Of a stretch of DNA of 64,000 nt, positions 1-64,000 are shown piece by piece. This DNA is from Streptomyces venezuelae (GTDB lineage Bacteria; Actinomycetota; Actinomycetes; Streptomycetales; Streptomycetaceae). Position 1 is the stretch's first letter, and each line of letters begins with the position of its first letter. Location: assembly GCF_008642315.1 (NCBI RefSeq), contig NZ_CP029192.1, positions 5,828,001 to 5,892,000 on the forward strand. The letters are read 5' to 3'. The notes beneath the pieces are model-generated. The model did not search any database. It was not told where the DNA came from and saw nothing but the letters and a program-made list of their open reading frames with translations. The translations under genes were made by a program, and so were the position numbers.

Positions 1-2
1 GC

Positions 3-455
3 ATCGACGAGGCCTGGCGGCGCGAACCCGCCGCCGGAGCCCCCACCCTGACCGGCCGCGACCCGGAGGTCGAGTCCGCCGAGCACCGCATCGGGATGGC
101 CGTCCGCAGGTGGCGGCGCGAACTGGAGGAGTACGCCGAGGACGAGGTGCGCTGCCTCGAACGGGTCGACAAGAACGGCCTGCCCGACCCCGAGGTCGTC
201 GCCGCCCTGCTCGCCACGGGACTGCTCGGCGGGCGCCGGGCGCGCGCGGCAGGGGAGGTCCTCGCCGAGCGGATCGGCGCCCAGGCCGCCGTCCGACTGC
301 GCGACCGGGGCGGACGCCTGCTGACCGACTACCTGGAGAGGGTCCTCAACGCCGAGCGTGAGCGCAGGCTCGCCCCCTTGGACGCCCTCGAAGTGCATCC
401 CGAACCCCAGGCCGAGCTGATCGCCGCCCTGTCCGTACTGCAGAAGGAGAGGTGA
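3..455 (+). CDS. C-terminal part of a GTPase-associated protein (5' end outside window)
   Basis: The reading frame is open from the first bases of the window and ends at a TGA at 453-455, so only the last 150 residues of a longer protein are visible. The visible part is helical and charged, with no nucleotide-binding motif. It directly precedes a YfjP-like GTPase, and the two genes share a GTGA stop/start overlap, so they are translationally coupled. In actinomycetes such GTPases often occur as adjacent pairs, and I infer that this is the partner (a GTPase or GTPase-like protein). The sequence present cannot show the enzymatic domain. The coding frame is certain; the function is not. Confidence 0.6.
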   Translation: MDEAWRREPAAGAPTLTGRDPEVESAEHRIGMAVRRWRRELEEYAEDEVRCLERVDKNGLPDPEVVAALLATGLLGGRRARAAGEVLAERIGAQAAVRLRDRGGRLLTDYLERVLNAERERRLAPLDALEVHPEPQAELIAALSVLQKER

Positions 456-2401
456 CCGCGGTGACCGCCGTCACTGATCACACCGATCCCGCCGACCCCA
501 CCGATCCCGCCGGCCGGGTACATCACAAGGACCGGGACCGCAGCCGCAGCGCATCCGACGTCGACGCCTCCCGCGCCGACGCTTCCCGCCCCGACACCCC
601 CCGCGCGAGCCACCCCGAACCTACCGACGGCCGTTCCGGGCGCGCCTGGGACGACGGCCTCATCGCCCGCCGCGTTGAGGACGCGCAACGACCCCCGGGC
701 GGCGGGGGCGCAGACCTGGACATCAGTGGCGGAGCCCGCTCGTACGCCCCCGCCCCCTCCACGGCCCTCAGCCCCTCCTACGAAGGCCCCCTGCGCACCC
801 GCCTCGACGCCCTGCGCGAACTCGTCGGGCTCTCCCGCACCCGCCTCGACAGCGGCACGCTCGCCGAGGCCGGCCGCGTCCTGGACGAGGCCGCCGCCCG
901 GCGCAGGCTCTCCGAACGGCACACCGTCGTCGCCATCGCCGGGGCCACCGGCAGCGGCAAGTCGACGCTTTTCAACGCGCTCGCCGGAGTGATGATCTCG
1001 GAGACCGGTGTGCGCAGGCCGACCACCGCCGCGCCCATCGGGTGCAGCTGGACGGACGGCGCGGCGGGCCTCCTCGACCGGCTGGGAATCCCCGGACGCC
1101 TGCGCCGCCGCCCGCTCCAGGGACCCGGCGCCGACGAACTCCAAGGGCTCGTCCTCATCGATCTGCCCGACCACGACTCGGCGGTCGGCGAGCACCGCGA
1201 GCACGTCGACCGCATCCTGGCCCTCGTCGACGCCGTCATCTGGGTCGTCGACCCGGAGAAGTACGCCGACGCGATGCTCCACGAACGCTATCTGCGCCCC
1301 ATGGCCGGCCACGCCGAAGTCACCTTCGTGGTGCTCAACCAGATCGACCGGCTGCCCGGAGACGCCGCCGACCAGGTACTCGACGATCTGCGGCGGCTCC
1401 TCGACGACGACGGCGTCGCCCTCGGCGAGCACGGGGAGCCGGGCGCCACGGTGCTCGCGATCTCCGCGCTGACGGGCGAGGGCATCGCCGAACTGCGCGA
1501 AGCACTGGGGCAGTTCACGCAGGAGCGGGGCGCCGCGGCCCGCCGTATCTCCGCGGACGTGGACGCCGCCGCGGAACGCCTGCGTCCGGTGTACGTCGAG
1601 GGGGCGCACTCCGGCCGCAACCGCGGGCGGATCGGGCTCAGCGAGGAAGCCCGTGAGGAGTTCGCCGACCGGCTCGCGGACGCCGTGGGCGCGGCGGCCG
1701 CCGGGGACGCCGCCGAGCGGGCCTGGCGCAGGCACGCGGGCAAGGCGTGCGGGGATCCGTGGTTCAGGCTGTGGCGCTGGTACGAGGCGCGGCGCTTCTC
1801 GCAGGGCGTGCCGACGCCGGTCGCCCTCGCGCCCGTGGACGAGGAGGTGACGGCGCGCCAGCGGGTGGAGCACGCCGTGCGCACGGTGGCCGACGAGGCG
1901 GCGAGGGGGCTGCCTCTGCCCTGGGGGCAGGCCGTGCGGGAGGCCGCGGTGCGCGGCGCCGAGGGACTTCCCGAGGCGCTCGACGAGCTGGCGGTGACGG
2001 TGGGGGTGCCGGTCGGGCGGCCGCCGCGCCCCGGTTGGTGGCCGGTCGCGGTCCTGGCGCAGGCGGCGATGACGCTGCTGCAGGTCGTGGGCGGCATCTG
2101 GCTGGTGGGCCAGATCATCGGGCTCGCCACGCCGAATCTGGGCGTGCCGGTGCTGTTGATGCTGGCGGGCATCGTGGGCGGTCCGTGCGTGGAGTGGACG
2201 AGCCGGATGGCGGCGCGGGGGCCCGCGCGCCGGTACGGGAACGACGCGGAACGGCGGCTGCGGGAGGCGGCGGCCGGGTGTGGGCGGGCGCGGGTCCTCG
2301 ATCCGGTGGCGGCGGAACTGCTGCGGTACCGGGAGGTCAGGGAGCAGTACGTACGGGTGTCGGGGGAGCTGTCGGGGGCCGCCCGTTCCCCGATCGGGTG
2401 A
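452..2401 (+). CDS. YfjP-like membrane-associated GTPase
   Basis: Predicted 649-residue P-loop GTPase. Residues 1-120 are a disordered Asp/Thr/Pro/Arg-rich leader. A Walker A motif GATGSGKST lies near residues 164-172, followed by a DLPDHDS-type switch II/G3 segment and an NQID G4-type motif, as in the Era/YfjP class of TRAFAC GTPases. The C-terminal part has two hydrophobic segments (about residues 530-580, starting WWPVAVLAQ), which suggests membrane association. The GTG start overlaps the preceding stop (GTGA), with a GAAGGAGAG Shine-Dalgarno just upstream. The cellular role of this family in Streptomyces is not established. The GTPase call is firm and any process assignment would be a guess. 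Confidence 0.8.
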   Translation: MTAVTAVTDHTDPADPTDPAGRVHHKDRDRSRSASDVDASRADASRPDTPRASHPEPTDGRSGRAWDDGLIARRVEDAQRPPGGGGADLDISGGARSYAPAPSTALSPSYEGPLRTRLDALRELVGLSRTRLDSGTLAEAGRVLDEAAARRRLSERHTVVAIAGATGSGKSTLFNALAGVMISETGVRRPTTAAPIGCSWTDGAAGLLDRLGIPGRLRRRPLQGPGADELQGLVLIDLPDHDSAVGEHREHVDRILALVDAVIWVVDPEKYADAMLHERYLRPMAGHAEVTFVVLNQIDRLPGDAADQVLDDLRRLLDDDGVALGEHGEPGATVLAISALTGEGIAELREALGQFTQERGAAARRISADVDAAAERLRPVYVEGAHSGRNRGRIGLSEEAREEFADRLADAVGAAAAGDAAERAWRRHAGKACGDPWFRLWRWYEARRFSQGVPTPVALAPVDEEVTARQRVEHAVRTVADEAARGLPLPWGQAVREAAVRGAEGLPEALDELAVTVGVPVGRPPRPGWWPVAVLAQAAMTLLQVVGGIWLVGQIIGLATPNLGVPVLLMLAGIVGGPCVEWTSRMAARGPARRYGNDAERRLREAAAGCGRARVLDPVAAELLRYREVREQYVRVSGELSGAARSPIG

Positions 2402-2525
2402 CGGAGTTTTCCACAACCTGACGGTGGTCCACAGGGCTCAGCGAGATCCGCCCGACCGGTGCAATCTGAGATCGCAGCCGCGGGGCTGCGGCACGAGACA
2501 GATGAAGCGGGGGAGGGGTTCTGCG

Positions 2526-2969
2526 ATGAACGAGACCTTGGTGACGGTCGTGGGAAACGTCGCGACGACGCCGGTGTACCGGGAGCTGCCGTCGGGACCG
2601 GTGGCGCGGTTCCGGCTCGCGGTGACGGCGCGGTATTACGACGGGGCGAAGAGCACGTGGACCGACGGGCACACCAATTTCTTCACGGTCTGGGCCTGGC
2701 GGGCGCTCGGCACGAACGTGCAGGGATCGGTGTCGGTCGGCGAACCGGTCATTGTGCAGGGGAGGTTGAAGGTGCGGGACGAGGAGCGGGGCGGGCAGCA
2801 CTGGACGTCGGCGGACATCGAGGCGGTGGCCATCGGCCACGACCTCTCGCGCGGTACGGCGGCGTTCAGAAGGGTGGGCAGGGGCAATCCGGCGCTGACG
2901 GAACCGGCGTCGGGGCGGAGTGAGGATGCGGTCGGGGCGCGCGAGAAGGAGCCCGAGCCGGTCGGGTGA
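2526..2969 (+). CDS. ssbB: single-stranded DNA-binding protein, SsbB-like paralogue
   Basis: 147 residues with the single OB-fold of bacterial SSBs. It opens MNETLVTVVGNV, has the conserved VARFRLAVT strand and a TNFFTVWAWRALG segment, and closes the fold with the VQGRLKVRDE strand. The C-terminal tail is short and charged and ends EPVG rather than the acidic DDDIPF tip of the essential SSB. This fits the sporulation-linked SsbB paralogue described in Streptomyces, which acts in chromosome segregation. I chose the ATG at 2526 because the family start aligns there and a GGGGGAGGGG ribosome site precedes it. The longer in-frame extension upstream (from 2280) overlaps the GTPase gene and has no similarity. 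The paralogue assignment is by resemblance. Confidence 0.8.
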   Translation: MNETLVTVVGNVATTPVYRELPSGPVARFRLAVTARYYDGAKSTWTDGHTNFFTVWAWRALGTNVQGSVSVGEPVIVQGRLKVRDEERGGQHWTSADIEAVAIGHDLSRGTAAFRRVGRGNPALTEPASGRSEDAVGAREKEPEPVG

Positions 2970-3271
2970 CGGGCAGTCAGGGATGAAGCGGTCGGCGGCG
3001 ACCGAAGTGCGGCATATCGACGAGCGGCACCGTTGATTTGTCGATAAGCCCAGCTCGGAGCGGTTGTTGGGGATAACGATTCCGAGTCGGATCCGCCGTC
3101 CGGTGATCTGCGTGGGGCTCGTGATGCGGCGTTTCCTTAGGATGCCGAACGTAGCTCACGGGGCAGTCGGCAGGTGATGTCACGCAGGTGGCAGGTGAAC
3201 CTGCCCCTTTCAGTCTGCTGGCGGGACCACCCCCCAACGTTGTGAACGGGTCCCGCCCGGAGGGGAATTCA
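2970..3271. other. gene-free spacer upstream of the thioester surface protein
   Basis: About 300 bp without a convincing open frame. It contains a weak GGTCG/CGACC hairpin just after the ssb stop and presumably the promoter of the next gene. I could not assign -10 and -35 boxes. Confidence 0.4.
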
Positions 3272-4726
3272 GTGTTTTCTGCGTTGTCCATACGTAGCCG
3301 GGACCGAGACCGGAGTCGTAGCCGCAGCGAGAGCGGACCCGGTCGAGCCGCCGCCAGGTTCGCCGCGGTGACCGCCGCCGCGGGTCTGGTCCTGGCGGGC
3401 GGAGTGGCCTTCGCGGGCGCGGCCGCGGCGGAGGAGACGCCGGCGCACCGGGGCGGAGCCGTCGCGACGCTGGGCGGACTGCAGACGTTCGACCAGGCCG
3501 TCATCCGTGACGACGGCCAGTCGCAGCAGGTGCCCGCCGGACTCTTCGAGATGTCCGTGGAGGGCGGCGGCACCCTCCAGACGTACTGCATCGACATCCT
3601 GAACCCCACGCAGAAGGACGCCAAGTACCAGGAGACCCCCTGGAGCGGCACCTCGCTGAACGGCAACCGGGACGCGGGCAAGATCCGCTGGATCCTGCAG
3701 AACTCCTACCCGCAGGTGAACGACCTCGCCGCGCTGGCCCGCAAGGCGGGTGTGCGGTCCCTCACCGCGCAGACCGCCGCGGCCGGCACCCAGGTGGCGA
3801 TCTGGCGGTACTCCGACGGCGCGAAGGTCGACGCCGTCGACCCGCAGGCCGAGAAGCTCGCCGACTACCTCTACAAGAGCGCGCGGAACAGCGTCGAGCC
3901 CAAGGCGTCGCTGACGCTGGACCCGCCGGCCGTGTCGGGTCGCACGGGGGAGAAGCTCGGCCCGGTCACCGTGCGGACCGACGCCGACTCGGTGACGGTC
4001 ACACCGCCCGCGGACTCCGAGGCGAGCGGGGTGAAGGTCGTCGGCAGGAACGGCAAGCCGGTGAAGTCCGCGCGCGACGGCAGCCGCCTCTACTTCGACG
4101 TGCCGAAGGACGCACCCGACGGCGCGGCCGCGCTGTCCGTGCAGACGTCGACCACCGTGCCGGTCGGCCGGGCGTTCGCGTCCGAGACGCGGAGCCAGAC
4201 GCAGATCCTCGCGGGCTCCAGCGAGTCGACGGTGTCGGCCAGGGCGACCGCGAACTGGGCTGCCGAGGGGGCGCTGCCCGCGCTGTCGGCCGAGAAGGAC
4301 TGTGCCAAGAGCGGGGTGGACATCACCGCGACCAACAAGGGCGACGAGCCGTTCACCTTCCGGCTGATGGGGTTCAAGCACACCATCAAGGCGGGCGCGT
4401 CACAGACGGTGACGATTCCGCTGCAGGAAGACCAGCCCTACGACTTCACGATCAACGGACCGAGCGGCTTCGAGAAGCGGTTCAAGGGCGTGCTCGACTG
4501 TCGCACCGCGGGCGACACGGTCACGAGCAAGGCGCAGCCCGCCTCCCAGCCGAGCCCCGCGTCGGCGGGCGGCTCCGTCGGAGGCGGTGACCTGGCGGAG
4601 ACCGGCAGCAGCAGCAACACCCCGCTGATCGTCGGCATCGCGGTGGCGTTCGTCGTGGTCGGCGGCGCGGCGGTGTTCTTCCTCCGCAAGAAGGACGGCC
4701 CGGCGGAAACCTCCACGGAGGAGTGA
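3272..4726 (+). CDS. Cys-Gln thioester domain surface protein with LAETG sortase signal
   Basis: 484 residues. An Arg-rich N-terminus and hydrophobic stretch (AAAGLVLAGGVAFAGAAAA) form a signal peptide. The mature N-terminal domain carries TYCIDI (Cys106) and TQVAIW (Gln174), the residue pair that forms an internal Cys-Gln thioester in TQXA adhesins, which bind host or substrate surfaces covalently. Beta-sandwich-like repeats follow. The C-terminus has a Ser/Pro/Gly linker, LAETG at about 441-445, a transmembrane helix and a basic tail (RKKDG), the sorting signal used by class E sortases in Streptomyces. The GTG at 3272 is preceded by GGAGGGGAA; the upstream ATG at 3188 adds a segment with no signal-peptide character. 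The protein is likely anchored on aerial or vegetative cell walls. The ligand is unknown. Confidence 0.87.
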   Translation: MFSALSIRSRDRDRSRSRSESGPGRAAARFAAVTAAAGLVLAGGVAFAGAAAAEETPAHRGGAVATLGGLQTFDQAVIRDDGQSQQVPAGLFEMSVEGGGTLQTYCIDILNPTQKDAKYQETPWSGTSLNGNRDAGKIRWILQNSYPQVNDLAALARKAGVRSLTAQTAAAGTQVAIWRYSDGAKVDAVDPQAEKLADYLYKSARNSVEPKASLTLDPPAVSGRTGEKLGPVTVRTDADSVTVTPPADSEASGVKVVGRNGKPVKSARDGSRLYFDVPKDAPDGAAALSVQTSTTVPVGRAFASETRSQTQILAGSSESTVSARATANWAAEGALPALSAEKDCAKSGVDITATNKGDEPFTFRLMGFKHTIKAGASQTVTIPLQEDQPYDFTINGPSGFEKRFKGVLDCRTAGDTVTSKAQPASQPSPASAGGSVGGGDLAETGSSSNTPLIVGIAVAFVVVGGAAVFFLRKKDGPAETSTEE

Positions 4727-4735
4727 CGGGCGACG

Positions 4736-4765
4736 GCGCGCGGTAGTCATGCGGCTACCGCGCGC
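4736..4765. terminator. perfect 11-bp hairpin terminator
   Basis: GCGCGCGGTAG (4736-4746) and its exact reverse complement (4755-4765) flank an 8-nt loop, 10 bases after the stop of the surface-protein gene. There is no U-tract, as is usual for Streptomyces terminators. Confidence 0.75.
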
Positions 4766-4867
4766 GAGGCGGAGAACCGGCGGCCCATCATCCGGTTTTC
4801 GCCGGGGGCTGGCCGTACGGCAAGATGGGGTGTATCTGCCCACTCACTGATTGCCGGACGGTTTCTC

Positions 4868-6532
<1,665 letters not shown>

Positions 6533-6539
6533 GGCGACC

Positions 6540-6989
6540 GTGGCTCGACACATATACCAATGCCCGCTCCGCTGGTCGGACATGGACGCCTTCGGGCACG
6601 TCAACAACGTCGTCTTCCTGCGGTATCTGGAAGAGGCGCGGATCGACTTCATGTTCCGGCTCGCGCCCGGTGACGGTTCGCCGTCGTTCTCCGGCGGCTC
6701 GGTCGTGGCCCGCCACGAGATCGACTACGTACGGCCGTTGGTGCACCGGCACGAGCCGGTCACCATCGAGTCGTGGGTGACGAAGATCGGTGCGGCGTCG
6801 CTGACCATCGCGTACGAGATCAAGGACGCGCAGCAGGTGTACGTGCGGGCCTCCACCGTGGTCGTGCCCTTCGACCTGGAGGCGCAGCGACCGCGGCGGA
6901 TCTCGGCCGAGGAGCGCTCGTTCCTCGAGGAGTACGTGGACGACAGCGCCGGCGGCCCCGACAGTGGCTCGGGGGCGCTCGCCGCATGA
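6540..6989 (+). CDS. acyl-CoA thioesterase, 4-hydroxybenzoyl-CoA/YbgC type
   Basis: 149 residues, a single hot-dog fold. The N-terminal motif RWSDMDAFGHVNNVVFLRYLE contains the active-site Asp and the His-Val-Asn-Asn signature of the 4HBT/YbgC/FadM family, which hydrolyses acyl-CoA thioesters in the cytosol. The GTG start lies 7 bp after the ettA stop, and the gene ends in an ATGA overlap with the next one, so ettA, this gene and the downstream unknown form one unit. The substrate cannot be told from sequence. Confidence 0.85.
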   Translation: MARHIYQCPLRWSDMDAFGHVNNVVFLRYLEEARIDFMFRLAPGDGSPSFSGGSVVARHEIDYVRPLVHRHEPVTIESWVTKIGAASLTIAYEIKDAQQVYVRASTVVVPFDLEAQRPRRISAEERSFLEEYVDDSAGGPDSGSGALAA

Positions 6990-7672
6990 CCGCGCGGCTC
7001 CACTTCGCCGATGCCGGGGAGGCGGCGGACCTCGCCGCCTTCCTGGCCCGGCTGATCCACTACGACAAGGCGGCCGCGGTGCGGCTGCAGGCCGCCGGGG
7101 ACACGCTCGCCGTGTTCGGGCGGCCGCCGTCGTTCGAGGTGCTCGTCATCCGTACGGCGCGGCTCGCCAAGCCGTACGAGTACGGGCTCGACACCACGCT
7201 CGACGTCACCGTCTCCGCGGGCGAGTTCCTGGAACGCGTCGGCGAGTCCGTGGAGTCCGTGGAGATGGCGGGCGTCGCCGACGTCCCGACGGCCGTCACC
7301 GGACCGCCGTGGGCGGGCGTGCTGCCGCCGCGCGGCGGCTGGCGGCAGGAACCGGGCCTCCCGGCGCCGGAAGCGATGCGGTCCCTGGTCAAGCGGGCCG
7401 TCGCCGAATTCAAGTCGCGGGTCGAGGAGTTGCCGGCCGAGCGGCGCGTGCGCGCCGAACTCGACCGCGTGGGGCGGGAGATCTGGTCCCGGCCCGTCGC
7501 CGACACGCAACTGCCGGTACGGGCGGCGCACGCGGCGCAGTCCCTCGGCTTCCTGCGCGGCGACGTGCTGACGCTGCTGTCCTCGGGGCCGTGGCTGCGG
7601 CTGCGCACGGCCTACGGGTCCGTCGCGGTGCGCCGCGCCGGTGTCGGCGGGCTCACGGTCACGCCCGCCTGA
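6986..7672 (+). CDS. conserved protein of unknown function
   Basis: 228 residues, start ATG overlapping the previous stop (ATGA at 6986-6989). I do not recognise a domain. The sequence is soluble and mixed alpha/beta in appearance, with many Arg and Ala residues and no signal peptide or transmembrane segment. The N-terminus (MTARLHFADAGEAADLAAFLARLIHYD) is amphipathic and the C-terminal half ends in a WLRLRTAYGSVAVRR segment. Coupling to the thioesterase and EttA genes suggests co-expression, but gives no function. The TGA stop sits in the loop of a strong hairpin. An upstream in-frame ATG (6773) lies inside the thioesterase gene and is rejected. Confidence 0.75.
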   Translation: MTARLHFADAGEAADLAAFLARLIHYDKAAAVRLQAAGDTLAVFGRPPSFEVLVIRTARLAKPYEYGLDTTLDVTVSAGEFLERVGESVESVEMAGVADVPTAVTGPPWAGVLPPRGGWRQEPGLPAPEAMRSLVKRAVAEFKSRVEELPAERRVRAELDRVGREIWSRPVADTQLPVRAAHAAQSLGFLRGDVLTLLSSGPWLRLRTAYGSVAVRRAGVGGLTVTPA

Positions 7673-7689
7673 GGGCGGGCGTGACCGTG
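7654..7689. terminator. 16-bp perfect bidirectional terminator
   Basis: CACGGTCACGCCCGCC (7654-7669) pairs perfectly with 7674-7689 around a 4-base loop that includes the stop codon of the upstream gene. It lies between convergent genes and can serve both. Confidence 0.85.
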
Positions 7690-7708
7690 GCCCGGAGGAC
7701 CGCCGCCG

Positions 7709-8122
7709 TCAGCCCTCGGAGTTGACCATGGATGCGGCGGCGTACGTCAGGTAGTTCCACAGCGTCCGCTCGTGCTCCTCGGAGAGGTCGAGCCGGTCCA
7801 CCGCGTCGCGCATGTGCTTCAGCCACGCGTCGTGCGCGGCCCTGTCGACCGTGAACGGCGCGTGCCGCATGCGCAGCCGGGGGTGGCCGCGGTTGTCGCT
7901 GTACGTGCGGGGGCCGCCCCAGTACTGCATCAGGAAGAGCGCGAGACGCTCCTCGGCGGGCCCGAGGTCCTCCTCCGGGTACATCGGCCGCAGCAGCGGG
8001 TCCTCCGCGACCCCCTGGTAGAAGTAGTGCACCAGGCGTCGGAAGGTCTCCTCGCCGCCGACCTGCTCGTAGTAGGTCTGCTCCTGAAGCGTGCCGTGCG
8101 GGATATCTTTCACGCGTTCCAT
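7709..8122 (-). CDS. glbO: group II truncated haemoglobin (GlbO-like)
   Basis: 137 residues, the usual size of a trHbO 2-on-2 globin. Family landmarks are present: the YEQVGGEETFRRLV first helix, FYQGVAEDPLLRPMYPE, QYWGGPRTYSDNRGHPRLRMRHAPF with the proximal His, and the Trp in the late LWNYL helix. Such proteins bind O2 or NO and are linked to redox and nitrosative stress. The ATG at 8122 starts at the family's usual position; an ATG at 8164 would add 14 unrelated residues. Neither has a strong ribosome site. The gene stands alone, divergent from the methyltransferase gene. Confidence 0.87.
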   Translation of the reverse strand: MERVKDIPHGTLQEQTYYEQVGGEETFRRLVHYFYQGVAEDPLLRPMYPEEDLGPAEERLALFLMQYWGGPRTYSDNRGHPRLRMRHAPFTVDRAAHDAWLKHMRDAVDRLDLSEEHERTLWNYLTYAAASMVNSEG

Positions 8123-8257
8123 GGTCTCAGACGGGGCGGCCGAGTACGGAAGGCTTAGGACCATCCCCGATCATCGCCGATCGCCGGGGCACTGCCGGGA
8201 GCGGCGGCGGCGGTTCCGCCACTCGCATCGGAGGCCGCGGCGCAGCACAGTGGACCC

Positions 8258-9217
8258 ATGGAACCCGATCCTGTACTGCTCGCCGAGGCCCGGGCCGGCC
8301 TCGTGCGGGAGATCGAGGCGAGCGGGGCCTGGCGGGACGACTCCGCCTGGCGGGCGGCGTTCACCGCCGTCCCGCGGCACCTCTTCGTGCCCTACTACTA
8401 CGTGGGCGTGAGCGGCGGGTACGAGCGGCTGTGGGGCGAGGACCCCGACGAAGGGCGCCGCACCCGCTGGCTGCGCGGCGCCTACACGGACGCCCCCCTC
8501 GCCACCCGCGTGCGGGACGGAGACCTGCTCTCCTCCAGCAGCCAGCCGTCCCTGATGGCGAAGATGCTCGCCGAACTGGACGTACGCCCGGGACACCGCG
8601 TCCTGGAGATCGGCGCGGGCACCGGCTACAACGCGGCGCTGCTCGCCCACCGGCTCGGCGACGACCACGTCACGACCGTCGACCTCGACCCGGAGATCAC
8701 GGAGTCGGCCCGGCAGCACCTGGCGGCCGCCGGGTACCGCCCCGCCGTGGTGACCGGCGACGGCGCGGCCGGCTGCCCCGAGCGGGCGCCCTACGACCGG
8801 ATCATCGCCACCTGCACCCTGGGCTCGGTGCCGCGGACGTGGCTCGCCCAGTGCAGGCCCGGCGCCCGCATCCTGGCGCCGCTGGCCACCGGACTGATCA
8901 CGCTGACCGTGCGGGACGCGGAGCACGCCGAAGGGCGCTTCCTGCACACGCCCGCCTACTTCGTACCGCTGCGTGGGGGCGACGCGAGGACCCCGTACGA
9001 GCACCACATCGGAGGGCTGCCGCGCAAGGCCCTGCAGAGCGAGCTCTTCCGCTTCCTCCTGGAGCTGACCGCGGGCAGCCTCGATCCGCACGAAGCGCTC
9101 GCGCTGTGGCAGCGCGAGGGGCGGCCGGTGCGCGAGCGCTTCGGTGTCACGACGAGCGGGCCGTACGAGTGGGCCTGGCTGGACGACCCCGAAGGGCCGT
9201 ACGTCTGGCCTCTCTGA
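8258..9217 (+). CDS. PCMT-like SAM-dependent methyltransferase
   Basis: 319 residues. The core resembles protein-L-isoaspartate O-methyltransferase: SSSSQPSLMAKMLAELDV, the SAM motif I VLEIGAGTGYNAALLA, an acidic VDLDPEI strand that binds the ribose, and the PYDRIIATCTLGSVP post-motif. An N-terminal helical segment and a C-terminal extension of about 100 residues are not part of the minimal repair enzyme. It therefore belongs to the actinobacterial PCMT-like proteins, some of which modify peptides or proteins other than isoaspartate. No leader peptide or precursor gene is adjacent. The gene runs convergent to the FHA gene, with 37 bp between stops. Confidence 0.8.
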   Translation: MEPDPVLLAEARAGLVREIEASGAWRDDSAWRAAFTAVPRHLFVPYYYVGVSGGYERLWGEDPDEGRRTRWLRGAYTDAPLATRVRDGDLLSSSSQPSLMAKMLAELDVRPGHRVLEIGAGTGYNAALLAHRLGDDHVTTVDLDPEITESARQHLAAAGYRPAVVTGDGAAGCPERAPYDRIIATCTLGSVPRTWLAQCRPGARILAPLATGLITLTVRDAEHAEGRFLHTPAYFVPLRGGDARTPYEHHIGGLPRKALQSELFRFLLELTAGSLDPHEALALWQREGRPVRERFGVTTSGPYEWAWLDDPEGPYVWPL

Positions 9218-9254
9218 ACCGGCCCGCCCCCGCTTCCGTCGAGGACAGGTTCTG

Positions 9255-10610
9255 TCAGTCGCGGCGGATGGTGAGCGTCGTCCATGCGCCCACGTGGACC
9301 TGGTCGCCGTCCTGGAGGGGGACGGGCACGAACGGCTGGATGGGCTCCTCGCCGCCGTTGACCGTGGTGCCGTTCGTGGAGTTCTGGTCGACGACCGCCC
9401 AGCTGCCGTCCGGCTGCTGCACCAGGATCGCGTGCTGGTGCGAGACGCCCGGGTCCTCCGGCGGCACCGACAGGTCGATGTCCGGGGTGTCACCCGTGGA
9501 GTGCCTGCGGCGGCCGATGGTCAGCTGGTTGCCGGCCAGTGGGCGCTGCTGCTCGGGCGAGTACGCGGGCAGGTTGAGGCCCGAGGCCTCGGGGCCGCTG
9601 CGCTGCATCATCGCCATGAAGTACTCGCGGTCGGGACCGATCGTCACCGTCCAGGTGCCGGGGCCCTGCGCCTGCTGGGGCGGCTGGGGCTGGAAGGGCT
9701 CCTGCGGCTGCTGGAACGGCTCCTGGGGCTGCGGCGGCTGCGGCTGGAACTGCTCCTGCTGGGCCGGGGCCGACGGAGGCGAGATCACCCAGTCGTCGGC
9801 GGGCGGCGGAGGGGGCGGCCCCTGCGGGGCGCCGGTCTCCTGCGGGAACGCGGGCGGCGCGGGCGGACCCGGCTGCTGGAACGCCTGCGGGGCGCCGGGG
9901 GGCGGGGCCTGACCGGGGCCGGGGCCCTGGGGGCCGTGGCCCTGCGGACCACCCGGACCCTGCGGACCACCCGGACCGGGCTGCCCCGGGAACGGCTGAC
10001 CGGGACCCTGCGCACCCGGCTGACCGGGGAAGGGCTGACCCGGACCCTGCGGACCGGAACCCTGCGGACCCGGACCCTGACCCTGTTGGCCGCCACCGTT
10101 GCCGCTGCCGCCGCCGTTGCCGAACGGCGGGATCGGCTCGGCGGGCCGGTTCATCTGCGAGGGCCGCGAGCCCTGGTACTCGTAACCCGGCGGGGGCTGC
10201 TGGAACTGCTGGGCCGGGTTCGGGCCCGGCGGCCTTCCGGGACCGCCGCCGGGACCGCCGTGCGTGCCGGGCAGCGGCGGGTTCGGCGCGGCCGGGGTGT
10301 ACGACGTCGCCGTGTTCGTCAGGAAGTTCCAGCGGCACTCCTCGCAGAACGGCGCGTTCGCCTCGCGGGGCGTGCGGCACTGCGGGCAGAGCTGGGCCTC
10401 GGGAGCCGGATCCGGCACGGCGGCCAGGTGCGGGCGCCCCGGCGCGGGCTGCGGGAAGCCCGGGTCCTGGCCGGGCGGCGGCGGAGGGTAGCCGTACCCG
10501 GCCGCGGGCGGCGGCGGGGGCGGCGGAGGCACGGCACCGGCCATGCGGTGACCGCAGACCTCGCACCAGTCATCGGAACCCGACTGGTGTCCGTTCGGGC
10601 AGGTCGGCAT
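9255..10610 (-). CDS. zinc-ribbon/FHA domain phosphopeptide-binding protein
   Basis: 451 residues. Two zinc ribbons open the protein (C4, C16, C19; and C75, C78, C89, C92). A long Pro/Gly/Gln-rich linker (about 180-290, collagen-like GPQGPG and FPGQPG repeats) follows. A C-terminal FHA domain (about 355-445) has the VSHQHA and NSTNGTTVNG signatures that read phosphothreonine. It is the last gene of the PknG-type operon, so it is the natural substrate or reader of that kinase, a role played by GarA/OdhI in mycobacteria and corynebacteria. Unlike GarA, no ETTS phosphorylation motif precedes the FHA domain. The functional link to the kinase is inferred from operon position. Confidence 0.85.
   Translation of the reverse strand: MPTCPNGHQSGSDDWCEVCGHRMAGAVPPPPPPPPAAGYGYPPPPPGQDPGFPQPAPGRPHLAAVPDPAPEAQLCPQCRTPREANAPFCEECRWNFLTNTATSYTPAAPNPPLPGTHGGPGGGPGRPPGPNPAQQFQQPPPGYEYQGSRPSQMNRPAEPIPPFGNGGGSGNGGGQQGQGPGPQGSGPQGPGQPFPGQPGAQGPGQPFPGQPGPGGPQGPGGPQGHGPQGPGPGQAPPPGAPQAFQQPGPPAPPAFPQETGAPQGPPPPPPADDWVISPPSAPAQQEQFQPQPPQPQEPFQQPQEPFQPQPPQQAQGPGTWTVTIGPDREYFMAMMQRSGPEASGLNLPAYSPEQQRPLAGNQLTIGRRRHSTGDTPDIDLSVPPEDPGVSHQHAILVQQPDGSWAVVDQNSTNGTTVNGGEEPIQPFVPVPLQDGDQVHVGAWTTLTIRRD
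9895..10082. repeat. collagen-like GPQ/FPGQPG coding repeat inside the FHA gene
   Basis: Imperfect tandem repeats of about 9-24 bp (ctgcggacc, gggaacggctgaccggg) encode the Gly/Pro/Gln linker. They are likely to vary in length between strains. Confidence 0.6.
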
Positions 10611-10668
10611 GTCGGCGCTTCCCCCTCTCCTTCTCCGGCCCGAGGGCCGTACGTACTTGCTGCCGTAC

Positions 10669-12024
10669 TTACTGCTTCTTGACGCGAACAGTCTTCGTGG
10701 ACCGTGTCTCGAGTGTCATCTCGTCGGCCTCGGCGACCTTCGCCTTCAATCGAACAGTACCTGCCGCGGCGTCCACGACGTCCACCACCTTCGAAAGCAG
10801 TTTCGCCGTATCCGCGTTGCCCGAGGCGCTCGCGAGCTGCACCGCGCGGCCCAGTTTGGCCGTCGCCCCGTCGACATCTCCCGATTTGCGGGCATCGAGC
10901 CCCTGCTGGATCACCTGGGCCAGTTCCGCCTGGCCCGTGTAGTGCGCGACCTGCGGATTGATCGACGTGGATGCCGCCATGTCGTCCGTCCACACCGCCC
11001 GTACCAGCCCCTGCGACAGCGTCTGCGCGCTGCCGTCCTCGTGCGGCACGACCAGCGAGACACGGGCCGCGAGCATCTCCTGGCCGAGCTCGGCGCCCGG
11101 CACCTGGACGCAGATGTGATAGTCGCGGGACTCGTCGCCCCAGGACCCCGTCGGATAGTCCCCGGCGCGCGGCCCCGCCTCCGTGCGACGCCCGGTCAAC
11201 TCCTCGACCGTGGGCGCCACTTGCTTGACGAACTTGATCTCCACGCCCACCGGCGTCCACAGCCGCAGGCTGACGTCGGCGACCTCCTTGCCCATCGCCG
11301 TCTCCATCATCTGCGTGAAGTCGGTGGCGAGCGCGGCCGGATCGGCGACGATGTCGGCGGTGCCGAGCAGCGCGGAGGCGATCCCCGTGACCTCCTTCAC
11401 CTCCCAGTCCGTGCCGACGCCGCGGGCGTCGCAGGTGAAACGGCCCGCGCAGGAGTCGAGGGCGGCCCGCAGGTCCTCGGGCGACTCGTGTTCGTTGCGG
11501 CCGTCGGTGAGCAGGATGCCGTGCCGCACCGCCGACGTGGCCACGTCCGCGGAGGTCAGGAGGCGGTCGGCGAGGCGCAGCCAGGTGCCGATCGCCGTGC
11601 CGCCGCCCGCGCTCAGCCTGCGCAGCGCCTGCTTGGCCAGCTCACGGGTCTGCGGTCCCGCGACGGCGAGCCGGCCGCCGCCCGGGTAGACCTCCTTGGC
11701 GACGTGGGTGCCGCCGATCACCGCGAAGTGCACGCCGTCGCGGAGCGCGTCGATCGCGGCGGCGGTGGCGTCCCGTGCGCCGCGCATCTTCGTCGGCGGG
11801 TAGTCCATCGAACCGGAGCAGTCCACCATGATCGCGACGGCGGCGTCCGGGCTCTGGCCCGCCGTGTACAGGTGGGGTGCACCGACCGCGGCGCCGATCG
11901 TCCCGCCGCCGGTCGAGGTGACCGTGGCGATGGCGTTGACCTCGCGGCCCCCCTCCGGCAGGTACTCGTTCTGGTAGACGTCCACAGCGAACTGCGGCAC
12001 GTTCGATTTCGAGAAATTGGCCAT
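10669..12024 (-). CDS. von Willebrand factor type A domain protein of the PknG operon
   Basis: 451 residues. After a short N-terminal strand region (MANFSKSNVPQFAVDVYQNEYL) comes a VWA domain with a complete MIDAS start, DCSGSM (Asp68, Ser70, Ser72), so metal-dependent protein binding is plausible. The C-terminal third resembles the beta-rich plus helical tail of TerY/YfbK-type VWA proteins. There is no signal peptide or membrane segment, so it is cytoplasmic. It lies between the PP2C and FHA genes (68- and 58-bp gaps) in one transcription unit with the PknG-like kinase. I infer a scaffold or adaptor role in that signalling unit. Confidence 0.82.
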   Translation of the reverse strand: MANFSKSNVPQFAVDVYQNEYLPEGGREVNAIATVTSTGGGTIGAAVGAPHLYTAGQSPDAAVAIMVDCSGSMDYPPTKMRGARDATAAAIDALRDGVHFAVIGGTHVAKEVYPGGGRLAVAGPQTRELAKQALRRLSAGGGTAIGTWLRLADRLLTSADVATSAVRHGILLTDGRNEHESPEDLRAALDSCAGRFTCDARGVGTDWEVKEVTGIASALLGTADIVADPAALATDFTQMMETAMGKEVADVSLRLWTPVGVEIKFVKQVAPTVEELTGRRTEAGPRAGDYPTGSWGDESRDYHICVQVPGAELGQEMLAARVSLVVPHEDGSAQTLSQGLVRAVWTDDMAASTSINPQVAHYTGQAELAQVIQQGLDARKSGDVDGATAKLGRAVQLASASGNADTAKLLSKVVDVVDAAAGTVRLKAKVAEADEMTLETRSTKTVRVKKQ

Positions 12025-12092
12025 GGAACTGCTCCCCCTCAGATCCTCATAACCTCAAGACACATGACCCGCTACGGTCCCCCCGCCGGGTT

Positions 12093-13430
12093 CTAGGCCG
12101 ATCCTGCCCCCTGCGGCACGAACGGGAACGGCACGACGGCCACTGTTACGTTGTCGTGGCCCCCGCCGTCCAGCGCGTGGCCGACCAGGACCTGGGCGCT
12201 GTGCAGCGGCCGGTCCGCGGCGTCGGCGGGCACCGCGTCGGCCATCTCCTCGACGGCTTCCGCGTAGTTCCACAGACCGTCCGTGCACACCACCACTACA
12301 CCCGCACGGTCCGGCTTGAAGGAAGCGGTGTGCGGTTCCAGTTCGTACGCGTCCGCGCCGAGCCAGCCCGTGATGGCGTGCGCGCGCTCGTCGGCGTACG
12401 CCTCGGCCTCGTTCATCAGGCCCGCGGCGACCATCTGCGCGGCCCACGAGTCGTCCTCGGTCAGGCGCACGGTGGGGCCCTCTCGGTCGTCGGGGACCCA
12501 GTAGGCGCGGCTGTCGCCGACCCAGCCGACGACGAGCAGGCCGCCCGCGACGATCGAGCCGACCAGGGTGCAGGCGGGCGCGTTCTGGTGAGGGCTGTGC
12601 TCGCGGGCCGACGCGGGTTCGGCGGCGAGCGCGTTGACGGCGTCGGCGGCCGCGAGGATCGCCTCGTGCATCGCCTGCTGGGGGTGCGTGCCGCGCGGGA
12701 GCGAGACGAGCAGCGTCTCGTTGGCGGCGCGGGACGCGGCGAGCGAGGCCTCGTCCGGGCGGGTCGCGGAGGAGACGCCGTCGCAGACGATCGCGACGAC
12801 GGCGGGGGAGCCGTCGGGCAGCGCGGCCGTGGAGATCGCGAAGGCGTCCTCGTTGCGGTGGTGGCGCAGGCCGCGGTCGCTGACGGCGGCGACGGTGTCG
12901 AGCTCCTGCTCCATGTGGTCGCGCTCGCGGGGCTGGGCGTGCCCGCAGTTCTCGCAGTACCCGTCCGGGTCGACGCGGCCCGAGCGGCACGCCACGCAGA
13001 GCTTGGTGCCCGCGGGGGGCGTGGGGTCGGGCGCGGCCGTGCGGGGGTCGGCGGCGGGCGCGGCGGCGTCGGGGGCGCCCGGCGCGGGCAGCGGGTACTC
13101 GTCCGGCTCACCGGACGCGACCGGAGCGACGGAGGCGGCGTCCGGGCGCTCCGCGAGTTCGCCGCCCGCCGAGTCCGTGCCCTGCAGGTCCGTCGGCAGA
13201 TGCGTCGGCACCGGGGTGTCGGAGCTGTCGACCTCCGGCGCGACCGGCCACTCGGAGGGTTCCCCGTTCCCGGCGGCGGCCCGCACGGACCCGGCGGACC
13301 CGTTGGGGGACACGTCCGGCCGCGGTGGCACCGCCGACAGGTCGAACCCGCACGCACCGCAAAACAGGTCACCCGACTCCAGCGGCTCCTCACAGCTGGG
13401 GCAGGCAGACAGCTGGGGCATCTGCGACAT
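12093..13430 (-). CDS. zinc-ribbon PP2C-type serine/threonine phosphatase
   Basis: 445 residues. Two zinc ribbons (C10, C13, C24, C27 and C145, C148, C159, C162) are separated by an acidic Pro/Ala linker. The C-terminal PP2C domain has SDRGLRHHRNEDAFAI, VCDGVSS with a metal-binding Asp, GWVGDSRAYW, TDGLWNYAE and the final HDNVTVAVV, so it should be catalytically active. The ATG at 13430 directly follows the kinase stop (13433-13435). A GTG at 13442 would add four residues and overlap the kinase. It is the obvious antagonist of the adjacent PknG-like kinase. Confidence 0.88.
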   Translation of the reverse strand: MSQMPQLSACPSCEEPLESGDLFCGACGFDLSAVPPRPDVSPNGSAGSVRAAAGNGEPSEWPVAPEVDSSDTPVPTHLPTDLQGTDSAGGELAERPDAASVAPVASGEPDEYPLPAPGAPDAAAPAADPRTAAPDPTPPAGTKLCVACRSGRVDPDGYCENCGHAQPRERDHMEQELDTVAAVSDRGLRHHRNEDAFAISTAALPDGSPAVVAIVCDGVSSATRPDEASLAASRAANETLLVSLPRGTHPQQAMHEAILAAADAVNALAAEPASAREHSPHQNAPACTLVGSIVAGGLLVVGWVGDSRAYWVPDDREGPTVRLTEDDSWAAQMVAAGLMNEAEAYADERAHAITGWLGADAYELEPHTASFKPDRAGVVVVCTDGLWNYAEAVEEMADAVPADAADRPLHSAQVLVGHALDGGGHDNVTVAVVPFPFVPQGAGSA

Positions 13431-13432
13431 AC

Positions 13433-15967
13433 TCACACCCACGTCCGGGGGCGGAAACGGTTGGCCCGCTCCACCAGTTCGATCCTCTCCTCGCCACCCT
13501 GAGCGAGCCGGGCCAGTGTCCGGTACGAACGCTCCAGGCCGAACCGGAGGCCGCGCTCGTCCAGGTCGCTGCCGAGCAAGACGGCCCGCGTCCCGGGAGT
13601 GCCCGGTGGCGCGGAAACGTGACCAGAGTGCCTACCGGAGAGTACCCAGTCGAGCGCCGTCCCCAGAACTTCGGTCGACAGGCGCTCCCTGCGCACCGCG
13701 TCGAGCCCGAACCCGGCAAGTGCCTCGATCTGCCCCGCGGCGGCCGTCAGCTCGTCCAGGAAGGCGACGCCCGAAGGGGCTGCCGTGTCCGACGTCATAC
13801 GGTGACGCAGCCGCGCCCGCACCGCCGCCACCCGGGCCGCGGTGTAGTGGATGGAGGACTCGGGCACCGACTCCAGGGTGCGTACGGAACCGGCCCTGTC
13901 GCCGGCCGCGAGCCGCACGCGGGCCAGGCCGAACGCCGCGCTCACATAGCTCGGGTCGGTCGTCCACACCAGGCGGTAGTACTCGGCGGCGTTGTCCAGC
14001 TGGCCGAGGACCTCCGCGATGACGCCGAGCGCCAGCTTCGGCGCGGGCTCCCCGGGGAACGCGTCGTAGACCGCGTCGAAGGACAGCGCCGAGTTCTCGA
14101 AGTCGCCGGTCGCCAGGGCCGCGACGCCCCGGTACCAGACGACCCGCCAGTCGTCCGGGTGCTGTTGCTCCAGGTCGGCGAGGGCCTGGGCGGCGGGCGC
14201 CAGTTCCCCCATGGCGAGCCGGGCGCGCAGGCCGCGCAGCTGGAGTTCCAGGGAGTCCGCGGGCGCCGTGCCGAGGGCGGTGATCAGCTCGGCGGGCGCG
14301 GCCGTGATGAGGCCGGCGAGGAACCCGGCGTTCGGGTCGTTCGGGTCCACCAGGGGCACGGGCAGCGCGAGGGCGGTCGCCACGGAGTCGAGCCCCCGGA
14401 CGATCCCCGCGGTCGAGGTGCTCTCCGGCAGCGCCCTGACGTTCTCCCCGGCGGTGGACTCGGCGCGGACGCCGAGCCGCGACACCTCCCCGGCCAGTTC
14501 GGCGAACAGCTCCGTGTCCGGCACCTTCACCTCGGGCCCGAACAGCGTCGAGAGCGCGGGCCGCGGCAGCCCCGACTGGAGCGCCACGACCTCCCGCAGG
14601 ACACCCGTCAGCTGCTCGGCCATCTCCTGTGCGGAGGCGAACCTGCGGGCCGGGTCGGGGTCCGTGGCGCGGACCAGGAGGCGGTAGAAGGACTCGTACG
14701 TCCGGAAGACCTCGATGTTGTCGGGGTCGGGCAGGGAGTCCACGAACACGTTCGTGTAGCCCTGGAAGTCGAAGGTGAGGACCGCGAGGGTGCGGGCCAC
14801 GGTGTAGAGGTCGGAGGCGACGGAGGGGCCCACGTCGGCGACCTCGGGGGCCTGGTAGCCGACCGTTCCGTAGATCGCTGACTCGTCGTCGTCCATCCTG
14901 CGGACCGCGCCCATGTCGATGAGCTTGAGCTGGCCCTCGGTCTGGATGGCGTTGTCGACCTTGAAGTCGCAGTACAGGAGCTTGCGGCTGTGCAGATGAC
15001 CGAGGGCGTCCAGGGCCTCGATGCCGTACGCGCAGGCCTGCTCGACCGGCAGCGGGTCGCGTCTGCCCTCCGGGGTGCGGCGGCCGTTGGCGATCTCCTT
15101 GAGGGACTTGCCGCCGACGTACTCCATGACGATGTACCCGTCCATGGAGCCGGTGCGCTGGTCGAGGTGCTCGACGAAGTTGTAGATGCGGACGATGTTG
15201 GAGTGCTCGATCTCCGCGAGGAAGCGCCGCTCGGAGATGGCCGCGGCCATCGCGTCCTGGTCGCCCGTGTCGAGCAGCCCCTTCAGGACCACCCACCGGT
15301 CGGACACCGCACGGTCGATGGCCAGATAGACCCAGCCGAGCCCGCCGTGCGCCAGACAGCCCACGACCTCGTACTGGCCGTGCACGATGTCGCCCGGGTG
15401 CAGCTTCGGCACGAACGAGTAGGGGTGCCCGCACTTGGTGCAGAACCCCTCCGTGCGGCCGGGGCGTTCGCCCCGCGCGCGGCCCACCGGCGCCCCGCAG
15501 TCGGAGCGCGAGCAGAATCGCTTCCGCTCGGGCACCTCGGGGTTCTTCTGCACGGCCTCGCGGGGATCGGGGCGCGGCACGTCCGGCACGGCGACCAGGC
15601 CGACGCCGAGCCGCCCCCGCGCCGACGAACCCGTCGCCGAGCCGGAGCTGCGCACCGACACCGAGCGGGACGTCGAACTGCCGGACAGCGAGCGGGAGAG
15701 CCGCCCGGACACCGACCTGCGCGAGGACTGCGAGCGCGACGACCGGGACGACGTACGGGAGGACCGCGACGACGACGAGCGGCCGCTGGAGCTTCCCGAG
15801 CCCCGCGAGCCCTTGCCGCCGGCCGTAAGACCGGTCGGCGGCGACGAGACGTTGCCGTCCGGCGCGACGACGGGGGCGAGCCCGCACGTGTCGCAGTACA
15901 GCTCACCGCCGCCGAAGTCGTCGTAACTGCCGGTGCACTTGGGCCGCTGACATTCACGCCGGCTCAT
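13433..15967 (-). CDS. pknG: PknG-like serine/threonine protein kinase
   Basis: 844 residues. Domains in order: an N-terminal zinc ribbon (C6, C11, C25, C28), a Ser/Arg-rich linker (about 53-120), the rubredoxin-like metal site typical of PknG (C152, C157, C176, C179), the kinase domain, and a helical TPR region. The kinase has the PknG hallmarks: HGQYEVVGCLAHGGLGWVYLA glycine loop, VVLK lysine (Lys229), CDFKVDN catalytic loop (Asp334) and IDMG in place of DFG (Asp351). PknG phosphorylates FHA regulators of 2-oxoglutarate metabolism in response to amino acids. The ATG at 15967 overlaps the previous stop. The extra ribbon and SR-rich linker are additions compared with mycobacterial PknG. Confidence 0.93.
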   Translation of the reverse strand: MSRRECQRPKCTGSYDDFGGGELYCDTCGLAPVVAPDGNVSSPPTGLTAGGKGSRGSGSSSGRSSSSRSSRTSSRSSRSQSSRRSVSGRLSRSLSGSSTSRSVSVRSSGSATGSSARGRLGVGLVAVPDVPRPDPREAVQKNPEVPERKRFCSRSDCGAPVGRARGERPGRTEGFCTKCGHPYSFVPKLHPGDIVHGQYEVVGCLAHGGLGWVYLAIDRAVSDRWVVLKGLLDTGDQDAMAAAISERRFLAEIEHSNIVRIYNFVEHLDQRTGSMDGYIVMEYVGGKSLKEIANGRRTPEGRRDPLPVEQACAYGIEALDALGHLHSRKLLYCDFKVDNAIQTEGQLKLIDMGAVRRMDDDESAIYGTVGYQAPEVADVGPSVASDLYTVARTLAVLTFDFQGYTNVFVDSLPDPDNIEVFRTYESFYRLLVRATDPDPARRFASAQEMAEQLTGVLREVVALQSGLPRPALSTLFGPEVKVPDTELFAELAGEVSRLGVRAESTAGENVRALPESTSTAGIVRGLDSVATALALPVPLVDPNDPNAGFLAGLITAAPAELITALGTAPADSLELQLRGLRARLAMGELAPAAQALADLEQQHPDDWRVVWYRGVAALATGDFENSALSFDAVYDAFPGEPAPKLALGVIAEVLGQLDNAAEYYRLVWTTDPSYVSAAFGLARVRLAAGDRAGSVRTLESVPESSIHYTAARVAAVRARLRHRMTSDTAAPSGVAFLDELTAAAGQIEALAGFGLDAVRRERLSTEVLGTALDWVLSGRHSGHVSAPPGTPGTRAVLLGSDLDERGLRFGLERSYRTLARLAQGGEERIELVERANRFRPRTWV

Positions 15968-17283
15968 GATTCCCCCGTCCGGTCGGTGGGCCCGCCCTGC
16001 TGCGGGACCCTCGGCGCAAGCACTTCGGCGGCGGCCTGCTGATAGCGGAGGACCGCCTGCTCGGCCACCCGGAGATCGCAGGGCGCGCTCCACAGCATCC
16101 GGCGGGCCGCGTCGTACCGCTCGACGAGGAGCGGGTCCTCGGCGTGGCCGAGGCGGGCGACCTTCGCCTTGTACGCGTCCAGGCGGCCGCGCAGCTCGGC
16201 GCGGACCGCGAGGGGCGCGGTGACGGCGGTCAACGACTCGCGGGCACGCAGCAGTTCGTCCTCCGCCTTCTGCTCCAGGGACTCCAGGAGCGGCGAGAGG
16301 CGGTGCCACTGGGCGTGCCTGCGGTACTCCGACGCCATCGCCAGCTGCTCCTGGAGCGCGGTCGGCGGGCCGCTGACAGCGGGCACCTCGGAGGCGGCGA
16401 TCTTCGCGAGGACCTCGCCGCGCGCGGAGCGTGCCTCCGACAGGGTGCGGTCGGCGCGGGACAGCACGTCGCGGAGCCTGCCGAGGCGCACCTCCGCGTC
16501 CTGCCGGACCGTGAGCACCGCCTCGATCTCGCGGCGCACCTCTTCGAGCGCGCGGGCCTCGCGGTCGTAGCGCTCGGTGTGGGGGCGGCCGCCGCCGGGC
16601 GCCGAACTGCCCTCCGCGCGCCGCCAGAACGCGAGCGGATCGGAGACCACCTGCTCGCGCAGCGCGGTCAGGGTGCGGGTGATGCGCTCCAGGTCGTCGC
16701 CGGAGGGGTGCTCCCCGGGGCGAACGCCCACGGAGTGCGCGAGCTGGCGGGTGCGGTGCAGTTCGGCGGCGAGCAGGTCGATGCGGGCGGGCAGCGCGGA
16801 CCACACCGCGTCGGCGGCGACGACCATGTCGAGGGAGTCCGCGTACAGGTCGTTCATGCGCGTCACGAGCTCTTCGAGGGTGAAGCGCTCGGTGAGCTTT
16901 GCGGGTCCGGTGAGCGAGGGCGACGCACCGGACGAGGAGCCGCCCGCGACGGTCACGGCCTCGCCGCGCAGCAGCTCCGTCAGCTCGACGAGGTCGTCCT
17001 TGCTGGGCCAGCGTCTGCGCTCGCGCACGTCGCGTGCGGTGCGCAGGGCGCCCGCGTACGCGTCGAAGTACGCCCACAGGAGGGTGATGCGGGCCTCCGT
17101 GGCCGTCCAGCGCTCCTCGGTGACGCCGGTGAGCGCGGCGCCTTCGAGCAGGCGGCGGCCCGCGTGGTCCTGGAGGGCGAGGAGCGAGGTCTCGATCGCC
17201 TCGTGCTCGGCGTCGAGCCGCGCCAGCGCACGGTCCACCTCGTCCCGGTCCATCACCGGACCGGGGGGTCCCGCGACGCTCAT
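15964..17283 (-). CDS. alpha-helical protein of the PknG operon
   Basis: 439 residues, highly charged and almost entirely helical, with heptad-like stretches (ERYDREARALEEVRREIEAV and similar) indicating long coiled coils. There is no signal peptide, transmembrane segment or known catalytic motif. Its stop overlaps the PknG start by four bases, so the two proteins are translationally coupled and may form a complex. An alternative start at MDRDEVDR (17253) is possible. Mycobacterial pknG operons lack an obvious counterpart. I do not recognise a named family; a scaffold for the kinase is a guess from coupling. Confidence 0.75.
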   Translation of the reverse strand: MSVAGPPGPVMDRDEVDRALARLDAEHEAIETSLLALQDHAGRRLLEGAALTGVTEERWTATEARITLLWAYFDAYAGALRTARDVRERRRWPSKDDLVELTELLRGEAVTVAGGSSSGASPSLTGPAKLTERFTLEELVTRMNDLYADSLDMVVAADAVWSALPARIDLLAAELHRTRQLAHSVGVRPGEHPSGDDLERITRTLTALREQVVSDPLAFWRRAEGSSAPGGGRPHTERYDREARALEEVRREIEAVLTVRQDAEVRLGRLRDVLSRADRTLSEARSARGEVLAKIAASEVPAVSGPPTALQEQLAMASEYRRHAQWHRLSPLLESLEQKAEDELLRARESLTAVTAPLAVRAELRGRLDAYKAKVARLGHAEDPLLVERYDAARRMLWSAPCDLRVAEQAVLRYQQAAAEVLAPRVPQQGGPTDRTGES

Positions 17284-17386
17284 CGATCACCTCTCCGCTC
17301 TGTGTTGCCCCGGGGACTCGGTGGTCGAGGTCCCGTCGTGACTCTCGTAACTCTCCAGTCGTACCAGGTCGGTTGTCGGTTCCGGG

Positions 17387-18388
17387 TCAGTCCCGGTACT
17401 CGGGGGCCGGCGGGCCCGAGGACTTGCCGAGGCCTTCCTTCAGCCACTTGTCGTAGGACTTCTGCCAGCCGCCGTTGTCGCGGTAGTCGTCGAGGACCTT
17501 GTTGACCCGGCGGACCAGGTCGTCCGAGCCCTTCTTCATCGCCACGCCGTAGTGCTCGGTGGTGAACGGCTCCTTGCCCTTGAGCTCGACCGTCGGGTCC
17601 TGCGCGGCCTGGCCCGCGGCGAGGGCGCTGTCGGTCACCACGGCGTCCACCTCGCCGAGCTGGAGCCGCACCAGGCAGTCCAGCTGGTTGGGCACGGTGG
17701 TGGAGATGTCGGCGGAGTAGTTCTTCTTCTTGAGCTCGTCCTCGGCGATGGAGCCGGAGGCGCTGCAGATCTTCTTGCCGGTGAGCGACGGGTCGTACCC
17801 CGTGATGTCGGACTTCTTCGGGGCGAGGACCTGCTGGCCCGTCTCGAAGTACCCGGTGGAGAAGTCGACGTCCTTCAGGCGCTCGCAGTTGACGGTCATC
17901 GTGCGGACGACCATGTCCACCTGGCCGCTCTGGATCGCGGGGATGCGCTCGTTGGTGGGTATGGCGCGGAAGACGACGGCGTCGCGGTCGCCGAAGATCT
18001 CCTCGGCGATCTCGCGCGCGAGGTCGATGTCGAAGCCCTCCAGCTCGCCGCCCTTCTTGTTCGGGTCGCGGTAGCCCCACCGGTAGCTGTTCTGGTCGAC
18101 GCCGACGATGAGCTTCTTGACTTGGCGGTTCCTGATCTGCTCGATCGTCGGGCCGTCCTTGGAGGAGGGGCTCAGGCTGCGGTCGTTGCAGTCGTCGGCG
18201 TCCGCACGCGCGGGCGCCGCCACCGTCGAGCCGGGCCCGCCCCGCTGTACGCCGTCGTCGCCTCTGTCGCCTCTGTCGCCCCTGTCCGGCAGCACCAGGA
18301 CGAGCGATCCCGCGACGGCGCAGGCGAGGCCCATCGCGCCCACCCCGCCCCAGCCGCGCAGCCTGGCCGTGCCGCGTCGCGTCCGCAT
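17387..18388 (-). CDS. glnH: GlnH-like glutamate/aspartate-binding protein
   Basis: 333 residues. A basic N-terminus and a hydrophobic segment (VGAMGLACAVAGSLVLVL) act as signal or anchor. An Ala-Cys occurs inside it, but the position is poor for a lipobox. The rest is a type II periplasmic binding fold: VDQNSYRWGYRDP, LEGFDIDLAREIAEEIFG, AIPTNERIPAIQSGQVDMVVRTMTVN, then VDFSTGYFETGQQVL, as in amino-acid receptors of the GltI/GlnH class. No ABC permease is adjacent; instead it lies between a GlnX-like membrane protein and PknG. In mycobacteria GlnH senses aspartate/glutamate and signals through GlnX to PknG. The ATG at 18388 has a GAGAGGGGG ribosome site. Confidence 0.87.
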   Translation of the reverse strand: MRTRRGTARLRGWGGVGAMGLACAVAGSLVLVLPDRGDRGDRGDDGVQRGGPGSTVAAPARADADDCNDRSLSPSSKDGPTIEQIRNRQVKKLIVGVDQNSYRWGYRDPNKKGGELEGFDIDLAREIAEEIFGDRDAVVFRAIPTNERIPAIQSGQVDMVVRTMTVNCERLKDVDFSTGYFETGQQVLAPKKSDITGYDPSLTGKKICSASGSIAEDELKKKNYSADISTTVPNQLDCLVRLQLGEVDAVVTDSALAAGQAAQDPTVELKGKEPFTTEHYGVAMKKGSDDLVRRVNKVLDDYRDNGGWQKSYDKWLKEGLGKSSGPPAPEYRD

Positions 18389-18438
18389 CGTCTGCGCGCC
18401 CCCTCTCACCTCTGAACCCGTCACCGGCTCCGAACCCC

Positions 18439-19923
18439 TCACCGGTACTCCGAAAGCCTGCGGCCGATGCCGAGGACGGCGCCCGCCGCGGCGAGGACCG
18501 CGAGGACGGCGGCGCCGACGGCGAGCCCGCTCATGGCGCCCCTGCCGTCCTTCGCCGCCTGCTGGAACTCGCGCTGCTCGTGCGCCAGGGCCCGGTCGAG
18601 GGCCGCGTCCACGTTGTCGAAGCACTCGCCCGTCGGCTCGTCGGCCTTGGCGCCGATGACCTTGTCGAGCGCCCCCTGATAGTCACCGGAGTCGTCGCTG
18701 GAGCGGGCCACCTGGTGGCGGTCCTTCCAGACGCCCACGTTCTTCGCGGCCTCGGCGACGGGGTTCCCGCCCTCCGAGTCGTCGGCGAGGTCGGCGGCCT
18801 CGCCGAGCAGACCGCTGTCGGCGCCGCCCAGCTGCTTCATCTGCGCCCGGTAGGCGACGTCGAACTTGTCCTCCGACTTGCCGTCCACCTCGGTGGTCTC
18901 GGCGCCGCGGCTGACCAGCGTCAGGTTCTCGTTGCCGCGCGCCTTCAGGGAGCTGATCCGGGCGTCGTTGAGGACGTTCAGGGACCGCACGCCGTTGTCG
19001 TACGAGTCGTTGAGACCCGAGCGCGCGAAGGTGTGGCCGACGACGAGCCAGAGCAGCACGACCGTGGCGGCCGCGGTCGCGGCGAGCAGGCCGTGGTTGA
19101 ACACCCGGTTTGTACGGCGGTAGTTGCGGTGCTGCGCCCAGCCGAGCGCGGCGAGCGCGAGCACGCCGAGGGCGATCGCGAACCAGGGGTACGGCTTGGC
19201 GTTGCCGTAGTCGGAGCTGAGCCGTTCGTTCTCCGCCTTGTAGAGCTTCTCGGCGGCCGGGAGCATCTGCGTCTGCATCTTGTCGTTCGCGTACCGCAGA
19301 TAGGCGCCGCCCAGCGGCAGGCCCTGGCGGTTGCTGGCGCGGGCGCGCTCGATCAGGCCCGTGTACTCGGGAAGCAGCCTGTTCAGCTTGCCGACCGCCG
19401 TCGCGGACGACGAGTCGGCGCCCGCGTTCGACGCGGCGGTCGCCAGCTTCTCGGAGGCCCGCTCGATGTCCTTCTCGTACCGCGCGCGGACGGCGGCCGG
19501 CTCCTGGCCGCCCGCGAGGAACCCGCTGGACGCCGCGGTGTTGGCGTCGGCCAGTGAGCGGTAGATGGCGGCCGCGTCGGCGCTCAGTGGCTGGCTGCGG
19601 CCCAGCACGTCGTCCGCGGCGGCCGAGCGCTCCGTCATCTGCCAGGTGGTGACCGCGCCGAACGCGACGACGAGCAGCGCGAGGACCGCGCCGATGATCC
19701 GCAGTCTGCCCGGCTCCGTGGTCGCCGCGGCCCGCACCCGGTCGACACCCTCGGACCAGGCGGTGCGGCGCGGGGCGGCGGGCGGCGCGGCCTGCGCCCC
19801 GGGCGCCTGGGGCGGCACGGTGGGCATCGTCGGCGCGGGCCGCCGCGGAGCCTGCGCGGGCACGGCCGGTGCCTGTGCGGGCGGGCCCGACGGCACCGCG
19901 CCGCCGTTCGGCGGATGTGTCAC
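18439..19923 (-). CDS. glnX: GlnX-like four-helix membrane protein
   Basis: 494 residues. A Pro/Ala-rich cytoplasmic leader (1-55) precedes TM1 (75-94). A 150-residue extracytoplasmic helical domain, TM2 (246-263), TM3 (279-298), a second extracytoplasmic helical domain and TM4 (465-486) follow. This two-sensor, four-helix layout matches GlnX, which couples the GlnH receptor to cytoplasmic PknG. The GTG at 19923 is preceded by GAGG and opens MTHPPNGG. The longer in-frame ORF upstream has no similarity to anything and is rejected. It is the first gene of the seven-gene unit ending at the FHA gene. Confidence 0.85.
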   Translation of the reverse strand: MTHPPNGGAVPSGPPAQAPAVPAQAPRRPAPTMPTVPPQAPGAQAAPPAAPRRTAWSEGVDRVRAAATTEPGRLRIIGAVLALLVVAFGAVTTWQMTERSAAADDVLGRSQPLSADAAAIYRSLADANTAASSGFLAGGQEPAAVRARYEKDIERASEKLATAASNAGADSSSATAVGKLNRLLPEYTGLIERARASNRQGLPLGGAYLRYANDKMQTQMLPAAEKLYKAENERLSSDYGNAKPYPWFAIALGVLALAALGWAQHRNYRRTNRVFNHGLLAATAAATVVLLWLVVGHTFARSGLNDSYDNGVRSLNVLNDARISSLKARGNENLTLVSRGAETTEVDGKSEDKFDVAYRAQMKQLGGADSGLLGEAADLADDSEGGNPVAEAAKNVGVWKDRHQVARSSDDSGDYQGALDKVIGAKADEPTGECFDNVDAALDRALAHEQREFQQAAKDGRGAMSGLAVGAAVLAVLAAAGAVLGIGRRLSEYR

Positions 19924-20090
19924 CTTGCCTCGACCTCCCCCTCGGTCAACGGACGCTGGTCTCCGCCCGGCGCGCGCGGAGCGGGAAGTGTACGGCCGCA
20001 AGTATTGCCGCAGGGACCGACATCCGCACAGGCCTTGACTCGATCTTGTGCGTATCCCTGCTCTGGAACACGAGATTGGGGGGAGTTCGG

Positions 20091-20121
20091 TTCCCGCCCG
20101 CGCGCACGGCGCGGGCGGGAA
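20091..20121. terminator. 13-bp perfect hairpin terminator of the sugar operon
   Basis: TTCCCGCCCGCGC (20091-20103) and its exact complement (20109-20121) enclose a 5-nt loop. It lies six bases downstream of the stop of the minus-strand kinase gene. Confidence 0.8.
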
Positions 20122-20126
20122 GCACA

Positions 20127-21122
20127 TCAGGCGACGCGCGCGCCGTCCTCGTAATGGGCCCGCACGCACGCGTACACCTCGGCCGGAGCCGCGACGTGAT
20201 CGAGACCGAGGAGCGCCGCGCCGAGCACGGGACGTGCGGCGACGACCCGCGGCACCGCCTTCGGCGCCCGCTCGGCGAGCAACGCCCGCACGCCGTCGTC
20301 CAGTTGCGGGTGGCGCGCGGCGAGGACGCTGCCGCCGAGCAGCACCGGAGCCTCCTCGTCGAGCAGGTCGAGCCGGTCGAGGGCCACCGTCGCCATGGCG
20401 ACGACCTCCTCCGCCATCCGGTCCACCACCGAGCGGGCCACGACGTCACCCGCGGCCGCGGTGGCGAACAGGACCGGCGTCAGCTCGTGCCGCCGCACCG
20501 GGGCGACACGGCCCAGGTGCAGCGCCTCGATCAGCGCGTACATGGACGCAAGACCGAAGTGCGCGGGCAGCGTCTCGCGCAGCGCGGTCGGCTCGCCCCG
20601 CCCGTCCTCGGCACGCGCCGCGAACCAGAGGGCCTCCTCCGCGAGGCCGCCGCCCCCGCCCCAGTCGCCGGAGATGCGGCCGATGGCGGGGAAGCGGGCG
20701 GTGCGCCCGTCCGGGAGCATGCCGACGCAGTTGATGCCCGCGCCGCAGACCACGGCGACCCCGCGCGGCTCTGCGTCCTCGCGGAGCCCGGCGCGCAGGA
20801 TCGCGAAGGTGTCGTTGCGCACGTCGACCGAGGGCCCCCACGCGCGTCGGCGCAGCGCCTCCGCCAACTCCCGCTCCTCCACGGGCAGATCGGCGTTGGC
20901 GAGGCAGGCGGACACGTGCCCGACGGAGTCGGCGCCCGCCTCCGCGAGGGCCCGTGCCACCGCCTCCGCCAGGATGTCCACCGCGGCCTCGACGCCGACC
21001 CGAGGCGGTTGGAACCCGCCGCCGCGGGCCGTGCCGACGACCGTGCCGTCGGCCGCGACCACCGCGACGTCGGTCTTGCTGTTGCCCGCGTCGATCGCGA
21101 GCACGCTCGTGCCTACGCCCAC
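20127..21122 (-). CDS. BadF/BadG-family sugar kinase (N-acetylglucosamine kinase-like)
   Basis: 331 residues of the ASKHA (actin/hexokinase) fold. The phosphate-1 loop AIDAGNSKTDVAVV opens the protein. VDVRNDTFAILRAG contains the catalytic-type Asp, and VAVVCGAGINCVG is the phosphate-2 loop, followed by ISGDWGGGGGLAEEAL as in NagK/BadF proteins. It phosphorylates sugars with ATP in the cytosol. The GTG at 21122 overlaps the preceding GH4 stop by 10 bases, so both are translated together. Because the operon's transporter is an ABC system that delivers unphosphorylated sugar, this kinase probably makes the phosphosugar that GH4 enzymes need. The exact sugar is unknown. Confidence 0.83.
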   Translation of the reverse strand: MGVGTSVLAIDAGNSKTDVAVVAADGTVVGTARGGGFQPPRVGVEAAVDILAEAVARALAEAGADSVGHVSACLANADLPVEERELAEALRRRAWGPSVDVRNDTFAILRAGLREDAEPRGVAVVCGAGINCVGMLPDGRTARFPAIGRISGDWGGGGGLAEEALWFAARAEDGRGEPTALRETLPAHFGLASMYALIEALHLGRVAPVRRHELTPVLFATAAAGDVVARSVVDRMAEEVVAMATVALDRLDLLDEEAPVLLGGSVLAARHPQLDDGVRALLAERAPKAVPRVVAARPVLGAALLGLDHVAAPAEVYACVRAHYEDGARVA

Positions 21123-22378
21123 GCCAGGTGCTCCCGGTTGTGCGCGATGAGGCTGTCGGTGAGCTGCTCCGCGTACGCGTACTGCCCGACCAGCGGGTGG
21201 GCGAGCAGCGCCTTGAAGACCCGCTCGCGCCCGCCGTGCACGGCCGCCTGGAGTGCCAGGTCCTCGTAACCGGTGACGTTCGCGATGAGCCCGGCGTACA
21301 GCGGGTCGAGCTTCGGCACGGACAGCGGCTTCGCCCCCGAGCCGTCCACGGCGGCCTGCACCTCGATGACCGCGTCGTCGGGCAGGAACGGCAGCGTGCC
21401 GTTGTTGACGGTGTTCACCACCTGGTAGGGGCTGCCGCCGTTGCCGAGCAGCGAGGCCGCGAGGTCGACGGCCGCCTCCGAGTAGAAGGCGCCGCCGCGC
21501 TTGGCGAGCAGCTCCGGCTTCTCGTCGAGCGCCGGGTCGCCGTACATCTCCAGGAGCTGCTTCTCCATCTCGGCGACCTCGGCGGCGCGCGACGGCTTGG
21601 TGCGCAGCTCTTCGACGACGGCGTCGTGCTGGTAGTAGTAGCGCAGGTAGTACGAGGGGACGACGCCGAGCCGGTCGACGATCGCGCGCGGCATGCGCAG
21701 GTCCTCGGCGACCGCGTCCCCGTGCTCGGCGAGCAGCCTGGGCAGGATGTCGTCGCCCTGCGGACCCCCGAGGCGTACGCCCGTCTCCCACGTCAGGTGG
21801 TTGAGGCCCACGTGGTCCAGGTGCACCTCGCCGGGCGCGACGTCGAGGAGCTTCGCGAACTTCCGCTGGAAGCCGATCGCGACGTTGCACAGGCCGACTG
21901 CCTTGTGCCCGGCCTGCAGCAGCGCCCGCGTGACGATGCCGACGGGGTTGGTGAAGTCGATGATCCACGCGTTCGGGTTGGTGCGCCGCACGCGCTCGGC
22001 GATGTCGAGGACGACGGGCACCGTGCGCAGCGCCTTCGCGAGACCGCCGGCGCCGGTGGTCTCCTGGCCGACGCAGCCGCACTCCAGCGGCCACGTCTCG
22101 TCCTGGTTGCGGGCGGCCTGCCCGCCGACGCGCAGCTGGAGCAGCACGGCGTCGGCGTCCGCGACGCCCGCGTCCACATCGGACGTGGTGACGATGCGGC
22201 CCGGGTGGCCCTGCTTGGCGAAGATGCGCCGCGCGAGGCCGCCCACCAGCTCAAGGCGGTCGGCCGCCGGGTCGACGAGGACCAGCTCCTCGATCGGCAG
22301 GCTGTCCCTCAACCGCGCGAATCCGTCGATGAGTTCGGGTGTGTAGGTCGACCCTCCGCCGACCACTGCGAGCTTCAT
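21113..22378 (-). CDS. family GH4 6-phospho-beta-glucosidase
   Basis: 421 residues. The N-terminal Rossmann fold starts MKLAVVGGGSTYTPELIDG and binds NAD+. VLLQLRVGGQAARNQDE and IIDFTNPVGIVTRAL are family signatures. The metal site is visible as GLCNVAIG (Cys164) and GLNHLTW (His194). GH4 enzymes cleave phosphorylated glycosides by an NAD+- and Mn2+-dependent oxidation/elimination mechanism. The gene overlaps the kinase downstream and follows the permease gene by 8 bp. Substrate specificity (cellobiose-6-P or another beta-linked phosphodisaccharide) cannot be fixed from the sequence. Confidence 0.88.
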   Translation of the reverse strand: MKLAVVGGGSTYTPELIDGFARLRDSLPIEELVLVDPAADRLELVGGLARRIFAKQGHPGRIVTTSDVDAGVADADAVLLQLRVGGQAARNQDETWPLECGCVGQETTGAGGLAKALRTVPVVLDIAERVRRTNPNAWIIDFTNPVGIVTRALLQAGHKAVGLCNVAIGFQRKFAKLLDVAPGEVHLDHVGLNHLTWETGVRLGGPQGDDILPRLLAEHGDAVAEDLRMPRAIVDRLGVVPSYYLRYYYQHDAVVEELRTKPSRAAEVAEMEKQLLEMYGDPALDEKPELLAKRGGAFYSEAAVDLAASLLGNGGSPYQVVNTVNNGTLPFLPDDAVIEVQAAVDGSGAKPLSVPKLDPLYAGLIANVTGYEDLALQAAVHGGRERVFKALLAHPLVGQYAYAEQLTDSLIAHNREHLAWA

Positions 22379-22386
22379 ATCGGTTC

Positions 22387-23301
22387 TCAGCCCTTTACTC
22401 CGGTGAGGGTGACGCCTTCGACGAAGGCCTTTTGTGCGAAGAAGAAGACGATGATGACGGGGGCCATGACGAGCAGCGTCGCGGCCATGGTCATGTTCCA
22501 GTTGACGGCGTGGGCGCTCTTGAACGACTCGAGGCCGTAACTGAGCGTCCAGGCACCGGGGTTCTGCGCCGCGTAGATCTGCGGGCCGAAGTAGTCGTTC
22601 CAGCAGTAGAAGAACTGGAAGAGCGCGATGGCGGCGATGCCGGGCTTGGCCATCGGCACCACGATCTTCACCATGGTGCGGAACTCACCGCACCCGTCGA
22701 CCTTCGCCGACTCGATGTACTCCTTGGGGATGGTCAGCAGGAACTGCCGCAGCAGGAAGATCGAGTACGCGTCGCCGAACGCCATCGGAATGATCAGCGG
22801 CCACAGGGTCCCCGACAAATGAAACTGCTGAGCCCAGACCAAATACATCGGAATGACGATGACCTGCGGCGGCAGCATCATCGTCGAGATGACGAGCAGC
22901 ATCGCGGTGCGCCGCCCGCGGAAGCGGAACTTGGCGAGCGCGTACGCCACGGGGATCGCCGAGCAGACCGTGAAGAGGGTGCCGAGCCCCGCGTACATGA
23001 GCGAGTTGCGCCACCAGTCCAGGAAGCCCGGCGTCTCGAACACGGCCTTGTAGTTGGACCAGTGCCAGGAGTCGGGCCACAGGTCGCCGCTCATGGCCTG
23101 CGAGTCGCTCATCACCGACGTGAGGAAGACGAAGACGAACGGCAGCAGGAACAGCAGCGCGACGGCTATCGCGACGCTGTGCACGGCGATCCAGTGCAGG
23201 ATCCGCTTGCGGCGGGCGCGGGCGGCGGCGGGCCCCCGGTTCGGGGAGGTCCGTTCGGGTGTCGACGCCGACGCGGGCGCGCTGAGAGTAGTGGAAGTCA
23301 T
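22387..23301 (-). CDS. carbohydrate ABC transporter permease (MalG type)
   Basis: 304 residues. A disordered N-terminus is followed by six predicted membrane helices, the first being VAIAVALLFLLPFVFVFLTSV. The EAA loop ESAKVDGCGEFRTMVKIVVP binds the ATPase subunit. It pairs with the MalF-type permease 36 bp upstream. No ATPase gene is present in the operon, which is usual in Streptomyces, where MsiK serves many sugar importers. It ends 8 bp before the GH4 gene. Confidence 0.9.
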   Translation of the reverse strand: MTSTTLSAPASASTPERTSPNRGPAAARARRKRILHWIAVHSVAIAVALLFLLPFVFVFLTSVMSDSQAMSGDLWPDSWHWSNYKAVFETPGFLDWWRNSLMYAGLGTLFTVCSAIPVAYALAKFRFRGRRTAMLLVISTMMLPPQVIVIPMYLVWAQQFHLSGTLWPLIIPMAFGDAYSIFLLRQFLLTIPKEYIESAKVDGCGEFRTMVKIVVPMAKPGIAAIALFQFFYCWNDYFGPQIYAAQNPGAWTLSYGLESFKSAHAVNWNMTMAATLLVMAPVIIVFFFAQKAFVEGVTLTGVKG

Positions 23302-23337
23302 CGAAAGTCCTCAGTCCTCGGTCCTGTTCCTCGGTCC

Positions 23338-24273
23338 TCAGTCCTCAGCCGCGAGCAGCCCGGAGCGCTTGCGCATCAGGAGCATCGTCACGGCCATGGC
23401 GATGGCGAAGAGCACGAGCGAGAGCACGCACGCGGCGCCGGTGTTGAAGTTCTGGAAGCCCATTTGGTAGACGAGTTGGGGGACCGTGAGGGTCGAGTGG
23501 TCGGGGTATCCCGGCTGGATGACGGACCCGGGTCCGATGTTGACGCCGGAGGCGACCTTCCCCGCGACCAGGGCCTGCGTGTAGTACTGCATGGTCTGGA
23601 CGACGCCCGTGACCACCGCGAACATCACGATCGGCGTGATCGACGGCCACGTCACGTAGCGGAACTTGGCCCACGGCCCCGCGCCGTCCAGTTCGGCGGC
23701 CTCGTACTGCTCCTTCGGTACGTCGAGCAGCGCGGCCATGAAGATCACCATCAGGTCGCCGATGCCCCACAGGGAGAGCAGGACGAGCGAGGGCTTGGCG
23801 GTGTCCGGATCGTTGAACCAGTTGGGCCCGGAGATGCCCATGGAGCCGAGGATCTCGTTCACCGGCCCCGAGCCCGGGTTGAGCAGGAAGACGAAGGCGA
23901 CGGTGGCGGCCACCGGCGGCGCGAGGTACGGGATGTAGAAGGCGGTGCGGAAGAACCCCGCCCCCGTCTTGATCTTCGTGATCAGCAGCCCGAGCGAGAG
24001 CCCGAAGACCACCCGCACCGCCACCATGATCACGACGAGCCAGAGGGTGTTCCGCAGGGCGGGCCAGAACAGGGGCATCTGGTCGAACACGTACGTCCAG
24101 TTCCTGAGGCCCACGAAGGTGGGCTCCTTGATCTGGTTGTAGTGCATGAAGGAGAAGTAGACGGTGGCGATCAGCGGGTACGCGAAGAAGACGCTGAAGC
24201 CGACCAGCCAGGGGGACAGGAACCCGAGCGTGCGCAGGCGGCGGCGCGCGGGGTTGGACAGGGACAATGCCAT
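23338..24273 (-). CDS. carbohydrate ABC transporter permease (MalF type)
   Basis: 311 residues with six membrane helices, starting LSPWLVGFSVFFAYPLIATVYFSF. It has the EAA motif YEAAELDGAGPWAKFRYVTWPSITP, which interacts with a MsiK-type ATPase, and the family's late segment MQYYTQALVAG. It forms the heterodimeric membrane channel with the next gene. It lies 52 bp downstream of the binding-protein gene, in the same operon. Confidence 0.9.
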   Translation of the reverse strand: MALSLSNPARRRLRTLGFLSPWLVGFSVFFAYPLIATVYFSFMHYNQIKEPTFVGLRNWTYVFDQMPLFWPALRNTLWLVVIMVAVRVVFGLSLGLLITKIKTGAGFFRTAFYIPYLAPPVAATVAFVFLLNPGSGPVNEILGSMGISGPNWFNDPDTAKPSLVLLSLWGIGDLMVIFMAALLDVPKEQYEAAELDGAGPWAKFRYVTWPSITPIVMFAVVTGVVQTMQYYTQALVAGKVASGVNIGPGSVIQPGYPDHSTLTVPQLVYQMGFQNFNTGAACVLSLVLFAIAMAVTMLLMRKRSGLLAAED

Positions 24274-24325
24274 GGGTCAGGGTCCTCAGCTCATCAACTC
24301 TGCAACTCGTCGGCTCTTCGGCTCG

Positions 24326-25666
24326 TCAGCTCTTCGACTGGAGGGTGTCGGCGTCGATCTGCTCGTCGAGCTTCTTCAGGCCCTTGCGCAGGTCGTGGGT
24401 GCGCCCGGCCTCGACGCCGTAGGAGAAGTCCCCCAGCGAGACGACGTACGCGCCGCCGTTGACGGAGGGCGGCAGGGCCTTGCTGTGCTTGTTCTCCAGG
24501 ATGTCGAAGAAGGTCCGGAACGTCGGGTCGGCATCCAGGTCGGGCGACTTGAGCGCCGCGAACGTGGAGGGCACGTTGTGGATGGCGTTCGCGAAGTGCA
24601 CGACCTGCTGGGTGTCCGCGGTCAGGAACCGCACCAGCTCCCACGCGGCGTTCTGGTGCTTGCTGCTGTGCGCGATGCCGGCGACGGTGCCGGTGATGAA
24701 GCCGCGCCCGTACGTCTCCGCCTGATCGTCGGGGACGGGAAGCGGCGCCACGTCCCAGTTGAACTTGGCCTTCGCGTCCTTCAGCATCAGCCCGCGCCAC
24801 TCGCCGTCGAGGTGCATGGCGACCTTCTCGGTCAGGAAGGCGTTCTGGCTGGACATCTCGTCGCCGAACGTCATCCGGAACCGCTCCAGGTCGCCGAACC
24901 CGCCCTGGGCGTCCGCGAGCCGCGTCGCGGTCCTGAAGAACTCGTACGTCGAAGGATCGTCGGCGAGCCGTGAGTCGCCGTCGGCGTCGAAGTACTTCGG
25001 GCCCCACTGGGCGAAGAGCCGGTCCGGGCTGTTCTGGTAGAAGCGGAAGTTGGGCATGAACCCGACCCGCTTGTACGAGCCCTTCCCGCTCCGCACGGTC
25101 AGCTTCTTGGCGACCTTCTCGAACTCGGACATCGTGCGGGGCGGCCGCTCGATGCCGGCCTCGTCGAAGGCGTCCTTGTTGTAGTACATCCCGAAGGCGT
25201 CCGCGAGCAGCGGCAGCGCGCACTGGTTGCCGCGGTAGCTCGTGTAGTCGAGCAGCGTCTTGGGGAACGTCTTGTGCTTGTCGAGGCCGGTCTTCTTCAT
25301 GAACGGATCGAGGTCCGCCCACATCCCGGAGTCGCAGTACTGGCCCACGTTGTTGGTGGTGAACGAGGACACCACGTCCGGTGCCTTGTCGCCGCCGGCT
25401 CGCAGCGCCTGGTTGATGGTCTCGTCGGAGACGTTCCCGGTGGCTTTGACCTCGATGTTCGGGTGCAGCTTCTCGAACCGGTCGATGCTGTCGTTCACGG
25501 CCTTGACCTCGCCGGGTGTGGCCCAGCCGTGCCAGAACTTGATGGTGACCGGTTTCGTCGGGTCGTCGTTCGCGCTGCCGACGCTCGGGTTGGCGCAGCC
25601 GGAGAGCAACAGGCCGGCTGCGGCGAGCGCCGCGGACGCGCAGGTGGGCATGCGCCATCGCGGCAT
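24326..25666 (-). CDS. extracellular sugar-binding lipoprotein
   Basis: 446 residues. The signal peptide ends in LLLSGC (lipobox Cys24), so it is an acylated surface lipoprotein. The mature part is a cluster B solute-binding protein: ITIKFWHGWATPGEVKAVND-like first strand (here VTIKFWHGW), a PDVVSSFTTNNVGQYCDSG segment, then NAAWELVRFLTAD. It delivers an oligosaccharide to the two permeases downstream. It is separated by 73 bp from the ROK regulator upstream. Confidence 0.9.
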   Translation of the reverse strand: MPRWRMPTCASAALAAAGLLLSGCANPSVGSANDDPTKPVTIKFWHGWATPGEVKAVNDSIDRFEKLHPNIEVKATGNVSDETINQALRAGGDKAPDVVSSFTTNNVGQYCDSGMWADLDPFMKKTGLDKHKTFPKTLLDYTSYRGNQCALPLLADAFGMYYNKDAFDEAGIERPPRTMSEFEKVAKKLTVRSGKGSYKRVGFMPNFRFYQNSPDRLFAQWGPKYFDADGDSRLADDPSTYEFFRTATRLADAQGGFGDLERFRMTFGDEMSSQNAFLTEKVAMHLDGEWRGLMLKDAKAKFNWDVAPLPVPDDQAETYGRGFITGTVAGIAHSSKHQNAAWELVRFLTADTQQVVHFANAIHNVPSTFAALKSPDLDADPTFRTFFDILENKHSKALPPSVNGGAYVVSLGDFSYGVEAGRTHDLRKGLKKLDEQIDADTLQSKS

Positions 25667-25739
25667 GGCGGACTTCCTTTGCGGGGGAGGAGAGGGAAGG
25701 GGAGCGGGAGGTCGGGGGTGGTGCGGTGCCGAGGGGCCC

Positions 25740-26918
25740 TCAGCCCGTGTCGAAGACCTGGTCGCGGGCCTGGGTCAGGGCCTGGCGGAGTGCGCCGGTG
25801 AGGATCGGGTCGCCGTCGAGTTCGCTGATGCGGATCAGCGGGCGGGGCAGCGCGATGCCGGTCAGTTCCTCCTCGACCCGGACGCGCAGCTTGTCGCCGC
25901 CCGCCTGGGCCACGGAACCGGAGAGCACGACGAGTTCGGGGTCGACGACGGCGACGACGGCGGCGATGCCGGTGGCGATGCGGCGGGCGACTTCGTCGAG
26001 CGCGGAGTCGTCGGCGAAGACATCGGTCAGCGTCGCCCCGTCACCACCGAGTTTCCGTACGACGTACGCGGAGACCAGGCTCTCGAAGCCACCGTCACCG
26101 CCTCCCCGCTGACCCGGGCTCCGGCGCAGCAGGGGGGCGCCGGGCAGCGGCATGTAGCCGATCTCGCCCGCGCCGCCGGTCGCGCCGCGCAGCAGGGTGC
26201 CGCCGAGCACGATGGCGGCGCCGACGCCTTCGTCGAGCCAGGTCAGCACGTAGTTGTCGTGGTCCTGGGCGGCGCCTTCGTACTGCTCGGCGACGGCGGC
26301 CAGGTTCACGTCGTTCTCGATGTCGACGGGTGTGCCGAGGACGGCGGCGAGGTCGTCGCGCAGCGTCCGCGAGTGCCAGCCGGGCAGGTGCGGGGCGTAG
26401 CGCAGCTGGCCGGTGTGCGGGTCGATGGCGCCGGGGGTGCCGATGACGGCGGCGCGCAGATCCTCGTGACCGAGCCCCGCCTGACGCAGGGCGCCGTCGA
26501 CGGCTTCTGTGACGAGCTGGGCGGTGCGGTGGCGGACGTCCTCGGCGACGGCGTCGGCCTCCACGCGCTCCCTGCCGAGCACGGTGCCGGTGATGTCGGC
26601 GACGAGGGCGGTGATTCCCGTGGGGTCGGCGGACAGGGCGGCGACGTGTCCCGCGCCGGGGTCGATCTCGTACAGCAGGGCGTTGGGCCCCGGTCGGCCG
26701 CTGAGGCTGCCGGTGGTGTGGACGAGCCCGGCGGCTTCGAGGCGGCCGAGCAGCTGCGAGGTGGTCGGCTTGGAGAGCCCGGTCAGCTCGCCGATGCGGG
26801 TACGGGTGAGGGGGCCGTGCGCGACCAGGAGGTCGAGTACGGCGCGGTCGTTCATGGCGCGCAGGACGCGGGGGGTCCCGGGGGCACCCGGTCCCGGGGT
26901 ACTGCCTGTTGCCATCAC
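25740..26918 (-). CDS. ROK-family transcriptional repressor of the sugar operon
   Basis: 392 residues. A winged-helix DNA-binding domain (NDRAVLDLLVAHGPLTRTRIGELTGLSKPTTSQLLGRLEAAG) is followed by a ROK sugar-kinase-like domain with the phosphate loop ADITGTVLG and the ENDVNLAAVAEQYEGAA segment of ROK proteins. The usual zinc-binding CxCGxxGC motif is absent: the region reads GATGGAGEIGYMPLPGAP. Free sugar or sugar phosphate would release it from DNA. A palindromic operator candidate lies 50 bp upstream. GTG at 26918 and ATG at 26915 are adjacent and equally possible, with GAGAGG upstream. It is the first gene of the sugar operon. Confidence 0.88.
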   Translation of the reverse strand: MMATGSTPGPGAPGTPRVLRAMNDRAVLDLLVAHGPLTRTRIGELTGLSKPTTSQLLGRLEAAGLVHTTGSLSGRPGPNALLYEIDPGAGHVAALSADPTGITALVADITGTVLGRERVEADAVAEDVRHRTAQLVTEAVDGALRQAGLGHEDLRAAVIGTPGAIDPHTGQLRYAPHLPGWHSRTLRDDLAAVLGTPVDIENDVNLAAVAEQYEGAAQDHDNYVLTWLDEGVGAAIVLGGTLLRGATGGAGEIGYMPLPGAPLLRRSPGQRGGGDGGFESLVSAYVVRKLGGDGATLTDVFADDSALDEVARRIATGIAAVVAVVDPELVVLSGSVAQAGGDKLRVRVEEELTGIALPRPLIRISELDGDPILTGALRQALTQARDQVFDTG

Positions 26919-26960
26919 GACACCTGCCTCTCAGCTGCCCGTACGGTACGGCGGCCGCTA

Positions 26961-26984
26961 ACTGTTAGGAAACTTTCCAATTGG
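26961..26984. promoter_or_regulatory. palindromic operator candidate upstream of the ROK-led operon
   Basis: The core GGAAACTTTCC (26968-26978) is an exact inverted repeat with one central base, embedded in an A/T-rich island unusual for this DNA. Partial symmetry extends to both sides. Its place directly before the ROK gene suggests autoregulation and control of the whole six-gene operon. Confidence 0.6.
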
Positions 26985-27103
26985 TGAGGACCGTACGGCT
27001 GGCGTGAATGAGGCGTCAATAGCGGGCGCCGCCCCGGCAACCAAGTCGTTACCTGTGGGGTGGGGGTGTTGCACGGGGTGCATCGGACGCACCGGAACGC
27101 ACG

Positions 27104-27133
27104 ACGCCCGCGACCGGGCGGGGTCGCGGGCGT
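27104..27133. terminator. 12-bp perfect hairpin terminator
   Basis: ACGCCCGCGACC (27104-27115) pairs with 27122-27133 around a 6-nt loop. It lies about 30 bases beyond the stop of the minus-strand lipoprotein gene. Confidence 0.8.
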
Positions 27134-27164
27134 GTGTCGGGGGAGGGGGTGTTCCTGGATCGGG

Positions 27165-27818
27165 TCAGCTCGCCCCGCCCTGGCCGGCGCTGCCCATCGG
27201 GCCGACCTTGACGGAGGTGCCGGAGCCGTCCGTGACGGGCAGCGAGCCGCCCGGCCACTGCAGGCTGACCGACTTGGTCTCGCCGGGAGGCGTCACGACG
27301 AGGGAGCTGACCTTGACGCCGGAGCCGCCGGAGTCGTTCACCGGGTAGGTGACCCCGAAGGACACGGACTCGCCGGCCTTGAGGGTCATCGGGTCGGACG
27401 CGCCGCCGCTGCGCTCGGCGGAGAGGGCGCCCGCGCTGGTCTTCAGGTCGACGCCGGCGAATCCGTTCAGGGCGCAGTCGCTGCCGCCGTTCTTGAACGT
27501 CACGGCGACGGTGCCCTCCGTGTCGCCGTCGATGGTGGCGTCCTGGGCGGTGATGTCGAGGCGGTCGGTACGGCACGTGTTCGCCTTGTTGTCCGCGCTC
27601 TGCCCGCCGCTGCTGGCGCCGCCCTTCCCGGCGGAGTCCTTGCCGCCGTTCGTGCCGCCGTCCTTGCCGGAGGCGTCCGGCGCGCTGCCGCCCGAGGAGG
27701 ACTCGGAGGCCGCGGAGGAGGTGTCTCCCTGGCCCGTGACGTCGTCGTCGTTGCAGGCCGTCAGCGAGAGGCCGGCGGCGACGGCCAGGGCCACGAAGGT
27801 GAGCTTGCGAACGCGCAT
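27165..27818 (-). CDS. DUF4232-type secreted lipoprotein
   Basis: 217 residues. The signal peptide ends with LSLTAC (lipobox), followed by a long Ser/Gly/Asp/Lys linker and a beta-rich C-terminal domain. The CRTDRLDITAQDA start, CALNGFAGVDL strand and LKAGESVSFGVTYPV strand match the DUF4232 family common in Streptomyces lipoproteins. Two Cys residues in the domain could form a disulphide. The function is unknown. The ATG at 27818 has a strong GAGGAAAA ribosome site; the longer in-frame start at 27911 has none. The gene is monocistronic, with its own terminator. Confidence 0.83.
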   Translation of the reverse strand: MRVRKLTFVALAVAAGLSLTACNDDDVTGQGDTSSAASESSSGGSAPDASGKDGGTNGGKDSAGKGGASSGGQSADNKANTCRTDRLDITAQDATIDGDTEGTVAVTFKNGGSDCALNGFAGVDLKTSAGALSAERSGGASDPMTLKAGESVSFGVTYPVNDSGGSGVKVSSLVVTPPGETKSVSLQWPGGSLPVTDGSGTSVKVGPMGSAGQGGAS

Positions 27819-28433
27819 TGTCTTTTCCTCAAGTCGGTTGGGGTGTGCCGGGCGCTGCTCGGCGCGGTGTCGCTGTCGCAGTCGCAGTCGCTGAGCGAGC
27901 GTTACGCCCAACAGGACCGAACAGGACCGCGCATCCGTTCCAACTAACTCCGCGCTAAGACACCCCTGTTACACGCGTCGCGGTCCCGGAGGGGCCCCGA
28001 ATCCCGGACGAATGTCTGTCGTACGGGGGGTGGGGCGGGCCTGCGGGGGCCTGCGAGGGCCGGGAACGCCGGCTCCCGGCCCCACCGGGCGTCCACGCTC
28101 TCCCACGCCCCGCTGGGACAGATCCGTGACGCAGTAGATCTTGACCGTGAGGCGGGTCGGCGATTCGGCGGCAACTTCGGTGGGCCCGCGCCGGTTGGTT
28201 GCCGGGGCCGCCCGGGGTTTTGCGGAGTGTGGCGGTTCCGGGCCGGCAGTAAAGGGCGCTCCGCTGCGCTACGCGTCGGCTTCGCCGATTCCGCTTCGCT
28301 CCACCCTTGACTCCCGCCCCTCCACCGCGACTTGACCATGACCCGGACGGCCAGGGGTGGGGCCGACGGGGGCGGCTGGGATGGGTCATCCCCTTTCGCT
28401 GCCGGGTGCGGACCGGCCCAACGCGAGTGGACG
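27819..28433. other. gene-poor region before the repeat block
   Basis: About 600 bp with no convincing gene. Short open frames on both strands have no domain-like sequence. It includes a gggcgctccgctgcgc / cgcttcgctcca stretch with AAGGG...CCCTT ends (about 28249-28305) of the kind seen in intergenic repeats. It grades into the motif repeats at 28401. Confidence 0.5.
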
Positions 28434-28888
28434 TCACCGTCCGGCGGCGGCCTCGCCGCTCGGGCCATCGGCTCGCGCTGCCGGGTGCGGCCCGGCCCAA
28501 CGCGAGTCGCCCTCACGGTTCGGGGCGGGTCCGCCGCTTTCGTTGCCGGGTGCGGACCGGCTCATCGTGGGTGGGAGTGAGGGTGGATCTGCCGGTGGGC
28601 TGCCTGGGCCTTGCCCTCCGGCACCTACTTTCGGAAAGTTGCGAATCGGTTGGCCGCGCGCCCCCTCCCCACCCCCCATGCGCCCCCTCGCCTGCGGGCT
28701 TGCCACGCCGGATGCTTGAGATCGGTGACGTCGGGGGCGGCGCGTGGGGTGTGGGGAGGGGGCGCGCGCCGGGTCGGTTCGCAACTTTTCAGAAGTAGGT
28801 GCCGGAGGGCGGCCGGGGCGCGGGGCCTCTGCCCAGGGCGGCACTTCGACCGTCGCGTCTGCGCACGTTGGGCCGGTCCGCACCCGGC
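28401..28888. repeat. four-copy 28-bp motif block (three direct, one inverted)
   Basis: GCCGGGTGCGGACCGGCCCA occurs at 28401, with the motif running to 28428. A one-base variant lies at 28480-28507, a third copy at 28545-28572 (diverged at its 3' end), and an inverted copy at 28865-28888. The inverted copy and the first direct copy bracket about 490 bp like terminal inverted repeats. The block also contains the long palindrome at 28613-28810. It lies where a minus-strand gene loses its homology. Confidence 0.75.
28613..28810. repeat. long imperfect palindrome, 70-bp arms
   Basis: The arms 28613-28682 and 28741-28810 are reverse complements at 59 of 70 positions, including an uninterrupted 18-bp outer block. 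They enclose a 58-bp centre. The transcript of either strand would fold into a very long hairpin. No gene lies inside. Confidence 0.85.
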
Positions 28889-29177
28889 GACGAGAGTGGA
28901 TGACCGGACCGTTGAGGAGTTCGGCGAGCGTCGCGGTCACGACCTCCGGATCGTCGGCACCGACGCCCGCGTGGACGAGACGAGCCGACAGGCACACGGA
29001 GTTGAACCGGGTTCCGAGCGGCAACAGCGTGATGCCCTGTTTCCGCCACCCATGGTGTGCGTGGTGGGGTTCTTGCTGGGCGCGCGCGAGCCATTCGAAC
29101 GCCGCGCTCACCGGTCGGGGTGAGGTTTCCCTTTCCACGTTCAGAGCGCGGCTCGTAATACTCGTAATGTCTGCCAT
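28887..29177 (-). pseudogene. 3'-truncated XRE-partner-type hypothetical gene
   Basis: The first 97 residues look like a genuine protein: MADITSITSR start, AAFEWLARAQ helix, GWRKQGITLLPLGTRFNSVCLSARLVHAG, then a TLAELLNGPVIHSRR segment. This matches a Streptomyces family of about 160-180 residues usually found beside XRE regulators, where GPVxHDRRGR is followed by a YYALVP-like strand. Here homology stops exactly at the inverted 28-bp repeat copy. The open frame then runs on to 28434 through repeat DNA, giving a low-complexity Arg/Pro/Ala tail. It is divergent from the XRE regulator, as expected for the intact pair. Probably non-functional. Confidence 0.65.
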
Positions 29178-29272
29178 GTCGATTCCTCGTCAGTCGGCTG
29201 CTCCCGGGCCACGCTGCAAGTGACCGAGAGTCTCGTCTGACCAGCCAACCGATTCGACGCGGGCACAGGGCA

Positions 29273-29304
29273 GTTGACCAGCGTTGACGTACGCTCTGGT
29301 CAAC
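29273..29304. promoter_or_regulatory. inverted repeat upstream of the XRE regulator
   Basis: GTTGACCAG (29273-29281) and CTGGTCAAC (29296-29304) are exact inverted arms with a 14-bp spacer. Two further GTTGAC half-sites (29283-29288 and inverted at about 29306) are interleaved. It lies 20-50 bp before the GTG start, within the divergent promoter region, and is a good autoregulatory operator candidate. Confidence 0.6.
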
Positions 29305-29323
29305 AGTCAACGGGAGCGGCAAC

Positions 29324-30475
29324 GTGATCGATTTCGGGGACCAGGTACGCAAGGCTTTGAGGGGCCGGGGGATGAGTCTCCGGGGCGCGGCCAAGGAGCT
29401 CCACTACGACGTTGCCTACTTGAGCCGCGTCATCAGCGGCAAGCAGGCGCCGTCCGGTGAACTGGTCCAGGCCGTGAATGAACTGCTCGGTCTGTCACTC
29501 ACCACAGAGGACGCGTGCCCGCACGATGACGAGATGGACGCATGGGAGTTGGTGCGTCGTGTCCAGGCCAGCGACGTCGGCCCCGCCACGCTGAGCCGAC
29601 TGGAGCGAACCTTCGATGACCTCGCCATGGCTTACCCCAGATCCGAGCCGGGTGACTTGCTGAGAGGGGTACGAAGGCACTCGGCCTACGTCGTCCAGCT
29701 CCTCGGTGCCAAGAAGACGCTTGCCGAACACCGGCGCCTGCTCGTCGTCGGCGGCTGGCTCTCGCTGCTCGGTGCCACGCTGCACATCGACCTGAAGCAG
29801 GAGGGCGCTGCTACCGCACGGCTTCAGACCGCGGCAGCTCTCGCCCGAGAGGCGGGCGTCCCCGAGATCGAAGCGTGGTGCTTCGAGACGGACGCGTGGC
29901 GCGTGCTCACCGAGGGGGACCACGTCCGGGCCCTGGAACTTTCCCGCGTTGCCCAGACAGCCGCCCCGCCCAGGTCGTCCGCGCTGATCCAGGCGACCGC
30001 GCAAGAAGGCAGGGCACAGGCGCGGCTCGGCAACAGCCGGGAAACCTACTCGGCGGTGGAGAGAGTGCAGGCCTTCTCGGCGGCCTCGGGCACGCCGGAG
30101 AGCCCCGAGCACCATTACCGCTACGACCCCGGCAAAGCCCTGTCGTACACCGCAACAACCCTGGCGTGGCTGGGGGAAGCGGCAGCGGAACCGTACGCGC
30201 GCGAAGTGATCAAGCGCCTGAGCCCGAGCGACGACGTCGCCTGCTGGCCCAGGCGGGTGGCATCGGCCAACATCGATCTGGGGCTGGTCCTGGTCGCGGA
30301 GGGCCGGATGGACGAAGCGTGCGACTCAGTGCAGAAGGCCATCCTCAGCGGCAAGGTCGTTCCCTCGAACCACTGGCGTGCGCTGGAGGTCGTCCAAGCC
30401 GTCGAGTCACGCGCTCTGCCGGAGGCGGCGGAGCTGCGAGAGGCGTACCAAGGACTTACTGCCATGGAGCAGTAG
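29324..30475 (+). CDS. XRE-family regulator with TPR-like C-terminal domain
   Basis: 383 residues. The N-terminal helix-turn-helix (QVRKALRGRGMSLRGAAKELHYDVAYLSRVISGKQAPSGELVQAVNELL) is a clear XRE/Cro domain. The remaining 300 residues are helical, with TPR-like repeats (LQTAAALAREAGVPEIEAWCFETDAWR; RAQARLGNSRETYSAVERV), the layout of Streptomyces regulators that bind a peptide or small ligand. It starts at a GTG with CGGGAG upstream. The divergent partner gene is truncated, so this regulator may have lost its partner. Codon use is slightly less G/C-biased than in neighbours. Confidence 0.85.
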   Translation: MIDFGDQVRKALRGRGMSLRGAAKELHYDVAYLSRVISGKQAPSGELVQAVNELLGLSLTTEDACPHDDEMDAWELVRRVQASDVGPATLSRLERTFDDLAMAYPRSEPGDLLRGVRRHSAYVVQLLGAKKTLAEHRRLLVVGGWLSLLGATLHIDLKQEGAATARLQTAAALAREAGVPEIEAWCFETDAWRVLTEGDHVRALELSRVAQTAAPPRSSALIQATAQEGRAQARLGNSRETYSAVERVQAFSAASGTPESPEHHYRYDPGKALSYTATTLAWLGEAAAEPYAREVIKRLSPSDDVACWPRRVASANIDLGLVLVAEGRMDEACDSVQKAILSGKVVPSNHWRALEVVQAVESRALPEAAELREAYQGLTAMEQ

Positions 30476-30569
30476 TCCCAGATACGGAGAAGCGCCGGTT
30501 CCCCTTCGCGGTCCAGGCCGGTGCGGGTGCCGGAGTCCTGAGACCGGATCCTCGCAGTCCTCTGGGCAC

Positions 30570-30866
30570 CGGGCGGAACGGGAAGGTCTGGACGGGTTCT
30601 CCCACGTGGAGGTTCTTTTCGTCTTCGACCAGTTCTCGGAGCCCGACGGCCACCTCGAACCCCGCCCCTGCCGCGGCCGCCCCGACCTCCCGCCCGTCGG
30701 CATCTTCGCCGGCCGCGGCCCCCGCAGACCCAACCGCATCGGGGTGACCTGCTGTGCCATCGAGTCCGTCCGAGGCCGGGAACTGACGGTGGTGGGGCTC
30801 GATGCGGTGTCGGGTACGCCCGTCGTCGACCTGAAGCCGGTGATGGCGGAGTACTTCCGGCCCTGA
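30570..30866 (+). pseudogene. 5'-truncated TsaA/TrmO-like methyltransferase gene
   Basis: From residue ~30585 on, the frame encodes a good C-terminal part of a TsaA-domain protein: GLDGFSHVEVLFVFDQF, RPNRIGVTCCAIESV, LTVVGLDAVSGTPVVDLKPVMAEYF. TrmO-type enzymes N6-methylate t6A37 in tRNA using SAM. The N-terminal 45 or so residues (first strand and PIG/DDDWG-like region) are missing: none of the three frames between the XRE stop (30475) and 30580 resembles them, and no good start codon with a ribosome site is visible. I therefore call it a truncated remnant rather than a working gene. A short protein from an internal GTG (30606) cannot be excluded. Confidence 0.6.
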
Positions 30867-30887
30867 GGACGTACCCGGGAGTGGCGG

Positions 30888-31970
30888 TTACTTCGCCAGG
30901 TTCGGCGGGGGCGGCGGTATCGGGGATGCCGCCAGGGACTGGGGGGATGTCGCCGAGGCGTAGGCGGAGGGGGCGGCGACTGCCGCCGAGGGGTCCGCCG
31001 CGTCCTCCTGGACCGCCAGAGGCAGGCCGCCCACGATGCGGATGCCCGCCTCGTCGAACGCCCGCTTGATGCGCCAGCGCAGCTCCCGCTCCACGCCCAG
31101 GGACTTCCCCGGCATCGTCTTGGCCGAGACGCGGATCACCATCGAGTCGAGCAGGACGCTGTCCAGGCCCAGGATCTCCACCGGGCCCCACAGCCGCTCG
31201 TTCCACGGCTCGTCCTTCGCCATGGCCTCGCCGACCTCCGCCAGCGTCGCCTTCACCTTGTCCAGGTCCTCGTCCGGGCGGACCGTCACGTCGACGCCCG
31301 CGGTGGACCAGCCCTGGGAGAGGTTGCCGATGCGCTTGACCTCGCCGTTGCGGACGTACCAGATCTCGCCGTTGTCGCCGCGCAGCTTCGTGACGCGCAG
31401 GCCGACCTCTATGACCTCGCCCGACGCGACACCCGCGTCGATCGAGTCGCCGACGCCGTACTGGTCCTCCAGGATCATGAAGACGCCGGACAGGAAGTCG
31501 GTGACGAGGTTGCGCGCGCCGAAACCGATCGCGACGCCCGCCACACCGGCGGACGCGAGCAGCGGCGCCAGGTTGATCTCGAAGGTGCCGAGGACCATCA
31601 GCCCGGCCGTGCCGAGGATCAGGAACGAGGCCACCGAGCGCAGGACCGAGCCGATCGCCTGCGAACGCTGGCGGCGGCGCTCCACGTTCACCAGGAGTCC
31701 GCCGAGCGCGGTGCCGTCCACGGCCTGCGCCGTGCGGTTCATGCGGTCTATCAGCTTGGTGATGGCGCGGCGGACGAGGACGCGCAGGACCACCGCTATC
31801 GCGACGATGAGCACGATGCGCAGGCCGATGCCGAGCCACGTGGACCAGTTCTGCTCGACCCAGCTCGCCGCGTTCGTGGCGCTCTCCTGAGCGTCCTCGA
31901 GCGTGGGCGGCTTGGACTTTTGCGGGTCGTCAGGGTCCGTTCCGGCTGCCGACAGGACGGACAGGAACAC
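30888..31970 (-). CDS. MscS-family mechanosensitive channel
   Basis: 360 residues. A short periplasmic N-terminus is followed by membrane helices (LGIGLRIVLIVAIAVVLRVLV; VLRSVASFLILGTAGLMVLGTF; INLAPLLASAGVAGVAIGFGA). The last is the Gly/Ala-rich pore helix TM3. The beta domain has ARNLVTDFLSGVFMILEDQYGVGD and IWYVRNGEVKRIGN, typical of small-conductance channels that release osmolytes under hypo-osmotic stress. The C-terminus is Ala/Pro-rich and ends in PPPPPNLAK. I chose the GTG at 31970 because TGGAGG lies just upstream and the family starts with FLSVL. A longer ORF from 32021 is less likely. Confidence 0.9.
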   Translation of the reverse strand: MFLSVLSAAGTDPDDPQKSKPPTLEDAQESATNAASWVEQNWSTWLGIGLRIVLIVAIAVVLRVLVRRAITKLIDRMNRTAQAVDGTALGGLLVNVERRRQRSQAIGSVLRSVASFLILGTAGLMVLGTFEINLAPLLASAGVAGVAIGFGARNLVTDFLSGVFMILEDQYGVGDSIDAGVASGEVIEVGLRVTKLRGDNGEIWYVRNGEVKRIGNLSQGWSTAGVDVTVRPDEDLDKVKATLAEVGEAMAKDEPWNERLWGPVEILGLDSVLLDSMVIRVSAKTMPGKSLGVERELRWRIKRAFDEAGIRIVGGLPLAVQEDAADPSAAVAAPSAYASATSPQSLAASPIPPPPPNLAK

Positions 31971-32309
31971 GGCAGGTACCTCCAGGTATCGCGGCCTGCC
32001 CGGCGAACGAAGGACCGCCAAGGACCGCCATCGAAGCGGAACCGGGGGGACCGGGCAGACTCACCACACTAACGGGGCATCGTGTGTGGATCGTTGTGAT
32101 GTTCGGGGGAGAGACGGTGGTCACCACGGTGCTCACCTGGGGAAGTGCCCAGGAGAACCGATTGCCGTCCCCGTGCCGTGCCCCCTGTGGTCGAAAACAC
32201 TTCAAGGCCGTTACGGGGACATGCTGGCGCTACGACCAGGCATGAGGGGAGACTGGCAGCAGATCGTCCCGGCGCGAGCCACGCGCCGCCGGCGTAATAG
32301 GAGGCATCC
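31971..32309. other. divergent promoter region between mscS-like and HNH genes
   Basis: About 340 bp without a gene. It contains the exact inverted repeat GTGGTCACCAC (32117-32127). The HNH gene's AGGAGG ribosome site is at its right end. Confidence 0.4.
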
Positions 32310-32846
32310 GTGCCGCATGTCCTGGTCCTCAACGCGTCGTACGAGCCCCTCGGCGTCGTACCGCTCCGCCGCGCGCTCGTCCTCGTCCTGGAGAACAAGG
32401 CTCTCTGCCTCGAGGAATCCGGCGCCTTCATGCACAGCGCAACGCGCACCGTCCCCGCACCCAGCGTGGTCCGCCTCAAGCGGTTCGTCCGGGTCCCCTA
32501 CCGAGGGCCCGTCCCGCTGACCCGGCGGGCGCTGTTCGCCCGTGACGGCGGCCGGTGCATGTACTGCGGTGGCGTCGCAACCAGCGTCGACCACGTCATT
32601 CCGAAGAGCCGAGGCGGCCAGCACGCCTGGGACAACGTGGTGGCTTCGTGCCGCCGCTGCAACCACGTCAAGGCCGACCGGCACCTCATGGAGCTCGGCT
32701 GGCGGCTGAGGCACAAGCCCGCGCCGCCCTCGGGCCTCGCGTGGCGCATCATCGGGACCGGACATAGGGATCCGCGCTGGCTGCCGTACTTGCAGCCGTT
32801 CGGCGCGGACGACGCGATGGCTCGGATCGACGGCATTTCCGCCTAG
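32310..32846 (+). CDS. HNH endonuclease
   Basis: 178 residues. The C-terminal half carries the HNH core: CMYCG (Cys83, Cys86), VDHVIPKSRGG (Asp94-His95), WDNVVASCRRCN (Asn109, Cys114, Cys117), with two CxxC zinc pairs. The N-terminal part (VLVLNASYEPLGVVPLRRALVLVLENKA) is the standard companion domain of stand-alone actinobacterial HNH proteins. These highly conserved chromosomal proteins are not obviously part of a mobile element, and their role is unclear. The GTG start has a perfect AGGAGG upstream. Confidence 0.9.
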   Translation: MPHVLVLNASYEPLGVVPLRRALVLVLENKALCLEESGAFMHSATRTVPAPSVVRLKRFVRVPYRGPVPLTRRALFARDGGRCMYCGGVATSVDHVIPKSRGGQHAWDNVVASCRRCNHVKADRHLMELGWRLRHKPAPPSGLAWRIIGTGHRDPRWLPYLQPFGADDAMARIDGISA

Positions 32847-32883
32847 CAAACGATCCGGGCCTTTGTTGTACGTCGGTACGTGT

Positions 32884-32901
32884 ACGTACGGTGCCGTACG
32901 T
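32884..32901. terminator. short GTACG-rich hairpin between convergent genes
   Basis: ACGTACG(G) at 32884-32891 pairs with 32894-32901 around a 4-nt loop, between the HNH and GH84-like gene ends. TACG recurs many times across 32869-32920. Confidence 0.45.
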
Positions 32902-32933
32902 GGAGTACGCGTACGGCGGACGCGTGGCGGTCG

Positions 32934-35903
32934 CTACTTGTCAGCGACCGCGTACGCCTGCACGGACCAGAGCGAGTAGCCGAAGCGCGTGGCCCGCTTG
33001 TCGCCCTGCACGCGGATGAAGCGGGTGTCGCGCGCGTCCATGCGGACCGACTCACGGCCGCCCCTGCCGTCCCGCACGGTCGCCGCCGTCCGCCAGGTCC
33101 TGCCGTCGGCCGACGTCTGCACGCGGTAACCGGTCGCGTACGCGTCCTGCCAGCGCAGCACGACCTGGCCGAGCCTGACCGGCCCCGCGAGCTCCGCCTG
33201 CCACCACGCGCCGTCCTCGGCCGGGGACGACCAGCGGGTCTTCGGGTCGCCGTCGATCGCCGCCGACGCGGGGAAGTCCTTCGTCTCGTCGCCCGACGAC
33301 GACGCCTTCGCGCCGCGCGTCAGGTCGGGCCCGGCCGTGCGCGGGAAGGCGTGGACGGAGACCGTGCGGGTGTCGTCGCCGAAGGCCCCGAAGGTCAGGG
33401 GGATGTCGTATGTTCCCGGGCGCGTGCCCGCGGGGACCGTGATCTCCACCGGTACGTCGACCTCCGTTCCGCGCGGCACGGACGTCGCCGTGCCGGGGAC
33501 CTTCACCTCGATGCCCCTCGGCGCCTTCGCGCGGAGCGTCCCGGTGACGTCGCCGGGGCGCAGCGAACGCAGCTTCGCCGAGATCCGCAGCGGGCCTCCG
33601 CCGATCTCCGCGTCGGCCTCGGTGCGGGACGGCGACAGGCGCGCGTCGGGGGTGTCGGCGAACCAGGGGACGAGGTGGTGGACGGAGCCGTCACGGGCGG
33701 TGGTGCGGATCGCGTCGGCGCGCAGACCCCTGTGGTCCTTCGTGAGGTTCAGTTCGGTGAAGCCGGCCCGTGACAGTACGCCGACCCGCTGCCAGCCCTT
33801 GCCCGGAACGTGCGCCTCGACCGTGCCCTCGGCGCCGGGGTCGGTCAGCGCCGTCACCGCGGCCAGCGCGCGGTCGCGGCCGAAACGGGCCGTCGGGCCC
33901 TGCGACGCCTGCTTCTCGTCCGTCCCCGCCCAGTCCGCGTACGCCTGCTGCGTCCGCGCGAGGAACGGGTCGAGGACGCCTTCGCCGACGGTGACGCCGC
34001 TCCGCTTCAGCTCCTCGCGGAGCTTCGTCAGGGCGCGCGAGCCGCGCCAGGCGGCCGCGCCGTCGCCGGCGGACTGCGCGGCCAGCAGGTCGACCGCCGT
34101 CTCGCCCGCCTCGCCGTAGCGCGCCAACTGGTCGATCCAGGGGCGCACCTCGCCGTCGAGCTCGCTGTCGGCCAGCCGCCGCGGGGCCTGGCGCATCACG
34201 GTGAAGGCGGCGCGCAGCGCGTTCGCGGCACGCTCGTTCCGTGCCCGGTCCTTCGTCGTACGGGCGTCCCAGAAGCCGTCCATGAGCGGGCGCAGGTACG
34301 CGGACTCGTCGGCGCCGAGCACGGACGACGCGTCGTTGCCCGCGAGGGCCCGCAGCGCGCCCCGCGCCTTCGGGTCGCCGCCCGCGAGGTCGTCGATGGC
34401 GGCGAGCCAGGACTCGTGGGGGCGGTAGGCGCGCGGGTTCCAGGCGTAGTCGGCGGCCGTGAAGAGGGGGATGCGGGAGGCGGAGGGCTGCTCCATGGCG
34501 TTGCCGAGGAGGGCGGCCGAGCCGGTGGCGACGGCGGGCTCGCGGCCGGTGTAGGGGCCGAGGAAGATACGGTCCTGCGCGAAGTCGTTGACGGGATAGT
34601 TGTCCATCGTGACCAGCGGGTGCGGGCCGAACGCCTCGCGGGCGCCGGCGAGCTCGCGCCCCGTGATGGTGCGCGGGACCACGCCGATGCCCGTCCACGC
34701 CACCTCGACCCGGCGGTCCAGCGCCTTCGACAGCGCCGCGCGGTACTCCGTCGTGCCGTCCTGGAAGTACTCCGTCGGCATGAGGGAGAGCGGCTCGGCG
34801 CCCGGGTGGCGCGCGGCCAGATGCGCGGCTACCGCGTCGGCGACCCGGGCCTGCGCCTTCGCCGCGGCCTCCGGGCCCGAGCCGAACCGCTCGGCGTCCT
34901 GCTCGCAGTGCCATTCGCTGTAGCTGACGTTCTGGAACTGCAGCTGGAAGGCGCGCACGCCGAGCGCCCACATCGCGTCGATCTTGCGGGTGAGGTCCCT
35001 GACGTCCCGGTCGGACGACAGACACATGGCCTGGCCCGGGGAGACGGCCCAGGCGAGCGTGACGTGGTTGGCCTCGGCACGCCTGGCCAGGGCGCGGAAG
35101 TCGGCGCGCTGGTCCGCGGGGTAGGGCTCGCGCCAGCGGGCCTGGCGGTACGGGTCGTCGCCGGGGGCGTAGAGGTACCGGTTCTGTTTGGTGCGGCCCA
35201 TGAAGTCGAGTTGGGCGAGGCGCTGCTCACGGGTCCAGGGCGTGCCGTAGAACCCCTCGGTGAGGCCGCGCACGGCGGTGCCGGGCCAGTCGCGGATCTG
35301 GACGCCGGGGACGGTGCGGGAGGCGGCCGGGGTGCCGGTGCCGGTGAGCTGCCGCAGGGTCTGCACGCCGTGGAAGAGGCCGTCCTCGCCGGTGCCCGCG
35401 AGGGCGACGGTGTCCCGTCCGTCGACGCGTCCGACGGCGAGCCGGTACCCGCCCCTCGGCAGGTCGCCGCGCTCGCGGGCCCCGAGGGAGCGCAGCGCCC
35501 GGTCGGCGCCGACGCCTCCGGCCCGTACGACGAGGGCGGTGCCCGTGGGCAGCGGGTCGCCGTCGCGCACCTCGGTGACGCGCCGGGCGCCGGTGGCGTG
35601 GAGGTGGTCGCGCAGGGCCTTCACGGCGTACGGGTCGTGGTCGCCGTGGTCGCCGTGCGGGACGACGAGGACGACGTCGTCGCCGATCGTGACGGCGGTG
35701 CCCGAGGCCGTCATCGACTGGGGGCGCGGCCAGACGGAGGGGAGGCGGGAGCCCGTCGTGGTGTCGCCGTCCGGGAGGGTGACGGGGGCACCGGGGCCGC
35801 CGGGCGCTCCCGGGTTCGCGAGGGCACCGGGTGCGCCGCCGAGTGCCCCTGCGATCACGGCGACCGCGACGGCGGCCGCGCCCTTCCTGCGCCGCAACTG
35901 CAC
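32934..35903 (-). CDS. secreted GH84-like beta-N-acetylglucosaminidase with C-terminal F5/8 module
   Basis: 989 residues. A signal peptide (AAAVAVAVIAGALGGAPGALA) leads to a GH20b-like N-domain with LPSVWPRPQSMTASG. The GH84 barrel follows: RGLTEGFYGTPWTREQRLAQLDFMG, NRYLYAPGDDPYRQARWREPYP and VTLAWAVSPGQ. Next come a helical stalk, a beta-sandwich and a terminal F5/8-type CBM32 (SAAIDGDPKTRWSS, FIRVQGDKRATRFGYS). Family members remove GlcNAc from glycoconjugates or hyaluronan. Where GH84 enzymes carry an Asp-Asp catalytic dyad this protein reads LQFQNVSYSEW, so activity is uncertain. The GTG at 35903 (MQLRRRKG) best fits a signal peptide; the open frame extends much further upstream without homology. 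Confidence 0.83.
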   Translation of the reverse strand: MQLRRRKGAAAVAVAVIAGALGGAPGALANPGAPGGPGAPVTLPDGDTTTGSRLPSVWPRPQSMTASGTAVTIGDDVVLVVPHGDHGDHDPYAVKALRDHLHATGARRVTEVRDGDPLPTGTALVVRAGGVGADRALRSLGARERGDLPRGGYRLAVGRVDGRDTVALAGTGEDGLFHGVQTLRQLTGTGTPAASRTVPGVQIRDWPGTAVRGLTEGFYGTPWTREQRLAQLDFMGRTKQNRYLYAPGDDPYRQARWREPYPADQRADFRALARRAEANHVTLAWAVSPGQAMCLSSDRDVRDLTRKIDAMWALGVRAFQLQFQNVSYSEWHCEQDAERFGSGPEAAAKAQARVADAVAAHLAARHPGAEPLSLMPTEYFQDGTTEYRAALSKALDRRVEVAWTGIGVVPRTITGRELAGAREAFGPHPLVTMDNYPVNDFAQDRIFLGPYTGREPAVATGSAALLGNAMEQPSASRIPLFTAADYAWNPRAYRPHESWLAAIDDLAGGDPKARGALRALAGNDASSVLGADESAYLRPLMDGFWDARTTKDRARNERAANALRAAFTVMRQAPRRLADSELDGEVRPWIDQLARYGEAGETAVDLLAAQSAGDGAAAWRGSRALTKLREELKRSGVTVGEGVLDPFLARTQQAYADWAGTDEKQASQGPTARFGRDRALAAVTALTDPGAEGTVEAHVPGKGWQRVGVLSRAGFTELNLTKDHRGLRADAIRTTARDGSVHHLVPWFADTPDARLSPSRTEADAEIGGGPLRISAKLRSLRPGDVTGTLRAKAPRGIEVKVPGTATSVPRGTEVDVPVEITVPAGTRPGTYDIPLTFGAFGDDTRTVSVHAFPRTAGPDLTRGAKASSSGDETKDFPASAAIDGDPKTRWSSPAEDGAWWQAELAGPVRLGQVVLRWQDAYATGYRVQTSADGRTWRTAATVRDGRGGRESVRMDARDTRFIRVQGDKRATRFGYSLWSVQAYAVADK

Positions 35904-36287
35904 GGCCCTTGCCCCTGTCTGTGTCCCTGAGGTCCTTGCGGTCCCTCGCGTCACCTGTGCAAGTGAGCCCACCACTGAGGCGGCGGGAGTGTCAACGGGA
36001 GGGGGTGTCGCGTGGGGGATTCTTCGCGGAACCTGCGCGAATCGGGGGATGGAGGGGGTAGGGGGGAAGGTCTGTCGCGGGCCCGCGACCGGTTCCGTCG
36101 GCGCGGACATCTTCCCGGCCGCCGAGGAGCTGGAGCCCGATCTTCCGGGGCGGGTGCGGCCCCGCTGCAACAACTTCCGTACCGGGAAAGGGGTGTGACC
36201 AGGGTCACGTTGTGGCACCGTATACGTCTGCGCGCCCGCGCACTGGGTAGGGCTGCCGAGACCTGCCCCCTGAAAAGGAGCTCCCAC
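35904..36287. other. promoter region of the small-peptide/malQ operon and of the GH84-like gene
   Basis: About 380 bp between divergent genes with no supported gene. It includes a palindrome at 36195-36208 and a TATACG -10-like hexamer at 36221-36226. Confidence 0.45.
36195..36208. promoter_or_regulatory. Crp-like palindrome GTGACC-AG-GGTCAC
   Basis: An exact inverted repeat that fits the GTG(N6)GNCAC pattern reported for Streptomyces Crp. It lies about 80 bp before the start of the small-peptide gene that leads into malQ, and just upstream of a TATACG hexamer. Regulator identity is inferred from the pattern only. Confidence 0.5.
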
Positions 36288-36524
36288 GTGGCCGCTTCCG
36301 CGAATCTTCTGCTGTCCGCGCTCTCCAAACAGGTCTCCCACCCCGACTCGGGCCTCGACGGCTCCTGCTCCTGCGGCTGCATCGAGCCGCCCCTCACCAG
36401 CGAGCCCCCGCTCGCCGACGCGGCGCCGCTGACCAGCGAGCCGCCACTCGCCGACGCCGCCCCGCTGACCAGCGAGCCGACCTCCACCGGCACCGCGTCG
36501 GGCCTGGACTTCATGGGGGTCTGA
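36288..36524 (+). CDS. 78-residue Cys-rich repeat peptide coupled to malQ
   Basis: The start GTG at 36288 has AAAAGGAG ten bases upstream, so a short product is well supported. The N-terminal 20 residues (ASANLLLSALSKQVSH) form an amphipathic helix, then comes GSCSCGC, three Cys in five residues. A 12-residue repeat PLTSEPPLADAA follows twice, plus a partial copy, then a tail ending GLDFMGV. There is no signal peptide. The stop overlaps the malQ start (TGATG), so it is translationally coupled to it. I do not recognise the family. It could be a metal-binding or regulatory peptide for the alpha-glucan enzyme, or a precursor peptide; no modifying enzyme is adjacent. Confidence 0.72.
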   Translation: MAASANLLLSALSKQVSHPDSGLDGSCSCGCIEPPLTSEPPLADAAPLTSEPPLADAAPLTSEPTSTGTASGLDFMGV

Positions 36525-39025
36525 TGCCCCTTTCCCGGCTGGCCGCTTCGTACGGCGTGGCCACCTCCTACTCCCCGTCTCCGGGGCGCACCGTCCCCGC
36601 CACCGACACCGCGGTGATCGCCGCCCTGGCCGCGCTGGGTGTGGACGCGAGCACCCCGCAGGCGGTCCGGGCGGCGCTGACGGCGCGCGAGGCGGAGCGG
36701 GCCGCCCGTCTGCTGCCACCGACCGTGGTGGCATGGACGGACGGCCCCCTGCCCCCGCCCCTCGCGGCGCTGCCGCCGGGGACGTGGGTGCGGGTGGAGC
36801 CGGAGGACGGCGGCGCGGCGGTCGAGTGGGAGGCGCCGACGGACACGCTCCCCGAGACGCTGCCCCCGGGCATCCACCGGCTCCGCGCAGGGAGCCGGGA
36901 CCCGGGTCCGGGCACGGCTCCACGGCCGGGCACGACTCAGCGGCCGGGCGCTGCTCCGAGCGTGAGCGCCGCTCCGAGCGCGGGTGCCGCTTCGAGCGCG
37001 GGTGGCGCTCCGGGTGCGGGTGCCGCTCCACGGCCGGGCGCGGCTTCACGGTCGGGCACGGCTCCGCGGCCCGGTGCCGCCCCGAGCGCGGGTGGCGCTC
37101 CGGGTGCGGGTGCCGCTCCACGGCCGGGCACGGCTCCGCGGCCGGGTGCCGCTTCGAGCGCGGGTGCCGCTCCGAGTGCGAGTGCCGCTCCGGGCGTGAG
37201 CGCCGCTCCGAGCGCGGGTGCCGCCCCGCAGCCGGGTGCCGCCCCGCAGCCAGGCCCGGACGGCGGCGGCGAGGCCGCATGGCTCATCGTCGCTCCCCGG
37301 CGCGTCAAGACGCCGGGGCGGCGCACGCACGGGCTGCTCGTCCAGCTCTACTCACTGCTGTCCCAGCGCTCCTGGGGCATGGGCGACCTCGGCGATCTCA
37401 CCGAGCTCTCCGCCTGGGCCGGGCGCACCCTCGGGGCCGGCTTCGTGCAGGTCAATCCGTTGCACGCCGCCGTGCCGAGCCCGCCGGAAGGTCCCGGCGG
37501 CGACCCCTCCCCGTACCGCCCCTCGTCCCGCCGGTTCCCCGACCCCGTACACCTGCGCGTCGAGGCCGTCCCCGAGTACGCGTACCTGACGGGCGAGGCC
37601 CGCGAGCGGGTCGACGGGCTGTGCCGGACGGCCGGACTGCTGCGGGACGCCGTGCTCCGGCAGGGCGCGCTCATCGACCGCGACGCGGTCTGGGCCCTCA
37701 AGCGCGAAGCCCTGGAAGTACTGCTCCGCGAGGTGCCCCTCGGCCCCGGCCGCAGCGCCGCGTACGACGCCTTCCTCGCCGAGCAGGGCGCCGCCCTGGA
37801 GGACCACGCCACCTGGAACGCGCTCGCCGAGATCCACGGGCCCGACTGGCACTCCTGGCCGGCCGCCTTGCGCGACCCGGCCTCGCCCGGCACCGCCCGC
37901 GCCCGCCGCGAGGCGATGGACCGCGTCGACTTCCACTGCCGGCTCGCCTGGCTCACCGACACCCAGCTGGCCGCCGCCCAGCGCACCGCGCGGGAAGCGG
38001 GCATGGACATCGGCCTCGTGCACGACCTCGCGGTGGGCGTGCACCCGGGCGGCGCCGACGCCTGGGCCCAGCAGCGGCACTTCGCCCCGCGCATGTCGGT
38101 CGGCGCCCCGCCGGACGCCTTCAACGCGCGCGGCCAGGACTGGGGCCTGCCGCCGTGGCGCCCCGACCGGCTCGCCGAGTCCGGGTACGCCCCGTACCGC
38201 GCCCTCCTGCGCGGCCTGCTCCGCAACGCGGGCGCGCTCCGCATCGACCACGTCATGGGCCTGTTCCGGCTGTGGTGGGTCCCCGAGGGCCGCGAGCCCA
38301 CCGAGGGGACGTACGTCCACTACGACGCCGAGGCGATGCTCGCCGTCCTCGTCCTGGAGGCACACCGCGCCGACGCCCTCGTCATCGGCGAGGACCTCGG
38401 CACCGTCGAGCCCGGCGTCCGCGAGACCCTGCGCGAGCACGGCGTGCTCGGCACCTCCGTGCTCTGGTTCGAACGGGACTGGGAGGGCACGGGCCGCCCG
38501 CTCCCCGCCGGTGCCTGGCGCGCCGACTGCGTGGCCACCGCCACCACGCACGACCTGCCGCCCACCGCCGCCCGCCTCACCGGCGAGCACGTCCAACTCC
38601 GCCACGACCTAGGCCTGTTGACCCGGCCCCTCGCGCATGAGCGGGCGGAGGCGGCCGCGGACGTGCACGAATGGCTGGGGGTGCTCTCCCGGCTCGGGAT
38701 GCTGTCCGACGGCGTCGGGTGCGAGGAGGACGAGATCCGCGCCGTGCACCGCTTCCTGCTCGCCACCCCGGCCCGCATGATCGGCATCTGGCTCCCCGAC
38801 GCCGTCGGTGACCGCCGCCCGCAGAACCTCCCCGGCACCTGGGACCAGTACCCCAACTGGCGGCTGCCCGTCGCCGACGCCGCCGGACACCCCGTCACCC
38901 TGGAAGACCTGGCCGCCTCCCCGCGCCTGCACGCCCTCATGGCGGTGTTCCGGGAGAGGGTGCGGCGAGGGGACGGGCCGGGTGAAAGCGCCCGTACGGC
39001 ACCCCCGGGCGCGCACCCCGTTTAG
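36524..39025 (+). CDS. malQ: 4-alpha-glucanotransferase (amylomaltase) with low-complexity insertion
   Basis: 833 residues, about 100-130 longer than usual Streptomyces MalQ. The N-terminal accessory domain begins LSRLAASYGVATSY. Residues about 126-246 are an Ala/Pro/Gly/Ser repeat insertion. The GH77 barrel follows: QLYSLLSQRSWGMGDLGDL, NPLHAAVPSPPEGPGGDPSPYRPSSRRFP, LRIDHVMGLFRLWWVP (nucleophile Asp575), VIGEDLGTVEPGVRETL (acid/base Glu623) and TTHDLPPTAARL (Asp677). It transfers glucan chains between maltooligosaccharides in glycogen and maltodextrin metabolism. The start ATG overlaps the stop of the upstream peptide gene. Confidence 0.92.
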   Translation: MPLSRLAASYGVATSYSPSPGRTVPATDTAVIAALAALGVDASTPQAVRAALTAREAERAARLLPPTVVAWTDGPLPPPLAALPPGTWVRVEPEDGGAAVEWEAPTDTLPETLPPGIHRLRAGSRDPGPGTAPRPGTTQRPGAAPSVSAAPSAGAASSAGGAPGAGAAPRPGAASRSGTAPRPGAAPSAGGAPGAGAAPRPGTAPRPGAASSAGAAPSASAAPGVSAAPSAGAAPQPGAAPQPGPDGGGEAAWLIVAPRRVKTPGRRTHGLLVQLYSLLSQRSWGMGDLGDLTELSAWAGRTLGAGFVQVNPLHAAVPSPPEGPGGDPSPYRPSSRRFPDPVHLRVEAVPEYAYLTGEARERVDGLCRTAGLLRDAVLRQGALIDRDAVWALKREALEVLLREVPLGPGRSAAYDAFLAEQGAALEDHATWNALAEIHGPDWHSWPAALRDPASPGTARARREAMDRVDFHCRLAWLTDTQLAAAQRTAREAGMDIGLVHDLAVGVHPGGADAWAQQRHFAPRMSVGAPPDAFNARGQDWGLPPWRPDRLAESGYAPYRALLRGLLRNAGALRIDHVMGLFRLWWVPEGREPTEGTYVHYDAEAMLAVLVLEAHRADALVIGEDLGTVEPGVRETLREHGVLGTSVLWFERDWEGTGRPLPAGAWRADCVATATTHDLPPTAARLTGEHVQLRHDLGLLTRPLAHERAEAAADVHEWLGVLSRLGMLSDGVGCEEDEIRAVHRFLLATPARMIGIWLPDAVGDRRPQNLPGTWDQYPNWRLPVADAAGHPVTLEDLAASPRLHALMAVFRERVRRGDGPGESARTAPPGAHPV
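36900..37262. repeat. in-frame Ala/Pro/Gly/Ser repeat expansion within malQ
   Basis: Degenerate 15-18-bp units (gctccgagcgcgggtgcc and variants) tile 360 bp. A 47-bp block is repeated identically at 36993-37039 and 37083-37129, exactly 90 bp apart, so the reading frame is kept. It is consistent with recent slippage or unequal recombination. Confidence 0.85.
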
Positions 39026-39045
39026 GAGTTCGCTACGTTGGCACC

Positions 39046-39282
39046 GTGGACAAGAAGAACGCACTGCGCGCCGGCGCCCTGGCCTCCGGCACGACGCTGA
39101 TGATGCTGCTCATGTCGTCCCCCGCGTTCGCGGCGCGCGACGACGGTGACGACCCGGGCCCCGGCCTGAGCGTCATCGACACGCTCGGCCTGTACGTCGC
39201 CGCGCCCATCGTGCTGTTCCTGGTGATCGCGGGCCTCGTGATGGTCGGCGACAAGTCCCGGAAGCAGCAGAAGCAGGGCTGA
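39046..39282 (+). CDS. small membrane protein
   Basis: 78 residues. A signal-like first hydrophobic segment (LASGTTLMMLLMSSPAFA) with an Ala-x-Ala cleavage site is followed by a short acidic stretch and a second helix (TLGLYVAAPIVLFLVIAGLVMV). The tail KSRKQQKQG is basic and cytoplasmic. This layout is shared by a widespread family of tiny Streptomyces membrane proteins of unknown role. The GTG start is 20 bp after the malQ stop and may be expressed from the same transcript. A very strong terminator follows. Confidence 0.8.
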   Translation: MDKKNALRAGALASGTTLMMLLMSSPAFAARDDGDDPGPGLSVIDTLGLYVAAPIVLFLVIAGLVMVGDKSRKQQKQG

Positions 39283-39311
39283 CCGGCCCTCTCTCACTCC
39301 CGCACCACTTT

Positions 39312-39383
39312 CACGCCGAGGGCACCCTCGGGCGACGTCCCCCGTACTCCGTACGGACGTTGCCCGAGGGTGCCCTCGGCGTG
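39312..39383. terminator. 29-bp-arm bidirectional terminator
   Basis: CACGCCGAGGGCACCCTCGG opens the left arm (39312-39340). It pairs with 39355-39383 over 29 positions with a single G-T wobble, and the loop itself can form a GTAC/GTAC helix. It lies between the convergent small membrane gene and tetR. Confidence 0.9.
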
Positions 39384-39400
39384 CTTGCGCGTTCACCCGC

Positions 39401-39994
39401 TCACGGCTGCTCGGCCGTCAGATAGCGCTGGAGCGTCGGCGCCAGCCAGTCCGTGATCTCCTCCCGTGTCAGCGCCGCCGACGGCGGGAACCGCAGCACG
39501 TACCGCGTCATGGCGAGGCCCAGCACCTGCGCGGCACAGAGCGCCGCCCGCGTCGGCGCCTGGGCCGGGTCGGGGCAGACCGCGAGCGCGACCGGCAGCA
39601 GTTGCTCGCCGAAGACGGTCCGCATGCGCTCTGCCCCCGCCTCATTGGTGATGCCCACCCGAAGCAGCGCGGTGAGGATCTTGTCGCCCTCCCAGATGCT
39701 GAGGAAATGCGTCAGGAGCGCCCTTCCCACCTCCTCCCTCGGCACTTGGGACAGGTCCGGCAGGCGCAGGTCGACCGAGGTGGCGGCGGCGAAGAGCTGC
39801 TCCTTGTTGCCGTAGTAGCGCATCACCATCGCGGGGTCGATACGGGCGTCCTTGGCGATGGCGCGGATCGTCGCACGCTCATACCCGTCCGTGGCGAAGC
39901 GCTCGCGGGCCGCGGAGAGGATGCCGGCGCGGGTCGCGTCGGAGCGGCGGGGCGGCAGGTCGGCGTCGGGGGCGTCGGGAGCTCTCTCGGTCAT
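39401..39994 (-). CDS. TetR-family regulator of the divergent monooxygenase
   Basis: 197 residues. The helix-turn-helix is classical: ILSAARERFATDGYERATIRAIAKDARIDPAMVMRYYGNKEQLFAAA. The C-terminal ligand domain resembles TetR proteins of the TetR_C_17 type, with LPDLSQVPREEVGRALLTHFL. It is divergent from the FAD monooxygenase, and the 100-bp intergenic region holds two palindromes, so it probably represses both itself and the monooxygenase until an aromatic ligand binds. Confidence 0.88.
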   Translation of the reverse strand: MTERAPDAPDADLPPRRSDATRAGILSAARERFATDGYERATIRAIAKDARIDPAMVMRYYGNKEQLFAAATSVDLRLPDLSQVPREEVGRALLTHFLSIWEGDKILTALLRVGITNEAGAERMRTVFGEQLLPVALAVCPDPAQAPTRAALCAAQVLGLAMTRYVLRFPPSAALTREEITDWLAPTLQRYLTAEQP

Positions 39995-40008
39995 GCCGAC
40001 AAACGTAG

Positions 40009-40055
40009 GTCAACGACTGTTGACAGTCCATAGCCGCGGATCTACGTTGGCCAAC
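40009..40055. promoter_or_regulatory. palindromes in the tetR/monooxygenase intergenic region
   Basis: GTCAAC-GACT-GTTGAC (40009-40024) and the perfect decamer GTTGGCCAAC (40046-40055) lie between the divergent start codons, with an extra GTTGAC at about 40060. They are suitable TetR operators. Confidence 0.65.
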
Positions 40056-40094
40056 AAGCGTTGACTAACACGTGTGGGCATTCAGGAGGCTGTT

Positions 40095-41639
40095 ATGGAC
40101 GGCATGACCGGATGTATAGGCGCCACCGAGAACACGCACACCATCGAAGACGCCCCGGCCATCGGGGGCGCGGCCGCGGCTGGGAGCGCGGGCACGGCTG
40201 AGGGCGCGGGCTCCCGCCTCCGTGCCGTCGCGGTCGTGGGCGCGGGCCCCACCGGGCTCCTCCTCGCCGGGGACCTCGCTGCCGCGGGCGTGCCCGTCAC
40301 CCTCGTGGAGAAGCGTCCGCGCGCCATCAGCAACCTCTCCCGCGCGATCATCGTGCACGCCCGCACCTTGGAGTTACTCGACGCGCGGGGCCTCGCCGAC
40401 GAACTGGACGCCATGGGCGGGCCGTTCGGCAGGCTGCGCCTGTTCGACAGCGTCTCGCTCGACATGTCGGACCTGCGCTCCCGCTACAACTACGCCCTGT
40501 CTCTGCCGCAGTACGAGGTGGAGCGGGTTCTGGAGCGGCGCGCGATGGCGGCCGGGGTGCGTTTCGTCCACGGGGCCGAGGTGGTGGGGCTCACGCAGGA
40601 CGCACACGGCGTGACCCTCGAAGTCCGCTCATCCGGCGGTGAGTCGAGCGAGATCCGGGCCGCCTACGCGGTCGGTGCCGACGGTCTGCGCAGCGGCGTG
40701 CGCAAGGCGGCCGGGGTGCCCTTCCCCGGCAAGTCCGTGATTCGCTCACTCGTCCTCGCCGACGTCAGGTTCTCCGAGGAGCCCGAGGGGGTCCTCGCCC
40801 TCAAGTCCTCCGGTGACGCCTTCGCCGTCATCGTGCCGTTCGCCGACGGCTGGTACCGCGTCGCGGGCTGGAACCGTACCCGCGACGTTCCCGACAGCGA
40901 GCCGGTCGACCTCGGCGAGCTCAGGGAGATCGTCCGGCAGGTGTTCGGCCGCGACTTCGGGATGCACGGCGCCCGCTGGGTGTCCCGCTTCCACAGTGAC
41001 GAGCGGCAGGTGCCCGACTACCGCGTGGGCCGGGTCTTCCTCGCCGGGGACGCCGCGCATGTCCACTCCCCGGCGGGCGGCCAGGGCATGAACACCGGTC
41101 TGCAGGACGCCGCGAACCTGAGCTGGAAGCTGGTCGCCGCCGTCAACGGCCGTGCGCCGCGAGGTCTGTTGGACTCCTACCAGGCCGAGCGGCACCCGGT
41201 CGGCAGGGCGGCGATGCGCAGTAGTGGCAGGGTCGTCAGGCTGGCGATGGCCAGGCGCCCCTGGACGCTCGCCGTCCGTGCCGCGTTCGCCGCCGCCGTC
41301 AAGCACGTGCGCCCGATGCGCACCAAGCTCGTCGGCCAGGTCACCGGAGTCGGTCTCGCGTACCCGGCCCCGAAGGGTGCCCACCGTCTGGTCGGGCGTA
41401 GAGCCCCCGACCTCGCACTCAAGGAGGGGCGGCTCTACGAAGCCCTGCGCGCGGGGGAGTACGTGCTCGTCGCCCCGGAGGGTGCGGGGCACGCGACGGG
41501 TCGCGCGGTCCCGGCCCAGTGGCGCAGCGCCCGCCGCACGACGCTCCTGGTCAGACCCGACGGGTACGTGGCGTGGGCCGCCGAGGGCGCGGACGCGGGG
41601 GCGGTGGCCGCGGCGCTGAGGGAGCACAACATCACTTGA
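40095..41639 (+). CDS. FAD-dependent aromatic monooxygenase (PHBH fold)
   Basis: 514 residues. The FAD-binding Rossmann motif VVGAGPTGLLLAGDLAAAGV comes after an Ala/Gly-rich leader. VGADGLRSGVRKAAGV is the conserved DG motif. RVFLAGDAAHVHSPAGGQGMNTGLQDAANL is the GD motif contacting FAD ribityl, typical of class A flavin monooxygenases such as the PgaE and rifampicin monooxygenase group. The C-terminal thioredoxin-like domain ends the protein. I chose the ATG at 40095, five bases after a perfect AGGAGG; an upstream GTG at 40074 lacks one. With TetR it resembles a drug- or phenol-inactivation pair rather than a biosynthetic gene. Confidence 0.88.
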   Translation: MDGMTGCIGATENTHTIEDAPAIGGAAAAGSAGTAEGAGSRLRAVAVVGAGPTGLLLAGDLAAAGVPVTLVEKRPRAISNLSRAIIVHARTLELLDARGLADELDAMGGPFGRLRLFDSVSLDMSDLRSRYNYALSLPQYEVERVLERRAMAAGVRFVHGAEVVGLTQDAHGVTLEVRSSGGESSEIRAAYAVGADGLRSGVRKAAGVPFPGKSVIRSLVLADVRFSEEPEGVLALKSSGDAFAVIVPFADGWYRVAGWNRTRDVPDSEPVDLGELREIVRQVFGRDFGMHGARWVSRFHSDERQVPDYRVGRVFLAGDAAHVHSPAGGQGMNTGLQDAANLSWKLVAAVNGRAPRGLLDSYQAERHPVGRAAMRSSGRVVRLAMARRPWTLAVRAAFAAAVKHVRPMRTKLVGQVTGVGLAYPAPKGAHRLVGRRAPDLALKEGRLYEALRAGEYVLVAPEGAGHATGRAVPAQWRSARRTTLLVRPDGYVAWAAEGADAGAVAAALREHNIT

Positions 41640-41737
41640 GGACTGAACTGTTCGCTTTTCCTTCAAAGATCAAGCCAAAAGATTCGATGGACCTGATGTG
41701 TTCGGAGGTGTCACGGTAGTCCCGCAACGCACCGAGT

Positions 41738-41753
41738 CCCCGCCGCGGCGGGG
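41738..41753. promoter_or_regulatory. perfect 16-bp palindrome upstream of the DMT gene
   Basis: CCCCGCCGCGGCGGGG lies 20 bp before the GTG start of the exporter, downstream of an A/T-rich stretch (41650-41690) that probably contains the promoter. It may be an operator or a 5'-UTR hairpin. Confidence 0.45.
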
Positions 41754-41773
41754 AGAGAGGCAAGGGATACCCC

Positions 41774-42703
41774 GTGGCCGTCCTGGACCAGACCCCCACC
41801 CGCACCGCACCGGCCGCCGCGAAGGCGGCCGCGCGCCCCGTCGGCATCGGGCTCGCGCTCGCGGCTCTCGCCACCGTCGTCTGGTCGGGCAGCTTCGTCA
41901 CCTCCCGCGCCCTGCACGATTCCGTGCCGCCCATTCAGCACGCGTTCTGGCGCTGGATCATCGCCATCGCCGCGGTCGCGCCGTTCGCGGCACGGCAGAC
42001 CTGGCGGCAACGGCACGTCCTGCGCGAGCACCGCAAGTTCCTGCTCGTCGCCGCCCTGCTGGGCGTCACCGTCTACAACACCCTGGTGAACCAGGCCGGC
42101 ATGACGACCACCGCCGGCAACATGGGCATGATCATGGCCGCGTCGCCGGTCCTGATGGCCGTCTACGAACGGCTCGGCGGCGCCCGGCTCGGCGCACGGC
42201 GCGTCACCGGCATGCTCGTCGCCTGCGCGGGAGTCCTGCTCCTGGTCAGCAAGGGCTCGCTCGCCATGGACTTCGCGGTCGGTGACCTCTGGATCATCGC
42301 GGCGGCGCTCTCCTTCGGCTCGTACAGCGCGCTGCTCAAGCGCAAGCCCAAGGAGATCGAGGGGCTCCCGTTCCTCTTCGCGACATTCGTGCTGGGCGCG
42401 CTGATGCTGCTCCCCGTCTTCGCGGCGAGTTACGCGCTCCAGGGCGGCTTCGAGCCCACGGCCGAGACGGTCTCGCCCCTCCTCTACGTCGGCGTGGTGT
42501 CCTCGGCGGTCGCCTTCTTCGCCTGGAACAAGGCGATCTCGATCATCGGCGCGGCCCGCGCCGGAGTCATCTACTACCTCCAGCCGGTCTGCGTCGCCCT
42601 CCTCTCCTTCGCGGTGCTCGGCGAGGCGATGGGGTGGCTCCAGGTGCTGTGCATGGGGCTGATCCTCGGCGGCGTGGTGCTCGGCGCGGCCCGTACGAAG
42701 TAA
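41774..42703 (+). CDS. DMT/EamA-family transporter
   Basis: 309 residues with ten predicted membrane helices in two EamA repeats. The first begins IGLALAALATVVWSGSFVTSRAL with the conserved FWR(W) after helix 2. The second half starts at GDLWIIAAALSFGSYSALLKRKPK and ends AVLGEAMGWLQVLCMGLILGGVVL. DMT proteins export metabolites such as amino acids or purines. The gene is followed 29 bp later by a LysR regulator on the same strand, which may control it. It starts at a GTG with AAGGGA upstream. Confidence 0.88.
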   Translation: MAVLDQTPTRTAPAAAKAAARPVGIGLALAALATVVWSGSFVTSRALHDSVPPIQHAFWRWIIAIAAVAPFAARQTWRQRHVLREHRKFLLVAALLGVTVYNTLVNQAGMTTTAGNMGMIMAASPVLMAVYERLGGARLGARRVTGMLVACAGVLLLVSKGSLAMDFAVGDLWIIAAALSFGSYSALLKRKPKEIEGLPFLFATFVLGALMLLPVFAASYALQGGFEPTAETVSPLLYVGVVSSAVAFFAWNKAISIIGAARAGVIYYLQPVCVALLSFAVLGEAMGWLQVLCMGLILGGVVLGAARTK

Positions 42704-42732
42704 TGCTCCTGACCAGTCGGTACGTTGGCCTC

Positions 42733-43644
42733 ATGAGCGAGTGGGACATCAAGAAGCTGCAGATCCTGCGCACGTTGAGCGAGCGGGGGACGGTGACGGC
42801 GACGGCGCAGACCCTGCAGATGACGCCGTCGGCCGTCTCCCAGCAGCTGTCCAACCTCGCGAAGCAGCTCGGCGTACCGCTTCTGGAGGCGCACGGGCGC
42901 CGGGTCCGCCTCACCGACGCGGCGCACCTGGTGCTGCGGCACGCGGAGGCGGTCTTCGCCCAACTGGAGAAGGCCGACGCGGAGTTGACGGCGTACGTGC
43001 AGGGGGAGGCGGGGGAGGTGCGGGTCGGCGCGTTCTCGACCGCGGTGCCCGCGCTGGTCGTCCCCGCGGTGCGGGCGCTGCGGGAGGCGGCGCCCGGCAT
43101 CTCCGTACGGGTACGGGAGACCGAGGCCGCCCAGGCGTACGAACTCCTCGCCGCCGGCGAGGTCGACATCGCGCTCTCCCTGGCCGTCCAGGCGCCGGCC
43201 GCGGTGGACGCGGACACGCGGTTCACCCGGGAGTCCCTGCTCGCGGACCCGCTGGACGTGGCGCTGCCCGGCGACCACGCGCTCGCGTCCGCGCCGGGCC
43301 TGCGGCTCGCAGACCTCGCGGGTGAGCCGTGGATCTTCGGGGGGAGCGGTCCGTGGTCGGAGATCACCCGGGCGGCGTGCGAGGCTGCGGGCTTCACACC
43401 CACCCAGGGTCACTCGGCGTCCGGCTGGACGTCGATCCTCGCGATGGTGGAGGCGGGGATGGGGGTGGCGCTGGTCCCCCGCATGGCGGCGGTACGACGG
43501 GACGGCGTCCAGATGCGTGAGCTCTCCGAGGACCACCCGACGCGCCATGTGGTCGCCGCGGTGCGTCGTGGGGCGGCGACGGGGGTGGCGGTGTCGCGCG
43601 TGCTCGTGGCTCTGCGCGAGGCGGTCCCTCACAGGGCCCGGTGA
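42733..43644 (+). CDS. LysR-family regulator
   Basis: 303 residues. The N-terminal winged helix (LQILRTLSERGTVTATAQTLQMTPSAVSQQLSNLAKQLGVPLLEAHGRRVRLTDAA) is canonical LysR. The C-terminal periplasmic-binding-like effector domain begins VRVGAFSTAVPALVVPAVRAL. I chose the ATG at 42733 because the HTH begins right after it; the longer ORF from 42634 overlaps the transporter. It sits downstream of a DMT exporter, an arrangement common where the regulator controls export of its own effector. A terminator hairpin follows. Confidence 0.88.
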   Translation: MSEWDIKKLQILRTLSERGTVTATAQTLQMTPSAVSQQLSNLAKQLGVPLLEAHGRRVRLTDAAHLVLRHAEAVFAQLEKADAELTAYVQGEAGEVRVGAFSTAVPALVVPAVRALREAAPGISVRVRETEAAQAYELLAAGEVDIALSLAVQAPAAVDADTRFTRESLLADPLDVALPGDHALASAPGLRLADLAGEPWIFGGSGPWSEITRAACEAAGFTPTQGHSASGWTSILAMVEAGMGVALVPRMAAVRRDGVQMRELSEDHPTRHVVAAVRRGAATGVAVSRVLVALREAVPHRAR

Positions 43645-43673
43645 CAACTCCTCCGGCCCCGCCCAGCCCCGGT

Positions 43674-43692
43674 CCCCGCGCTCCGCGCGGGG
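43674..43692. terminator. 8-bp GC-rich hairpin terminator after lysR
   Basis: CCCCGCGC (43674-43681) pairs with GCGCGGGG (43685-43692) around TCC, 30 bases after the LysR stop. Confidence 0.75.
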
Positions 43693-43759
43693 CTTCCCCA
43701 CCCACCCGCCCTTTCACCTGCCCGGAGCCCCCAGGCAGGGGTGGGACGGTGCCGGTGGC

Positions 43760-43947
43760 GTTTCAGGGGCGCGGGGAACTGCGCGAGCAAGCACCTACCG
43801 CCCGCAGGCGGGGGACGGGCGGGGGTGTTTCAGGGGCGCGGGGAACTGCGCGAGCAAGCACTCACTTCCCGCAGGTGGGGGACGGGCGGGGGTGTTTCAG
43901 GGGCGCGGGGAACTGCGCGAGTAGTCACCCGCCGGCCGCAGGTGGGA
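43760..43947. repeat. three tandem copies of a 67-bp intergenic repeat
   Basis: GTTTCAGGGGCGCGGGGAAC begins units at 43760, 43827 and 43894, with an exact 67-bp period. Each is followed by CTGCGCGA and a variable segment with CCCGCAGG(C/T)GGG. The first 28 bases are identical in all three; the third copy is shorter and diverged. Single copies of this motif are common between Streptomyces genes, but the tandem arrangement is unusual. Each unit can form two small hairpins. Confidence 0.85.
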
Positions 43948-43960
43948 GAGGGAGGCGCCG

Positions 43961-44002
43961 GGACGGGGCCGGGCCAGGTGTCGTTCTTGCCTGGCCCCGT
44001 CC
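43961..44002. terminator. bulged hairpin terminator of pepN
   Basis: GGACG (43961-43965) and GGGCCAGG (43971-43978) pair with CCTGGCCC-CGTCC (43990-44002), leaving a 5-nt bulge. It lies just beyond the minus-strand pepN stop. Confidence 0.7.
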
Positions 44003-44012
44003 TGGGTGATCG

Positions 44013-46580
44013 TCAGAGATCCGCAGCCCGCGCCCGCAGGGCGCGTTCCACGCCCGCCCGGGACTCCGTCACCAATCGCCGCAACGCCGCAGACGGCTCC
44101 GCCGAAGCCAGCCACGCGTCCGTCGCGTCCAGCGTCTCCTGGGAGATCTGCAGCGACGGGTAGAGCCCGACGGCGATCTGCTGGGCCATCTCGTGGGAGC
44201 GGGAGTCCCACGCCCCCTTGACGGCGGAGAAGAACTTCTCCGCGTAGGGAGCGAGGAGTTCACGCTGGTCCGTCTGGACGAAGCCGCCGATCACCGCCTC
44301 CTGGATCGCGTTCGGGAGGGTGTCCGACTCGACGACCGAGGACCACGCCGCCGCCTTCGCCTCCTCCGTGGGCCGCGCCGCCCGCGCGTACGCCGCGTGC
44401 CGCTCGCCCGCGGCCGTCTTGTCCCGCTCCAGCTCCGCCGCGATGCCCGCCTCGTCGAGGCGGCCGGTCGCCGCGAGCCGCGCCACGAACGCCCACCGGA
44501 GCTCCGTGTCGACGGCTAGGCCGTCCACGGCCTCCGTGCCGTCCAACAGCCCCTCCAGCAGAGCGAGTTCCTCCTCCGTGCGCGCCGTCGCCGCGAACGC
44601 GCGGGCCCACGCCAGCTGGTGGTCGCTGCCCGGCTCCGCCGAGCGGAGGTGCGAGAGCGACGCCGCGGTCCACCGCTCCAGCGCCGCGTCCCGGCCCGCC
44701 GGCGCCGCGTACAGGTCGAGCGCCAGCTTCACCTGGCGGTGCAGCGACTGCACGACGCCGATGTCGGACTCCTTGCCGATGCCGGAGAGCACCAGCGACA
44801 CATATGCCCGCGTCGGGAGTTCCGCGTCGCGCGTCATGTCCCACGCCGACGCCCACGACAGCGCGCGCGGCAGCGACGCCTCGAAGTCGCCGATGTGGTC
44901 GGTGACGAAGGCGAGGGACTCGGTGTCCAGGCGGACCTTCGCGTACGACAGGTCGTCGTCGTTGAGGAGGATGACCGCCGGGCGGGCCTTGCCCACCAGC
45001 GCGTCCACGGCGGTCAGTTCGCCGTCGACGTCCAGCTCCACGCGGTCCGTGCGCAGCAGCTTGCCGGACGCCTCGTCGAGGTCGTAGAAGCCGATCGCGA
45101 TGCGGTGGGGGCGCAGGGTGGGCTCGCCCTTGGCGCCCTCGGGGAGGGCGGGGGCCTCCTGCTTGACGGCGAAGGACGTGATGACGCCCCGCGTGTCGAC
45201 GTCCACGACCGGCCGCAGGACGTTGATGCCCGCCGTCTCCAGCCACTTCTTCGACCAGGTCTTCAGGTCGCGGCCGCTGGTCTCCTCCAGCGCGCCCAGG
45301 AGGTCGGAGAGGCGTGTGTTGCCGAAGGCGTGGCGCTTGAAGTACGCCTGCACGCCCTGGAAGAACTCGTCCTCGCCCACGTAGGCGACGAGCTGCTTCA
45401 GGACGCTCGCGCCCTTCGCGTACGTGATGCCGTCGAAGTTGACGAGGACGTCGTCCAGGTCACGGATCTCGGCCATGATCGGGTGCGTGGACGGCAGCTG
45501 GTCCTGGCGGTACGCCCACGTCTTCATGGAGTTGGCGAACGTCGTCCACGAGTGCGGCCACTTCGAGTCCGGCGCGTACGCCTGGCAGGCGGCCTCGGCG
45601 TACGTGGCGAACGACTCGTTCAGCCACAGGTCGTTCCACCACTCCATGGTGACCAGGTCGCCGAACCACATGTGGGCCAGCTCGTGCAGGATCGTCGCCG
45701 CCCGCACCTCGTACGCCGCGTCCGTCACCTTGGAGCGGAACACGTACTGGTCGCGGATGGTCACCGCGCCCGCGTTCTCCATCGCGCCCGCGTTGAACTC
45801 CGGCACGAAGAGCTGGTCGTACTTGGCGAAGGGGTACGCGTAGTCGAACTTCTCCTGGAACCAGTCGAAGCCCTGCCGGGTCACCTCGAAGATCGCGTCG
45901 GAGTCCAAGAACTCGGCCAGCGACGGGCGGCAGTAGATGCCGAGCGGCACGGACTGGCCGCCGGGGCCCTCGTACGACGAGTGCACCGAGTGGTACGGGC
46001 CGACGATGAGCGCCGTCACGTACGTCGACATGCGGGGCGTCGGCTCGAACGTCCAGACGTCGTCCTTCGGCTCCGGCGTGGGAGAGTTCGAGATCACCGT
46101 CCAGCCCGTCGGCGCCTTCACGGTGAACTGGAACGTCGCCTTCAGGTCGGGCTGCTCGAAGGACGCGAAGACGCGGCGGGCGTCCGGCACCTCGAACTGC
46201 GTGTACAGGTACGCCTGCTGGTCGACCGGGTCGACGAAGCGGTGCAGGCCCTCACCGGTGTTGGTGTAGTCGCAGTCGGCGACCACCTTCAGCTCGTTCG
46301 TGCCGGCCTGCAGGTGCCGCAGCGCGATGCGCGAGTCGCGGAACACCGCGCCGACCTCAAGGGCGTGACCGTTGAGGACGACCTCGTGGACCGCGGGGGC
46401 CACCAGGTCGATGAAGGTCTCCGCGCCCGCCTCCGCGGAGTCGAAGCGCACCGTGGTCACGGACCGGTAGGTGCCTCCCTCCTGCGCGCCGGAAAGGTCG
46501 AGATCGACCTCGTACGAGTCAACGGTGAGCAGCTTCGCCCGCTGCTGCGCCTCTTCGCGGGTCAGATTGGTGCCGGGCAC
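44013..46580 (-). CDS. pepN: aminopeptidase N (M1 metallopeptidase)
   Basis: 855 residues, the size of Streptomyces lividans PepN. The N-terminal beta domain leads to the substrate exopeptidase motif GAMEN (265-269) and the zinc site HELAH (299-303) with the third ligand in NESFATYAE (Glu322). A middle sandwich and the long ERAP-like helical C-domain follow. It removes N-terminal residues from peptides in the cytosol; no signal peptide is present. The GTG at 46580 has GAGGAG upstream and opens MPGTNLTREEAQ. The open frame continues far upstream to 48755 without homology and is rejected. A paralogue lies at the right edge of the window. Confidence 0.94.
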   Translation of the reverse strand: MPGTNLTREEAQQRAKLLTVDSYEVDLDLSGAQEGGTYRSVTTVRFDSAEAGAETFIDLVAPAVHEVVLNGHALEVGAVFRDSRIALRHLQAGTNELKVVADCDYTNTGEGLHRFVDPVDQQAYLYTQFEVPDARRVFASFEQPDLKATFQFTVKAPTGWTVISNSPTPEPKDDVWTFEPTPRMSTYVTALIVGPYHSVHSSYEGPGGQSVPLGIYCRPSLAEFLDSDAIFEVTRQGFDWFQEKFDYAYPFAKYDQLFVPEFNAGAMENAGAVTIRDQYVFRSKVTDAAYEVRAATILHELAHMWFGDLVTMEWWNDLWLNESFATYAEAACQAYAPDSKWPHSWTTFANSMKTWAYRQDQLPSTHPIMAEIRDLDDVLVNFDGITYAKGASVLKQLVAYVGEDEFFQGVQAYFKRHAFGNTRLSDLLGALEETSGRDLKTWSKKWLETAGINVLRPVVDVDTRGVITSFAVKQEAPALPEGAKGEPTLRPHRIAIGFYDLDEASGKLLRTDRVELDVDGELTAVDALVGKARPAVILLNDDDLSYAKVRLDTESLAFVTDHIGDFEASLPRALSWASAWDMTRDAELPTRAYVSLVLSGIGKESDIGVVQSLHRQVKLALDLYAAPAGRDAALERWTAASLSHLRSAEPGSDHQLAWARAFAATARTEEELALLEGLLDGTEAVDGLAVDTELRWAFVARLAATGRLDEAGIAAELERDKTAAGERHAAYARAARPTEEAKAAAWSSVVESDTLPNAIQEAVIGGFVQTDQRELLAPYAEKFFSAVKGAWDSRSHEMAQQIAVGLYPSLQISQETLDATDAWLASAEPSAALRRLVTESRAGVERALRARAADL

Positions 46581-46886
46581 GCGGTCATCTCCTCGGGTAC
46601 GACTTGTGGTCTTGTGGATGAGAAGTGTCGGGTCGAAGTACCGGGCCGGAGCATCGGGTCTTCGGCGGTGCGACTTGTGGTGTTTCCGGCCATCCTTCCA
46701 TGCCCCGTCGGATGGCCGCCCGGCCCATTGTTCTCCCGCTGCCGTGCGGTTACGCTCCGCGCGTTCGCACCCGTCCCGACAGGGCCGCCGACCACGGCCG
46801 CAAGGGCGGGGCGGGGACCACAGGGGGATGCGGGAGATGCTGGGGACCGAGAGGCCGGCCGACACCGGCCCGGCCGCGCGACGGCC
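46581..46886. other. divergent promoter region between pepN and a monooxygenase
   Basis: About 305 bp without a gene. The 11-bp direct repeat CGACTTGTGGT occurs at 46600-46610 and 46671-46681, 71 bp apart, possibly a regulator site. Confidence 0.4.
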
Positions 46887-48164
46887 ATGACCGACGTACT
46901 GGTGGCGGGCGCGGGCATCGGCGGGCTCACCGCCGCGCTCAGCCTGCACGCGGCGGGCATCGACGTGCGGGTGGTGGACGCCGCCGAACAGCTGCGGCCC
47001 GTCGGGGTGGGCCTCAACCTGCTGCCGTACGCGGTGCGGGAGCTGACCGAGCTGGGGCTCGGCGACGAGCTCGCGGCGACCGCCGTCGCCCCCGAGGCGA
47101 TGGTCCACTTCGACCGGCACGGCAACCGCATCTGGGCCGAGCCGCGCGGCCTCGCCCTCGGCTACCGCTGGCCGCAGTACTCCGTGCACCGCGGCGCGCT
47201 CCAACTGCTCCTGCTCGACGCGGTCCGCGACCGGCTCGGCGACCACGCCGTCCGCACCGGCACCGCCTTCGTGCGGCTCGCCGAGCGTGAGGGCGGCGGA
47301 CTGCGGGTGATCCTGCGCGACATGGCGCGGGCCAGGGAGTACGGCGTACGGGTGCGGGCGCTGGTCGGCGCCGACGGGCTGCACTCGGCGGTGCGGGCCG
47401 TGCTGCACCCCGGTGAGGGGCCGCCGCTGTGGAACGGCATCCGGATGTGGCGCGGCACGGCCGAGTGGCATGCGGTGCTCGGCGGGCGGACCGTCGCGGT
47501 GGCGGGCAGCAACACCGCCGCGAAACTCGTCGTCTACCCCATCTCGCGGCCCTACCAGGAGCGAGGCAGGGCGTTGCTGAACTGGGTGGCGGAGGTGCGC
47601 TTTCCGCCCACCTACCGCCACGGCCACGCGGGGCCCGCCGACTGGAACCGCTCCGGGCGGCTCTCCGATGTCCTGCCGCACTACGCCGGGTGGCGCATCG
47701 GCGACCTGGACGTCCCCGCGCTGCTCGCCGCCACGCGGCACATCCTGGAGTACCCGATGGTCGACAGGGACCCGCTGCCCCGGTGGGGCCACGGCCCGGT
47801 CACGCTCCTCGGCGACGCGGCACACCCGATGTACCCGGTGGGGTCGAACGGCGGCTCCCAGGCGATCCTCGACGCGCGTGTCCTGGCCCGCTGCCTCGCC
47901 CACACCGCGCCGGACCGCGAGGCGGGGCTGCGGGCGTACGAGGGGGTGCGCCGCGAGACGGCCAACGCGGTCGTCCTCGCCAACCGCGACATGCCGGCGG
48001 ACCGCATCCTGCACGCCGTCGCCGAGCGCGCCCCCGACGGCTTCGACCGCGTCGAGGACGTCCTGACGCCGGAGGAACTGGAGGAGCTGAACGCGGCGTA
48101 CCGCAGGACGACGGGCACGGACGTGGCGGAACTGAACGGGCGGGGGTCCTGGGGGGTCGGTTGA
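46887..48164 (+). CDS. FAD-dependent monooxygenase (flavin-dependent oxidoreductase)
   Basis: 425 residues. It opens with the FAD motif VLVAGAGIGGLTAALSLHAAGI, then the conserved PVGVGLNLLPYAVRELTELGL seen in PhzS-like single-component hydroxylases. ALVGADGLHSAVRAVLHPGEG is the DG motif and VTLLGDAAHPMYPVGSNGGSQAILDARVLA the GD motif. It should hydroxylate an aromatic substrate using NAD(P)H and O2. Start ATG at 46887; the in-frame extension upstream is antisense to pepN. No regulator or pathway gene is adjacent; a DUF1203 gene follows after 78 bp. Confidence 0.87.
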   Translation: MTDVLVAGAGIGGLTAALSLHAAGIDVRVVDAAEQLRPVGVGLNLLPYAVRELTELGLGDELAATAVAPEAMVHFDRHGNRIWAEPRGLALGYRWPQYSVHRGALQLLLLDAVRDRLGDHAVRTGTAFVRLAEREGGGLRVILRDMARAREYGVRVRALVGADGLHSAVRAVLHPGEGPPLWNGIRMWRGTAEWHAVLGGRTVAVAGSNTAAKLVVYPISRPYQERGRALLNWVAEVRFPPTYRHGHAGPADWNRSGRLSDVLPHYAGWRIGDLDVPALLAATRHILEYPMVDRDPLPRWGHGPVTLLGDAAHPMYPVGSNGGSQAILDARVLARCLAHTAPDREAGLRAYEGVRRETANAVVLANRDMPADRILHAVAERAPDGFDRVEDVLTPEELEELNAAYRRTTGTDVAELNGRGSWGVG

Positions 48165-48242
48165 ACGGGGCCGGGGGGCGGGCCGCAGTACGACGTCCGA
48201 AATCCGCCAGCCCCCGCCCGCCCCACGCGTGAGGCTCGCCCC

Positions 48243-48785
48243 ATGACCACCACGCATACGCGCACCGCCCACACGCGCACCGCCCACACCCCGCTCCCCA
48301 TCGCCCCCGAGGTCCTCGTCCGGCTCCGTGACACCGACGACGCCGGGCGGCCCTGCGTCCCCTTCGTCGACGACGAGGGCGGCGACCCGCTCCGCTGCTG
48401 TCTGCGGCCGGTCGCCCCCGGCGAGCGCATCGCCCTCGTGTCGTACGCGCCGCTGCGCCGCTGGGCCGCCGAGACGGGCGCGGAGCCCGGCGCCTACGAC
48501 GAGCAGGGCCCCGTCTTCATCCACGCCGACCCCTGCGCGGGCCCGGCCGAGGAGCCGGGCGGCTACCCGTTCTCGCGGGCCGGCGCGCTGCGCACGGTCC
48601 GCCGGTACAGCGCCGATGGCCACATCGTCGGCGGCCGTCTCCTGGAGATCCCGGAGGACGAGGAGCGGGGCTTCGACGCCGCCTTCGACGAGGCCTTCGC
48701 CGACCCGCGGGTCGCCCTCGTGCACGTCAGGGCCGTGGAGTACGGCTGCTTCCACTTCGAGGTGCGTCGGCAGGGCACGGCCTGA
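48243..48785 (+). CDS. DUF1203 family protein
   Basis: 180 residues. After a Thr/His/Arg repeat leader (three HTRTA-like units) the sequence follows DUF1203: CLRPVAPGERIALVSYAPL, GPVFIHADPCAG, YPFSRAGALRTVRRYSADGHIVGGRL, and a final VEYGCFHFEVRR. The family is small, soluble and of unknown function; conserved Cys and His residues suggest a metal or redox role. The ATG is not preceded by a clear ribosome site, and an internal start after the HTRTA repeats is possible. It is convergent with the LysR gene, with only 3 bp between stops. Confidence 0.82.
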   Translation: MTTTHTRTAHTRTAHTPLPIAPEVLVRLRDTDDAGRPCVPFVDDEGGDPLRCCLRPVAPGERIALVSYAPLRRWAAETGAEPGAYDEQGPVFIHADPCAGPAEEPGGYPFSRAGALRTVRRYSADGHIVGGRLLEIPEDEERGFDAAFDEAFADPRVALVHVRAVEYGCFHFEVRRQGTA

Positions 48786-48788
48786 CGG

Positions 48789-49670
48789 TCACCCCTCGTC
48801 CGCCGCCACGGCCACGGCCCGCGCGAACTCCCGTACCCGCTCGGTCTCCCCGCCCCTGCGCCACACCATCCCGAGCACCGAGTCGGGGAGCCCCTCGACC
48901 GGCACGAAGACGACGTCCTTGCGGCCGTGGTACTCCGCCGTGGGACCGCACAGCAGCATCGCCGCCCGGTCCGCCGCCACCAGCGTCAGCCCCTCCTGGA
49001 GCGTGCGGACCTCGGGCGCGGGCGGGCCCGAAGGGGCCTGCGCCGCACGCCAGTAGGCGGGCGCGGGACCGGCCGCCGCGATCAGCGGCGTGTCGGCGAG
49101 CTCCGCGGCGGCGAGCGAGGGACGCCCCGCGAACGCGTGCCGCACCGACACGGCGACGGTCTGCCGCTCGCTGGAGAAGACCGGGCCGAGGACCAGGTCC
49201 GGCTCGGCGACCGGCAGCAGCACGATCCCCGCGTCCACCTCGCCCTCCCGCACCGCCCCGAACGGATCGGCGAAGGGGATCTCCACGATCTCCGTCGCAC
49301 AGGCCGGATGCCGCTCCTGGAACACCTCGATGGCCCGCATCAGCCGGTCGTCCGCGGTGCCCTGGAACCCGATCCGCAGCGTGCCCTCCACCCCGCGCGC
49401 CGCATCCCTCGCCCGTGCCACCACCGCAGCCAACTCGGCGTACGACGGCCTGAGTTCGGCCAGAAAGCGTTCCCCGAGAGTGGTCAGGGACACCCGTCGG
49501 CTCGTACGCTCCAGCAGGCGCGCGCCGATCCGCCGCTCCAGGGCGGCGAGTAACTGGCTGACCCGGCTCTGCGATATGTACAGCCGCTCGCCGGCCCGCC
49601 CGAAGTGCAGCTCTTCGGCAAGCACCAGGAAGCACTCCAGCTCCCGGATCTCCAGCCCGTTCCCGCTCAT
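48789..49670 (-). CDS. LysR-family regulator of the divergent MFS exporter
   Basis: 293 residues. The N-terminal winged helix (LEIRELECFLVLAEELHFGRAGERLYISQSRVSQLLAALERRIGARLLERTSRRVSLT) is canonical, and the effector domain begins LRIGFQGTADDRLMRAIEVF. The ATG at 49670 is chosen because the HTH starts within eight residues and GGAAGAGGGA precedes it. Divergent transcription from an MFS gene is the usual LysR layout, and a palindrome lies between them. Confidence 0.88.
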   Translation of the reverse strand: MSGNGLEIRELECFLVLAEELHFGRAGERLYISQSRVSQLLAALERRIGARLLERTSRRVSLTTLGERFLAELRPSYAELAAVVARARDAARGVEGTLRIGFQGTADDRLMRAIEVFQERHPACATEIVEIPFADPFGAVREGEVDAGIVLLPVAEPDLVLGPVFSSERQTVAVSVRHAFAGRPSLAAAELADTPLIAAAGPAPAYWRAAQAPSGPPAPEVRTLQEGLTLVAADRAAMLLCGPTAEYHGRKDVVFVPVEGLPDSVLGMVWRRGGETERVREFARAVAVAADEG

Positions 49671-49743
49671 GGCGCGCGGTCCCTCTTCCTTGATCGCCCG
49701 GTTCCGCCGGACCGTCACGTATCGATGAATCCGGCTCATTCAA

Positions 49744-49757
49744 GGATGAGATCATCC
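49744..49757. promoter_or_regulatory. palindrome GGATGA-GA-TCATCC between lysR and MFS genes
   Basis: An exact inverted repeat in the 126-bp divergent region, 40 bp upstream of the MFS start. It is a candidate LysR binding site. Confidence 0.5.
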
Positions 49758-49796
49758 GCGTTGTTCCCGGGCGGGCACCCCCACAGGGTGGATGCC

Positions 49797-50996
49797 ATGT
49801 CACAGAGCACCCGCATACCCATGCGGACCGTCTCCTTGCCGCCCCCGCGCGGCCGCCTCGCCGTCCTCGCCGTCGCCGCGGCCACCTTCTCCGTCGTCAC
49901 CACGGAGATGCTGCCCGTCGGACTCCTCACCTCCCTCGGCGCCGGACTGCGTGTCAGCGACGGCACCGCGGGTCTCGCCGTCACCCTGCCCGGCCTCGTC
50001 GCCGCGCTCGCCGCCCTGCTGCTGCCCGTCGCCATGCGCCGCGCCGACCGGCGCACGGTCCTCGCCCTCCTCATGGCGCTGCTCGCCGCCGCCAACGTCG
50101 TCTCCGCGCTCGCGCCCGTCTTCGCCGTCCTGCTCGTCGCGCGCGTGCTGGTCGGCGTCTGCATCGGCGGGGTGTGGGCCATCGCGGCCGGGCTCGGCGT
50201 GCGGCTCGTCCGCGCGGAGGGCGCGGGCCGCGCCACCGCGGTCATCTTCAGCGGGATCGCGGTGGCGTCGGTGCTCGGCGTGCCCGCGGGCACCCTTCTC
50301 GGCGAACTCGCGGGCTGGCGCTGGGGGTTCGCGGCGCTCGCCGCGCTCGCCCTCGGCGTCGCCGGGCTCCTCGCCACCGTGCTGCCCCGGCTCCCCGCGG
50401 ACGAGGGCATCCGGCTCGGCGTGTTCCCCGCACTCCTGCGCATCGGCCGGCTGCGCGCCGGACTCCTCGCCGTCACGCTCCTGGTCACCGGCCACTTCGC
50501 CGCGTACACGTACATCCGCCCCGTCCTGGAGCGGGTGCCCGGCATCGGCGCGGGCCTGATCAGCGGGCTGCTCCTCGCCTACGGGACGGCCGGCATCGTC
50601 GGCAACTTCGCGGGCGGCGCCGTCGCGGCCCGCGACCCGCGCAGGGCACTGCTCGCGATCTGCGCGGGGCTCGCCGCCGTGGTGCTGCTCATGGTGCCCG
50701 CGGGCGCCTCGCTCGCCGCGTCGGTGGCGCTGCTCGTGGCGTGGGGCCTGGCGTACGGAGGGGTCTCGGTCTCCGCGCAGAACTGGGTGATGGCCGCGGC
50801 ACCGCACGCCCGTGAGGCGGCGTCGGCGCTCTTCGCGGGCGTGTTCAACGTGGCGATCGCCCTCGGCGCGTTCGCGGGCGGCCGGGTCGCGGACAGCCGG
50901 GGGGCCGGTGCCGTGCTCTGGCTGGGCGGCGGCCTCGCGGGGCTCTCGCTGGTGGCCGTGGCATGCGCGAAAGGGGCGGCCACCCGCGAAAGGTGA
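49797..50996 (+). CDS. MFS transporter, DHA1 family
   Basis: 399 residues with twelve predicted helices. The first helix LAVLAVAAATFSVVTTEMLPVGLLTSL has the TTE-LPVGLL signature of AraJ/YdhP-type DHA1 exporters. RRADRRTVLALLMALLAAANVVSALAP is the loop 2-3 motif A region, and GVPAGTLLGELAGWRWGFAALAALAL the motif C/D segment. Likely a drug or sugar efflux pump under the divergent LysR. The ATG at 49797 opens MSQSTRIPM. The stop lies inside a terminator hairpin. Confidence 0.88.
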   Translation: MSQSTRIPMRTVSLPPPRGRLAVLAVAAATFSVVTTEMLPVGLLTSLGAGLRVSDGTAGLAVTLPGLVAALAALLLPVAMRRADRRTVLALLMALLAAANVVSALAPVFAVLLVARVLVGVCIGGVWAIAAGLGVRLVRAEGAGRATAVIFSGIAVASVLGVPAGTLLGELAGWRWGFAALAALALGVAGLLATVLPRLPADEGIRLGVFPALLRIGRLRAGLLAVTLLVTGHFAAYTYIRPVLERVPGIGAGLISGLLLAYGTAGIVGNFAGGAVAARDPRRALLAICAGLAAVVLLMVPAGASLAASVALLVAWGLAYGGVSVSAQNWVMAAAPHAREAASALFAGVFNVAIALGAFAGGRVADSRGAGAVLWLGGGLAGLSLVAVACAKGAATRER

Positions 50997-51004
50997 CCGC
51001 CCCT
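50972..51004. terminator. 13-bp bidirectional terminator
   Basis: AGGGGCGGCCACC (50972-50984) pairs with GGTGACCGCCCCT (50992-51004) with one mismatch. It overlaps the MFS stop and lies before the convergent asd stop at 51022. Confidence 0.8.
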
Positions 51005-51021
51005 CGGAGACGCAGCAGGGA

Positions 51022-52769
<1,748 letters not shown>

Positions 52770-52770
52770 C

Positions 52771-53499
52771 GTGCGGGACAAGGAGTTCGACGCGCTGATG
52801 ACGGCGATCACGGGCGAGCCGGTGCCGGACGAGGCACTGCGCGACCCCGGCTTCGCCGCGGCCCACGAGGCGGCCGTGGCGGACGTGGCCCTGCTGCGGG
52901 AGCGGCTCGGCGCGGTGGGCGACGCGCTGGCGTCGGCCGGGCCGGAGCCCGAGGCCCCGAAGGAGCGCGCGGTGCCGCTCCGGCCCGCGCGCGGGGCGTC
53001 CCGGCGCTACCTCACCATCGCGCTCGGCGCGGTCGCGGCGACGGTGGCCGCCGCCATGGTCGGGGGACTCGCCTGGCTCGCGGTGGACGCGGGCCAGAGC
53101 GCGGGAGACTCCGACAAGGCGGACACGGCGTCGGGTGCGAAGAGCCGGCCGGAGGGGAACGCGGACGCGGACCTGAGCGCCGAGGGATTCGTGGCGTGCT
53201 CGCGGCTCATCGTGGAGGGCACGGTCACGGCGGTCGACCCGTTGCCGGGCGGGCTCCAGGACCGGATCACGGTCGACGTGACCCGCCATCTGAAGCCGGC
53301 GTCGGGGAAGCCCGCGGTCACGTTCCCCATGGACCAGGCGGTGGAGCCGCGCCTGAAGAAGGGCGACCGCGTCCTGATCACCATCGACGAGGGCTCCGCG
53401 GAGCCCGCCAACTGGGCCGTCGGCAAGGAACGCGACCGGCTGCGCGCGATGATCCTCAAGGCCCTGCCGGACTCGAAGAAGATCAAGTGCGACGGCTGA
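52771..53499 (+). CDS. membrane protein, probable anti-sigma partner
   Basis: 242 residues. A cytoplasmic N-terminal helical part of about 75 residues is followed by one membrane helix (YLTIALGAVAATVAAAMVGGLAWLAV) and an extracytoplasmic beta-rich domain (FVACSRLIVEGTVTAVDP, then ITVDVTRHLKPASGKPAVTFPMDQ). It starts one base after the sigma-factor stop, so it is co-translated. This topology is that of membrane anti-sigma factors, but no HxxxCxxC zinc anti-sigma motif is visible. The anti-sigma role is inferred from coupling and topology. Confidence 0.78.
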   Translation: MRDKEFDALMTAITGEPVPDEALRDPGFAAAHEAAVADVALLRERLGAVGDALASAGPEPEAPKERAVPLRPARGASRRYLTIALGAVAATVAAAMVGGLAWLAVDAGQSAGDSDKADTASGAKSRPEGNADADLSAEGFVACSRLIVEGTVTAVDPLPGGLQDRITVDVTRHLKPASGKPAVTFPMDQAVEPRLKKGDRVLITIDEGSAEPANWAVGKERDRLRAMILKALPDSKKIKCDG

Positions 53500-53525
53500 C
53501 GGGGAGCGGCCCCGGAGGCGGAGAA

Positions 53526-53561
53526 GCGCCGGACGGACTCGTTGCCGAGCCCGTCCGGCGC
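53526..53561. terminator. 11-bp hairpin terminator between convergent genes
   Basis: GCGCCGGACGG (53526-53536) pairs exactly with 53551-53561, and the loop contains a further CTCG/CGAG helix. It serves the anti-sigma-like gene and possibly the convergent subtilase gene. Confidence 0.82.
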
Positions 53562-53592
53562 CTCAAGGAACCAGCGGTGAACCAGCGGTCCG

Positions 53593-56500
53593 TTACGGCG
53601 TGACCTTCTCCACCTTCACGCTGCCGCTGCCCGCGACCGTGCCGCCCGCGTTCAGCAGGGACACCTCGCCGAACAGCTCACGGCCCTCCGCGGCCGGGGC
53701 CTTCGCCTCGACCTTGGCGTCGACCTGCGCCGACGCGCCGTTGGCGAGCTTCACCGTCTTCGACTCGTCGACGGTGACCTGGCCGAGCGCGCCCGAGAAG
53801 AAGACGTCGCGGTAGTCGTACGCGGTCGAGCCGGACGGCACCGAGTAGCCCGTCACCTCGATCGTGTACGTACCGGCGGCCGGCTTGTTCAGGCTGACCG
53901 ACTCCTCCGAGTCGCCCTCCGCCGATGAGCCCACGACCACGCCGTCCTTCTTCACGGCGAGGTCCAGGTCGGCGGCGACGTCCGCGGGAGAGCCGATGGC
54001 GACGTCGAGACGCTCCGCACCCGCGGGCACGACGACCTCGGTGGTCTGCGTCTCACCCTGCTTGATGGCGGGCCGCGCCGACTTGGACGAGCCGAGCGAG
54101 CCGCCCTTCAGCTTGCCGTCGACGGCCGCGAAGTTGTTCGTGGCCTTCCAGGAGACGGGCGCCGGCGTGCCGACCTTCGCCTCGGGCAGCTTCTGCACGG
54201 CCGGGTCGAAGTCGACGCCGAGCGTGGCGACGTTCAGCTTGTACGGGTTGTCCAGCAGCGGCGACGTACGGCGCGACTCGACCTCGATCTCCCAGACACC
54301 GGCCTGCGGCTGCGCGTACGCACGCAGGTCCGGGCGGCAGGTGTTGGCCGGGTTCTCGTAGTTCGGGTAGCAGACGATCGACGAGGTGGAGTCGACCGGG
54401 ACGCCGTACGGGTGCACCGCGATGAAGCGGGTCTGGCTCTTGCCCTTCAGGCCGCCGAGGGAGACCTCCAGGGACTTGGCGCCCTTGGGGACCGTCACGA
54501 AGTACGACTTCGGGGTGTTGCGCTGCGTGGAGTCGGACGCCGAGAAGGTGTACGACGGCTTGGCGAGCGGCGCCGAGACGACGACCGTCGACATGATCTG
54601 CTGGTCGATGCCCTCGGTGCGCTCGTCGTCGACGGCGAGGATCGCGCTGTGCAGACCGGCGGACTTGGCCTTCGCCTGGACCTTGACGGTCACCGGCTTG
54701 TTCAGCGGCAGCGTGATCTCGTCGTCGCCGAGCAGCTTGAAGGTGGACTCGTGGTTGTTGACCAGGTCCAGCTCGTGGCGGACGCCGCGGTCCGGGCCCG
54801 AGGTGCGGGTGATCGTGACGTCGTACGTCCGCTTCTGGCCGGTCTTCAGGCCGCCCTCGCGGTCGTAGATGCCGGTGCCGGGCTTCTTCAGCTCCTGCTC
54901 GAGGGCGGTGTCGACCGGGGCCTTCACCGTGTACTCGTGGGCCTTCGCGCCGTCCTCGATGGCCTCCCAGGCGTCCACGACGTTGATGAGGCCGGTGCCC
55001 TGCGCGTACGCCTGCTCGCCGCGGATGCGGTCCGCGGTCGAGGTCAGCGCGGTGCGCAGCTTCGCCGGGGTCAGGTCGATCTTCTCGCGCTTGGCGGCGG
55101 AGAGCAGCAGCGCAGAGGCGCCCGCGGCCTGCGGGGACGCCATCGAGGTGCCCTGCAGCATCGAGTAGCCGGCCGGGAGCTGGTAGCCGGCCTCGGTGAC
55201 AGGGGCGCCCGGGAGCCAGGTCTGCGTGGTGTTGATGGCCGAGCCGGGCGCCGAGATGATCGGCGCGAAGCCGCCGTCCTCACGCGGGCCGCGCGAGGAG
55301 AACGGCATCATGGCGTACGAACGCTCCACCTGGGAGCCGTAGTTGGCGGCCCAGGTCTCCTTGGAGATCGCGGCGCCGACCGAGATGACCTTGTCGGCGA
55401 GACCCGGGTCGCCGATGGTGTTCGCGCCGGGGCCGCTGTTGCCCGCGGAGATCACCAGCTGGACGCCATAGGTGTCGATGAGGCGCTTGTAGAGCTCGGC
55501 GCGCGCGTTGTTGCCGTCGTTGAGCGCCGGCAGGCCGCCGATCGACATGTTCACGATGTCGACGCCGCGCTTGGTGACGAGGTCGATCATGCCCTCGGTC
55601 AGCGCGACGTTGGTGCAGCCGCCGGTCCAGGTGCAGGCGCGCGAGGAGACCAGCTTGGCGCCGGGGGCGGCGCCGTTCATCTTGCCGCCGAACAGGCCGT
55701 TGGCCGCGGTGATGCCCGCGACGTGCGTGCCGTGCTCGGACTCGATGACACCGATGTTGACGAAGTCGGCCTTCTTGCCGACCCAGTCGCCGCCGTACGG
55801 GTCGGTCGGCACGTCCTTGCGGATCTCGACGACGAACGGGACGCGCTCGACGACGTCGGTCGCCGGGTCGTCCTTGCCGAAGTAGGCGACCTGGTGGTCG
55901 TCCTTGTACGGCTTCATCGGCTCGTCGTCGGTGAAGTCCTTGTTGTCGTTCAGGTCGACGCGGACCGTTCCGGAGGCCGGGTCGTAGAGCACGCCCCAGC
56001 TGTCGGTGGTGTCGCCGTCCCGGTTGATGTCGCCCTTGGCGTCGCCGCCGGTGGTGGCCGACTCCAGGAAGCGGTTGACCTGGAAGGAGCCCTCCGGGGC
56101 CTTCCACGTCGCGCCGTTCCAGGTGAAGACGGGGCCCTTGACCGGGTTGGTCATGCGGCGCCAGGTGCCGTCCGCGTCCACGATCGGGTCGGTCGCGGTC
56201 ACCCAGTCGGTGATCTTCCGCTCGCCGGTCGTGGTCTTCTTCAGCGCCGGGTGGCCGAGGTCGATGCCGGAGTCCAGGATGCCGATGGTGACGCCCCGGC
56301 CGTCCGCCTTGCGGTGCTTCTTCACGAAGTCGACGGCGCCGGTCTCGGCGGACGGGTTGTACGGGTTGTCCGCCGGGGTCTTCCTGCCCGGACCCGGGTA
56401 CGTGCCCTTGGACCCGGCCTTCGCGCCCTTGGCGCGGTCGGCGGCGGGCGTCGGGTCGTCCAGCTCGATCTCGTGCCGCAGGTCGATGGCGTGCACGGAC

Positions 56501-56883
56501 GACAGCTTCGACGCCGACTTGATCGCCGCGTCGGCCTTGGCGGTCGGCACGGTCGCGCGGACGTAGCCGAGCTTGTCGTAGGTGCGGCCGACCGAGCCGC
56601 CCTTGACGCCGTCGAGCTGGTCGGCGACCTGCTCGGTGGCACCGGGCGCGGTGGCGACCATCATCGTGACGGTCTTCTCGCCGTCCGCCTTGGCGTCGGC
56701 GAGCAGGTCGGCGTCGGCCGACCCGAGCTTGCCGCCCGCGGACTTGGGGGCGGGCACGGGCGTCTCGTCCGCCGCGAAGGCGTAAGGGGCGGCCCCGGTC
56801 GCGCAGAGCGCGGCGGTGAGACCGACGGCTATCGCGAGACGGGGCGCGCGTCTGGCGCTGGAACTGGATCTGGGCATCGGCAT
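53593..56883 (-). CDS. large secreted S8 family serine peptidase (subtilase)
   Basis: 1096 residues. A signal peptide (RLAIAVGLTAALCATGAAPYAFA) and an inhibitor-like propeptide (about 50-140) precede the catalytic domain with the full triad: GILDSGIDLGHP (Asp204), ESEHGTHVAGI (His384), GTSMASPQAAG (Ser580), plus the oxyanion Asn482 in ISAGNSGPG. A long insertion between Asp and His carries DxDxD-like Ca-binding stretches (GDINRDGDTTDS, DLNDNKDFTDD). The C-terminal 500 residues are beta-sandwich modules including a PPC-type domain. It degrades protein outside the cell. ATG at 56883 or 56877; ACAGGG lies upstream. Confidence 0.9.
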   Translation of the reverse strand: MPMPRSSSSARRAPRLAIAVGLTAALCATGAAPYAFAADETPVPAPKSAGGKLGSADADLLADAKADGEKTVTMMVATAPGATEQVADQLDGVKGGSVGRTYDKLGYVRATVPTAKADAAIKSASKLSSVHAIDLRHEIELDDPTPAADRAKGAKAGSKGTYPGPGRKTPADNPYNPSAETGAVDFVKKHRKADGRGVTIGILDSGIDLGHPALKKTTTGERKITDWVTATDPIVDADGTWRRMTNPVKGPVFTWNGATWKAPEGSFQVNRFLESATTGGDAKGDINRDGDTTDSWGVLYDPASGTVRVDLNDNKDFTDDEPMKPYKDDHQVAYFGKDDPATDVVERVPFVVEIRKDVPTDPYGGDWVGKKADFVNIGVIESEHGTHVAGITAANGLFGGKMNGAAPGAKLVSSRACTWTGGCTNVALTEGMIDLVTKRGVDIVNMSIGGLPALNDGNNARAELYKRLIDTYGVQLVISAGNSGPGANTIGDPGLADKVISVGAAISKETWAANYGSQVERSYAMMPFSSRGPREDGGFAPIISAPGSAINTTQTWLPGAPVTEAGYQLPAGYSMLQGTSMASPQAAGASALLLSAAKREKIDLTPAKLRTALTSTADRIRGEQAYAQGTGLINVVDAWEAIEDGAKAHEYTVKAPVDTALEQELKKPGTGIYDREGGLKTGQKRTYDVTITRTSGPDRGVRHELDLVNNHESTFKLLGDDEITLPLNKPVTVKVQAKAKSAGLHSAILAVDDERTEGIDQQIMSTVVVSAPLAKPSYTFSASDSTQRNTPKSYFVTVPKGAKSLEVSLGGLKGKSQTRFIAVHPYGVPVDSTSSIVCYPNYENPANTCRPDLRAYAQPQAGVWEIEVESRRTSPLLDNPYKLNVATLGVDFDPAVQKLPEAKVGTPAPVSWKATNNFAAVDGKLKGGSLGSSKSARPAIKQGETQTTEVVVPAGAERLDVAIGSPADVAADLDLAVKKDGVVVGSSAEGDSEESVSLNKPAAGTYTIEVTGYSVPSGSTAYDYRDVFFSGALGQVTVDESKTVKLANGASAQVDAKVEAKAPAAEGRELFGEVSLLNAGGTVAGSGSVKVEKVTP

Positions 56884-57123
56884 CCCTGTGCGTGAAGGGC
56901 GGGAAGGAGGGTCGATACGGTCCGGTTTCCGGGCAGGTCCGGAATCCGGGGCCGGATGACCGCTCAGCCTTACGCAAGTGACAGCTGTTTGGGGAGAGTT
57001 GTCCGAGCTGTGATCAGGGCGTGACGCAATTCCGCCATACGCCATGGCGGACAAGCCGCTGTATAAGCGGACATGGTTTGCCGGAGAGCCCCGTCGGGAG
57101 TCCGAACCGCCTAGCGTCAACCC

Positions 57124-57588
57124 GTGCACAAAGAACTCCGGGTGGCGGCCTACGCCGTATGCGTACGGGACGGACAGGTGCTGCTCGCCCGCTGGGTCGC
57201 CGGTGACGGCAGCAAGCGATGGACACTGCCCGGCGGCGGCATGGATCACGGCGAGGACCCCTACGACACGGTGATCCGGGAGGCCGACGAGGAGACCGGA
57301 TACGTCGTCGAACCCGTCGCCCTCCTCGGCGTCGACTCCCTGCGCCGCCGCTACCCGCGCAGACTCGGCGCCGTCGCCGACTTCCACGGACTGCGGATCG
57401 TGTACGAGGGACGCATCACCGGCGGCGCGCTGCGCCACGAGACCGACGGATCCACGGACCTCGCCGCCTGGCACCCCCTGGACACCGTGCCGGACCTCGA
57501 CCGCGTGGGGCTCGTCGACATCGGCCTGGAGCTGTGGCGCACCCGCCCGGCCGACGGCCACGCACCCGCCGCGGGACCGGCGCACTGA
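57124..57588 (+). CDS. Nudix hydrolase
   Basis: 154 residues. The complete Nudix box is visible: GGGMDHGEDPYDTVIREADEETGY, matching Gx5Ex7REUxEExGU. The flanking strands (LRVAAYAVCVRDGQVLLARWVAG and LPGGG) fit the alpha/beta/alpha sandwich. It hydrolyses a nucleoside diphosphate derivative in the cytosol; the substrate cannot be told. It starts at a GTG at 57124 and is divergent from the subtilase gene. Confidence 0.9.
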   Translation: MHKELRVAAYAVCVRDGQVLLARWVAGDGSKRWTLPGGGMDHGEDPYDTVIREADEETGYVVEPVALLGVDSLRRRYPRRLGAVADFHGLRIVYEGRITGGALRHETDGSTDLAAWHPLDTVPDLDRVGLVDIGLELWRTRPADGHAPAAGPAH

Positions 57589-57601
57589 CCCTTCGTACCG
57601 C

Positions 57602-57659
57602 CCCCTCTTCCCCGAGAAGTGAACGCGGAGTGACCGCTTCCTCTCCGCCGGAAGAGGGG
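57602..57659. terminator. 10-bp inverted repeat after the Nudix gene
   Basis: CCCCTCTTCC (57602-57611) pairs with GGAAGAGGGG (57650-57659), but the 38-nt loop is long. A weak terminator or a regulatory hairpin. Confidence 0.4.
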
Positions 57660-57763
57660 TGCGTGACCGCACAGGGTGCCGACTGATCCACGTACGGTGA
57701 TCGGCGCTGCCCGTTGCCGCCTCGTTCACGCACACGCCACCCCCGCTGCCAACGATCCAGTAC

Positions 57764-59551
57764 ATGCAGCGCATACGCTCTGTCGCCACCGCAACCGCCA
57801 CGGCCGCCACCGGCGCCGCCGCCGGACTCGACCGCCGTGCCCTGCTCGCCGCCGGCGGAGCGGTCACCCTCTCCGCCGGCATCGGCTACGCGCTGGGCCC
57901 CGGCGCGGGCTCCGGAAACGCCGCCCCCGCCGACCGCGCCACCGTCCCGCGCTCCCGCCCGGCGCCCGCGGCGCCCCTGATGCCGTACAAGAACGGCACC
58001 ACCCTGCTCACCGCGGCCGCCCCGCACGGCACCACCGGCTACCGGCGCCTCGGCGACGGACCGGCGTGGCCGCGGGTCGTCCGCGGCGACCTCGCCGCGG
58101 CCAAGCCGGGCCGCGAGGAGCGCAGGACCGCGCTCGCCGCCTTCGTGCAATTCACCGACCTGCACCTCGTCGACGTCCAGAACCCGCTGCGGTACGAGTA
58201 CCTGCGCGCCCAGACCGCGAGCGCCTGGCGGCCCCACGAGTCCCTCTCCGTGGCGGGCGCCGTCGCCCTCGTCGAACGGGTCAACGCGCTGCGCGGCGCC
58301 CCCGCCACCGGCGCGCCCCTGCACTGCGTCGTGACGACCGGCGACAACACCGACAACAACTCCCGCGCCGAACTCGACTGGTACCTCAAGGTGATGAGCG
58401 GCGGCCGCATCACGCCCAACACGGGCGACCCGCGCCGCTACGAAGGCGTCCAGTCCAGCGGCCTCAAGCTGTACTGGCACCCGGACGACTCCCTGCGCGA
58501 CGCCGACAAGCGCCTCGGCTTCCCGCATCTGCACGGCTTCCTCGACGCCGCGATCCGCGAGGTCAACAGCCCGGGCCTCGGCCTGCCCTGGTACTCCACC
58601 GTCGGCAACCACGACGCCCTGCCCGGCGGCTGCTGGGCGCCCCGCGACCCGTACCTCACCGAGTTCGCCACGGGCGGCAAGAAGCTGATGTCCCTCGACG
58701 AGACGCGCGGAGCCGCCCTCTGGAAGGCGGTCAAGAAGGGCCACGACCCCAAGGGCGCCCGCTTCAAGGAGCTCCTCCAGGGCGAGAAGCGGCGCATGCG
58801 GTCCGTCACGCCGGACGCGTCCCGCGCCCCCTTCACCCCCGCCGAGTACCTCCAGGCCCACCTCGACCCCGCCCACACGGGCGCCGGCCCCATCGGCCAC
58901 GGCTACACCCAGGAGAACCTCGCCGCCGCCACCCAGCACTACTCCTTCCGCATCAGCGACGACGTGCTCGGCATCAGCCTGGACAGCACCGACCCCGGCG
59001 GCCACTACGAGGGCTCGCTCGGCACCGCCCAGCTGCGCTGGCTGGAGGGCGAACTCAAGGCCAACGAGCGGCGCTCCGGCGGACCTTCGTACGTCGTCGT
59101 CCTCAGCCATCACACCAGCAGGACCATGCGCAACCTCCGTCACGACCCGGCGCGCCCCGGGGAGGCCCGGCACGGCGGCGACGAGATCGTCTCGCTGCTC
59201 GGCCGGTACCGCTCCGTCCTCGCCTGGGTCAACGGGCACAGCCACAAGAACGCCATCACCCCGCACCGCACTCCGCACGGCGCCTTCTGGGAGGTCTCCA
59301 CCGCCTCGCACATCGACTTCCCGCAGCTGGCGCGGGTGGTCGAGCTCACCGACAACCACGACGGAACGATTTCGCTCTTCACCACGCTCATCGAGTCCGC
59401 CGCCCCGCACCGCACGGATTTCGCCGATCTCTCCCAGACGGGGCTGGCCGCGCTGTACCGCGAGCTGTCCTTCAACGCCCCCGGCGCGAAGCCCGCGTTG
59501 GGCGGCGAGGCGGGCGACCGGAACACGGAACTCGTGCTGCGAAAGGGCTGA
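57764..59551 (+). CDS. TIGR03767-type Tat-exported metallophosphoesterase
   Basis: 595 residues. The N-terminus has a twin-arginine-like motif (Arg24-Arg25, DRRALLAAGG) followed by a hydrophobic stretch. The calcineurin-like phosphoesterase metal motifs follow: FVQFTDLHL, VVTTGDNTDNN, YSTVGNHD, VVLSHHT and VNGHSHKN. Long insertions between motifs match the TIGR03767 family of Actinobacteria. It probably hydrolyses a phosphoester outside the cell; the substrate is unknown. A serine hydrolase gene follows on the same strand after 113 bp. Confidence 0.87.
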   Translation: MQRIRSVATATATAATGAAAGLDRRALLAAGGAVTLSAGIGYALGPGAGSGNAAPADRATVPRSRPAPAAPLMPYKNGTTLLTAAAPHGTTGYRRLGDGPAWPRVVRGDLAAAKPGREERRTALAAFVQFTDLHLVDVQNPLRYEYLRAQTASAWRPHESLSVAGAVALVERVNALRGAPATGAPLHCVVTTGDNTDNNSRAELDWYLKVMSGGRITPNTGDPRRYEGVQSSGLKLYWHPDDSLRDADKRLGFPHLHGFLDAAIREVNSPGLGLPWYSTVGNHDALPGGCWAPRDPYLTEFATGGKKLMSLDETRGAALWKAVKKGHDPKGARFKELLQGEKRRMRSVTPDASRAPFTPAEYLQAHLDPAHTGAGPIGHGYTQENLAAATQHYSFRISDDVLGISLDSTDPGGHYEGSLGTAQLRWLEGELKANERRSGGPSYVVVLSHHTSRTMRNLRHDPARPGEARHGGDEIVSLLGRYRSVLAWVNGHSHKNAITPHRTPHGAFWEVSTASHIDFPQLARVVELTDNHDGTISLFTTLIESAAPHRTDFADLSQTGLAALYRELSFNAPGAKPALGGEAGDRNTELVLRKG

Positions 59552-59664
59552 ATAGGGCTCAACCCCCGCGAGCGGCTCAACCCTGAGCACCCGGCCACCG
59601 GTCACCCCGGCCGACGACAGCCGGACGGCGACGTCCGGGACCGGAAGGCCGGGAGGGGCAGGAC

Positions 59665-60831
59665 ATGACAGTACGCAGCGGGAGAGCAGGGGTGACGGCC
59701 GCGGTCGCCGTGGCGGCGGCGATGACGGTGACGGCCGGGGCGTTCGCGGCGCCCGCGCTCGCCGCGCCGCCCGGAGCGGGCGAGGGACACCGCGCGACCC
59801 TGCGGGCCATGAAGGCCGCCCTGAACGAGGCCGCGCCCGGCGTCACCGTGCAGGCCAAGGACCGGCACGGCCCCTGGAACGCCGCCGCGGGCACCGGCGA
59901 CCTCGCCCGGCACACCCCGCGCGGTGCCCACGACCACTACCGGATCGGCAGCATCACCAAGACCTTCGTCGCGACCGTGCTCCTCCAGCTGGAGGCCGAG
60001 GGCCGCCTAGACCTGGACGACACGATCGGCCGGTGGCTGCCGGGCGTCGTCGAGGGCAACGGCCACGACGGCGACCGGATCACGGTCCGCCAGGTCCTCA
60101 ACCACACCAGCGGCATCTACGACGTCACGTCCGACGACGAGTTCCGGCGCAAGGTGTTCAGCGAGGAGTTCCTCGACCACCGTTACGACACCTGGACCGC
60201 CGAGCAGCAGATCGCCCTCGCCGTGCGCCACGAGCCGGACTTCGCGCCCGGCACCGACTGGAAGTACTCCAACACCAACTACGTCATCGCCGGAGAGCTC
60301 ATCGAGCGGATCACCGGCCATCCGTACGCGCAGGAGATCGAGCGGCGCATCATCGAGCCGCTGGGCCTGCGCGCCACCTCGGTCCCCGGCACCGATCCGA
60401 CCCTCCCGAAGCCGAGTTCACGGGCGTACACCAAGCTCTCCGACGAGCCCGACGCCAGGAACCACGACGTGACGGAGCTGAACCCGACCGTGGCGGGCGC
60501 GGCGGGCGGCATGATCTCCGACTCGGCCGACCTGAACCGCTTCTACGCGGCGCTGCTGCGGGGGAGGCTCCTGCCGAAGAAGCAGCTCGCGGAGATGAAG
60601 ACCACCGTCCCGAAGGGGGAGGACCGGCCCGGTCAGCGGTACGGCCTCGGCCTCGAACCGTTCAGGACCACGTGCGGCACGGTCGTCTGGGGCCACGGCG
60701 GCGACATCCACGGCTCGGCGTCCGCGGCGGTCGCGACGCCCGACGGCAAGCACGCGCTGGCGCTCGACTTCAACGGTCCCGGCGGCGAGCGGGAGCCGCT
60801 CCTCGACGCGGAGTTCTGCGGGAAGGGCTGA
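59665..60831 (+). CDS. secreted serine hydrolase, class C beta-lactamase/DD-peptidase fold
   Basis: 388 residues. A signal peptide (VTAAVAVAAAMTVTAGAFAAPALA) leads to the catalytic domain with SITK (Ser96, Lys99), YSNTN (Tyr201, Asn203) and WGHGGDIHG near the C-terminus, the three motifs of the D-alanyl-D-alanine carboxypeptidase/esterase group. It may trim peptidoglycan peptides or hydrolyse esters. The ATG at 59665 has a good GGGAGGGGCAGG ribosome site. It is convergent with the AbiEi-like gene, with 9 bp between stops. Confidence 0.9.
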   Translation: MTVRSGRAGVTAAVAVAAAMTVTAGAFAAPALAAPPGAGEGHRATLRAMKAALNEAAPGVTVQAKDRHGPWNAAAGTGDLARHTPRGAHDHYRIGSITKTFVATVLLQLEAEGRLDLDDTIGRWLPGVVEGNGHDGDRITVRQVLNHTSGIYDVTSDDEFRRKVFSEEFLDHRYDTWTAEQQIALAVRHEPDFAPGTDWKYSNTNYVIAGELIERITGHPYAQEIERRIIEPLGLRATSVPGTDPTLPKPSSRAYTKLSDEPDARNHDVTELNPTVAGAAGGMISDSADLNRFYAALLRGRLLPKKQLAEMKTTVPKGEDRPGQRYGLGLEPFRTTCGTVVWGHGGDIHGSASAAVATPDGKHALALDFNGPGGEREPLLDAEFCGKG

Positions 60832-60840
60832 GGCGGGGCA

Positions 60841-61896
60841 CTAGCTGGGCAGCACCACGACGTACGCCGCCGGCTCGCGGTCCGTCGACGCCATCAGGGC
60901 CGTCCGCACCACGGTGGCCTGCTGCTCCAGTGAGTCCCTGAGCTTCCTCGGGGTGATGTGGACGACGGTGATGCCGAGCCGCTCCAGGTGCTCGCGCTTG
61001 CGGACGTACTCGGACCACACTGCCTCGTCCTCCGGCTTCAGGCCCTGCCGGGGCGCCCGCGTGTCCAGCTCCACGGCCACGGCCTGGTCGGGCCAGTAGG
61101 CGTCGACGCCGCCGAGGTGCGGGCCGCCGGGCAGCCGCAGGTCGACGTTCCACATCGGGTCGGGCAGACCGTGCTCGGCGACCATGCGGTACAGCCGGTC
61201 CTCGGCGATGGCCCGCCCCTCGGCGATCAGGGAGTCGACGGCGTCCACCACGTGCGGACGGGAGAGGAGACGCGCCTGGGTCAACTCCCGGACGACCGCG
61301 GCGGGTTCGCAGTGGCCGCCGCGCACCGCCTCGGTGAGCAGCCGCCGCACCGCCCCCGCGTCGGCGAGCTGCGCCACCGCGTCGGCGAGCGCGCGGGGCA
61401 CGGGGGCGACCGGAACTCCCGTGATCTGCTGGGGAGTCGGCAGCGCGGCGCTGCGCACGAGCCGGGTGAAGCCCACGGAGCGCAGGCGCCGGGTGCGGGG
61501 CACCAGGACGTCGATGCGGTCCAGGGAGAGCAGCGGGGGAGCGGACGAGAAGCGGTGCAGGGCCAGCGCGGCGAGCCCGGTGATCATCGCGTCGGCGTAG
61601 ACGGCGTGCGGCTCGCCCGCGCGGGGCTGGGAGGGCACGGCCCTGGCCTCGCGTGCGGGCAGGCGGCCCGCGTAGAGCAGGGCGCCGTGCAGCCGCTCCT
61701 CGCTGGTCGGCGGGCCGGGGTGCAACAGGCAGACGCCGGGCAGGAGTTGCTGCCAGGGGCCGCCGGGCCGGCAGTGCGCGCCGGCGTCCGCCGCGGAGAC
61801 GCCGTGCTCGCCGAGCTGGGCCGTGCTCATGACGCGCAGCTGGACGTCGGCGAGGTGCGTGAGGGGGAGGGGGGAGAGCGGGGCGTTGTGGTTCAT
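60841..61896 (-). CDS. AbiEi/DUF559-like protein with PD-(D/E)XK-type C-terminus
   Basis: 351 residues. The N-terminal part (LADVQLRVMSTAQLGEHGVSAADAGAHCRPGGPWQQLLPGVCLLHPGP) resembles the winged-helix AbiEi-type antitoxin domain. The C-terminal 90 residues (GGVDAYWPDQAVAVELDTRAPRQG, EHLERLGITVVHITPRKLRDS) look like the Vsr/DUF559 nuclease-like fold with D-ExD residues. No AbiEii nucleotidyltransferase gene is adjacent, so it is a solitary member of a group common in actinomycete chromosomes. The function is not known. I use the ATG at 61896; an upstream ATG at 61965 lacks support. Confidence 0.72.
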   Translation of the reverse strand: MNHNAPLSPLPLTHLADVQLRVMSTAQLGEHGVSAADAGAHCRPGGPWQQLLPGVCLLHPGPPTSEERLHGALLYAGRLPAREARAVPSQPRAGEPHAVYADAMITGLAALALHRFSSAPPLLSLDRIDVLVPRTRRLRSVGFTRLVRSAALPTPQQITGVPVAPVPRALADAVAQLADAGAVRRLLTEAVRGGHCEPAAVVRELTQARLLSRPHVVDAVDSLIAEGRAIAEDRLYRMVAEHGLPDPMWNVDLRLPGGPHLGGVDAYWPDQAVAVELDTRAPRQGLKPEDEAVWSEYVRKREHLERLGITVVHITPRKLRDSLEQQATVVRTALMASTDREPAAYVVVLPS

Positions 61897-62074
61897 GACC
61901 CGGTCGTTCCCGCGCCCCCTCGCCCCGCTAACCGCTGTTACACGCCCGTCGACAAACCCGGACAACCTCGCCCTAAAGCACGGGCGTTCGACTGCCGAGG
62001 ATCTCCGGCCCCCGGCACACGCCCTGACCTGCGCCGCCGCCGCGCGACGGCACAGGCCATTGCCTCACTCCGAG
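61897..62074. other. spacer with a weak inverted repeat after the second pepN
   Basis: ACGCCCGT (61942-61949) and ACGGGCGT (61980-61987) are exact inverted arms with a 30-nt loop. They may terminate the aminopeptidase transcript. No gene seen. Confidence 0.35.
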
Positions 62075-64000
62075 CTAGACCGCCGCGCCCGCGTCGCACG
62101 CCTGTGCCCGCAGCGACCGCGCCAGGTCGTCGCGTGCTTCCAGGACCAGACGGCGCAGGGCCGGTGCGGACGACTCGTGCGCGGCGAGCCACTCGTCGGC
62201 CGTCGCCAGCGTCGCCGCGTCGCCCTGGAGGTGCGGGAAGAGGCCCCGCACCACGTCCATGCCGATCTGGATGGACCGCTCGGCCCACACCCGCTCGATC
62301 GCCGCGAAGTACTTGGACACGTACGGCGCGGCGAGCTCCCGCTGCGACGGCTGGGCGAAGCCCGCGATCGTCGCCTCGACCAGCGCGTTGGACAGCTGGT
62401 CGGACTCCACCACGGCGGCCCAGGCCTGCGCCTTGACGGCCGCCGAGGGCCGCGCGGCCAGGCACCGCACCTGGTGCCGCTTGCCGGAGGCGGTGTCGTC
62501 CCTGGCCAGTTCGGCGGCGAGGGCCTCCTCGTCGGCGGCGCCGTGCGCGGCCAGCGGACTCAGGAACGCCCAGCGCAGCTCCTGGTCGACCTCCAGGCCG
62601 TCGATCTTGGCGTTGCCGTCCAGGAAGCCCTGCAGCAGCTGCAGGTCGGCCGACGACGACGCCACCGACGCGAAGAACCGCGCCCACGTCAGCTGGTGCT
62701 GGCTGCCCGGCGCCGCGATCCGCAGCTCCCGCAGCGCGCCCTCGGCGAGCGCCCTGCCGCCCTCCTCGCGCCACTCCGGCGCGGCATAGTGCGTGAGGGC
62801 GGAGTTCGTCCAGGCGTGCAGCATCTGCAGGACGCCGATGTCGCTCTCCCGCCCGGCGAAGCGCAGCACGAGGCCGATGAAGTCCCGCGCGGGCATGAGC
62901 CCGTCCCGCGTGAGGCTCCACAGCGCGGACCAGCACAGGGCGCGGGCCAGCGGGTCGGTGATGTCGCCGAGGTGGTCCCGCAGCGTGGCGAGGGAGTTCT
63001 CGTCGAAGCGGATCTTGCAGTACGTCAGGTCGTCGTCGTTGACCAGGACGAGCTCGGGCGCCGACTCGCCGGCGAGCTCGGCCACGACCGTGCGCGGCCC
63101 GTCGACGTCGACCTCCGCGCGCGCGTACCGCTCCAGGTCGCCGCCCGACGACCGGCGGTAGAGGCCCACGGCCACGCGGTGCGGGCGCAGCTCGGGGTGG
63201 GACTCGGCGGCCTCCTGGAGGACGGAGAGCTCGGTGATCCGACCCTCCGCGTTCAGGATGACCTGCGGGGTCAGGGAGTTGACGCCGGCCGTCTGGAGCC
63301 AGGCGCGCGACCAGGACGCCATGTCGCGCCCGGAGGTCTCCTCCAGGACCGAGAGCAGGTCGCCGAGGACCGTGTTCCCGTACGCGTGCCGCTTGAAGTA
63401 GCGCCGGGCGCCCTCAAGGAACGCGTCCCGCCCCACGTACGCGACGAGCTGCTTGAGGACCGATGCGCCCTTGGCGTACGTGATCCCGTCGAAGTTGAGC
63501 TTGGCGTCCTCCAGGTCGCGGATGTCGGCCGTGACCGGGTGCGTGGAGGGCAGCTGGTCGGCGCGGTAGGCCCACGCCTTGCGGTTGTTGGCGAAGGTGA
63601 TCCAGCCGTTGGTGAAGCGGGTCGCCTCCACCATGGAGAAGGAGCCCATGAAGTCGGCGAAGGACTCCTTGAGCCACAGGTCGTCCCACCACCGCATGGT
63701 GACGAGGTCGCCGAACCACATGTGCGCCATCTCGTGGAGGATGACGTTGGCCCGGCGTTCGTACGACGCCTGGGTCACCTTGCCGCGGAAGATGAACTCC
63801 TCGCGGAAGGTCACCAGGCCCGGGTTCTCCATCGCGCCGAGGTTGTACTCCGGCACGAACGCCTGGTCGTACTTCCCGAACGGGTACGGGTAGTCGAAGT
63901 TGTCGTGGAAGAAGTCCAGGCCCTGCTTGGTGACGAGGAAGACGTCGTCGGCGTCGAAGTGCGGGGCGAGGCCCTTGCGGCACATCGCGCCGAGGGGGAT
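62075..64000 (-). CDS. pepN: aminopeptidase N paralogue (5' end outside window)
   Basis: 641 residues of an M1 metallopeptidase are visible; the first 200 or so lie beyond the right edge, where the frame is still open (IPLGAMCRKGL). It has GAMEN, the zinc site HEMAH and the third ligand in KESFADF, and the ERAP-like C-domain. It is a clear paralogue of the PepN at 44013-46580: both share the FDGITYAKGASVLKQLVAYVG segment. Differences such as HEMAH for HELAH and KESFAD for NESFAT suggest a different substrate range. Confidence 0.9.
   Translation of the reverse strand: MPLGAMCRKGLAPHFDADDVFLVTKQGLDFFHDNFDYPYPFGKYDQAFVPEYNLGAMENPGLVTFREEFIFRGKVTQASYERRANVILHEMAHMWFGDLVTMRWWDDLWLKESFADFMGSFSMVEATRFTNGWITFANNRKAWAYRADQLPSTHPVTADIRDLEDAKLNFDGITYAKGASVLKQLVAYVGRDAFLEGARRYFKRHAYGNTVLGDLLSVLEETSGRDMASWSRAWLQTAGVNSLTPQVILNAEGRITELSVLQEAAESHPELRPHRVAVGLYRRSSGGDLERYARAEVDVDGPRTVVAELAGESAPELVLVNDDDLTYCKIRFDENSLATLRDHLGDITDPLARALCWSALWSLTRDGLMPARDFIGLVLRFAGRESDIGVLQMLHAWTNSALTHYAAPEWREEGGRALAEGALRELRIAAPGSQHQLTWARFFASVASSSADLQLLQGFLDGNAKIDGLEVDQELRWAFLSPLAAHGAADEEALAAELARDDTASGKRHQVRCLAARPSAAVKAQAWAAVVESDQLSNALVEATIAGFAQPSQRELAAPYVSKYFAAIERVWAERSIQIGMDVVRGLFPHLQGDAATLATADEWLAAHESSAPALRRLVLEARDDLARSLRAQACDAGAAV

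What the first reader, a model, noticed from the sequence alone, without database searches (positions are those of the whole stretch)
9255..19923. PknG signalling operon enlarged with phosphatase, VWA, coiled-coil and FHA genes
Seen: seven same-strand genes in the order GlnX-like, GlnH-like, helical protein, PknG-like kinase, PP2C, VWA, FHA, several with overlapping or tightly spaced ends. Known: in mycobacteria PknG, GlnX and GlnH form an amino-acid sensing pathway whose target is the FHA protein GarA. Inference: this operon encodes the full circuit from sensor to antagonistic phosphatase and phosphopeptide reader, plus two parts (VWA and helical protein) not in the mycobacterial set. Three of the proteins (kinase, phosphatase, FHA) each start with zinc ribbons, which suggests that they assemble together.
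Basis: partly seen in the sequence, partly recalled or inferred. Interest (0 to 1): 0.75.

Follow-up and report, generated by a model that had tools for sequence, protein, structure and literature searches.

The report
Extended PknG nutrient-signalling operon
A soil bacterium (Streptomyces) carries a widely conserved seven-gene version of the amino-acid sensing kinase operon known from mycobacteria, and two of its extra proteins look like a bacterial counterpart of the ArnA-ArnB nutrient switch of archaea, which suggests a second, unstudied output of this kinase.

Summary
Seven minus-strand genes (9255-19923) encode GlnX, GlnH, a helical protein (HEL), PknG, PP2C, VWA and FHA in a Streptomyces genome. 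The set is a conserved actinobacterial module, not a local enlargement: 68 of 80 named Streptomyces loci hold all seven, and the other 12 end within 3 kb downstream of PknG. Other families hold most or all of it, one with the order rotated. Of 27 PknG-positive mycobacterium-like genomes, 26 lack HEL and VWA matches.

The parts
18439..19923 (-). GlnX-family membrane signal transducer (494 aa from GTG 19923)
   Evidence: NF058618 511.8 bits over cut-off 250; equivalog NF041460 187.7 bits, below its cut-off 780
17387..18388 (-). GlnH-like solute-binding protein (333 aa)
   Evidence: SBP_bac_3; best PDB match Mtb GlnH 6h1u, E 1e-50. Pocket residues by alignment: R147, T162, R169 and D250 kept, S164 to T, K161 to R, W232 to Q (residue roles from PMC6069109 passages; numbering counted by me)
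15964..17283 (-). HEL: all-helical protein, 439 aa, no known family
   Evidence: no Pfam or NCBIfam match over cut-off; AlphaFold pLDDT 88.3, helical; stop overlaps the pknG start by 4 nt
13433..15967 (-). PknG: N-terminal zinc ribbon, rubredoxin domain, kinase, TPR (844 aa)
   Evidence: catalytic Lys, Asp and DMG motif seen by eye in the translation
12093..13430 (-). PP2C phosphatase with two N-terminal zinc ribbons (445 aa; GTG 13442 also possible)
   Evidence: PP2C_2 and Stp1-like matches; metal-binding Asp motifs seen by eye
10669..12024 (-). ArnB-like VWA protein: VWA inserted in a beta-sandwich, C-terminal helical domain, conserved S/T tail (451 aa)
9255..10610 (-). FHA protein: two N-terminal zinc ribbons, Pro/Gln/Gly-rich linker, C-terminal FHA (451 aa); not GarA

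Best explanation
The locus is the common actinobacterial form of the PknG pathway. It is built from three parts that can be lost separately: (i) a sensor-kinase arm, GlnH-GlnX-PknG; (ii) an ArnB-like VWA protein; (iii) a HEL-PP2C-FHA arm with a PknG-independent job. Likely working: extracellular acidic amino acids bind GlnH; GlnX passes the signal to PknG through its TPR domain; PknG phosphorylates the unlinked, zinc-ribbon GarA (releasing 2-oxoglutarate dehydrogenase) and also the C-terminal region of the VWA protein. The FHA protein docks on the VWA protein through its zinc ribbons and, after phosphorylation, tightly through its FHA domain, as ArnA does on ArnB. PP2C resets these sites. Shown here: gene content, synteny, fold match, motifs, loss pattern. 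Inferred from relatives: signal flow and GarA control. Inferred only: phosphorylation of VWA, VWA-FHA binding, substrates of PP2C, and HEL as scaffold.
Against: FHA is kept in 9 Streptomyces loci that lost VWA together with PknG, and in 4 controls without intact VWA (G329, G335, G425, G436), so FHA must have other ligands and the VWA-FHA pair is not obligate. VWA is kept in 3 of 12 PknG-less loci (G645, G541, G503), so VWA is not used by PknG alone. In the f16 family 8 of 20 loci read show no VWA and 11 of 20 no FHA by my profiles. dN/dS in PknG-less pairs reaches 0.51-0.55 for FHA (G604/G643, G254/G489) against 0.02-0.18 for HEL, PP2C and FHA in a PknG-positive pair (G329/G436), so constraint may be relaxed. 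No phosphorylation or binding was tested. GlnH lacks Trp232 of the mycobacterial pocket, so its ligand may differ. Loci were mostly fetched around HEL, so HEL retention is partly ascertained, though HEL was matched in 49 of 51 genomes searched. The ArnB similarity is of fold, about 15% identity.
Confidence: 0.5

Rival explanations
1. The HEL-PP2C-FHA arm works mainly for another kinase (for example PknB acting on GarA) and merely shares an operon with PknG; VWA and FHA do not touch.
For: HEL, PP2C and FHA outlive PknG at 12 of 12 readable Streptomyces loci (in G604 PP2C and FHA read in two frames), under purifying selection. [quoted passage not shown]
Against: Outside Streptomyces HEL is found only with PknG in this sample: 68 of 71 HEL-bearing genomes have PknG and the 3 others are Streptomyces. 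The set is kept together even where the order is rotated.
Confidence: 0.28
2. One complete, obligate circuit from sensor to phosphatase and reader.
For: Tight spacing, conserved synteny, shared zinc ribbons.
Against: Repeated loss of the sensor-kinase part with retention of the rest, and the reverse in mycobacterium-like genomes.
Confidence: 0.12
3. A kinase-PP2C-VWA-FHA stress or conflict module like the type VI secretion threonine phosphorylation pathway or the kinase-PP2C-vWA triads of GAP1-N2 systems.
For: Same domain set; an active kinase, often with a zinc ribbon, next to PP2C and a standalone vWA is described for actinobacterial GAP1-N2 systems (PMC7159879, passage read).
Against: Here the kinase is PknG with GlnX and GlnH, and 50 of 80 named loci show the same sugar-metabolism and globin/methyltransferase flanks on both sides. 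PADLOC matches of the window proteins cover the kinase, plus one weak PP2C match at E 0.005. GAP1-N2 and secretion genes were not searched for.
Confidence: 0.05

Closest known systems
PknG-GlnX-GlnH-GarA/OdhI pathway of mycobacteria and Corynebacterium glutamicum
   Same: same kinase architecture as mycobacteria, same sensor pair, GarA orthologue with ETTS motif present in the genome
   Different: HEL, PP2C, VWA and FHA added; extra zinc ribbon on PknG; GarA has a zinc ribbon; GlnH Trp232 is Gln
ArnA-ArnB nutrient-dependent phospho-switch of Sulfolobus acidocaldarius
   Same: neighbouring genes for a zinc-ribbon FHA protein and a VWA protein with VWA + split beta-sandwich + C-terminal helical domain; a kinase with TPR repeats (ArnC, PMC5300886 passage)
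   Different: VWA identity about 15%; phosphorylation-dependent binding shown only in archaea; the ArnA zinc finger is described as RanBP2-type; TPRs precede the kinase domain in ArnC and follow it in PknG; output there is motility
4FX5 / Caci_2163 VWA protein of Catenulispora acidiphila
   Same: 52-54% identical to the window's VWA, same family
   Different: noted in PMC6509490 and PMC12852372 as a structural relative of ArnB; its gene neighbours were not discussed in the passages I read and not examined by me
Kinase-PP2C-vWA triads in GAP1-N2 GTPase systems (PMC7159879)
   Different: no PknG, GlnX, GlnH, FHA or HEL described there in the passage read

Membership tests
PknG-GlnX-GlnH pathway | kinase with rubredoxin domain and PknG-type TPR | tested here: met
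   PF16919 105 bits, PF16918 291 bits
PknG-GlnX-GlnH pathway | GlnX-family transducer | tested here: met
   NF058618 511.8 over 250; the narrower equivalog NF041460 (187.7 of 780) not reached
PknG-GlnX-GlnH pathway | GlnH with Asp/Glu pocket | tested here: inconclusive
   R147, T162, R169, D250 kept; S164T, K161R, W232Q
PknG-GlnX-GlnH pathway | GarA/OdhI substrate with ETTS motif in the genome | tested here: met
   L001, 191 bits (family cut-off 200 not quite reached), ETTS present
PknG-GlnX-GlnH pathway | amino-acid-stimulated GarA phosphorylation | not testable with these tools
   needs experiment
GarA/OdhI (for the operon FHA protein) | OdhI profile score and N-terminal ETTS motif | tested here: not met
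   26.9 bits (cut-off 200) for the place in the window; no ETTS in the translation
ArnA-ArnB | VWA protein of three-domain ArnB fold | tested here: met
ArnA-ArnB | FHA protein with N-terminal zinc ribbon encoded next to it | tested here: met
ArnA-ArnB | phospho-acceptor sites in the VWA C-terminal domain | tested here: inconclusive
   conserved S442 and T445 near the C-terminus, pLDDT 44 in the last block of the model; no phosphodata
ArnA-ArnB | phosphorylation-dependent FHA-VWA binding | not testable with these tools
   needs experiment
GAP1-N2 kinase-PP2C-vWA triad | linked GAP1-N2 and double-GTPase genes | not tested
   no profile for these was run
Type VI secretion threonine phosphorylation pathway | linked secretion genes | not tested
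   compared from a literature listing only

The most novel reading that the evidence does not exclude
PknG's ancestral output is double: besides GarA it drives a bacterial ArnA-ArnB-type switch, in which the PknG-phosphorylated C-terminus of an ArnB-fold VWA protein captures a zinc-ribbon FHA protein. If so, one nutrient-controlled kinase/VWA/zinc-ribbon-FHA device is shared by actinobacteria and archaea, mycobacteria lost it, and the HEL-PP2C-FHA arm has a further PknG-independent role.
Probability: 0.35. Interest if true: 0.8.

Novelty: new variant of a known kind. Interest (0 to 1): 0.62.

Why it matters
In the papers I saw, PknG is studied in the three-gene form and through GarA/OdhI. If the common form carries an ArnAB-like switch and its own phosphatase, PknG phenotypes in antibiotic producers cannot be read through GarA alone. 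The loss pattern gives clean, testable dissections (HEL-PP2C-FHA without the kinase; kinase without VWA). It also suggests a biological setting for a solved but functionally orphan structure (4FX5), and a bacterial system in which to test the ArnA-ArnB mechanism.

Tried and rejected

Strict co-loss of VWA with PknG: suggested by the first three genomes, then weakened. Three PknG-less loci keep VWA and four PknG-positive controls lack an intact one. It is reported as loose linkage.

Zinc ribbon on GarA as a sign of the extended operon: 26 of the 31 GarA loci read have it, among them genomes with no PknG match (G006, G011, G014, G017, G254), so it is not tied to the operon. The 5 without it are three f4, one f41 and one f23 locus. 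One search covered 42 genomes; 30 loci of it were read, plus L001.

The Fisher test of PknG against VWA_3_C (odds 73, p 8e-35) ignores relatedness and is given only as description.

Literature: nine of ten search calls used. In one search (12 of 16 papers listed) no listed paper holds PknG or GlnX together with ArnB or von Willebrand. In one search one paper, PMC1262709, holds both PknG and VWA; its passages do not describe this operon. In one search (12 of 16 listed) the only paper with both 'gara' and 'zinc ribbon' is a topoisomerase review. Subscription papers are not covered. That SCO2666 is the S. coelicolor PknG and that the upstream genes are a chitosan operon are my recall. PMC9600765 (passages) calls SCO2666 a phosphorylated kinase and lists a phosphorylated VWA protein, SRIM_014225; I could not tell whether that is this VWA.
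Full report
OBSERVATION. The window lies in an 8.94 Mb single-contig genome (G000:C1:5828001-5892000). It is taken as Streptomyces because the 80 best relatives of its PknG are all Streptomyces, nearest S. atriruber (93%) and S. alfalfae (86%). Seven minus-strand genes from 19923 down to 9255 encode GlnX, GlnH, HEL, PknG, PP2C, VWA and FHA. Gaps are 50, 103, -4, 2, 68 and 58 nt. The run ends against a plus-strand gene (8258-9217), and the sugar-kinase-like gene upstream ends 203 nt before GlnX starts (coordinates).

CONSERVATION. The scan of named genomes kept 80 loci. All 80 have GLNX, GLNH, HEL, PKNG and PP2C in this order. By profile, VWA is missing in 7 and FHA in 12; all of these end within 3.0 kb downstream of PknG (tblastn counted partial FHA in 72). 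These 80 are close relatives by design. In a sample of 296 genomes of the class, 110 match PknG_TPR, of which I count 107 as PknG-positive; one decayed copy (G134) and two matches below the cut-off were dropped. I fetched 60 loci, chosen to include paralogues and three-gene loci, and annotated them with profiles built from the Streptomyces genes. Counts for GLNX, GLNH, HEL, PKNG, PP2C, VWA, FHA: f15 17, 18, 14, 20, 18, 14, 16 of 20; f16 19, 18, 12, 20, 11, 12, 9 of 20; f22 5, 5, 0, 5, 5, 5, 4 of 5; f11 and f37 one locus each, both without HEL and FHA; f23 one locus with PKNG, PP2C and FHA; f41 two loci, one three-gene; f4 3, 3, 0, 3, 0, 0, 0 of 3; seven second-copy Streptomyces loci hold PKNG (7), VWA (4) and HEL (1). 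Contig ends were not corrected for here. A later search of the 296 genomes with a HEL alignment found HEL matches in 71, among them f11, f37 and three f22 genomes. In f15 the order is rotated: HEL-PKNG-PP2C-VWA-FHA-GLNX-GLNH. So the large set is the common form outside f4, and the three-gene operon of the literature (PMC6069109 and PMC8546545, passages read) looks reduced; no rooted tree was made to prove direction. G259 holds an additional copy of the whole set (L266: FHA, VWA, PP2C, PKNG, HEL, GLNH; GLNX beside it) besides two other PknG genes, which suggests transfer as a block.

GarA IS ELSEWHERE. The OdhI/GarA profile finds its orthologue 1.7 Mb away (191 bits, ETTS motif), while the operon FHA protein scores 26.9 bits. 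Unexpectedly the Streptomyces GarA has an N-terminal zinc ribbon, as do 26 of 31 GarA loci read; three f4, one f41 and one f23 locus lack it. Ribbons here are thus on kinase, phosphatase, operon FHA and the classical substrate alike. PP2C has at least one ribbon in 78 of 81 Streptomyces loci (window included) and FHA in 60 of the 69 where it was found. Two ribbon-like patterns precede the kinase domain (the extra ribbon and the rubredoxin one) in 72 of 81 Streptomyces PknG; the extra one is not seen in the three full f4 loci.

TWO ARMS THAT COME APART. Three of 31 Streptomyces in the class sample lack PknG (G134 decayed, G254, G286). They also lack intact VWA and GlnX but keep HEL, PP2C and FHA at the same site. 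A genus sample of 393 genomes gave 17 without a PknG match and 12 with matches worse than 1e-55 (G134 among them); with G254 and G286 this makes 31 candidates. These 31 and 20 PknG-positive controls were searched for VWA and HEL: HEL matched in 49 of 51, VWA intact in 16 of 20 controls. I fetched loci for 19 of the 31. In 12 the locus is readable and PknG is lost or a remnant; in 7 the contig ends inside the region. The 12 not fetched are fragmented assemblies or carry VWA and HEL on separate contigs and were left undecided. In the 12 clear cases GLNX and GLNH are lost or decayed at the locus in 11 of 11 testable, VWA in 9 of 12, and HEL, PP2C and FHA are present in 12 of 12. HEL reads in one frame in all 12, PP2C and FHA in 11 (G604 reads in two frames for both), and PP2C lacks its N-terminal part in G556 and G535. 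G489, G604, G643 and G503 have a weaker, paralogue-like VWA elsewhere, so they are not free of every PknG-like system. Four controls (G329, G335, G425, G436) keep the rest but have no intact VWA; in G425 PknG itself reads in two frames. On a HEL tree of 103 leaves, without support values, these make about 9 separate PknG losses and 7 VWA losses. HEL, PP2C and FHA stay under purifying selection between sister PknG-less genomes: dN/dS 0.12, 0.17, 0.18 in G645/G503; 0.23, 0.34, 0.40 in G489/G647; 0.29, 0.26, 0.51 in G604/G643 (partial pieces); the PknG-positive pair G329/G436 gives 0.14, 0.18, 0.02, so some relaxation is possible. In f16, G015 has no PknG match, a VWA remnant, and PP2C and FHA (L270). 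Three f15 loci (L121, L125, L135) show no VWA while PP2C and FHA remain.

SENSOR. GlnH is closest to mycobacterial GlnH among solved structures; most ligand residues named in PMC6069109 are kept, but Trp232 is Gln and Lys161 Arg, so the ligand preference should not be assumed. PknG, PP2C and FHA keep their catalytic or binding motifs by eye.

PARALOGOUS MODULES. G000 and other Streptomyces have a second PknG-type locus. L166, L170, L172 and L165 (f41) each have a trypsin-like protease gene, a PknG-like kinase and a VWA. The protease has a HEL-like C-terminus in L166, L165 and L170 (matches E 4e-16, 1e-10, 5e-7). A GlnX-like protein is clear in L170 (59.9 bits) and weak in L166 (24.5 bits). An SBP_bac_1 binding protein is clear in L172 and L165, weak in L166 (21.8 bits, below cut-off) and not identified in L170. 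So binding protein, transducer, PknG-type kinase and VWA look like a reusable scheme with other ligands. PMC6069109 (passage) notes other kinases linked to solute-binding proteins.

VERDICT. The best reading is a conserved module with a sensor-kinase arm, an ArnB-like VWA partner and a separable HEL-PP2C-FHA arm. Phosphorylation and binding steps are unproven. HEL remains without a known fold relative or function; scaffold is my guess.

Noticed in passing
L166 (G000:C1:5143100-5163000), also L170, L172, L165: Paralogous loci: trypsin-like protease (HEL-like C-terminus in three of the four), PknG-like kinase, VWA, with a GlnX-like protein (L170, weak in L166) or SBP_bac_1 binding protein (L172, L165, weak in L166); a PknG-type sensor scheme with a probable sugar-type ligand.
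   Followed up: partly
L001 (G000:C1:7548288-7548635): GarA/OdhI orthologue with an N-terminal zinc ribbon; 26 of 31 GarA loci read have one, the three mycobacterium-like ones do not.
   Followed up: partly
L266 (G259:C144): A mycobacterium-like genome carries an extra full-size extended PknG operon, probably acquired as a block.
   Followed up: partly
window 20127-26918, minus strand: Sugar kinase, glycosidase-like, ABC transporter genes and a ROK-type regulator upstream (named by eye); looks like a chitosan uptake operon (recalled). The three nearest genes are found in 65 to 70 of 80 Streptomyces loci.
   Followed up: no
L267 (G034:C1:7085000-7104900): PP2C-VWA-FHA set with no PknG match in the 20 kb read, in a genome that has two PknG loci elsewhere.
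   Followed up: no
window 7709-8164 and 8258-9217: Globin and methyltransferase genes downstream of the operon, matched in 58 and 56 of 80 named loci (many contigs end earlier); no link studied.
   Followed up: no
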